Source of the DNA: a virus | DNA: 28,915 bases | Strand: one strand, 5' to 3' | IMG/VR virus record: IMGVR_UViG_3300030101_001012 | Location: 1-28,915 of that record | Shown: one piece after another, positions 1 to 28,915 of the stretch | Layout of the letters: the number at the start of each line of letters is the position of its first letter | How positions within the stretch are numbered: position 1 is the stretch's first letter | The notes under the pieces: model-generated | Seen by the model: only the letters and a program-made list of their open reading frames with translations | Told to the model about the DNA's origin: nothing | Databases searched by the model: none | Made by a program: the position numbers and the translations under genes

Positions 1-101
1 ATGTATGCCGGCACTTCAGCGACCCAATCAATCCCGTTAGTATATACACGCAAACTTACCTGTCGCGCTTCGTGTTCTGTATTGAAAATATAATATCTCA
101 T
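1..101 (-). CDS. Partial hypothetical protein (N-terminus only)
   Basis: The reading frame opens at 101 and runs off the left edge of the window without a stop. It starts MRYYIFNTEHEARQ and continues with a basic, aromatic stretch (VYTNGIDWVAEVPAY). The start is set by an ATGA overlap with the stop of the upstream gene ending at 98, the same coupling used throughout this genome. It is the last visible gene of the tail-tip transcript, so it may be a small virion or tail-associated protein. I do not recognise a family from 33 residues. Confidence 0.6.
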   Translation of the reverse strand, partial: MRYYIFNTEHEARQVSLRVYTNGIDWVAEVPAY

Positions 102-361
102 TCTTCTTCTTCGTCAAGCCAATGCTCATAAACTGTAAATGTGCCATCCTCATTATATACGTACTTTGCAACAAATAAGTCGTCGTCTGGCAACTGTACG
201 TCGTCAGGCAGTTGCACAATTTCTAGTGTGTTTGTTGTGTTGGCCCTTGTCACTTTGTGCGGCGCATCATTGTTCCAAGCATAATAAATATCATCCTCAA
301 AAATTATATTGTCCGCGAACAATACTACCTGCCGGTCAGCTTGTGTAATCAATATTTTCAT
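98..361 (-). CDS. Small acidic hypothetical protein (87 aa)
   Basis: It encodes 87 residues beginning MKILITQADRQVVLFADN, with a mostly beta-type pattern and a strongly acidic C-terminus (WLDEEEE). It contains a short internal duplication, LPDDVQLPDDD, around residues 51-61. Its start overlaps the TAA of the large tail-tip gene by one base (TAATG) and its stop overlaps the next start (ATGA), so it is translated as part of the tail-tip operon. Its position directly after the putative receptor-binding protein suggests a small accessory virion protein or chaperone, but that is inference from position only. No family is recognised. Confidence 0.65.
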   Translation of the reverse strand: MKILITQADRQVVLFADNIIFEDDIYYAWNNDAPHKVTRANTTNTLEIVQLPDDVQLPDDDLFVAKYVYNEDGTFTVYEHWLDEEEE

Positions 362-3300
362 TATGTATTTGTTGTTGTAAATGTATTTGCAATTGTGCCT
401 CTGAATGATGTGTTTGCCCTTGTTATCATTGCCGTAAGCATTGCGCCGTTATCTTTATCTACTTGTGTTATCAAATTATATCCGCGATAAGGGTCAGACG
501 ATGTTGGATTGCTAGGGTCTACTAGAACGACTTTGCTGCTTGCCGTATCAAATTTAGATACATCCCATGTGTTAGCTGATGCGTCGTATGTTGCAGGAAA
601 TACAATAAAGTCGCCTGTGTCTGCGCCACTGTTAAACAGGCCGCCGGCCAATAAAAACTGAGTAGAACTGTCAGATATGCCGTCAAAGTATTTGCGTATC
701 GCTAACCGTAAAGGCTGCTTGCTGCTGCTGCCAAATGTTGCGGCTGCGCCAACTGTAAATGTCGTGCCGTTCCATATTACACCGTGTATCTGCGATGTGT
801 TAGCAGTTCTATCGTGCAAAGCCATTAGGCCTCTACCGTTTGTTATAAAGTCCGCAAAGTAGTAAAACCCATCTTGATTATTGCCAGACTTGAACAGTGT
901 GTCGCCAACTACTTCAAGAAGTGTGTTTGTGCTAGTATTATATTCATACACAGCATAATGCAATAATCCTGAAAAGCTGCTGCCTCCTGTAAAGTAAAAC
1001 GATGCGAAGCATTTTTTGCCACCTACTTCGCCTAGATTTATAATATGCGCACCGCCATGACCAGGCGATGAACCTGCACCTCTAGGATATAATATACCGC
1101 GCTGAGTAATTGCCTGTGTACTAATATTTAAATCATATACCCTTACGTATGGCGTTGCATTACTTCGAGTTAATCCTGTAGCTGCTAATGTATATACGTT
1201 TGCACTAGGCTCATTTATAACTATAAATTGTGTGCCTCTGTCTATATAATTTGCGGTGTCACCATCATTAATAGTAAAGTCTATCGTTACATTACTTGTG
1301 CCGCCTGTATATGTGCAAATTTTAAATACGTTGCCTGTACCTACTTCAGGAGATACCATAAAAAATTTATCATCTGTAAGTCTGCAAATACCTGCTGCTT
1401 GCCCACGACCATAAGGGTCAAAGTCTGCTGTATTGTTAAATGCAACCAAAGGTGTTGCGCTTGTTGTTAGTGTGCCACCGCTTTGCGTTAGTCCTATAAC
1501 TGTCCAATCTTGATTATCTGCGTTTGTTGCTTGACCTAGACTTGATATATAGCGGCCGCGTTTTAATTCAACAGGCCATTGATTTGTATTTGTGTTGTTT
1601 ATGCCTGTCAGCACGTTTTGCTGTGTGCCAACTGATGCAATTGCTGTTAATATTGCAGGCCCTATTTCTTGGCTAGATGCAAATGAATCAACAGCTAATA
1701 ATTCAACCTCAACCATCTGCTCGTCTAGCATAGGGTCAAAGTCTTTTACTTTGTTTATTATAAACCGCTGATTCATCAGCGTGTAATACTTTGTAAAATC
1801 TAGGTTAACGTACTCAGCGCGCGTCAATAATATTTTTGTAATTAGCGTGCGCGTCGTTATCAATTTGTCTAGCGTTGTTTTCCAAAACCGCTCGTATAAA
1901 CCATCAACCATTGTGACCGTGTTAGCGTTGTAAATACCTAGATTCACGTCATCAATATCATTGCTGTTTATATCAGTCAATGCGCCTAACCCAATAGCAT
2001 CAGACGCCTGCCTGGTTACACTTACATCGGCAACGTCTACATTCAGTATCGTGTCAAAGTCAGATACTTTAGTTACAATACTCGCACGGCTAGAGCCATC
2101 GCCTAAAGCTAAGTTTTCATCAGTGTGTGCGTATGGATTAACAGTCATGCAATTGTACATGAACGGATAACCTAGTTGTGTAATTGTAAAGCCAGTTGAT
2201 AATTCATATACCCATTGTCGCCAGGTCGGCGTAAATAAATATGCCTCAATGCCTGTAAATCTACTTGTCACAGGACTTATGAAATCTACGTGACGTGGCA
2301 TACCCATCGGCGCAGAACCAGACTTGAATACGAATAACCTATTTGCAAAAGTGTTGTCAGGGTCATAGGTAATTGATGTTGCCTGGTTTGCTTCATCTTC
2401 TGTAATTGGGCCAATAAACCCACGTGTGCGCACGCGGTCAAACTTAGCTTGATAAAACTTACTAAGGCTTGTGTTGAATGGCAACTGTATGTCTGTAATG
2501 CCTTCCTCATTATTGCTGTCTAAGTCAACAATATATCGCACTTCGGGTTGATTCACTGTATCGTCAGTTATGAAAGGGTACATATTTTCGTCAATAGGAT
2601 ATGTTTCAGTTCCCCATGACAAACGCACTTGACGCTTATAGTTGCCTGATTTGTATTGTATTTCCTGGTCTACGCTAACCTTATCTGACCAGTCAACAGT
2701 GCCAGAATAAAATCCGTTGTATGTAGTACCGTTCCATGATGTCCAATTTTCGCGCGGCTCAACCTTTAATGTAATGCCGTCAAAACTAAATACAAGGTTA
2801 AATGTTTTGCAAACATTCATAAAAAAGTCTAGCATTGTTACATCAGCAGGCAAGAAAAAACGCCAATCTTCCGTCGTGCCGAATGTGACGTTTGGGTAAT
2901 CGTCTTGACTACGGTCGCTGTAATATATGTTGTCAAAAAATCCGTGCGTTGCGTTACCAGTTAAAAAGTCGCTGTCTAGCTTAAATGCGTCAAAGCCAAA
3001 CACTTGTTGAACAAGCGGATTTGTTGCTGTGCCAAATATACCGTCAATCAAAAAGTCTAGCCTGAATGCAGGCCAAAAGTCTGTTCCCTTTGCGTTGCGG
3101 CTAGTGCCGTTGTATGTTTCAGTGCTGTCGTAATTGTTTGCATTGCTGTCGCTAAACTTGTACATATACGGATTGACGAATACATAGCTAGGGTCAGCAA
3201 TTGTGCGAGGGTCCGCTAGAACACGTGATAATATATTTAAATCTGTGTACGCTAGTTGCAAAACTGTGCCGCTCGTGTTTGTTGTCATATCAGACATTTT

Positions 3301-3678
3301 CAGCGATTGTAAGGCAACGACCCATGATTCATTTCCGCCTACAAATTGGCATTCAAACTCTAAGGCATTTGTGTTGCGTTTAGCTTTAAGTATGTACACA
3401 TATCCATCATCAATCACATTACCGTTTACAATTATTAAGCACTGTTGCTTATATACATTCAGCGCATCTATGTCTGTACCTATCACGTGCGCATATCCTA
3501 GTGCCTGCACATTTTCAGCAGTTGCAGGTATTTTAAAAGTCTTGCTAGACGTTTTGTTGCGTTTCTGTATGTCCTGCACTTCCGCAATTGATTTGCTCAA
3601 AGTGAAAGGAAAGTCGCCTTCACTGCCTAATGTGATAAATTTATTAGTCTGTTTTATGTATAGTTGCGCGGCCCTCAT
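361..3678 (-). CDS. Large tail-tip / baseplate protein with beta-propeller-like C-terminus
   Basis: This 1105-residue protein is the largest gene in the window. The first ~130 residues contain IAEVQDIQKRNKTSSKTFKI, a pattern I associate with baseplate or tail-tip proteins of Bacteroidota phages (an 'I-x-DIxKR...SKTFxIP.T..N' signature). Residues to about 680 look like the structural hub, ending with a section on placing and defining a region (LDFTKYYTLMNQRFIINKVK). The last ~400 residues are Gly/Thr/Asn-rich with repeating short beta strands and aromatic turns (SGLLHYAVYEYNTSTNTLLE, HGVIWNGTTFTVG), resembling a beta-propeller or repeat adhesin. I infer tail tip plus receptor binding. Its start is coupled by ATGA to the 59-aa gene upstream. 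Function is from pattern recognition, not from a search. Confidence 0.65.
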   Translation of the reverse strand: MRAAQLYIKQTNKFITLGSEGDFPFTLSKSIAEVQDIQKRNKTSSKTFKIPATAENVQALGYAHVIGTDIDALNVYKQQCLIIVNGNVIDDGYVYILKAKRNTNALEFECQFVGGNESWVVALQSLKMSDMTTNTSGTVLQLAYTDLNILSRVLADPRTIADPSYVFVNPYMYKFSDSNANNYDSTETYNGTSRNAKGTDFWPAFRLDFLIDGIFGTATNPLVQQVFGFDAFKLDSDFLTGNATHGFFDNIYYSDRSQDDYPNVTFGTTEDWRFFLPADVTMLDFFMNVCKTFNLVFSFDGITLKVEPRENWTSWNGTTYNGFYSGTVDWSDKVSVDQEIQYKSGNYKRQVRLSWGTETYPIDENMYPFITDDTVNQPEVRYIVDLDSNNEEGITDIQLPFNTSLSKFYQAKFDRVRTRGFIGPITEDEANQATSITYDPDNTFANRLFVFKSGSAPMGMPRHVDFISPVTSRFTGIEAYLFTPTWRQWVYELSTGFTITQLGYPFMYNCMTVNPYAHTDENLALGDGSSRASIVTKVSDFDTILNVDVADVSVTRQASDAIGLGALTDINSNDIDDVNLGIYNANTVTMVDGLYERFWKTTLDKLITTRTLITKILLTRAEYVNLDFTKYYTLMNQRFIINKVKDFDPMLDEQMVEVELLAVDSFASSQEIGPAILTAIASVGTQQNVLTGINNTNTNQWPVELKRGRYISSLGQATNADNQDWTVIGLTQSGGTLTTSATPLVAFNNTADFDPYGRGQAAGICRLTDDKFFMVSPEVGTGNVFKICTYTGGTSNVTIDFTINDGDTANYIDRGTQFIVINEPSANVYTLAATGLTRSNATPYVRVYDLNISTQAITQRGILYPRGAGSSPGHGGAHIINLGEVGGKKCFASFYFTGGSSFSGLLHYAVYEYNTSTNTLLEVVGDTLFKSGNNQDGFYYFADFITNGRGLMALHDRTANTSQIHGVIWNGTTFTVGAAATFGSSSKQPLRLAIRKYFDGISDSSTQFLLAGGLFNSGADTGDFIVFPATYDASANTWDVSKFDTASSKVVLVDPSNPTSSDPYRGYNLITQVDKDNGAMLTAMITRANTSFRGTIANTFTTTNT

Positions 3679-3854
3679 TGCAGTTTATCCATTGTTGTCA
3701 TCTGCTCAATCAACCAGGTAACTAATATGTCACATTGGTCGTATTCTAAATTCATTGAAAAAGTCGCCTCGTCATTATTATCAAAAGTGACGCAAATGTA
3801 GTTGTCAGCGTTGCGCAGCTTTGGGTACATTACTTTTATTTCTGCTGTTGTCAT
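3675..3854 (-). CDS. Small hypothetical protein between tail genes (59 aa)
   Basis: This 59-residue frame begins MTTAEIKVMYPKLRNADNYI and ends QMTTMDKLQ. It fills the gap between the 448-aa and 1105-aa tail genes exactly, with ATGA overlaps at both ends (start at 3854 overlaps the upstream TGA; its TGA at 3675 overlaps the next ATG). Perfect coupling at both ends is the main evidence that it is real. It is acidic with an amphipathic C-terminal helix (CDILVTWLIEQMTTM). I do not recognise a family; a small tail assembly or connector component would fit the location. Confidence 0.7.
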   Translation of the reverse strand: MTTAEIKVMYPKLRNADNYICVTFDNNDEATFSMNLEYDQCDILVTWLIEQMTTMDKLQ

Positions 3855-5197
3855 ACGTCTGCATATCTGTAAGTGAAAGACAATTTTTGCGCGCGGTTGT
3901 TTTTAATTACATCAACCTTGCCGTCATTGATTGTTATTCTACGAACACGCTCGTAACCAGTGTCCGGATGCGTCACGTCAAACGATGTACCAAATTCTGT
4001 ACTTGTATCAACAACATAATGCACTGGCGATGCGAAAAAGTCTAAAGCAATTTCACGGCCTTCCTCTGGTGTAAATGGCAGTGTGTTGTTAATTGTAAAC
4101 TCATATTCGCTTTTAGGATTGATTGCACGTTGCCGCGCACCTGTCAGTAGATATGCGCCTAAATCATTAGTGTTTGCCGCAAATGGGTCTGTATTAACTA
4201 GAGCAGTATTACCGCGACTGCTGATAACTGCTTCATTCGTTTTAGAATGTAAGGTCAGCGTTTCGTGTACGCCAAAGCGATTCATGTATATAAATGTCGT
4301 TGGGCATTTTATGTTGTGCTTTGCAGGGTTCAGAAACGTCATTGACGCAAATGCGCTGTCTGTTGTGTTGCTGATTGCAATGCCTACGCTAGTAAATACA
4401 CTGATAATTGTTGATACTGATACCGGCGTTGATGTACCTGTTAACACAAAGCCAGATTCGCCAGATGCAACTGATATATCCTGCAAGTCGCTTATAGATA
4501 CCGGCACTGAACATATCTTGCTTTGTTGGAATAGACCACCGGCTAACGTTGTATCAATTGTTGCAGTTGCGTATGAAGTATCGTTGACATATACTGTAAC
4601 ACTCATTCCGCCTGTAATGCCTAGCGGAAAATTAAAAAACGTCACACGGCTGTAATCAGATAGGAATACACTTGTCCGCCGGCCATCTCTAGGTTGAAAA
4701 AACGCTGTATCAAAAGCACCAAAGTCTTTACGTGAATACGGCAATGATGATAAGAAATATCTGTTGTCAAAGTATTCTTGCGCCGTACCTGTTGAATTAA
4801 ATACCTGGTGCTTTGCCTTTGTTATGTAAAAGCCGTTCGATGATAGTGTTGCGCTTGTTGTGCCGGTTGTTTCTATTTCAGTCATTTCAACTGCAATAAA
4901 CCTTAACAAATTGTCATAGTAGTGTATAGCAGGCGTTGCATCAAAACTTACTAAGTCGTCACGTATTATAGTTAGAAAGCTGTTGAGATAATCACTTACG
5001 TTAAACGTAAATTCGCTATTGATTAGCGGCGCAAAGTATGCCGGTACGTTAGACAACACTGTGCCGGTATTGCCATCTTTTACTTCAAACTTGATAAACT
5101 TGATGCTTGCGTTGTTGCTTGTTGCTTTTATTATGCACGGGTATTCAGATGACCAGAACGTGTTGCTGTTTGGTTGTGATGTTATAGTGATTGCCAT
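3851..5197 (-). CDS. Tail structural protein (448 aa)
   Basis: This 448-residue protein begins MAITITSQPNSNTFWSSEYP and is rich in Ser, Thr, Asn and aromatic residues with alternating beta-strand patterns, typical of phage tail structural proteins. It has no signal peptide or clear catalytic motif. Its N-terminus overlaps the HK97-gp10-like neck gene by 16 bases and its stop is coupled to the 59-aa gene that precedes the tail-tip protein. Order and composition suggest a distal tail or baseplate component that connects the tube to the 1105-aa tail-tip protein. The general class is fairly secure; the exact role is inferred. Confidence 0.6.
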   Translation of the reverse strand: MAITITSQPNSNTFWSSEYPCIIKATSNNASIKFIKFEVKDGNTGTVLSNVPAYFAPLINSEFTFNVSDYLNSFLTIIRDDLVSFDATPAIHYYDNLLRFIAVEMTEIETTGTTSATLSSNGFYITKAKHQVFNSTGTAQEYFDNRYFLSSLPYSRKDFGAFDTAFFQPRDGRRTSVFLSDYSRVTFFNFPLGITGGMSVTVYVNDTSYATATIDTTLAGGLFQQSKICSVPVSISDLQDISVASGESGFVLTGTSTPVSVSTIISVFTSVGIAISNTTDSAFASMTFLNPAKHNIKCPTTFIYMNRFGVHETLTLHSKTNEAVISSRGNTALVNTDPFAANTNDLGAYLLTGARQRAINPKSEYEFTINNTLPFTPEEGREIALDFFASPVHYVVDTSTEFGTSFDVTHPDTGYERVRRITINDGKVDVIKNNRAQKLSFTYRYADV

Positions 5198-5634
5198 TGC
5201 TTGCCGATTGTTGCTTCAAATGACGCTGCTGCGTCTTTACTTAGTTCTTTAATTATATCAGGCTGCACCTCTTTCATTGTGTCTTCAATAACGTGCAATT
5301 TAGATTCATCTAATGATGTGCCTCGTATTTTGCGCGGCGCGCCGTACTTGCCAATGTTTGCACGGATTGCCCACGCTGCCTCCTGTGGTATGCCTTTTGC
5401 TATACACCATTCTAATATCCTACTGTATGGCGGCTTTCCGCCAGGCTTGCGGCCTTTTTCTATGTACTGCCAATGGTCTGCACCGTAAAAGGTCAGCACC
5501 ATATCCGCGTCATCAAATACTGAATAGACCGATGATATACTGCGCTGTGTTGCGTTGCGGCCTTTTGCATTCATCGTTGCCTGCAATCCGGATATAACAA
5601 TCTCAGTTATTTTATCTGCGTTTACCTTAATCAT
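5182..5634 (-). CDS. HK97 gp10-like neck / tail completion protein
   Basis: The centre of the protein reads YIEKGRKPG, then ILEWCIAKGIPQEAAWAIR, then IGKYGAPRKIRG. This arrangement (FIExGRxPG...W...KGI...AWxIRxxIxxxGxP) is the signature of the HK97-gp10-like family, which joins head completion proteins to the tail. I place the start at the internal ATG at 5634 (MIKVNADKITE) rather than 5664, because it gives an 8-base overlap with the upstream TAA, whereas the longer version would add ten residues inside the upstream gene. The protein is then about 150 residues, normal for the family. Neighbours are another connector-type gene and the tail proteins. Confidence 0.72.
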   Translation of the reverse strand: MIKVNADKITEIVISGLQATMNAKGRNATQRSISSVYSVFDDADMVLTFYGADHWQYIEKGRKPGGKPPYSRILEWCIAKGIPQEAAWAIRANIGKYGAPRKIRGTSLDESKLHVIEDTMKEVQPDIIKELSKDAAASFEATIGKQWQSL

Positions 5635-6097
5635 TATGCACACAAAAGTCTGTTTCAACATCAACGTTGAATGTTACGTACAAAGCACACAAATTGAGTT
5701 GACTGCTGTAAGGTATGTGCCGCATCTCTAGGCCGCTTGTTACCTGTGTTTCAGGGTAATCGCTGACATTATCTAGCAGGCTAAATGTTAACGTTTCAAA
5801 GCTGTGCATCTTAGTCCACCAATAATCCCATCGGTTTACGGCTGTCACTGTTTGGTCTGCCTGGTGCAGGTTATCAGCTAACAGCAACACAACTTGATAC
5901 CTGATGTATTGTTCGTTATTATTCTCTACATCAGATATTGCAGCATTTTGCAGCATCAATCCATAATACGGCATAGCCTGGTTCGCTAGCTTGTTCAACT
6001 CGCTTTCATCCCAAATGTAACCGTATGACGTTATGCCATTTGCTGTAAAGGCGTGTTCTAACCGTGACTTGACTTTATTTAAAGAACCTAGTGCCAT
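5627..6097 (-). CDS. Putative head-tail connector / tail terminator protein (156 aa)
   Basis: It encodes 156 residues starting MALGSLNKVKSRLEHAFTAN. The size, mixed alpha/beta pattern and place between a small upstream gene and the gp10-like neck protein match the slot usually held by a tail terminator or tail completion protein. A conserved-looking core includes WDYWWTKMHSFETLTFSLLD, and the C-terminal half carries beta-strand patterns (LCALYVTFNVDVETDF). The start overlaps the upstream TAA by one base (TAATG). I cannot name a family with confidence; function is inferred from position. Confidence 0.5.
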   Translation of the reverse strand: MALGSLNKVKSRLEHAFTANGITSYGYIWDESELNKLANQAMPYYGLMLQNAAISDVENNNEQYIRYQVVLLLADNLHQADQTVTAVNRWDYWWTKMHSFETLTFSLLDNVSDYPETQVTSGLEMRHIPYSSQLNLCALYVTFNVDVETDFCVHND

Positions 6098-6438
6098 TAT
6101 TCGCCGTTCCTGTGCAGCATAATTAGAAAACCAGTTGTTGTCACAAACGGCATCATTGGCTCGTCTACATCTACTTTTTCCGCTTTTGTTTCAAGCACCG
6201 GTGTGACTGATACAATTTTATATCCGCCAAATGGGTTATTTCTTAGGTCAAAGTCATTTAACAGTCTATCCATTTCCCTAGTTATTTCATTATCGCGGCT
6301 CATTGCTCGCAACGCATCTACTGATGTGTCCATTTTTTTATGCTTTGTTTCAATTCTGTCGCGCTTGTCGTGTATGTTTTGCTCTTGTTGTTTTACTTCC
6401 TGGTGAGTCACTGGAAGGAATAGTATTCTTAATGACAT
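6097..6438 (-). CDS. Hypothetical protein, first gene of the neck/tail operon (113 aa)
   Basis: The 113-residue product has a charged helical segment at about residues 13-60 (VKQQEQNIHDKRDRIETKHK, possible coiled coil) followed by a beta-rich part ending MPFVTTTGFLIMLHRNGE. It is the first gene after the 329-bp non-coding island, so it probably lies just downstream of a late promoter, although I found no clean TAnnTTTG element in front of it. A minus-strand TATATTTA at about 6456-6463 differs from the consensus at the last base and has no good TTG partner. It sits where head-tail adaptor proteins are often found, but no family is recognised. Confidence 0.6.
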   Translation of the reverse strand: MSLRILFLPVTHQEVKQQEQNIHDKRDRIETKHKKMDTSVDALRAMSRDNEITREMDRLLNDFDLRNNPFGGYKIVSVTPVLETKAEKVDVDEPMMPFVTTTGFLIMLHRNGE

Positions 6439-6520
6439 TGTATATCGTTTGCACTAAATATAATGAATAAAAACTGAAACCGTTTTTGACCTGTATGTTA
6501 CATTGTTTTGTTTTCTATTA

Positions 6521-6556
6521 TATTCTTTTAGCATTGCAGCAGCATTGCAGCAGCAT
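6521..6556 (+). repeat. 11-bp tandem repeat TGCAGCAGCAT x2 with leading arm
   Basis: TGCAGCAGCAT occurs at 6535-6545 and again at 6546-6556 with no spacer. It is preceded at 6524-6534 by TCTTTTAGCAT, a degenerate unit. The stretch 6521-6537 (TATTCTTTTAGCATTGC) matches 15048-15064 at 16 of 17 bases, and there too it leads into 11-bp repeats. The period of about one helical turn is typical of protein-binding iterons. Confidence 0.55.
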
Positions 6557-6621
6557 ATTTTGTAAGTGTAAGATATTGTCTTATATTAGCACAGGAAGAA
6601 TGTTTCTTGTGTTTAGTTCAT

Positions 6622-6663
6622 AGCCTCTACCCTAACCAATGCCGGACGGGTAGAGGCTTTTTT
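6622..6663 (+). terminator. Rho-independent terminator, plus-strand direction
   Basis: A perfect 11-bp inverted repeat, AGCCTCTACCC (6622-6632) and GGGTAGAGGCT (6648-6658), encloses a 15-nt loop and is followed by TTTTTT. In the minus direction the hairpin is followed by ATGAACTAAA, so it should not stop minus-strand transcription. It therefore marks the end of a plus-strand transcript that starts within the preceding ~180 bases. Confidence 0.8.
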
Positions 6664-6677
6664 GTTATATTAGATAT

Positions 6678-6767
6678 ATGGACTTACAAAGCATATTGAT
6701 TATTGTCTTCTGCACCGCTTACATCTTAGGAACATTCTATTGGGTCGGCCGTACTATGGACGATTGA
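6678..6767 (+). CDS. Possible 29-aa single-pass membrane peptide
   Basis: The frame ATG...TGA encodes MDLQSILIIVFCTAYILGTF followed by YWVGRTMDD, a single hydrophobic segment of about 17 residues with a short polar tail. It ends at 6767, exactly one base before the TerL stop codon (6768), in convergent orientation. The start context is A/T-rich (TTAGATAT before ATG) as in neighbouring genes. Against it: it is tiny, lies just downstream of a plus-strand terminator and would need its own promoter. If real it may be a small lysis or membrane modulator. Treat as a candidate only. Confidence 0.3.
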   Translation: MDLQSILIIVFCTAYILGTFYWVGRTMDD

Positions 6768-7922
6768 CTACTTTATACTAAACGCTCTACTGCTGTGCAG
6801 CTTTGTGTATCTGGCTGCGTCAATAGCGTGGTCTAGGTATTTGCGCGGCGTGTCTAGCATTATGCCTGACCTAGTGCGCTCGTAGACATAGTTGCGTAAC
6901 TCCTTGATAAGATTGATTGACCGCTTAGTTACAACAAACGGCTTTGCCTTCATCATAGCTAGGCCGCCATCTACTGAGCCTCTAAACTTTTTAACTCCCA
7001 TTATTTGCACGCCGTTTTGCCCTAGCTGCCGTATCACTGTTTCGTGCGATGGGTCAGCCACAACCATCCGCCTGACATCGCCTGCACGTATAACAGCCAT
7101 TAACTTGTTAAAGCCGAAGCCTGGCTCATAATGTATTTCATCGTAATAATCTATGCCATCGTGCTGCCATAGGTCAACAAGCGTTGACGGATTTGCTTCG
7201 CCAAAGTCCATTCCGGAACAGATGTAACGCGCGTTGTCTGGCAAATTACCAATAGACCACACAGACGGCGGAAATATAACTCCTGACGGTGTACCTATTT
7301 CTCCAAGACCAAACACATTGTACCAATCTTTGTCGTGCTTCCTGCTTTCTATGTTGTCAATTGTAACCTGGTCAAGTGCTTCGTTGTGCGTATAGTTTAG
7401 TTTCACAAAACGTAGCTTTTCCCTAAATTCCTCATCAGGGTGTCCAAGCAATTCAGTGTGTGCCCAAAACTCGCTGACAGGGTTAAAGTCAATGATTGAC
7501 CATTTGCGCGTCCGTATAAACAATTCACTCCACGCCTCGTATCCTATATTGTTCGCCTCGTTAACAAATAAGTAGTCACGCCGCGCGCCTCGCAGCTTAT
7601 CACTTTGGTCAGCACTAAAAAACTCAAACGTCGCGTTCTTTATCTTGTACGTGTGGCTTGACTTGTTGTGCTGCCGTGCTTTGTACATATTGTTGTCAGT
7701 TAGTATCGTAAAGAAATCGCGCATTGCGCCACGCCTTAAATGTGGCAATGATTCTGATACTATACTGATAAGGCCGGTCAGGCTGCTTTTGTGTGCCGCT
7801 AGAATTAAGTATTGCAACACCGCGTAAGTTTTGCCTGCTGATGTGCCACCTTGTACAATTACAATGCGTCCATCTGCTTGTATGGCCTCGCCTACTTCGC
7901 CAAATGCTGTCGTCGTTTTCAA
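6768..7922 (-). CDS. terL: Terminase large subunit
   Basis: This is the ATP-driven DNA packaging motor and nuclease. The 384-residue protein has a Walker A motif GGTSAGKT at residues 25-32 and a Walker B-type strand DYLFVNEAN at 116-124, where the catalytic carboxylate follows an Asn. The C-terminal RNase H-like nuclease is visible as GMDFGE (D239), VVADPS (D290) and YLDHAIDAARY (D364, D368). Length is on the short side but complete for Terminase_3/6C-type enzymes. Its start overlaps the TerS stop (ATGA). It is the last gene of the ParB-glycosyltransferase-dioxygenase-TerS-TerL run, so packaging and DNA modification are probably co-expressed. Confidence 0.95.
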   Translation of the reverse strand: MKTTTAFGEVGEAIQADGRIVIVQGGTSAGKTYAVLQYLILAAHKSSLTGLISIVSESLPHLRRGAMRDFFTILTDNNMYKARQHNKSSHTYKIKNATFEFFSADQSDKLRGARRDYLFVNEANNIGYEAWSELFIRTRKWSIIDFNPVSEFWAHTELLGHPDEEFREKLRFVKLNYTHNEALDQVTIDNIESRKHDKDWYNVFGLGEIGTPSGVIFPPSVWSIGNLPDNARYICSGMDFGEANPSTLVDLWQHDGIDYYDEIHYEPGFGFNKLMAVIRAGDVRRMVVADPSHETVIRQLGQNGVQIMGVKKFRGSVDGGLAMMKAKPFVVTKRSINLIKELRNYVYERTRSGIMLDTPRKYLDHAIDAARYTKLHSSRAFSIK

Positions 7923-8281
7923 ATGTTATCTAGTACGTCTAATGAAATTTGCGACATTGGCTGAATTACAATTTGCGGCTCGCCAGTGTTTTCTATTTCC
8001 TGCCGTTCAATGTAGCCGCGTTTCTTGCCTTTTGTTTTCAAGTAGAATATTGTCGCTGCTGTACTGCCATCTTTAATCTGCTTGTGAAGGCTAGATTCGG
8101 CAAAGTCTAAGGCAATATCCTCAACATCGTTTATAGCTACCTTGTACGCATTGTCCTCGCGCATCCATCTGTAATGTGTTTCACGGCTTATTCCTACGGC
8201 TTTGCACGCACTGGTAACTATACCCAATGCTTTTTCCATAGCTTCAATCATCGCTTTTTTATTGGTGTCAGTTTTTGTCAT
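7919..8281 (-). CDS. terS: Terminase small subunit
   Basis: It recognises the packaging start and loads TerL. The 120-residue protein carries an N-terminal helix-turn-helix, ALGIVTSACKAVGISRETHY followed by RWMRED (about residues 18-43), typical of HTH-type small terminases. It then has an oligomerisation-type helical part (ALDFAESSLHKQIKDGSTAA) and TIFYLKTKGKKRGY, a motif I associate with this family. It overlaps TerL by four bases and is coupled to the TET/JBP dioxygenase upstream by another ATGA, an unusual neighbour for TerS. Confidence 0.88.
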   Translation of the reverse strand: MTKTDTNKKAMIEAMEKALGIVTSACKAVGISRETHYRWMREDNAYKVAINDVEDIALDFAESSLHKQIKDGSTAATIFYLKTKGKKRGYIERQEIENTGEPQIVIQPMSQISLDVLDNI

Positions 8282-9081
8282 ATTCCTTTAAATGCTTTTA
8301 GTGGATAAAATATAAAGCTATTGCGATAGCCGCCTGCTGCTGTTGGCACAATTGGCGTTACACCGTGCACGTTTCGCCAGGCAGGATAAACAAGCATTGA
8401 ATTATCTGCTTGCTCGAATGTTGCATTGTAGTCAGGCACATTTAACGCGCCGCCGTTGCTGTTGTTGCGCTTAGTAATTATCACGTTGACTGCGCCTACT
8501 AAGTTAGCTGTATCTCTATGAAACGGTGCAGGTATGTTGTAATTCGATATGCTGCTTGTAAACAAGTTGCCGAATCGCCACTGTTGCGGCACGTCCTCAA
8601 ATAGTTGTACCTGCTGCTCATAAATGTTTGGCGTTATCTGCTTTATTATTTGCTCGCTTTCTAGTGCAGATGCTAACATTGCTTTGATGAATGTCTGTGC
8701 TTTTTTGTCTTGGTGTACACTGCTCATACTAGGGTACGGCATCCTCATGTGTGGTTTAGGTGCACGGCTGCCGAGTATTGTGCTGTATTGCGTAACTAAT
8801 GTTTTACCGGTTGCTTGTCGCTTTGCTTTATCTTTCTTGCTGCCTTGTGGCCCTCTACTCATTTCTTGCTTTGGCACATTGTCACTCCTAAATTCTTTGT
8901 TCGCTATTGCAATAAGCTGCGTCAGCCTGGTGCTATACTTGCCAATGTCAGCAATGTAAAAGCCAACTATTTCGCCGTCAGCCTCTAATAAGCAATCTCT
9001 AGTTATGTTTGGCTCATAATATGGGCACTGCTGTCCAATCTTTACGTTATGCTCTACCTGTTGCAGTTTAATTGTTTCCAT
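8278..9081 (-). CDS. TET/JBP-family 2-oxoglutarate/Fe(II) dioxygenase
   Basis: Enzymes of this family oxidise the methyl group of 5-methylpyrimidines in DNA, for example 5mC to 5hmC. In this 267-residue protein I see FTSSISNYNIPAPFHRDTAN (H188-x-D190 iron ligands), a GGALNVPDYNATFEQADNSM strand region, the distal iron ligand in NVHGVTPI (H239), and YRNSFIFYP, where R253 fits the 2-oxoglutarate-binding arginine. The HRDxxN ... GGxLxxPxY ... HGVTP order is the phage TET/JBP signature and differs from AlkB or prolyl hydroxylases. The ~170-residue N-terminal part contains a basic linker (GSKKDKAKRQATGK). The gene follows a TET-associated glycosyltransferase (28-base overlap) and precedes terS. 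The family call is strong; the actual substrate is not shown. Confidence 0.85.
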   Translation of the reverse strand: METIKLQQVEHNVKIGQQCPYYEPNITRDCLLEADGEIVGFYIADIGKYSTRLTQLIAIANKEFRSDNVPKQEMSRGPQGSKKDKAKRQATGKTLVTQYSTILGSRAPKPHMRMPYPSMSSVHQDKKAQTFIKAMLASALESEQIIKQITPNIYEQQVQLFEDVPQQWRFGNLFTSSISNYNIPAPFHRDTANLVGAVNVIITKRNNSNGGALNVPDYNATFEQADNSMLVYPAWRNVHGVTPIVPTAAGGYRNSFIFYPLKAFKGI

Positions 9082-9890
9082 TGCTTTATCTGTTTAGGGT
9101 TATTGAAACGCAGTTGCAATTCTGCTTTAGGATGGCAACCTTTCTTACTTTTATATCTAAAAAAATTAGGGTATTTGTGCATCAGGTATGCGCTGTCTAC
9201 AATCTTTCTGTCTACTCGTTGCTCATACGTGCCGATGCCGCCTGGTTCGTAATGGCCGGCAATAGGTTTTATCCATGAATTTATAAGCACGCAATTATTT
9301 TTAATTAGCTGCTCAGCACAATACCCAAAGTCCTCCATCGCTTCTAGCTTTGTATCATATTGCAGTCCGTTGTATTTGATAGCAACAGCCTTTGATATTA
9401 CATAGCCGACGGTCTTGTATTTTTTAGCGTTAAAAAAGTAATTATCTACCGTTGCATAACCTATGTATTCTGCTTTTATTTTTTCCGCTATGGCAATATC
9501 TGCCTCTAGCAACTGCATATATTCTTTCGCAGTAAACTTTTGATATATAGTTTTTTGTGTTATGTCTGCACGCGATACGTCGATTTGTTTGCAGGTATTG
9601 TAGTATGTATCATTAAACCGCTTAAACCCTTTGATATTGTCATCTAGTGATACGTACCACTGACCACGTACTGCTAGATTCTGCACAATGTAATTCCTTT
9701 GATTTGTTATGCCTGGTGCAACATTAGTTACAATGATATCAGATGCTGCAACTCTGCCAGATGCAACATAAGCATCGCGGCATTTTTCAGTGTGCACTAA
9801 AACCTTGTAAGGTATATTGTCCTTATCAAGCCATTGTGTTGTTGATATAGTGTCTGCTCTATTGTACGATGGTATGTATATCGGTATCAT
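9054..9890 (-). CDS. TET-associated (TAGT-like) DNA glycosyltransferase
   Basis: The 278-residue protein looks like a GT-A fold glycosyltransferase of the group found next to phage TET/JBP genes. Visible motifs are IPIYIPSYNRADT at the N-terminus (nucleotide-sugar binding, PSYNR at 7-11), VLVHTE (30-35), APGITNQRN (58-66) and the metal-binding SLDDNIKGF (81-89, DDN in place of DxD). A downstream acidic segment, KLEAMEDFGYCAEQL, could hold the catalytic base. The expected role is to add a sugar to hydroxymethylated bases made by the adjacent dioxygenase. Its start overlaps the ParB stop (ATGA), and its last 28 bases overlap the dioxygenase start. The sugar donor and acceptor base cannot be read from sequence. 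Confidence 0.78.
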   Translation of the reverse strand: MIPIYIPSYNRADTISTTQWLDKDNIPYKVLVHTEKCRDAYVASGRVAASDIIVTNVAPGITNQRNYIVQNLAVRGQWYVSLDDNIKGFKRFNDTYYNTCKQIDVSRADITQKTIYQKFTAKEYMQLLEADIAIAEKIKAEYIGYATVDNYFFNAKKYKTVGYVISKAVAIKYNGLQYDTKLEAMEDFGYCAEQLIKNNCVLINSWIKPIAGHYEPGGIGTYEQRVDRKIVDSAYLMHKYPNFFRYKSKKGCHPKAELQLRFNNPKQIKQWKQLNCNR

Positions 9891-10453
9891 ACTTTTCGCA
9901 TTGCCTCTAGCACAATGTGTCCGATGTTTTTACCGTTGCTTCTAGCTTCGTTGATTAACTTGTACGCCTCATCGTAGTGTTCTATGTCAAACTCTATTTG
10001 TATTGCTTTCTTAACATTGTTGCTCATATCTGCAACATCGCCGTCTACGTCTAATTCGTCTAGTATTGAGTAATCTACTTCATCTTCTGGCTGCCATACG
10101 TCTAATCCCCAATCTGCTAAATCAGTATTTGCCCATTCATTAGCCAACAAATCCCAATCCCAACTTCCATATCCTACATTGTCCTTGATAACAAACTGCT
10201 TTTGTTCTGCCTCTGTTAAGTCAGTTGCATATACCACCGGCACTTCCTTCAAACCAATGTGTTGACAGGCCAGTAATCGCATATTACCGCCGAGCACAAC
10301 ATTATCTGCATTGACAACAATAGGTCGCAGTTCTAGCATTTGCGGAAATTCCTCAATAGAACGTACTAGTTTATCAAATTTGTCTTTGATTATTACGCGC
10401 GGATTGTTTGGGTTCTGCTTGATAGCAGATAATTTTATTATTGTAGTTTTCAT
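9887..10453 (-). CDS. ParB/Srx-domain protein associated with DNA modification genes
   Basis: The N-terminal ~115 residues form a ParB-like nuclease (ParB/Srx) domain: LSAIKQNPNNPRVIIKDKFD, then PIVVNADNVVLGGNMRLLAC, with the GGNMR (55-59) phosphate-binding motif in place of GxRR. In phages this domain is often fused to an adenine or cytosine methyltransferase. Here the protein is only 188 residues and ends in a short alpha/beta tail (KKAIQIEFDIEHYDEAYKLI), with no SAM-binding DPPY or PCQ motif. The middle is acidic. It is coupled by ATGA to the secreted peptidase upstream and to the glycosyltransferase downstream. It may nick or bind DNA, or couple modification to packaging; the exact role is unknown. 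Confidence 0.8.
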   Translation of the reverse strand: MKTTIIKLSAIKQNPNNPRVIIKDKFDKLVRSIEEFPQMLELRPIVVNADNVVLGGNMRLLACQHIGLKEVPVVYATDLTEAEQKQFVIKDNVGYGSWDWDLLANEWANTDLADWGLDVWQPEDEVDYSILDELDVDGDVADMSNNVKKAIQIEFDIEHYDEAYKLINEARSNGKNIGHIVLEAMRKV

Positions 10454-10965
10454 CGTACCTTGAATATATTGTTTTTTCTATATAGTTGTATGCAGTCACG
10501 GCCAATTACATCATCAGGGTCAATTGACAAACCTTGATATCGTATTTCATAATGCAGGTGTGGCCCTAGTGAATTACCGGTGCTGCCTACTATGCCCACT
10601 GCATACCCTTGCCTAATCCATTCGCCCTCTGTAACTAGCAATTCCCTTAAATGTGCATAGTAAGTTTCTAAACCATTTAGGTGTGTTACTATGACCAGGT
10701 AACCATATCCGCCATTATATCCTTTCTTAGCGTATCGTACACGTCCTAACCAAGAACTGTAAACCGTATCTCTATTATTGTGTGATATGTCTAAACCGTG
10801 ATGTATTCGTCCGTTCCTGTAACCGTGTCCACTAACTAGTACACCGTCAACAGGATAGTGTATATCTGTAAGGTGTAGTGTTGCAGTATCTGGCAAGCTG
10901 ACAGGCCTGTAATGTATTTGCGCCTGCACACTAACCGCAAAAAAACTCAGTATTATAAATCGCAT
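10450..10965 (-). CDS. M23-family (LytM-type) peptidase with signal peptide
   Basis: Zinc metallopeptidases of family M23 cut peptide bridges in peptidoglycan. The 171-residue protein starts with a short hydrophobic signal sequence (MRFIILSFFAVSVQAQ, likely cleaved after AQA) and has all the M23 zinc and catalytic elements: HHGLD (H56, D59), YYAHL (H105) and LGPHLHYEIR (H136, H138). The presence of all key residues suggests it is active. It overlaps the upstream amidase by 13 bases and couples to ParB by ATGA. A signal peptide means export by the host Sec system to the periplasm, so it could help lysis or act as a virion-associated wall hydrolase. Confidence 0.88.
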   Translation of the reverse strand: MRFIILSFFAVSVQAQIHYRPVSLPDTATLHLTDIHYPVDGVLVSGHGYRNGRIHHGLDISHNNRDTVYSSWLGRVRYAKKGYNGGYGYLVIVTHLNGLETYYAHLRELLVTEGEWIRQGYAVGIVGSTGNSLGPHLHYEIRYQGLSIDPDDVIGRDCIQLYRKNNIFKVR

Positions 10966-11843
10966 AACATATCTAATAACTCTTGCTGTGGAAACATATC
11001 GCTCTTATATTTGTTCGTGTTGCTGTGTGTCCATAAACCTTTTATCCTGCCGTAGTACGCATCTACGTTCCACTCAAATGCTGCTGCACCTTTTTGTTTT
11101 ACAAGTTCTGGCAAGCCTTTGCGCACGTCTATGTTATCGCGATTGCCTATAAATTCAATCAGGTGCTTTAGTGCGTTCAGTTGCTTTTCGCTGTATCTGT
11201 GCCAATACTGTTTATTTTTAAACGGTTTGTCTAGCTTAACAATCTGTTCATCGTGTACTTTATATCCTGCGTAACATTTACCGTCTACAATGTAACTGAA
11301 GTTGCACACCTCAATTCCAACGCTGTCTGTGTGCATTGCCTGGTTTCCGTTCTTGCCTAAATGCCAGGCATAGCCGCCGTCTGGTATGCACTTTACAATT
11401 TCGCCATCGTATTCAAAATCTGTGTTAAATATTGACGGGCCTCCAATAACAAACTCGGTTGCAATCCGTCCACGCTTATCACGTCCCCAATTGTCTATGC
11501 ACTTGTAAGGGTTATGCCATCCTGCCGTATGATGCAGAAATAGATACTCCTTTTTCGTAGGCCCTTCCAAGTACTCGCCTTTTGGCAAGTAGTGGTTTCT
11601 AATGTCTATGTCTGCAAAGTGTTCAGGCTGCGCATCTGCTTCTTGCTTGTCTGTGGTTGCTAGTTGCAACATTGTCCAGGTCTTAGGGCCAACAATACCG
11701 TCTGACCATAGTCCTGTGTTCTTTTGGTATTCCTTTACAAAGTGTTCTGTAATCGGCCCAAATATGCCGTCAACGTCAATGCCTAATGCCTCTTGAATGA
11801 CGCGCACATTGTCGCCGGTGCATCCTTTATATAATACTATCAT
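10953..11843 (-). CDS. Endolysin: N-acetylmuramoyl-L-alanine amidase (Amidase_2) with peptidoglycan-binding domain
   Basis: The N-terminal ~60 residues form a PG_binding_1 domain (VRVIQEALGIDVDGIFGPIT, SDGIVGPKTWTML). Residues ~95-285 form an Amidase_2 domain with zinc ligands in LFLHHTAGW (H104/H105), GLWTHSNTNKYKSDMFP (H273 and D282), and the core strand SVGIEVCN. It cleaves the amide between MurNAc and L-Ala. There is no signal peptide, so it needs a holin for release. The holin-like gene is about 9 kb away at 20.3 kb. Length (296 aa) is normal. The domain order, wall-binding first, is less common than the reverse. Confidence 0.9.
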   Translation of the reverse strand: MIVLYKGCTGDNVRVIQEALGIDVDGIFGPITEHFVKEYQKNTGLWSDGIVGPKTWTMLQLATTDKQEADAQPEHFADIDIRNHYLPKGEYLEGPTKKEYLFLHHTAGWHNPYKCIDNWGRDKRGRIATEFVIGGPSIFNTDFEYDGEIVKCIPDGGYAWHLGKNGNQAMHTDSVGIEVCNFSYIVDGKCYAGYKVHDEQIVKLDKPFKNKQYWHRYSEKQLNALKHLIEFIGNRDNIDVRKGLPELVKQKGAAAFEWNVDAYYGRIKGLWTHSNTNKYKSDMFPQQELLDMLCDL

Positions 11844-11866
11844 AATTTAAAAATAATTAAAATTGT

Positions 11867-12064
11867 TTATGCTTCACAAACGGTTATGATTCCGCCATTT
11901 ATTACATCGCTGCCAATTAACACGACGCTGCCATTAGGGTTAACGTAGAAAAAACCTGTATCACGGCCGCCTCTTATCATTTTGCTAATTTCATTTACTT
12001 CCTCGCCTTTGCAATACAGTGTCGTGTACTGTCCTTGATATTCTATGTCTATACGTATTTTCAT
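11867..12064 (-). CDS. Small hypothetical protein (65 aa)
   Basis: The product begins MKIRIDIEYQGQYTTLYCKG and is a compact beta-rich protein of 65 residues with a Gly-rich turn (IRGGRDTG) and hydrophobic C-terminal strands (GSVVLIGSDVINGGIITV). It lies between the small basic 45-aa gene and the endolysin, separated by short gaps of 9 and 23 bases. There is no signal peptide or recognisable motif. I do not recognise a family. Confidence 0.6.
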   Translation of the reverse strand: MKIRIDIEYQGQYTTLYCKGEEVNEISKMIRGGRDTGFFYVNPNGSVVLIGSDVINGGIITVCEA

Positions 12065-12073
12065 ATCTACAAA

Positions 12074-12211
12074 TTATCGTCCCTGTCCTCTATACCGTTT
12101 GCGGTAATTTTTAGACGTTGCACTTTTTTGTGTCTTTTTTTTTGCGTGCACGCCTTTACGTTTAACTTTTTTTCTAGTCAGTGGCTGTGCGATGTACTTA
12201 ATTCTCGGCAT
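12074..12211 (-). CDS. Small, very basic conserved phage protein (45 aa)
   Basis: The frame encodes 45 residues beginning MPRIKYIAQPLTRKKVKRKG and ending SKNYRKRYRGQGR. About 18 residues are Lys or Arg. The pattern '(V)HAKxKxxKS...SKNYxKxYRGQGR' is one I associate with many Bacteroidota phage genomes, so I think it is real despite its size. Its start overlaps the upstream HNH-like gene by 14 bases. The charge suggests nucleic-acid binding, but the family function is unknown to me. Confidence 0.7.
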   Translation of the reverse strand: MPRIKYIAQPLTRKKVKRKGVHAKKKTQKSATSKNYRKRYRGQGR

Positions 12212-12467
12212 AATATTGTCGCTTTAGCTGTGTATGTCTTTCGTTAAATATATCGTATCGCTCTTGTATAGCGTGTTCCTCTGGCAGCATCATCATAATG
12301 TTATCAGGGTTTAATTTATACGCCGGATATGTGCCTTTGTTAAGTACGTGTGCGAATTGCCAGTGCCATTGATAATGATGTCGCGGCAACAGAGGCCGGC
12401 CAGATACCTCGCTGACGCGCTCACGTGTTGCCCAAACAAACTCAAACAGTTCCTTCTGGCTTTTCAT
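12198..12467 (-). CDS. HNH-like nuclease family protein (89 aa)
   Basis: The core HHYQWHWQFAHVLNKGTYPA followed by YKLNPDNIMMMLPEEH has the spacing of an HNH/beta-beta-alpha-metal fold: a His in FAH (H40), Asn in NPDNI (N53/N56) and a final His in EEH (H65). No zinc-binding cysteines are present, so it would be a minimal HNH version. Similar small proteins occur in Bacteroidota phages near replication and recombination genes. It may process recombination or packaging intermediates. It overlaps the 72-aa gene upstream by 26 bases. Family confidence is moderate and activity is unproven. Confidence 0.55.
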   Translation of the reverse strand: MKSQKELFEFVWATRERVSEVSGRPLLPRHHYQWHWQFAHVLNKGTYPAYKLNPDNIMMMLPEEHAIQERYDIFNERHTQLKRQYYAEN

Positions 12468-12660
12468 AGGTTTTTACAACTGCTGTCATTATTTTTTGCA
12501 CAACTTCGTCATTCTTCATCAATGCTAGCAACGCCTCCGCGCATTTGTTAGGCTCGCCGTGCAAACCTGCTGTCACCAGGCCCTCACTATTAACGTACAC
12601 GACAAGCGCGTGGTCTACATTTTGTGGCACAGCGTCCTTTATTTTTTGCCGCAATCCCAT
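12442..12660 (-). CDS. Small hypothetical protein (72 aa)
   Basis: It encodes 72 residues starting MGLRQKIKDAVPQNVDHALV. The composition suggests an alpha/beta fold with a helix rich in Ala and Leu (KCAEALLALMKNDEVVQKIM). The start overlaps the SSB stop by one base (TAATG), tying it to replication genes. The layout (VDHALVVYVNSEGLVTAGLHGEP) resembles small phage proteins that often accompany SSB, but I cannot name a family. Confidence 0.6.
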   Translation of the reverse strand: MGLRQKIKDAVPQNVDHALVVYVNSEGLVTAGLHGEPNKCAEALLALMKNDEVVQKIMTAVVKTYEKPEGTV

Positions 12661-13031
12661 TAGAACGGTAAATTGTGGTCATAGGCTGTGTCTGCAACTT
12701 CTTGCCTTTCTTGCTTGTTGTTGCTGCTAATAAATTCAAAGCTGACTACCTCTACGTCAACAGCGTACCGGTCAATTCCATTTTTGTCTTGATATTTTCG
12801 ATGTCGAGTCTTGCCTTCTATGTAGATTTGGTCGCCTTTATTAACGTACTTATGCAATGTTTCGGCTGTTTTGCCATAGCTGACTACATTGTGCCAATCT
12901 GTGCGTTCTTGCTTTTCGCCGTTCTTTGTCCAACGCTCTGACGTTGCGACGCTAAACTTACAGATTGTCGTACTTGCATCAACGATTTCTGGTTGTTGTC
13001 CAACCCTTCCTAAAATTAACTGCTTGTTCAT
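12660..13031 (-). CDS. ssb: Single-stranded DNA-binding protein
   Basis: SSB coats single-stranded DNA during replication and recombination. The 123-residue protein has the full OB-fold pattern: MNKQLILGRVGQQPEI, then CKFSVATSERWTKNGEKQER, TDWHNVVSYGKTAETLHKYV and KGDQIYIEGKTRHRKYQDKN. The C-terminal tip reads DHNLPF, a variant of the usual DDDIPF tail that recruits host replication and repair proteins. One Asp is replaced by His and one by Asn, which may weaken host contacts. The linker is very short, as in many phage SSBs. It is flanked by small genes with TAATG/ATGA coupling, downstream of dnaB. Confidence 0.93.
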   Translation of the reverse strand: MNKQLILGRVGQQPEIVDASTTICKFSVATSERWTKNGEKQERTDWHNVVSYGKTAETLHKYVNKGDQIYIEGKTRHRKYQDKNGIDRYAVDVEVVSFEFISSNNKQERQEVADTAYDHNLPF

Positions 13032-13231
13032 AAATAATCTTTTACTTTATCATAACTAACGCTCTTCACGTCCTCCATTTTACCCCTGCAACCGCAACTA
13101 TGCGGCCTTGTCGCATACGTAAAAGTGTACTTTCCACATTTACATAATTGTATCCCTTTAATTGTTGTGTCTAGCTTGTCATTGCATACCTCACATTTAA
13201 ACGTGTTTCTTTTTTCGCTGTAACTATACAT
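13028..13231 (-). CDS. Small zinc-ribbon-like protein (67 aa)
   Basis: The 67-residue product contains two cysteine clusters: FKCEVCND (CxxC) and IQLCKCGKY (CxC), followed by HSCGCRG. This spacing suggests a zinc ribbon or two small zinc knuckles. The rest is basic and aromatic. It overlaps both neighbours by a few bases in the replication gene run. Zinc ribbons of this kind usually bind nucleic acid or another protein, but I cannot assign a specific role. Confidence 0.6.
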   Translation of the reverse strand: MYSYSEKRNTFKCEVCNDKLDTTIKGIQLCKCGKYTFTYATRPHSCGCRGKMEDVKSVSYDKVKDYL

Positions 13232-13496
13232 TATTCCAAAACCTTAACAACTGCGCGCGCTTCATTTTCAGTATTTTGTCATTCTTTGAATCATAAGCGT
13301 ACAATAATTGATTAACAATTTTGACGTAATCTTCTAAGCGTGACCATTCAAAATAATTTGTATCTACTTCTAACTCAAATACATCATCGTGCGCAGCGCG
13401 TATTGCATTAATGTTGCCGGTTACTAAATACTCGCATACCTTCTTTTCAAATTGATGCAAGTATCCCTCTGCTTTTGTTTCGTATGTGTCTAGCAT
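13224..13496 (-). CDS. Hypothetical protein (90 aa)
   Basis: The product starts MLDTYETKAEGYLHQFEKKV and is predicted to be mostly helical with many acidic and aromatic residues (FELEVDTNYFEWSRLEDYVK). No motif or membrane segment is visible. It sits between dnaB (20-base gap) and the zinc-ribbon gene (8-base overlap), so it is co-transcribed with replication genes. No family recognised. Confidence 0.6.
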   Translation of the reverse strand: MLDTYETKAEGYLHQFEKKVCEYLVTGNINAIRAAHDDVFELEVDTNYFEWSRLEDYVKIVNQLLYAYDSKNDKILKMKRAQLLRFWNNV

Positions 13497-13515
13497 ATAT
13501 CTAAATTAGTAAATT

Positions 13516-14820
13516 TTAATAAGGTAAAATATCAACATTGTCAACAATCCAATTATCGTACCGACTACTTTTGCCAACAAATTGTAAGTCACAAACCAAA
13601 CATTCGCCCTCACGATTCTTTTTTATAATACCATACGCTTTACTTTTTTCAGTCTGTCCGCCGCGTATAGGGTCATCATTTAGTTCATAATATTCTGGTC
13701 GGTACAAAAAGGTTACCGTGTCAGCATCCTGCTCAATGCCGCCAGATGCACGCAGGTCGCTTAGTTGTGGCACTTTATCTGGCCTTGATTCTACGCTTCT
13801 GCTTAACTGGTGCAGCAATACAATCGGTATGTCTAACTCGTTTGCCATTGCGTGAATGTTTTTAGAATTTTGCGTGACGCCTCTGTACTCGTCGCCGCCG
13901 TCATCCATTAAGCCTAAATAATCCATGACTAGAATAAACTTGCCGTATTTAGCACGCCACTTTAAGCACTTAATTCTAAGCTGCGCAAAGTTAATGCTCG
14001 GTGTATCGTCAACCTCAAAGTCTAATTGCTGCATCTGTAAATGCGCTTTGTCGTACTTCCTACGCTCGCTGTCATTTATCCTGTTCAGTCGTAACCGCTC
14101 TGTCTGTATATCGCTTAAATACGATTCAACACGAAGTGCAATTTTATCTCTTATCATTTCGCCAGACCAAAAACACACAGGCAAATGCTGACAAGCATTA
14201 ACTGCAATACTAACTGCAAAAGCAGTTTTTCCCATAGCCGGCCGCGCCGCAACTACGTGGACGCCGGTATATAATCCGCCAATTGCTTTATCCCATTTGT
14301 GCAAACCTGTCGGCACTCCCATCATACCGCCTTGCCTATTGCTACGCTCTGCAAGTTCACGATTGATAATAGTAGCCAGGCGTTCAGGCTTTACCTGCTC
14401 AAAACTTGTTGTCATTGCATTTACACGCTGCTGCACGTTGTCTAACAAGTCGCTGACTTTTACGTTATCTTTTTCAGCTTCTTGTGCAATCATTAAACCC
14501 ATCATACACAGGTCGCTTTTTATTGCACTGTTTTTTAATATCCAGGCGTGACTTTCAATATTTGCTGAACTGCCTACTTTGTTAGTCAATGCTGCTACAT
14601 CATAGGCTTTTACCTTGCTGCGCTTTTGCTTCAGCTTATCGCATACCGTCAGCAGGTCAATCGGCTTGCCGTCTGCGTTTACTTCTACAATTGCCTCGTA
14701 TAAATCTTCGTGCCAACCGGTAAAATAATCTGGCTGTAATATATTTGATACAACATGATACGCATCTTTTTCCATAAGGATTGCACCTAGTACAATCGCC
14801 TCAATTTTAACTTGTTGCAT
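13516..14820 (-). CDS. dnaB: Replicative DNA helicase (DnaB family)
   Basis: The hexameric helicase unwinds DNA ahead of the phage replication fork. The 434-residue protein has an N-terminal DnaB domain (IEAIVLGAILMEKDAYHVVS) and a RecA-type C-terminal domain: Walker A RPAMGKT at 193-199, Walker B FILVMDYLGLM with D300, HQLSRSVE around 337-344 and DLRASGGIEQDAD at 355-367. All parts needed for activity are present. The start overlaps the replisome organizer stop by one base. A phage-encoded DnaB next to a loader/organizer and a DnaA-like protein suggests self-directed origin firing with host polymerase, as no phage polymerase is in the window. Confidence 0.95.
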   Translation of the reverse strand: MQQVKIEAIVLGAILMEKDAYHVVSNILQPDYFTGWHEDLYEAIVEVNADGKPIDLLTVCDKLKQKRSKVKAYDVAALTNKVGSSANIESHAWILKNSAIKSDLCMMGLMIAQEAEKDNVKVSDLLDNVQQRVNAMTTSFEQVKPERLATIINRELAERSNRQGGMMGVPTGLHKWDKAIGGLYTGVHVVAARPAMGKTAFAVSIAVNACQHLPVCFWSGEMIRDKIALRVESYLSDIQTERLRLNRINDSERRKYDKAHLQMQQLDFEVDDTPSINFAQLRIKCLKWRAKYGKFILVMDYLGLMDDGGDEYRGVTQNSKNIHAMANELDIPIVLLHQLSRSVESRPDKVPQLSDLRASGGIEQDADTVTFLYRPEYYELNDDPIRGGQTEKSKAYGIIKKNREGECLVCDLQFVGKSSRYDNWIVDNVDILPY

Positions 14821-15410
14821 CAGGCAAATTTATAATTTGGTTTGTTATTGTTTTCTTTGTTCCACCAGGTGCGCGCTGTTGACTTCCAATTTTTTACTTC
14901 TAAACCGTTGCTTTTTAACCAACCTTGTGAATCGTAGTACAGAAAAAACTTAGCAGCATCCATCACGCTTTTGCCATTTTCAGTAAAGTAATCTGTTACC
15001 TGCTTTTCTGTAGGTTTAATAAACGTCTTTTGTTTTACTTTCTTTTTTATTGTTTTAGCATTGCCGTTGCTATGCTGTTGCATTGCTGTTGCATTACCGT
15101 TCCATCGCTTGCGTGCTTTTTCTTGTGCTGTTTTGCTTCTATTCTGTGCGCCTTCTACCTCCTCACAAATCCAATCAATAACAACGTTATCATCATGTAT
15201 TTGTACAAAACCGCGTTTCATTAGCCTGTCTATTGCCTGGTCGTTACGTATATATTCACGCAACAATTCTTCGTCTACATCGCCTTCGCGTGTGAATAAT
15301 AAATTGCAACAGTCAATAAATGCACCTTTTACTTCGTGCGATTCTAGCATTATGCGTCCGGTCAACCAGGTTTGCGGATAAAATTTAAACCACTTCAGAG
15401 CCATCGTCAA
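14820..15410 (-). CDS. Replisome organizer / helicase loader-like protein
   Basis: The N-terminal ~85 residues (WFKFYPQTWLTGRIMLESHE, VKGAFIDCCNLLFTREGDV) match the winged-helix type of phage replication initiators. The middle is a Asn/Gln-rich linker (ARKRWNGNATAMQQHSNGNA) encoded by 11-bp tandem repeats, and the C-terminus (FFLYYDSQGWLKSNGLEVKN, then TARTWWNKE) matches the C-terminal part of DnaD/phage O-type replication proteins. It probably binds the origin and delivers the DnaB encoded just downstream. The repeat-bearing linker is reminiscent of lambda O, whose gene carries the origin iterons. Two starts are possible (MTM or MAL, two codons apart). Confidence 0.72.
   Translation of the reverse strand: MTMALKWFKFYPQTWLTGRIMLESHEVKGAFIDCCNLLFTREGDVDEELLREYIRNDQAIDRLMKRGFVQIHDDNVVIDWICEEVEGAQNRSKTAQEKARKRWNGNATAMQQHSNGNAKTIKKKVKQKTFIKPTEKQVTDYFTENGKSVMDAAKFFLYYDSQGWLKSNGLEVKNWKSTARTWWNKENNNKPNYKFA
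15048..15105. repeat. Run of ~11-bp iteron-like repeats inside the replication gene
   Basis: On the plus strand five consecutive 11-mers can be laid out from 15051: TGTTTTAGCAT, TGCCGTTGCTA, TGCTGTTGCAT, TGCTGTTGCAT, TACCGTTCCAT. The two middle units are identical. An 11-bp period is out of step with codons, so protein repetition alone does not explain it. The leading 15048-15064 matches the repeat arm at 6521-6537 at 16 of 17 bases. A replication origin within the initiator gene is plausible. Confidence 0.5.
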
Positions 15411-15789
15411 GTAAATTTTTAATTACATTTAATCTGCCTCCAATTGTTGGCTTTCCTTCTAGCAATTCTAAAACTTTCAAGGCCTTATCGTGCTGTGCGT
15501 CGTTATCGTTGCGCTTCATATAGTAGACAAAATCTGCATATCTGTTAGCATACTCCTGGTCTGTGTCCATACGGTCATTAAACTTTTTAATTGAATTTAT
15601 TATCGTGGCGTGGTCACGGTGCAACGCGCTGCCTATCTGTTTTAAACTCATATCAGTTTCATCTCTAAGAAAGTTGCACATAAATTGACGCATTTCTATA
15701 AACCTTTTAGTCCTATCTGCGCAGGTCATATGTACCTTTCCAAGTCCGTAATTTTCTTCAATACGTTTAAAAACGTGTCTAATATCCAT
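15385..15789 (-). CDS. DnaA domain IV-like DNA-binding protein
   Basis: DnaA domain IV binds DnaA boxes through a helix-turn-helix. Here TKRFIEMRQFMCNFLRDETD then MSLKQIGSALHRDHATIINS (about residues 27-66) reproduces the DnaA signature, including the RDHAT (58-62) form of the RDHSTV motif. The protein is only 134 residues and has no AAA+ domain, so it is a stand-alone DNA-binding module. It overlaps the replisome organizer by 26 bases. A role in origin recognition or in competing with host DnaA is likely, but unproven. Confidence 0.75.
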   Translation of the reverse strand: MDIRHVFKRIEENYGLGKVHMTCADRTKRFIEMRQFMCNFLRDETDMSLKQIGSALHRDHATIINSIKKFNDRMDTDQEYANRYADFVYYMKRNDNDAQHDKALKVLELLEGKPTIGGRLNVIKNLLDDGSEVV

Positions 15790-15820
15790 AATAAATAATT
15801 TTTTTTGTTAATATATAATT

Positions 15821-16105
15821 TTACCGGTTAGCAGCACGCTTTGCTGCCAGTGTGCTAGAATAACTATCTATATCTCTAATAGGGTCAAGCTGATTCCTGT
15901 ACACTTTTTCTATCAATGCCTGCCTTTCAAACATATCGCCAGATTCTGCCGATTGCAGTATGTGCTCACACTGGTCATCATTGTAGCTTGACGTTTTTAG
16001 TATATGTTCAAGGTGCATCAATTGCTTGTATTTAATGTTTCGTGCCTCTTGTTCTGATATATGCAAGTCATTTATATCATCATAGGCATTAAATTCCCAA
16101 CTCAT
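15821..16105 (-). CDS. Hypothetical protein (94 aa)
   Basis: The product starts MSWEFNAYDDINDLHISEQE and is largely helical and charged, with a Ser/Ala-rich basic C-terminus (STLAAKRAANR). It has no visible motif. It lies between the nuclease gene (ATGA overlap) and the DnaA-like gene (31-base A/T-rich gap, the longest gap in this gene run). It is probably an early regulatory or replication accessory protein, by position only. Confidence 0.6.
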   Translation of the reverse strand: MSWEFNAYDDINDLHISEQEARNIKYKQLMHLEHILKTSSYNDDQCEHILQSAESGDMFERQALIEKVYRNQLDPIRDIDSYSSTLAAKRAANR

Positions 16106-16494
16106 TCAAAAAACAATTTGTCAATATTCCACCGCAAACCTAAATAATTCAAACATTCTTTGACGTTAATATTTGTTCTGTGCCATTTGCCAGAAATATA
16201 AATGTTACACACCGTGCACAAATGCAGTTGTATTGCATCAGTGCCTAATTGGTCATGCCTAATTTCTAGGACTATGGCTTTGCGCGTTGGCCAACTGTCA
16301 ACAATGCGCTCCAATAACAAACGTTGACCCATTGGTATGCCCTTACTATTATAATTTTTCAATTCCATAAGTATCAGTGCTTCGTTGTTAAACTCTAGCA
16401 CAGCATCAATGTCTGACGGATGTATCTTGTCATTCTGTAAACCGGTAAAATCAATCGCTTGTTTTATGTGGTTTACATTTTTAATCAGCGTCAT
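16102..16494 (-). CDS. PD-(D/E)XK nuclease-like protein
   Basis: The core IHPSDIDAVLEFNNEALILM followed by ELKNYNSKGIPMGQRLL matches a PD-(D/E)XK nuclease: D30 in the first strand, E44-x-K46 in the second, and a conserved Gln (Q57) in the following helix. Proteins of this layout resolve or resect DNA ends. Two Cys (CTVCNIYISGKWH) late in the sequence may form a small metal site. It sits 350 bases downstream of the Rad52-like annealase, suggesting a nuclease-annealase recombination pair like lambda exo/bet but of different families. The catalytic triad is complete, so activity is plausible. Confidence 0.7.
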   Translation of the reverse strand: MTLIKNVNHIKQAIDFTGLQNDKIHPSDIDAVLEFNNEALILMELKNYNSKGIPMGQRLLLERIVDSWPTRKAIVLEIRHDQLGTDAIQLHLCTVCNIYISGKWHRTNINVKECLNYLGLRWNIDKLFFE

Positions 16495-16846
16495 CGTATA
16501 TCTTTAATTCTTCAATCATTGTGTCAACCAGGTGCGTCGCTATTTCGTAATAATTCACATCGCTTTGAAAAGCAAATAACAAACCCTGCAACATTTCATC
16601 GCCGCAATACTCCTCAATGTGCGTTGCAAACTCCAGGCGCAAAATATCTGATACATAATGGCGCAGTAAATCAATGATGTATTCAGGCAAGTCATCGCCA
16701 TATACGTAATCTTCACGGTCTAGCAACCATTGTTCAGCGTCATCAATGTAAAACTCCGCACTGCCGTCAAAGTATTCTAAATTTATACGCCAGGTTTCGT
16801 AATTTGTCCATCCGTTATATTCTATGTTCTGTAATTTATTCATCAT
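16481..16846 (-). CDS. Acidic phage protein with NGWTNYETW motif (121 aa)
   Basis: The N-terminus NIEYNGWTNYETWRINLEYF carries the 'GWTNYETWxVxLW' motif seen in a widespread family of small phage proteins of unknown function. The remaining ~100 residues are helical and extremely acidic (many Asp/Glu, ending KIYDDAD), which could suggest DNA mimicry, though this is speculation. It lies between Rad52 (ATGA) and the PD-(D/E)XK nuclease (14-base overlap). Its placement between two recombination genes suggests a linked role. Confidence 0.68.
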   Translation of the reverse strand: MMNKLQNIEYNGWTNYETWRINLEYFDGSAEFYIDDAEQWLLDREDYVYGDDLPEYIIDLLRHYVSDILRLEFATHIEEYCGDEMLQGLLFAFQSDVNYYEIATHLVDTMIEELKIYDDAD

Positions 16847-17325
16847 TTTGTTTTATTTATTAGTACATATTTTTTAGTAAACTCGCCTGCGTTTATCATT
16901 GTGGTCATCTGGTCTAACCGGCCACGTATTTCGCCAGGCACAAAGCGCATTTCGCCTTCTATTTGTACAAGAGGGTATTCGTACAAATCACGCGCGCATC
17001 CCCATTTTACAGCACAGCGTTTCAGTGCGTCTGATATGCCGCCTTTAGTTGCTTCAATTGCTGTATCATCTGCGCCGTCCTCTTTACTGACCCACGTGTC
17101 GCCACACTTTACGTAAAGCGTACAAAGCACACCTTTACCTTTCCATTCTGTGTAACTGTCTTTCCAATTTTCAGGGCCAAATGCAGCGTCAAAACGATTC
17201 ATCACTGCGCGACTGGTAATGTATGGCACAATTGTCGTCTTGCCATTCTTGGCACTTTGTACACGCCATTCTATTTCGCTAGGCTGTATCGGTTGTCTAA
17301 GTAAATCAAAGTTATTCATTATCAA
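16843..17325 (-). CDS. Rad52-family single-strand annealing protein
   Basis: Single-strand annealing proteins pair complementary strands during phage recombination. The 160-residue protein shows the Rad52/22 core: RAVMNRFDAAFGPENWKDSY, then CTLYVKCGDTWVSKEDGADD and TAIEATKGGISDALKRCAVK followed by WGCARDLYEYP. The KGGxSDAxKRxAxxWGxxRxLY block is diagnostic. It starts with two possible Met codons (MIM). It belongs to the early transcript from the promoter at 18.24 kb and precedes a nuclease, so the two probably drive double-strand break repair or concatemer formation. Confidence 0.9.
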   Translation of the reverse strand: MIMNNFDLLRQPIQPSEIEWRVQSAKNGKTTIVPYITSRAVMNRFDAAFGPENWKDSYTEWKGKGVLCTLYVKCGDTWVSKEDGADDTAIEATKGGISDALKRCAVKWGCARDLYEYPLVQIEGEMRFVPGEIRGRLDQMTTMINAGEFTKKYVLINKTK

Positions 17326-17533
17326 AATAGTTTATAAAGTTAGAAATGCCAATGGCACAAGCATCAAGTTCGGCCATCCGTATAATTGTCACTACATCGT
17401 TCAAAGGTAAATCCCAGTACGATTCATATTGGTTAAGCGCGGCAATTGCACGCGCGTAATTAGTTGGACTTTCGTCTTTGTTGTTTAGTAGCTTTACAAC
17501 GTTATCAGGGTTTAATTTATCAATAAGTTTCAT
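17312..17533 (-). CDS. Hypothetical protein (73 aa)
   Basis: The product begins MKLIDKLNPDNVVKLLNNKD and is almost wholly helical with a repeated hydrophobic pattern (SYWDLPLNDVVTIIRMAELD). It overlaps neighbours by 14 bases on each side within the early gene run. It has no cysteine pair, signal or membrane segment. I do not recognise it; small helical proteins at this early position are often host-takeover factors, but that is only a guess. Confidence 0.6.
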   Translation of the reverse strand: MKLIDKLNPDNVVKLLNNKDESPTNYARAIAALNQYESYWDLPLNDVVTIIRMAELDACAIGISNFINYFDNE

Positions 17534-17888
17534 TGTTTAATTCATTAATAAGTTTAGTAATAAAAGGAAGCAAGTTATGTCTGCCGTACTCGTTACGCAA
17601 TACTTCAGCAGTATATTTTGCCAAATCTTCCGCGCCTAAATTTTCAGGCAATATTGTGGCAATTTGCCTTCCAATAATTGACCAATTCCTAGCCGTTAAT
17701 TCAACAGGTTGCTGAGTATGATAATTAAATTTGCGTTTATCTGATTCATTATTGAAATGCTTATCCATTGCACCGGCGACAATACTTATAAATCCTTCAA
17801 TACTTGCCTCACATAAGTAATCATCTAAGTACATAATTGCTCTTTCCCTTTCTTGTCGTTTTCTCATTGTTGCTTGTGTTGTATTCAT
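17520..17888 (-). CDS. Hypothetical early protein (122 aa)
   Basis: It starts MNTTQATMRKRQERERAIMY, with a basic N-terminal helix followed by an acidic helical body (EDLAKYTAEVLRNEYGRHNL). A second Met at codon 8 is an alternative start. It is the second gene after the early promoter and is separated from the first by two bases. The basic start suggests nucleic-acid or membrane contact. No family recognised. Confidence 0.6.
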   Translation of the reverse strand: MNTTQATMRKRQERERAIMYLDDYLCEASIEGFISIVAGAMDKHFNNESDKRKFNYHTQQPVELTARNWSIIGRQIATILPENLGAEDLAKYTAEVLRNEYGRHNLLPFITKLINELNNETY

Positions 17889-17890
17889 AT

Positions 17891-18217
17891 TTAATTGTTT
17901 TGTTCTGCATCACGTAAAGCGTCGTAAGGACATACCTCAAAATCTACTTCCTCGCCGTAATACTTTTCATCTAAATATCGTTCGTGTGTGTACGTCATAT
18001 ATTTATTCATATAAAAGTACAGGCCAGTAACGTCGTTAACCATCTCGGCATATGTCGGCCATAGCTTTTTCTGGCTGTTCAAACCTTCATACCAGTCCTC
18101 AAAGTCATAGCCTTTGATGGTTGTGTATGTTGTTGCAGATGTGTTGTAATCTTTAGTGCTGTAATACACAATGTAATCTAATTTATTGTGTAATTCAATT
18201 GACTTAATGTTATACAT
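17891..18217 (-). CDS. First early gene, hypothetical (108 aa)
   Basis: This is the first gene downstream of the predicted minus-strand promoter, with a leader of roughly a dozen bases. The 108-residue product is unusually rich in Tyr and acidic residues (YIVYYSTKDYNTSATTYTTI, HERYLDEKYYGEEVDFEVCP). It has no membrane segment or recognised motif. Its position suggests it is among the earliest proteins made, so a host-interaction role is possible. I cannot assign a function. Confidence 0.6.
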   Translation of the reverse strand: MYNIKSIELHNKLDYIVYYSTKDYNTSATTYTTIKGYDFEDWYEGLNSQKKLWPTYAEMVNDVTGLYFYMNKYMTYTHERYLDEKYYGEEVDFEVCPYDALRDAEQNN

Positions 18218-18235
18218 AATGTTAATAATTTATAC

Positions 18236-18265
18236 CAAATATAAACACTGCAACCGGATATGCAA
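18236..18265 (-). promoter_or_regulatory. Bacteroidota-type promoter for the early minus-strand genes
   Basis: On the minus strand TTG (18265-18263) is followed after 19 bases by TATATTTG (18243-18236). This is an exact match to the Bacteroidota primary sigma consensus TTG-N19-TAnnTTTG. The expected transcription start is near 18229, about 12 bases before the ATG at 18217. It is in the only divergent intergenic region of the window. A sigma70-like TTGACT-N18-TAATAA on the plus strand (from 18199) could serve the chaperone gene, but this is weak. Confidence 0.7.
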
Positions 18266-18296
18266 GTACTTCAAACAAAAAAATTTATTTTTAACT

Positions 18297-19001
18297 ATGT
18301 TCAATTTAGAAATAACTACGCTAGACGGCACACAATCAGTTGCATTGCCATCAGGATGGCACGAAGTATCATACACTTATTACAACGAACGTATCGCACC
18401 ATTCGCAGTACAGTCAGAAGATGTAGTGCACAATAACGTGCGCCTTGTTTGCTCAATGTTAGGCGTTGATGCAAGCCGTGCAAATATTATGGAATTTGCT
18501 ACAATACTCGGCAATTTGTTAGGATGGATGGAGGAAGTGCCGGAAGTGACGCAATTTACAGTAGACAACATTCCGTACAATTTACCAGTACTAGGCAAAG
18601 CACAAGCCGGCGACAAACCTTTCATGACTGTTGGCGACTGGGAAAATGCAAACGACGCGGTCAAGTTTTTACAGGATTCTGATTATGACCAGGATAACGG
18701 TGCTGATGTTGGCCTGGTGTTATTAGCGGCACTTGCTAGAGGGCCACAAGAAGTAAATGATATAGAATTTGCGCGTCGCCTTAAAGAATGGCAACACGTC
18801 AACATGGATATTATTCTGTCTGCTTCGTTTTTTTTTCTTTTGTTCAGTCACACATTCGTGACGGATACCCTGCCTTCTTTGACAGAACTAACGAAACAAG
18901 CAACTCAACTCCTGCCAGATATAACTTTGGATGGACTACGATGGTTGCAAGACTGGCGTCAGCAGGTATATTTGCAAAGCCTGCAGAACCTGGTACAATA
19001 A
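18297..19001 (+). CDS. Tail assembly chaperone, unshifted short form (234 aa)
   Basis: Without frameshifting, translation continues past the T9 run and gives a 234-residue protein ending WLQDWRQQVYLQSLQNLVQ. The part before the slip contains PFMTVGDWENANDAVKFLQD and LVLLAALARGPQEV, a layout I associate with gpG-like chaperones (early beta part, helical end, then a 'FFF' slip site). The 54 residues after the slip are in frame and Leu/Gln-rich, longer than usual after a gpG slip site. I chose ATG 18297 because the upstream frame lies over the promoter region and start of the divergent gene, and the A/T-rich context (TTATTTTTAACT) resembles other starts here. Confidence 0.65.
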   Translation: MFNLEITTLDGTQSVALPSGWHEVSYTYYNERIAPFAVQSEDVVHNNVRLVCSMLGVDASRANIMEFATILGNLLGWMEEVPEVTQFTVDNIPYNLPVLGKAQAGDKPFMTVGDWENANDAVKFLQDSDYDQDNGADVGLVLLAALARGPQEVNDIEFARRLKEWQHVNMDIILSASFFFLLFSHTFVTDTLPSLTELTKQATQLLPDITLDGLRWLQDWRQQVYLQSLQNLVQ

Positions 19002-19075
19002 TAGAACACACTTACGCCGCCTGCTTGCTAGAATTTATGAAGTACGGTCAGATATACGCAGCCGGTAATTTATAA
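18297..19075 (+). CDS. Tail assembly chaperone, -1 frameshift fusion product (about 259 aa)
   Basis: Frame 0 runs from ATG 18297 (MFNLEITTLDGTQSVALPSG) to a T9 run at 18828-18836. A -1 shift there enters the second frame (FFSFVQSHIRDGYPAFFDRT) and ends at the TAA at 19075. The second frame contains YNFGWTTMVARLASAGIF, a typical 'GW...LA..G' pattern of gpGT-type fusions. Tail assembly chaperones of siphoviruses are made as a short form and a frameshifted long form that load the tape measure. The long form would be 180 frame-0 residues plus 79. It is the only sizeable plus-strand gene and its stop overlaps the metallophosphoesterase stop. A sequencing miscount of the T run is the main alternative. 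Confidence 0.65.
18828..18836 (+). promoter_or_regulatory. T9 slippery site for -1 frameshifting
   Basis: Nine T residues span three frame-0 TTT codons, preceded by TCG and followed by CTTTTG. Within the run the heptamer T-TTT-TTT is in the correct phase for simultaneous -1 slippage. The run could equally cause polymerase slippage (T10 transcripts restore the same fused frame). No other run this long lies inside a gene's frame that joins two matching reading frames. Confidence 0.6.
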
Positions 19076-19780
19076 ATCCATCAAGCAATTGATTGCAGTA
19101 TGGCCGCCGATAACTACGCCGCAACCTAGTGCCTGCTTTTTGTAATTCTTAGCATAGGCAGCAGCATAAGAATTGCGGTCGATGCCGCATCCTACTTGCA
19201 TTCCAAATATTTTAAACTTGTTGCCGACCATCCATTCAACGTAGGATTGTGTGTGTATATGGCCCTGTACTGTTGACATCATATCGTTTTTTGCGCGTGT
19301 GCGCGCTGTTCCTCCTTCGCCGTGTACGTACTGCACATCATCATATACAATACGGTCAACCCAGTTCCAATCAGTGCCGAGCACTTCGTTGTATGATTTT
19401 ATCCATTGTTGCGGTATAGCACTGCTAAATGCTTTGCGCATTACTAACCTGTCATGATTGCCTATCACTACGTCAGCAACACGAAACACTTTTGACCATT
19501 GCTGCACCTGGTCAATTGCACGTTGTAATTCATCGCCGCCACCGTAACCGTCAGGATTAGTTTCGTGATACGACGCATAATGATTATCAATTATATCTCC
19601 AATGAATATAACTTGATTGCAGTTAAACCGATTGTAAATATTAACACAATGCTCTTTGTATCTAGCGTGAGAAAATGGTAGATGTATGTCTCCAATAATA
19701 AGTATTCTGCGCTCATCACGTGTTAGGTTTTCAAATGCTTGCCGGCGTTGGCCGCTTAGTCGTGGTCGTATTTCTGACAT
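19070..19780 (-). CDS. Calcineurin-like metallophosphoesterase
   Basis: The 236-residue protein contains the full metal-binding set: IIGDIHLPFS (D31, H33), FIGDIIDNHY (D62), VIGNHDRL (N108, H109), YVHGEGG (H153) and VQGHIHTQ (H174, H176). Such enzymes hydrolyse phosphoesters, from nucleic acids to cyclic nucleotides. A long insertion with PDGYGGGDELQRAID between motifs 2 and 3 is seen in phage versions. It shares a 25-base overlap with the dead amidase upstream and its stop meets the plus-strand chaperone stop at a TTATAA palindrome. Substrate is unknown: DNA processing, or removal of host signalling nucleotides, would both be reasonable. Confidence 0.9.
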   Translation of the reverse strand: MSEIRPRLSGQRRQAFENLTRDERRILIIGDIHLPFSHARYKEHCVNIYNRFNCNQVIFIGDIIDNHYASYHETNPDGYGGGDELQRAIDQVQQWSKVFRVADVVIGNHDRLVMRKAFSSAIPQQWIKSYNEVLGTDWNWVDRIVYDDVQYVHGEGGTARTRAKNDMMSTVQGHIHTQSYVEWMVGNKFKIFGMQVGCGIDRNSYAAAYAKNYKKQALGCGVVIGGHTAINCLMDL

Positions 19781-20337
19781 ATTGTTTGTATTGTGTTAAA
19801 TAACGCACCAACAAGCGATTCTTGAAATTGTATGTTGACCATTCTACTGTAATCATAGTACAGGTCAATGCTGCCTGCGTATATAACAAATGACGGACAT
19901 TTTGGTTTCATCAATATAGCGTGTTCGTGTTCTAGTTCATAGCAAACTTTTTCAACAGGCATTTGCCAACCATCCATATTTATAGACATTTCCTCGTATA
20001 GTAATTCGCCAATGTGTTCGCTTTGTAGCCTGGTGTTACCTATAATGCGCACGCCAGAACGTTCGTTTGTACCAGTGTATATAGATACACAAAAAGCGTT
20101 GTCAATTTTTGCAGCCTGCTTTATTCTGTTGACGCGCGTTTGCTCAGAAATGTCTGTGTGTTCAGGGCATATATTGACGTAAGGTATATGTTCGTAATCT
20201 AATTCCCTTTGTAAATCATTGCATATCCAACGACTATAATTCCCACCGTTAAGGATACCACATCTAAACTGAGGTGATTGTTTGCCAATGTACTGACCTG
20301 CAATAGTGCCTCCGCCTTCATTGTTTAGAATTACCAT
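19756..20337 (-). CDS. Amidase_3-like protein lacking catalytic residues (pseudoenzyme)
   Basis: The fold looks like an N-acetylmuramoyl-L-alanine amidase of the Amidase_3 class: start strand VILNNEGGG (normally LDPGHGG), then GGNYSRWICNDLQRELDYEH, IPYVNICPEHTDISEQTRVN, a strand AFCVSIYTG (normally FVSIHxN) and SFVIYAGSID (normally xxTENxF). All four active-site positions look substituted: the first His becomes Gly, the EG(E)F Glu becomes Asn/Gly, the SIH His becomes Tyr, and the late Glu becomes Ala. The surrounding structure residues, including the RVxR helix, are retained. It lies just after the holin-like gene with a 20-base overlap. It may bind wall fragments, regulate lysis or be a structural relic. 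The phage's active amidase is the endolysin at 10.95 kb. Confidence 0.7.
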   Translation of the reverse strand: MVILNNEGGGTIAGQYIGKQSPQFRCGILNGGNYSRWICNDLQRELDYEHIPYVNICPEHTDISEQTRVNRIKQAAKIDNAFCVSIYTGTNERSGVRIIGNTRLQSEHIGELLYEEMSINMDGWQMPVEKVCYELEHEHAILMKPKCPSFVIYAGSIDLYYDYSRMVNIQFQESLVGALFNTIQTICQKYDHD

Positions 20338-20710
20338 TTAGATAATTTTTGATAGCAGATAAAAAGCCTGTGCCGGTAAAGCGTTGTATATTTTCAAACA
20401 CGCTTAACATTTCAGTTGATGCGATTACACTGCTAACAGCAAACGAAACTATCATGTGGCCTTGTGGTAAATATATCAAATCAAAGGCGTGTGCAATAAG
20501 TATAGCGATGAAGTATGCAATGGTCTTATCAATAGTCTTACGCACACCACGACTAATAAATTTCATTTGAGATGCTTTGTAGCCAGTGTATAAATCAGCA
20601 ATAACTACGACAACAGTGAACACAAGATGCCAGGCAATAGGCAGTAAAAACCATCCTATCGCTGTAAGTATCGTTGAAAGTATGCTTTTATGTATCACTT
20701 TTTTTTGCAC
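20318..20710 (-). CDS. Holin-like membrane protein
   Basis: The 130-residue protein has three or four hydrophobic segments: STILTAIGWFLLPIAWHLVF, TVVVVIADLYTG, AYFIAILIAHAFDLIYL and MIVSFAVSSVIASTEMLSVF. The layout with VIADLYTGYKAS and later ENIQ matches the phage_holin_4 (toxin secretion/phage lysis holin) family. Holins form pores that let the endolysin reach the wall. It overlaps the basic 69-aa gene by 23 bases and the amidase-like pseudoenzyme by 20, so the three are probably made together. The endolysin it would serve is 9 kb downstream on the same strand. Confidence 0.8.
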   Translation of the reverse strand: MQKKVIHKSILSTILTAIGWFLLPIAWHLVFTVVVVIADLYTGYKASQMKFISRGVRKTIDKTIAYFIAILIAHAFDLIYLPQGHMIVSFAVSSVIASTEMLSVFENIQRFTGTGFLSAIKNYLNGNSKQ

Positions 20711-20897
20711 GTCTGCGAAGTTTACGCTCTGCTCGTAGTTGCTTTCGCTTCAATTTAGTTGCACGTAACTTTGCGCGTGCTTCTTTTACAGGTCGTTTTA
20801 TTTCTAAACGTGTGGCCTGGTTGTTTGCTATTGTTGGCAAAGCCTTCCCAAAGCCTGCAAAAAATTCTATCAGCGATGCAAGTAGTTTACTTAGCAT
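20688..20897 (-). CDS. Small, very basic protein with hydrophobic N-terminus (69 aa)
   Basis: The first ~20 residues are amphipathic or weakly membrane-seeking (MLSKLLASLIEFFAGFGKAL) and the remainder is extremely basic (KLRATKLKRKQLRAERKLRR). This combination may place it at the inner membrane with a basic cytoplasmic tail, or it could bind nucleic acid. It lies between the 71-aa membrane protein and the holin with overlaps of 11 and 23 bases, so a lysis accessory role is possible. No family recognised. Confidence 0.6.
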   Translation of the reverse strand: MLSKLLASLIEFFAGFGKALPTIANNQATRLEIKRPVKEARAKLRATKLKRKQLRAERKLRRRAKKSDT

Positions 20898-21102
20898 TCT
20901 CCTTGTCCTCCTCCTCTTTTTCTACAAATAAACGTTCCTCAATTGCATCTGGCAGTAATTCCAAAATACGTTCAAGTATTTTATCGTCTTTTTTTGTCTT
21001 TGTCATAGGCGCAATGTATCGGTCATAGAACACGACTGCACCTAACAGGATTGAGGCAATTTGCCATCCATAGGTCTGGATAAAATCTACTAGAAATTTC
21101 AT
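20887..21102 (-). CDS. Small single-pass membrane protein (71 aa)
   Basis: One membrane segment is visible at about residues 11-31 (YGWQIASILLGAVVFYDRYI), followed by a highly charged tail rich in Lys and Glu (EERLFVEKEEEDKENAK). Its place before the holin-like gene suggests a second holin, antiholin or spanin-like component. There is no lipobox, so an outer-membrane lipoprotein spanin is unlikely. Its start is coupled to the connector gene stop (ATGA). The role is inferred. Confidence 0.62.
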   Translation of the reverse strand: MKFLVDFIQTYGWQIASILLGAVVFYDRYIAPMTKTKKDDKILERILELLPDAIEERLFVEKEEEDKENAK

Positions 21103-21557
21103 ACTACGAATATTGAATTTGTTATAAAATCACGGTTATCTTGTTCAGTCCAATTGTACGTGTTAGCATTATCACGCAAAAAGTCAATTAAACGTTGACG
21201 CAATTGTTGAACAAGTGTTTCGTTTTGTTGGTGTGCCATCTTACGCGCCTCGTCTGTCGCTGTGGCGTTTGGTGTGTTTGTGTATGCTGCGCCGACATTG
21301 CTCATGCGCGGACTGTTGTTAGCTAAAACAAGCGACTTGACGCCGTATGCTAGAACAGGCTTTACATAATTGTCACGCAAAGTGATTTCAGCAGCCGTTG
21401 GGCTTCCGCCACTTACAGCAGCAAACAATGTATCGCCTAGTATTGGCTTTATTGTGTTGTCCTCAATCAAATCAATGTACCTGCTTTTTATATCAGCCGT
21501 ATCAAAATTTACGTAGAACGCTTCCGTCACTATATCACTCGCTGTCATCAATGCCAT
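21099..21557 (-). CDS. Head-tail connector-like protein (152 aa)
   Basis: The N-terminal pattern TASDIVTEAFYVNFDTADIK followed by IEDNTIKPILGDTLFAAV is typical of small head completion proteins in Bacteroidota phages (a 'DI...I..AQ...I.PILG..LY' layout). The protein is mostly helical, with a Gln/Arg-rich helix near the C-terminus (NETLVQQLRQRLIDFLRDNA). It starts within a TAATG overlap directly after the portal, the usual place for the adaptor that sits under the portal ring. The class is likely; the exact family name is uncertain. Confidence 0.6.
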   Translation of the reverse strand: MALMTASDIVTEAFYVNFDTADIKSRYIDLIEDNTIKPILGDTLFAAVSGGSPTAAEITLRDNYVKPVLAYGVKSLVLANNSPRMSNVGAAYTNTPNATATDEARKMAHQQNETLVQQLRQRLIDFLRDNANTYNWTEQDNRDFITNSIFVV

Positions 21558-23143
21558 TATTCCTCAATTTGTTCTGTTGATTCGTCACTTACTTCCTCAA
21601 CGTTTTGGCTAGGATTTTTTAACGTTGTTGGTTTACGTACACCACGCTCGTCAACCCATCCTTGTCGTACATCATTATTCATTTGTGGTAAGTTCATCAT
21701 CTTACGTAGTGCAGCCTCGTCCTCAATGTTAGGCGTTACACCTCCTGAACGTACTGCCGTACCATATACCTCAAGCAATCGTTGTACTTCCTCAAGTGAC
21801 ATTGCACCTTGTGGCAATGCTTCCTCTGCATCTTCGGCAACATAGCCAAGTTCTTTTTGTACTTCCTCAACCGGTACAGCCAGGTCAATCTTTTGTTGGC
21901 TAACATAATCAAGTGCTGTAAACATTGGCTTATTTTCAAATATAATTGGGTACTGTTCTGCAAGTTCGTAATATTCTGTGCCTTCTAAGGTGTGTAAATA
22001 GGTGTGCAATATTTTTTCCTGCAACGGTTCTATCTCATATTGCATCACACGCCTATGATGGTTTTCAATTTCGCGCACGTTGCCTAGTTTACCGGCTTCT
22101 TCAACTCCCATTAGTGACGGATGCCATCCTGCAGCCATAATGATGTTTCGTTCACAGGTACGGCCTAAGTCTTTAAACGCGCCGTCAGTTGGCAAATTGT
22201 ACTGCACTAGAGATAACTTACCATCGCCGCCAGAGATATTGACCGGAGTACTCGGCCCAAAAGCTGACTCTCCTTTTAACTGCTCACGGATTCTGTCGCG
22301 TATTTCTGTCGCCGTATCATCGTCCGGTGTAAAGGGCATTTCCACATTTAGTATGCCGCTTAGATGAATAGAATTTTGGAGATGTACATAGTTAAACCTC
22401 GGCAAAAGTGATTCTAAGATTGAATCATAATATGCGCCAGTCCAGTTCGCCCGACCGTACAGTTGTTTACCTGGCTCGTAATCCTCAATACGATGCACAC
22501 AAACCTTTTTAAACACTCGGTCTTGTTCATCTAAAAAATCCTCATAGCCATAACCTGATAACGGTAGCCTATAAGGTCTGTATTCGTTGCGTGAATAGTG
22601 TGCCCAATTTTTACTTATCCATACACCGGTCGGCTCTAGGTATTCATCAACGTCTGAGCCGAAACGTACTTGCGACGCATCTAGGTGCATTGCAAAGCTG
22701 CGCTCTTTTATTGGTGTGCTGCCGGCATACTCAATGTATCGTACTTCTTTTATAAAGCCTTCGCCGTGCAGTTGTACGTCTAGGGCAACACGGTAGATAA
22801 GTTGTCGTAAGTCGTAATGTGTTTTAGGACTTGTAAACTTATCAATCTTCTTTTGTAGGCTCTCGTTCTCCGTCTTCAGGTCTGACGCTACCAGGTTGCT
22901 CTTTTGCGTCAACACTGCTCTTAGCGTTTTGCTGTTCTGGTATGCTTCCGCTATTCTCTGCGGAAACAGGCCGGCGTTTCCGTCCTCTCCCCACTTGACC
23001 CACTTCGTTCCCCTGTAACCTACTACCTCCGACCCCATCGTCGGCTTTTCGTGACTTGCGTCTAGCAGGTTTAGTATCTGAAAGGCACTCAAAGAACTTA
23101 GGGTATTTTTTGCAGGTTTTTTCATTATAGGGATTTGAACCAT
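21557..23143 (-). CDS. Portal protein
   Basis: The portal dodecamer is the DNA channel and head vertex for packaging. The 528-residue protein has a portal-like core: TKWVKWGEDGNAGLFPQRIA then EAYQNSKTLRAVLTQKSNLV at about residues 46-86, a beta part around GEGFIKEVRYIEYAG, and a late helical clip region including GREIENHHRRVMQYEIEPLQ-like sequence (VREIENHHRRVMQYEIEPLQ). The C-terminus is acidic and disordered (EEVSDESTEQIEE). I place the start at 23143; MKK at 23125 is possible. Its first ~100 codons overlap the small gene 22842-23231 in another frame. Portal downstream of the capsid gene is an unusual order. Confidence 0.85.
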   Translation of the reverse strand: MVQIPIMKKPAKNTLSSLSAFQILNLLDASHEKPTMGSEVVGYRGTKWVKWGEDGNAGLFPQRIAEAYQNSKTLRAVLTQKSNLVASDLKTENESLQKKIDKFTSPKTHYDLRQLIYRVALDVQLHGEGFIKEVRYIEYAGSTPIKERSFAMHLDASQVRFGSDVDEYLEPTGVWISKNWAHYSRNEYRPYRLPLSGYGYEDFLDEQDRVFKKVCVHRIEDYEPGKQLYGRANWTGAYYDSILESLLPRFNYVHLQNSIHLSGILNVEMPFTPDDDTATEIRDRIREQLKGESAFGPSTPVNISGGDGKLSLVQYNLPTDGAFKDLGRTCERNIIMAAGWHPSLMGVEEAGKLGNVREIENHHRRVMQYEIEPLQEKILHTYLHTLEGTEYYELAEQYPIIFENKPMFTALDYVSQQKIDLAVPVEEVQKELGYVAEDAEEALPQGAMSLEEVQRLLEVYGTAVRSGGVTPNIEDEAALRKMMNLPQMNNDVRQGWVDERGVRKPTTLKNPSQNVEEVSDESTEQIEE

Positions 23144-23231
23144 CTAAAGGAAATACAAGGGTAAGCCCACCCCCAACGAAGGAGATGGACTTGCCTATGT
23201 ATTGTGGTTTTACCTTGCAGTTGCAAGACAT
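22842..23231 (-). CDS. Small protein overlapping the portal in another frame (129 aa)
   Basis: The first ~30 residues lie outside the portal gene and look like a real small protein (MSCNCKVKPQYIGKSISFVG, then NPYNEKTCKKYPKFFECLSD, with several Cys). The remaining ~100 residues overlap portal codons in a different frame and are disordered, rich in Arg, Gly, Glu and Ser (KADDGVGGSRLQGNEVGQVG), as expected when one frame is constrained by another. Its start is two bases beyond the stop of the tail tube candidate. Either the whole is translated, or only the first part matters. I do not know its function. Confidence 0.5.
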   Translation of the reverse strand: MSCNCKVKPQYIGKSISFVGGGLTLVFPLDGSNPYNEKTCKKYPKFFECLSDTKPARRKSRKADDGVGGSRLQGNEVGQVGRGRKRRPVSAENSGSIPEQQNAKSSVDAKEQPGSVRPEDGEREPTKED

Positions 23232-23232
23232 A

Positions 23233-23826
23233 TTAAGAGCCAGGTGTTAATAATTCTGCAATAATCAGGTCGTGGTCTGTTATTGGAGAGCCTGTTGCGC
23301 CTGTGGTCTGAATTAAAACAAATGGAGGTTGCTCTTGCATTCCCATTATGTTTAACTCAAAAGTGTTGGCATCTGTTCTCACAGAACCTGAACCACCATT
23401 CAATGAATTAAATTCAAGTGTTCCCAATTCGCTTTGGTCAGCACCTAATACTCTCAACTCATTGTCAGTACCAAATTCTTGAACAACTGCAACTAATTCA
23501 CAAGTGTCTCTTATCGCTTCTAATGCGTAAAGTTGTGCAGATGTAGGTGCAGGAACATTCATAAAGATGTTAACGGTTGTAACGTCTACTCCGTTATCCT
23601 GACGCTCAGTATTAGACTCGTAGCGAGCCTCGCCTTTTTTGAATGTAAACTCTACAAATCCGTTACCTACTCCTGTTGCCGCAAATACAATGTCATCAAC
23701 TGCGTGATTAGAAGCAGCAACGTCAAAAGAAACTGATGAAATTAAAGACAAATCGCAAAGTAAAAGGCGTTTAATACCGCCTGCAACTCTGTTACATTTT
23801 TCTACTGTTAAACTACTTAAAGCCAT
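23233..23826 (-). CDS. Putative major tail tube protein
   Basis: The 197-residue protein begins MALSSLTVEKCNRVAGGIKR, then beta strands typical of a tail tube fold: FVEFTFKKGEARYESNTERQ, VDVTTVNIFMNVPAPTSAQL, CELVAVVQEFGTDNELRVLG and FELNIMGMQEQPPFVLIQTT. The 'GGIKRLxLxDL' start and the 'TENTERQDNG' type strand are things I associate with tail tube proteins of Bacteroidota siphophages. It sits right after the major capsid gene (28-base gap), where tube or head decoration genes are expected. A capsid-associated role is the alternative. Confidence 0.6.
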   Translation of the reverse strand: MALSSLTVEKCNRVAGGIKRLLLCDLSLISSVSFDVAASNHAVDDIVFAATGVGNGFVEFTFKKGEARYESNTERQDNGVDVTTVNIFMNVPAPTSAQLYALEAIRDTCELVAVVQEFGTDNELRVLGADQSELGTLEFNSLNGGSGSVRTDANTFELNIMGMQEQPPFVLIQTTGATGSPITDHDLIIAELLTPGS

Positions 23827-23854
23827 ATTTTCTATTTATTTATAGGGTTAAAAA

Positions 23855-25045
23855 TTAGCTTAGAAGTGTGATGCTCTTACCGTCAGAGATATTTACATCG
23901 AAACAAAAATCTAATCTATATCGAATTGTACGTGATGCGTTAACAGCCGCCTGGTCTGCAATCAATACACTGTTCAAGTCACTCAATAATGGTGTGGCAA
24001 AGTGTAGATTCGCAACACGTGATACAACAATTGCATTGTGTCGCATTTCAGGGATTTCGTATACATCATATCCTAAGTAACGCAAAGCGTACTCGCTGCT
24101 GTAAACGTTTGGCGAATAAGCATCTTGTGCTTGTGCCATTTTGTAAGCTGCTGCAATGCGTGATGATACATAAATAGCAGTGTCAGGTGCTAGACGGATG
24201 CTGTCTGGCATTTGCTCGTAACACGCTTCAAGTGCTGCAACAACGTTACTTTTATTAATAACTGTTACTGTTCCGCCTGACCAAGTGCTAGCAAAACCTG
24301 ATGTATCTAGTTCAATTTCAAATTTGTTCGTTGATACTAATGCTTTGATAGTATGCGTTGTATTTGACAATCCTGTCCACGCTGCACTACCTCCTGCGAT
24401 TGTACCGAAAGTAACTTTATCTCCTACTGCGAATCCTGTATTACTTGTTACAGTAATTTCAGCATCGCCTGCTTTAGTGAAATCCGAAATCGTTTGCTTG
24501 AATGTACCTTGTACCCCTACGTCGTTGACGCTAGAATCTGCAAGCATTTTGTCAATCAATCCTGTTACGGCATTTGAACCAGTTTTAGATAAACCTTGTG
24601 ATGCGCCGAACTGCGTGATAGCAGCAGCAGAACCATTCCAAATAGATGCGCCAACAAAGAGAGATGCTTTTTGTGCAAAGTGTGCATTGAATGCGTCCTC
24701 TAGCGTTGCCGGTGCAGCGTAATCGCCTGCTGCGCCTCGTGGCTGCTGTGCAGCTAACCAAAAGCTGTCAAGTGCTTTGTAATCAATTTCAGCGTTTATC
24801 ATATACTTACCTAGATTAAACTTAATTTCATCTAAGCTAGTAGTTGATGAACTGGCAAACTCGCCATTCGCATCTTTGATGTTAACTGCTGTGTCAGCAA
24901 ATACTGCTGTCGCTTTATCATCTACATTAGTGTGCAGAGTGATATATCCGTTTTCAATTGTACGAGCACCTAAAACGGAAGATGCTATAATTACATCGCT
25001 GAAATATCCTGCGTATGTATCCGTCGTTAAACTAATTTGTGCCAT
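23855..25045 (-). CDS. Major capsid protein with inserted beta domain
   Basis: The 396-residue protein follows the head protease and has the layout of a Bacteroidota HK97-fold capsid: an N-terminal arm (MAQISLTTDTYAGYFSDVII), strand LGKYMINAEIDYKALDSFWL, a helix-rich spine (LEDAFNAHFAQKASLFVGAS) and a late A-domain part (IRLAPDTAIYVSSRIAAAYK, then YLGYDVYEIPEMRHNAIVVS). Between about 193 and 262 it carries an extra beta domain, AEITVTSNTGFAVGDKVTFG ... KFEIELDTSGFASTWSGG, resembling the FCCH-like beta domains found in phage structural proteins. The start is coupled to the protease by TAATG. The call is strong from context; the domain insertion is by inspection. Confidence 0.82.
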   Translation of the reverse strand: MAQISLTTDTYAGYFSDVIIASSVLGARTIENGYITLHTNVDDKATAVFADTAVNIKDANGEFASSSTTSLDEIKFNLGKYMINAEIDYKALDSFWLAAQQPRGAAGDYAAPATLEDAFNAHFAQKASLFVGASIWNGSAAAITQFGASQGLSKTGSNAVTGLIDKMLADSSVNDVGVQGTFKQTISDFTKAGDAEITVTSNTGFAVGDKVTFGTIAGGSAAWTGLSNTTHTIKALVSTNKFEIELDTSGFASTWSGGTVTVINKSNVVAALEACYEQMPDSIRLAPDTAIYVSSRIAAAYKMAQAQDAYSPNVYSSEYALRYLGYDVYEIPEMRHNAIVVSRVANLHFATPLLSDLNSVLIADQAAVNASRTIRYRLDFCFDVNISDGKSITLLS

Positions 25046-26532
25046 TATTTCTTAAATTTTAGGGCGTTTTGAATTGCAACTTCTTTCCAATTTAATTCAG
25101 TTGCTTTATTGTCTGGCGTGTGTACTTTCATAGCTGCACGCTCTTCTTTTAATTCTTCCATTTGTGCCTTTAATTCAGCAACAACTTCAGTTAAAGTTTC
25201 AACATCAGATTTTACTGCTGCTTCGGCTTCTGCCTCTACCTCAGATTTATATTCTTTATTTGCTGCTTCTTCTTCCTCTTCGTATACTGCTTCCTCTTCC
25301 TCCTCGTCCATTGCTTCAGGCTCTTCTACTACACGTTCTTCAAGAACGCCCATAGCGATTACCATAGCGTGGTCATCCATAGGAATAACTGCAACTTCTG
25401 GTGCAGTCATGTACTTCTCTTGCCCTTCGCCAAGTTTAACACATACCTCCTCAACTCCTTCTATATTGTCGGCAAGTGCCTTAATAAGATCAAGTTTAGC
25501 AGATACATCTAAACCAAGTGCAAGGTCTTTGATTTCGTCAGACGTTAACGCCTCGACTATTTGACTTTTAGTCTTAAACATTGCTGTGATTTTTGTGATT
25601 AAAGATGAATGTAAACCGCCAACTTGCTCACCACTATAATCTACTCTATCGGCAAAGCCTAACTCTACTGCTTCCTCTGGTGTTAACCAAGTTTCAGCAT
25701 CAAGCATTTCAATTAAGGATTCCTCAGGTTGACCTGTTTTAGTTTTATAACGCTGAACCATTATGTCTCGAACTTTGTCGAGTACGTCAGCAGATTGTCG
25801 TAAATCTTTTGACTCCCCAACAGCGACAGTGTGGGGATTATGCACCATAAGCATCGAGGCTTCTCTCATAATTACACTTTGACAAGCCATCGCAAAAAGT
25901 GATGCAGCACTTGCCGCTAATCCTTCAACGATTGCCGTTGTTGGGCCTTGATGGTTTTTGATTGCATTGTAAAGTGCAAAGCCTTCGAACACATCGCCAC
26001 CAACTGAGTTGATCTTGATTACTAAAGGTGCTGTTGTTCTGTTTTCGATTGCATCAGCAATCTTTCTTGCGGATACGTCCCAAGTACCAACCTCGCCTGA
26101 AAGCACAACTTCGATGCCTTCCGCTTTATTGTTAATCTTGGCAAGTGACGAGTCGCTGATTTTTGCTTTTACTGTGTTTATTACTTCTTTCATACGCTTT
26201 TCGCCTAATGTGCCAACACACGCCCATTTGATTTGAGCAACAACTCCTGCAATGTTAGAAAGGTTAGGACTTGTGTCGTCCTTAAACTGTGCACCGTCCT
26301 CAAAATGTCTTGCACACCACGCCTCTCTTTCTGATACCCATTGCAAAACGCCTTCCGTCTTATCGCCTTCTCTGTATTTCGTAAAATACTCAAAGGCCTC
26401 ATTGCCTCTTATGTTGCCTCCTGCTTTCCAAATCTTAGGATAGTTATCCTTTAAGTCCTTGGCATAAGCAAAGTCAAACCTGTCGTAGTCACTCTGTGTC
26501 AACGCAGGCTTGTCAGGGTTTATTGGCATCAC
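25045..26532 (-). CDS. ClpP-like head maturation protease fused to a scaffold-like domain
   Basis: This 495-residue protein has three parts. Residues 1-~125 contain GNIRGNEAFEYFTKYREGDK and EREAWCARHFEDGAQFKDDT, a helical domain of uncertain family. Residues ~137-300 form a ClpP/S14 protease: INSVGGDVFEGFALYNAIKN, catalytic S208 in GLAASAASLF, H231 in MLMVHNP and D278 in LDAETWLTPEEA. The rest is a very acidic coiled-coil region (EEEEEAVYEEEEEAANKEYK, then LTEVVAELKAQMEELKEERA), typical of a scaffolding domain. It would guide and then cut the prohead. It precedes the capsid gene with TAATG coupling. GATC sites appear here although absent to the left. Confidence 0.87.
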   Translation of the reverse strand: MMPINPDKPALTQSDYDRFDFAYAKDLKDNYPKIWKAGGNIRGNEAFEYFTKYREGDKTEGVLQWVSEREAWCARHFEDGAQFKDDTSPNLSNIAGVVAQIKWACVGTLGEKRMKEVINTVKAKISDSSLAKINNKAEGIEVVLSGEVGTWDVSARKIADAIENRTTAPLVIKINSVGGDVFEGFALYNAIKNHQGPTTAIVEGLAASAASLFAMACQSVIMREASMLMVHNPHTVAVGESKDLRQSADVLDKVRDIMVQRYKTKTGQPEESLIEMLDAETWLTPEEAVELGFADRVDYSGEQVGGLHSSLITKITAMFKTKSQIVEALTSDEIKDLALGLDVSAKLDLIKALADNIEGVEEVCVKLGEGQEKYMTAPEVAVIPMDDHAMVIAMGVLEERVVEEPEAMDEEEEEAVYEEEEEAANKEYKSEVEAEAEAAVKSDVETLTEVVAELKAQMEELKEERAAMKVHTPDNKATELNWKEVAIQNALKFKK

Positions 26533-26567
26533 ACAACGATACGTAAAACCATTGGTATTTTTTCCAA

Positions 26568-26596
26568 TAAAAAAAGCCCCCTATATTTAGGAGGCT
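26568..26596 (-). terminator. Rho-independent terminator, minus-strand direction
   Basis: In the minus direction AGCCTCC (26596-26590), an 8-nt loop and GGGGGCT (26581-26575) form a 7-bp stem with one G-T pair, followed by a run of seven T residues. It lies between the small 57-aa gene and the protease gene, so the tape-measure-side transcript should end here and the head genes need another promoter downstream. I see no consensus promoter in the remaining ~40 bases before the protease start. Confidence 0.7.
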
Positions 26597-26620
26597 ACAA
26601 ACAAAAACACCAAATTGTTT

Positions 26621-26794
26621 TTAATTATGTTCTATTAAACTTTTTAGTCCACGCTTACTCATTAACATATCTTGACAACCAAAAGTTATGTCATACATTT
26701 TTTTGTGTCCTCGAAAATGATTAATAGGTTTACCTTGTACAATTGATTTTAAAATGATTGGAAACCCAAATTTTCTTGTTTTTAAAGTTCTCAT
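26621..26794 (-). CDS. Small basic hypothetical protein, AT-rich (57 aa)
   Basis: The frame encodes 57 residues beginning MRTLKTRKFGFPIILKSIVQ and ending RGLKSLIEHN. It is basic, with a possible helix late in the sequence, and its DNA is notably more AT-rich than neighbouring phage genes. It stands alone between an 81-base AT-rich gap and the terminator at 26.57-26.60 kb. The gap contains a 15-bp inverted repeat ATAACT-CTA-AGTTAT (26818-26832) that could be an operator. The isolated gene, composition and terminator resemble a moron (a cargo gene). Function unknown. Confidence 0.55.
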   Translation of the reverse strand: MRTLKTRKFGFPIILKSIVQGKPINHFRGHKKMYDITFGCQDMLMSKRGLKSLIEHN

Positions 26795-26875
26795 TGTTTG
26801 AATTTAATAATTAGATAATAACTCTAAGTTATACCTTTTGTTGATATATCCAAAACTTTTTCAACATTTTTATAT

Positions 26876-27055
26876 TTAGGTTATTTTCCTAACCCATTCA
26901 GATGACCGTCCAAACTTGTTTGCAGTTTCCTCGTATGCCTTCATTGACTCTCCGTGAATCTGTAAACGTTCACGATAATAAGCCTTGGCAATTTGCTTTA
27001 CATTAATAGGCACAAAAGCACCTGTGTTAATCATCTTTCTAATGTTGTCTGTCAT
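26876..27055 (-). CDS. Small helix-turn-helix-like protein (59 aa)
   Basis: The frame starts MTDNIRKMINTGAFVPINVK, with an ATGA overlap to the end of the tape measure C-terminal gene. Residues ~36-58 (GESMKAYEETANKFGRSSEW, then VRKI) look like a helix-turn-helix: 'YEETANKFGRSSEWVRKI' has the spacing of a small DNA-binding helix pair in which the second helix is the recognition helix. The rest is a charged helix (KQIAKAYYRERLQI). It could be a small transcription regulator of the neighbouring genes. No family match beyond this pattern. Confidence 0.55.
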   Translation of the reverse strand: MTDNIRKMINTGAFVPINVKQIAKAYYRERLQIHGESMKAYEETANKFGRSSEWVRKIT

Positions 27056-27645
27056 CCGATTGTTCTTAGTGATTCAATAACGTCTACACTATTCTCACGT
27101 TCTCGCAGTTGCTCAACAACCAATACAGGCTGTCGTGATTTCATACCAGAGGCAATAATGTCTGCCGCTCTATCTGTTGGCGTTGCTGATTGTATAGGAT
27201 CTAACACACCACCATTAGCAAAAAAAGGCACACCACCACCTGCTACGTTTATTGCTGATGCCATAGATGCAAGTGCAGGGTTAGCCATTACGCCCTTGGT
27301 CATTATAGCCTCGCCACCTTCAGCCTCTCCAAAAAACGCACCGCCTTTGCTAAACATTTGGATGCCACCTTGTGCGTGGCTTGGGCCGTTTAAGATGCCA
27401 CCTTTAGCAAACTTCTGCGATTTGATCATTTTTATTTGTGCTGCACCTTGTGCTGTTGCTATACCTGCCATTATTAAACCTGCAGGCAAAAATGGCTGTG
27501 TGTTAAGTGCAGAAGTAACCGCCTTGGCTGTATTAATTACAGCTTGGGTAATATCAATCTTTTGTTGCTTACGTGCTGCATCTTTTTTAATTTGCTCTTT
27601 TTTCTTTTCAGCTTGTTCTTCGTTTATCACACCTTGTTGCAACAT
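27052..27645 (-). CDS. Tape measure protein, C-terminal part (separated by frameshift)
   Basis: This frame gives 197 residues from the first Met (27645), but the frame is open back to 27663. It has the classic end of a Bacteroidota tape measure: AEKKKEQIKKDAARKQQKID, then ITQAVINTAKAVTSALNTQP, an amphipathic Gly/Ala stretch (GLIMAGIATAQGAAQIKMIK), and the Gly-rich FAKGGILNGPSHAQGGIQMF, ending with GGEAIMTKG. A single-base shift relative to the N-terminal frame separates the two, so the gene is either truly split or carries an error or mutation. The tape measure sets tail length and delivers DNA. Confidence 0.75.
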   Translation of the reverse strand: MLQQGVINEEQAEKKKEQIKKDAARKQQKIDITQAVINTAKAVTSALNTQPFLPAGLIMAGIATAQGAAQIKMIKSQKFAKGGILNGPSHAQGGIQMFSKGGAFFGEAEGGEAIMTKGVMANPALASMASAINVAGGGVPFFANGGVLDPIQSATPTDRAADIIASGMKSRQPVLVVEQLRERENSVDVIESLRTIG

Positions 27646-27649
27646 CTGG

Positions 27650-28915
27650 TCAACATTGAGTCATTACATCTAATCCTGCCTCCACGCCTGCAACACCTTG
27701 ATTTATTTTTGCAACCTGCTCTTCGTTTAAGCCAAGCCTGTCGGCAAGTGTCTTAGGCTCGCCATCTTCGTCTTTTCCTAAGTCAGATATTTCCAGATTA
27801 ATACCTGCAAGTGCGTTGCGTAGTTCTGCAAGTGCGCCACTACTTTCGTCAAGTAAACCGGTGTCTAACATTTCTAATAGCGACATACTACTTAGCGATT
27901 CCTCAATTGAGTCGATTTGACTCTGTATTGCATCTTTTTGCAACTGCAATTGTTTCATTTGGAAAGACTTCATTATAGCAAGCTTTTCCTCTTCTGTGCC
28001 TTGGAAATTACGCAACTCATTAAGATGCGCTGTTTCGGCTACAAGTAACTCCATTTTTAGACCTTCGTCTATTGTTTTAAGCCTCTCGTCAAAATTGTCT
28101 TTTATCGATTTTATATTGTCGGCATTGCGTTTTTCGTTAGCCAATCGTTCTTCTTCGTTTGCCTTATCACGAATAACTTTTATGTCATCGTTAAACTTTG
28201 CTAATAACGCTTCACGAGCAGCAAGTTCTTGCTCGGTCATGTCAGTAATGTCCTTGTCAAGTTCAAGTTCTCGCAGTTTGTCGTTAAGGCGTTTTGTAAG
28301 TAACTCCTCTTCCGTCATATTGCGTTCTTGCTCTGCAACAACAATGTCATTTATTGCATTTATCCTGTCAAGTGCTTCTTGTGCTTCTTGCTGTGCAATT
28401 CTTTCTGCTTCTTGTCGCTCCTTGGCTCTGCGGCTTGACCTACGGCTTGAGCTTTGTGATTCTGCTCGGTCTATGTCATCAAGCCTGTTTTGTGCAAGTT
28501 TTGCAAACTCTTCATTTGTTAATGCGATACCTTCAAATAAAACACCATTTTTTTCAGCATTTTCCTCAAATTGTGTAGCAACTCTCTGCAAATGGTCAAC
28601 AACTTCGTCTGCTGTTAGTTCGGAAAATATATCTTCAGCCTCTGTAAGTAACGGCTGTCGTGCCTGCTCCACTGCAATATCCCTAAGGCTTGTCGCATAG
28701 GCATCTGCTTCTTCTTTAGCCGCTTTAAGTGCTGCTTCTGCCGCTTTAGTTTCTGCTTCAAGTTGTGCTTGTGCTGCTGCTGCGTTTTCTGCTGATTGTT
28801 TTTGATTTTGCAACATTTTTGTAAACTGCCCAGATGACTGTGTTGCGTTATCTGTTTCCTTGCTTGTAATTCCTAAAGCAGCACCAATAGACTTTAAAGG
28901 TGCAATTGCTGATGC
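27650..28915 (-). CDS. Tape measure protein, N-terminal side, cut by the window edge
   Basis: The frame is open to the right edge, so the listed Met at 28816 is not the true start; the first 33 codons in the window read ASAIAPLKSIGAALGITSKE and so on. The ~420 residues are almost wholly coiled coil, rich in Ala, Glu, Lys and Arg (AAAAQAQLEAETKAAEAALK, EERLANEKRNADNIKSIKDN), as expected for a tape measure. The frame stops at 27650 (VEAGLDVMTQC) and the next frame continues the family pattern, so the stop looks like an interruption. The two small genes and the terminator follow. Confidence 0.8.
   Translation of the reverse strand, partial: ASAIAPLKSIGAALGITSKETDNATQSSGQFTKMLQNQKQSAENAAAAQAQLEAETKAAEAALKAAKEEADAYATSLRDIAVEQARQPLLTEAEDIFSELTADEVVDHLQRVATQFEENAEKNGVLFEGIALTNEEFAKLAQNRLDDIDRAESQSSSRRSSRRAKERQEAERIAQQEAQEALDRINAINDIVVAEQERNMTEEELLTKRLNDKLRELELDKDITDMTEQELAAREALLAKFNDDIKVIRDKANEEERLANEKRNADNIKSIKDNFDERLKTIDEGLKMELLVAETAHLNELRNFQGTEEEKLAIMKSFQMKQLQLQKDAIQSQIDSIEESLSSMSLLEMLDTGLLDESSGALAELRNALAGINLEISDLGKDEDGEPKTLADRLGLNEEQVAKINQGVAGVEAGLDVMTQC

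Follow-up and report, generated by a model that had tools for sequence, protein, structure and literature searches.

A virus contig in which a ParB-like protein, a glycosyltransferase and a TET/JBP-like dioxygenase are encoded by overlapping genes that run directly into the terminase genes raises the question of what these enzymes modify, with which chemistry, and whether that chemistry is tied to DNA packaging. We analyzed the whole of IMG/VR virus record IMGVR_UViG_3300030101_001012, a stretch of 28,915 bases referred to here as the window; because it is the entire record at that length, it is probably a fragment of a larger genome. The explanation that we favor for the locus as a whole, with a probability of roughly three in four, is a post-replicative DNA hypermodification operon with an exchangeable cap.

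Organization of the cassette and its probable host

The genes of the cassette and the adjoining terminase genes are encoded as follows:

9887..10453, minus strand: ParB_N (ParB/Srx-fold) protein, 188 aa (PF02195, 3e-6; PHROGs 498 and 620)
9054..9890, minus strand: TAGT-like GT-A glycosyltransferase, 278 aa, in the exchangeable decorator slot (PF20691, 5.6e-6, just below cut-off; phrog_842, 3e-13)
8278..9081, minus strand: TET/JBP Fe(II)/2-oxoglutarate dioxygenase, 267 aa, predicted 5-methylpyrimidine hydroxylase (PF12851, 6e-10, above cut-off)
7919..8281, minus strand: TerS (terminase small subunit), 120 aa (phrog_4044 and phrog_309, about 1e-8; TerS PHROG 1.5e-8)
6768..7922, minus strand: TerL (terminase large subunit), TTG start, 384 aa (PF04466, 4e-7; phrog_2, 3e-28)

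The coupling of the first three ORFs to TerS and TerL was exactly as first read in an earlier note on this DNA, with overlaps of 4 (ParB/TAGT), 28 (TAGT/TET) and 4 bases (TET/TerS), and TerS and TerL overlap by a further 4. The 28-base overlap is a trait of the TAGT allele type present in the window, while most other alleles at this position overlap TET by 4 bases. The ParB_N domain scored 27.6 bits against a cut-off of 26.3. A promoter and terminator scan gave no enrichment above shuffled sequence.

Two scans of viral contigs yielded 120 related loci with TETs 61-78% identical to that of the window. The order of ParB, TET and TerS was identical in 96 of the 96 loci on viral contigs that hold all three genes, and the arrangement is therefore not due to chance. 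The nearest relatives of the window TerL are terminases of Flavobacterium phages (38% identity), which makes a Bacteroidota host likely for this tailed phage. A scan of genome contigs with the TET alignment recovered no cellular or prophage relative of TET.

The dioxygenase belongs to the TET/JBP family

In the Pfam profile search the dioxygenase scored 39.0 bits against Tet_JBP (PF12851; cut-off 34.9), and the motifs attributed to it in the earlier note are present as HRDTAN, GGALNVPDY, HGVTP and GGYRNSF. AlphaFold2 models were built on alignments of the window protein and its viral-contig relatives. In whole-length alignments the TET model (pLDDT 87.6) matched NgTET1 (Z 18.8, rmsd 2.6, 209 residues) and TET2 (Z 18.2, rmsd 3.5, 242 residues) better than other dioxygenases, namely FTO (Z 14.4), AlkB (13.2) and PHD2 (13.0). 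Profile and fold thus both bear out the TET/JBP assignment, and AlkB, FTO or prolyl hydroxylases were rejected as the nearest family. The name 'queuine tRNA-ribosyltransferase' carried by this dioxygenase in PHROGs and GenBank was likewise discarded, as Pfam and the fold indicate a TET.

The best PDB matches of the clade profile were TET2 chains, with a weak E of 0.03 and with the HRD, the distal histidine and the arginine aligned. Residues H188, D190, N193, H239 and R253 are invariant in 122 of 122 clade TETs. Four of these (H188, D190, H239 and R253) are the predicted metal- and 2OG-binding residues, forming the HxD...H iron triad and the distal Arg, and their invariance is a second reason why the cassette is not a chance assembly. 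By family and fold, the predicted activity of the window TET is to hydroxylate a pyrimidine of the phage DNA at its 5-methyl group.

The gene between ParB and TET is exchanged among relatives

Across about 120 viral contigs, the interval between ParB and TET was occupied by 87 glycosyltransferases (window included), 15 small P-loop kinases and 10 FkbM-type methyltransferases matching PF05050, one of the last group in the cultured Prochlorococcus phage P-HS2, while the slot gene was absent in two loci (L111 and L115). The glycosyltransferases themselves are diverse, their groups often being less than 30% identical to one another. The survey took in TETs with 61% or more identity to that of the window and a few cultured phages, so that further slot types may exist.

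The exchange was apparent at the DNA level between closely related contigs. The glycosyltransferase locus L012 and the kinase locus L014 are 91.5% identical up to the slot border, share no identity across the slot and are again 92% identical from the start of TET. The same pattern was observed for L019 (kinase) and L020 (glycosyltransferase) with 92%, none and 96%, and for L088 and L085 with 94% over 2.8 kb, none across the slot and 96%; here L088 carries a TAGT of the window type (73% identical) and L085 a distant glycosyltransferase. Among pairs with TETs 80-90% identical, identity fell below 40% for the slot gene in 80% of pairs, compared with 0% for ParB, 1% for TerS and 31% for TerL. Even in pairs with TETs at least 97% identical the slot was swapped in 22%, and no neighbor gene was. 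The TET tree shows 15 changes of slot type, at least 11 of which are forced by branches with SH-aLRT of at least 95, the counts being approximate as they stem from a quick tree.

Every pair compared at the DNA level consists of metagenome contigs, and the swaps could accordingly be chimeric assembly artefacts. We regard this as extremely improbable, given that dozens of swapped pairs were found in many samples, that the swaps retain reading frames and short overlaps with breakpoints at gene borders, that the neighboring genes are without such breaks, and that the FkbM gene occupies the same slot in P-HS2, which is cultured and completely sequenced. As far as comparison of sequences can establish it, the ParB-TET interval is almost certainly an exchangeable slot for a decorating enzyme.

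Enzymes encoded in the slot

The TAGT family takes its name from the pairing of TET and glycosyltransferase in phages. With 26.9 bits, the window protein is just under the cut-off of the TAGT profile (PF20691, 27.5 bits), while several slot glycosyltransferases of relatives exceed it, reaching 51.3 bits, and most of the scanned slot glycosyltransferase groups match the family. The motifs PSYNR, VLVHTE, GITNQRN and DDN were found as previously read, and Asp84 of DDN, a DxD-like motif, is invariant in 30 aligned glycosyltransferases. The AlphaFold2 model (pLDDT 89.5) adopts a GT-A fold and resembles GT-A enzymes with a range of functions at Z of 13-15. The earlier designation as a TAGT-type glycosyltransferase is thus supported by fold, family signal and the neighboring TET, with the qualifications that the score is marginally below the cut-off and the fold generic. 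A tblastn search of cultured phages returned no TAGT of the window type.

That same GT-A fold is common to enzymes with wall, lipid and protein acceptors, and together with the marginal profile score this would fit a glycosyltransferase acting on the host surface or on a virion protein, the locus then being a hot spot for accessory genes. The earlier note had named kinship with cell-envelope enzymes as grounds for giving up its reading. In this respect the fold by itself is neutral, being shared by DNA, lipid and protein acceptors, so that it is the neighborhood and the TAGT signal of the family that favor DNA: the gene overlaps both ParB and TET, and its place in relatives is taken by a homologue of 5-hmU DNA kinases or by an FkbM methyltransferase. 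An acceptor other than DNA is therefore highly improbable.

Actinophage proteins that bear the annotation '5-hmU DNA kinase' (Ploopntkinase3) are homologues of the slot kinase (hhalign probability 96.6%, E 7e-10). In L114 the slot additionally contains the gene for an amino acid:DNA transferase of the ADDT family (PF18724), accompanied by two genes resembling glutamine amidotransferases and GNAT proteins, respectively. L116 carries the same transferase, and these two were the only loci with ADDT; no PF18724 match was obtained in the window or the simple kinase-slot contigs. In the window the slot holds a glycosyltransferase, and the 5hmU DNA kinase/ADDT gene set of thymidine hypermodification was not encountered. 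The glycosyltransferases, the kinases and the FkbM methyltransferases are unrelated to one another, and for each of these types a hydroxyl is the known or expected acceptor, in keeping with a hydroxymethyl base made by TET. That they replace one another beside an unchanging TET is most readily accounted for by TET producing a hydroxymethyl group on DNA, which the slot enzyme would then cap. The ADDT and 5-hmU DNA kinase families are part of the thymidine hypermodification pathway; the families of this pathway are treated in PMC6449724 and PMC11955845.

Thymine or cytosine as the substrate

The earlier note proposed that methylated bases are oxidized and then glycosylated, and named cytosine as the base that such phage enzymes are known to hypermodify. 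The first part is supported in that hydroxylation and glycosylation of a 5-methylpyrimidine in the phage DNA is, on the sequences and models, very probably what the cassette performs. Its cytosine part was not supported. Searches for a C5-methyltransferase (PF00145) were negative for the window, for 26 related contigs (19-37 kb) and for nine cultured, complete TET phages; control genomes gave matches in the same scan, and the window and most related records are fragments. A thymidylate synthase/hydroxymethylase (PF00303) was likewise absent from 32 records. With neither family found in these records, a hydroxymethyl base would have to arise on the polymer, and the lack of a C5-methyltransferase favors direct, base-J-like oxidation of thymine over cytosine. 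The slot partners, which come from thymine-hypermodification families, do not support a cytosine substrate either. Judging from this gene content, thymine would be the likelier TET substrate, although by a modest degree.

By the cytosine route, TET would turn 5mC into 5hmC for glycosylation by TAGT, the 5mC being supplied by the host or by a phage gene outside the sequenced fragment. It is for 5mC that the activity of a phage TET has been documented biochemically (Burke et al. 2021, as described in PMC12730594 and PMC11404850). The window TET also carries the HRDxxN motif of the TET2 type; the asparagine of this motif is indecisive between cytosine and thymine because TET2 itself carries HRDxxN. 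Some possible hosts encode C5-methyltransferases: one is present in 42 of 151 genomes of the genus to which a relative of the P-HS2 host belongs, although the single genome with a MED4 primer site has none. Host methylation, however, occurs only at recognition sites, so that protection would be sparse, and together with the PF00145 results and the nature of the slot partners this makes the cytosine route unlikely.

ParB, TerS and a possible link to packaging

The identity of TETs between loci was closely followed by that of ParB (Spearman 0.81), less so by that of TerS (0.58) and little by that of TerL (0.24). In pairs with TETs 80-90% identical the median TerS identity was 90%, and in pairs with TETs 75-80% identical the median TerL identity was 21%. 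Since ParB and TerS track TET and TerL hardly does, the inherited unit is ParB-slot-TET-TerS, found beside differing TerLs, and TerL adjoins the cassette but evolves largely independently of it.

These data bear on the earlier note's suggestion that modification may be timed to packaging and that ParB may recruit or check modified DNA, and more broadly on a reading in which TerS or ParB would recognize modified DNA, with packaging being selective or modification coupled to it. The invariant order of ParB, slot gene, TET and TerS, the much closer tracking of TET by TerS than by TerL, and the recurrence of ParB and a modifying enzyme beside the terminase in other phages are in line with such a link. 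On the other hand, this is evidence from synteny, and short, tightly linked genes co-recombine; in addition, Arthrobacter phage Prairie and Synechococcus phage S-CBWM1 have a TET without an adjacent terminase. That ParB and TerS stay constant while the slot chemistry changes argues against their recognizing the cap itself. Overall, a link to packaging is decidedly improbable.

Proposed pathway and its implications

In the hypermodification operon that we favor, TET/JBP would first hydroxylate the 5-methyl group of a pyrimidine, most likely converting thymine to 5-hydroxymethyluracil and less likely 5mC to 5hmC. The TAGT-type glycosyltransferase would then place a sugar on the new hydroxyl, giving a base resembling base J or glucosyl-hmC, and the sugar-bearing base would block host nucleases. 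Because the slot of the second enzyme is exchangeable by comparison of relatives, a single hydroxyl would serve as the attachment point for different caps, the replacements being a very distant glycosyltransferase, a 5-hmU-DNA-kinase-like kinase (with the ADDT pathway in two contigs) or FkbM. ParB and TerS are the constant companions of the cassette. Escape from restriction systems that recognize one particular cap is probably what drives the swaps. The most specific form of this proposal is a phage pathway akin to base J, in which TET hydroxylates thymine in DNA, TAGT glycosylates it and closely related phages exchange the enzyme that adds the cap, be it one of many sugars, a phosphate or amino acid, or a methyl ether, at a single position beside constant ParB and TerS; we put it forward tentatively, at a little short of even odds.

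DNA modification in phages is usually portrayed as a single fixed chemistry per phage. If the proposal is correct, swapping of caps would be, for DNA chemistry, what a serotype switch is for surface antigens. With hydroxylase, ParB and TerS conserved and the capping gene exchanged between near-identical relatives, diversification of the DNA coat becomes measurable as evolution, and the paired slot alleles offer a natural panel for asking what restriction systems are overcome by a given cap. The missing C5-methyltransferases point to thymine and a cultured relative exists, so that the occurrence of glycosyl-hmU in phages is directly testable. The slot is also a source of many diverse candidate DNA glycosyltransferases.

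Comparison with known systems

The combination of ParB, a DNA-modifying enzyme and the terminase is an arrangement wider than the window and partly present in public records. Mycobacteriophage Nigel has ParB-TET-TerS-TerL in GenBank, where its TET has no evident capping gene as a neighbor. Margaery has ParB-TET-hypothetical-terminase and Wooper ParB-TET-aGPT-PPlase-5hmU DNA kinase-hypothetical-terminase; Tonitrus is similar in order to Wooper with the terminase further on, and Bacteroides phage BS-TP3 has ParB-methyltransferase-TerS-TerL. The earlier note, which knew of no described case of exactly the window's order, was therefore only partly right, as Nigel and the ParB-X-TET-(107-aa ORF)-TerL order of P-HS2 come close. 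In the open-access literature, a scope outside which Iyer 2013 and Burke 2021 fall, neither a capping slot of this exchangeable kind nor glycosyl-hmU in phages was found to be described, and priority for either is uncertain.

The actinophage TET operons share with the window a ParB upstream of TET, a terminase downstream and the lack of a C5-methyltransferase. They differ in that their TETs are only about 30-34% identical, that decorators, where seen, lie downstream of TET rather than between ParB and TET, and that no glycosyltransferase is annotated in their TET blocks. Closer relatives are the cultured Prochlorococcus phages P-HS2, MED4-184 and MED4-117, with the order ParB-X-TET-(107-aa ORF)-TerL and a TET 50% identical to that of the window; their host is a cyanobacterium, and X in P-HS2 (ParB-FkbM-TET-107-aa ORF-TerL) is an FkbM methyltransferase and not a glycosyltransferase. 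The 107-aa ORF of P-HS2 matches no Pfam or named family, its only match being a PHROG of unknown function, so that reading it as TerS would rest on position alone.

In phages M6, ViI and phi W-14, thymidine is hypermodified by 5hmdU DNA kinase and alkylamine/amino acid transferases, and the kinase and ADDT families occur here as alternative slot occupants. Those phages are believed to build 5hmdU into their DNA as it is replicated (PMC6449724), unlike the window phage, whose TET would make 5hmdU on DNA. Glucosylated 5hmdU had not been reported in phage genomes as of 2019 (PMC6449724).

A phage TET paired with a glycosyltransferase is already known (Burke 2021, cited in PMC12730594). The cytosine hypermodification systems of Burke et al. 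(2021), consisting of C5-MT, TET and GT, resemble the window, as far as they are described in PMC12730594 and PMC11404850, in their phage TET/JBP enzymes and glycosyltransferases and in their predicted action on polymer DNA. Set against those descriptions, the window clade differs in that no C5-methyltransferase was found and in that its decorator gene occupies a single exchangeable position flanked by ParB and TET. The base J system of kinetoplastids (JBP1/2 and the base J glucosyltransferase) similarly employs a TET/JBP hydroxylase followed by a glycosyltransferase. It is eukaryotic and epigenetic, in contrast to the phage cassette, and it is free of a methyltransferase, as the pathway of the window would be if thymine is the substrate.

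Genes around the cassette in the window

The portal and head genes (21557-23143) are located about 14 kb away from the terminase (6768-7922), with replication and lysis genes in between. The helicase gene dnaB lies close to an ORF encoding a 134-aa protein with a DnaA C-terminal domain, and two adjacent peptidoglycan enzymes are encoded just upstream of ParB. Neither large ORF downstream of TerL was matched in the Pfam and PHROG searches at the thresholds used.

Genes flanking the cassette
361-3678, large ORF (1105 aa) downstream of TerL
3851-5197, large ORF (448 aa) downstream of TerL
10450-11843, M23 peptidase and amidase with peptidoglycan-binding domain
12660-13031, SSB (replication)
13516-14820, DnaB (replication)
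15385-15789, DnaA C-terminal DNA-binding domain protein (PF08299, 4.5e-12)
16843-17325, Rad52-like (replication)

Variation of the cassette in related loci

Five related loci (L027, L028, L031, L032 and L034) carried additional gene(s) 3' of TET and before TerS, consisting of a single 145-aa gene in L027 or alternatively of a pair of short genes that encode 74 and 105 aa. The slot of locus L114 has grown to a four-gene pathway (3712-6014: glutamine-amidotransferase-like, GNAT-like, ADDT amino acid:DNA transferase and kinase), of which the ADDT and kinase were shared with L116. The slot gene was absent from L111 (TET 366-1217) and L115 (TET 706-1488), where ParB immediately adjoins TET; the DNA of these phages may contain an uncapped hydroxymethyl base.

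Database names and comparison with phage Prairie

Relatives of the window TET/JBP protein (8278-9081) are labelled 'queuine tRNA-ribosyltransferase' in PHROGs (phrog_6059) as well as in the RefSeq phage records NC_020847 and NC_011044, apparently a misnomer. phrog_800, which matched a 5-hmU DNA kinase (E 2e-28), is labelled 'terminase small subunit'.

Arthrobacter phage Prairie (L124) encodes ParB, TET, a glycosyltransferase and a glucosaminyl deacetylase plus one small ORF consecutively (3658-7158), with no terminase nearby. The occurrence of these four enzymes and proteins in one row suggests a deacetylated amino sugar on DNA.
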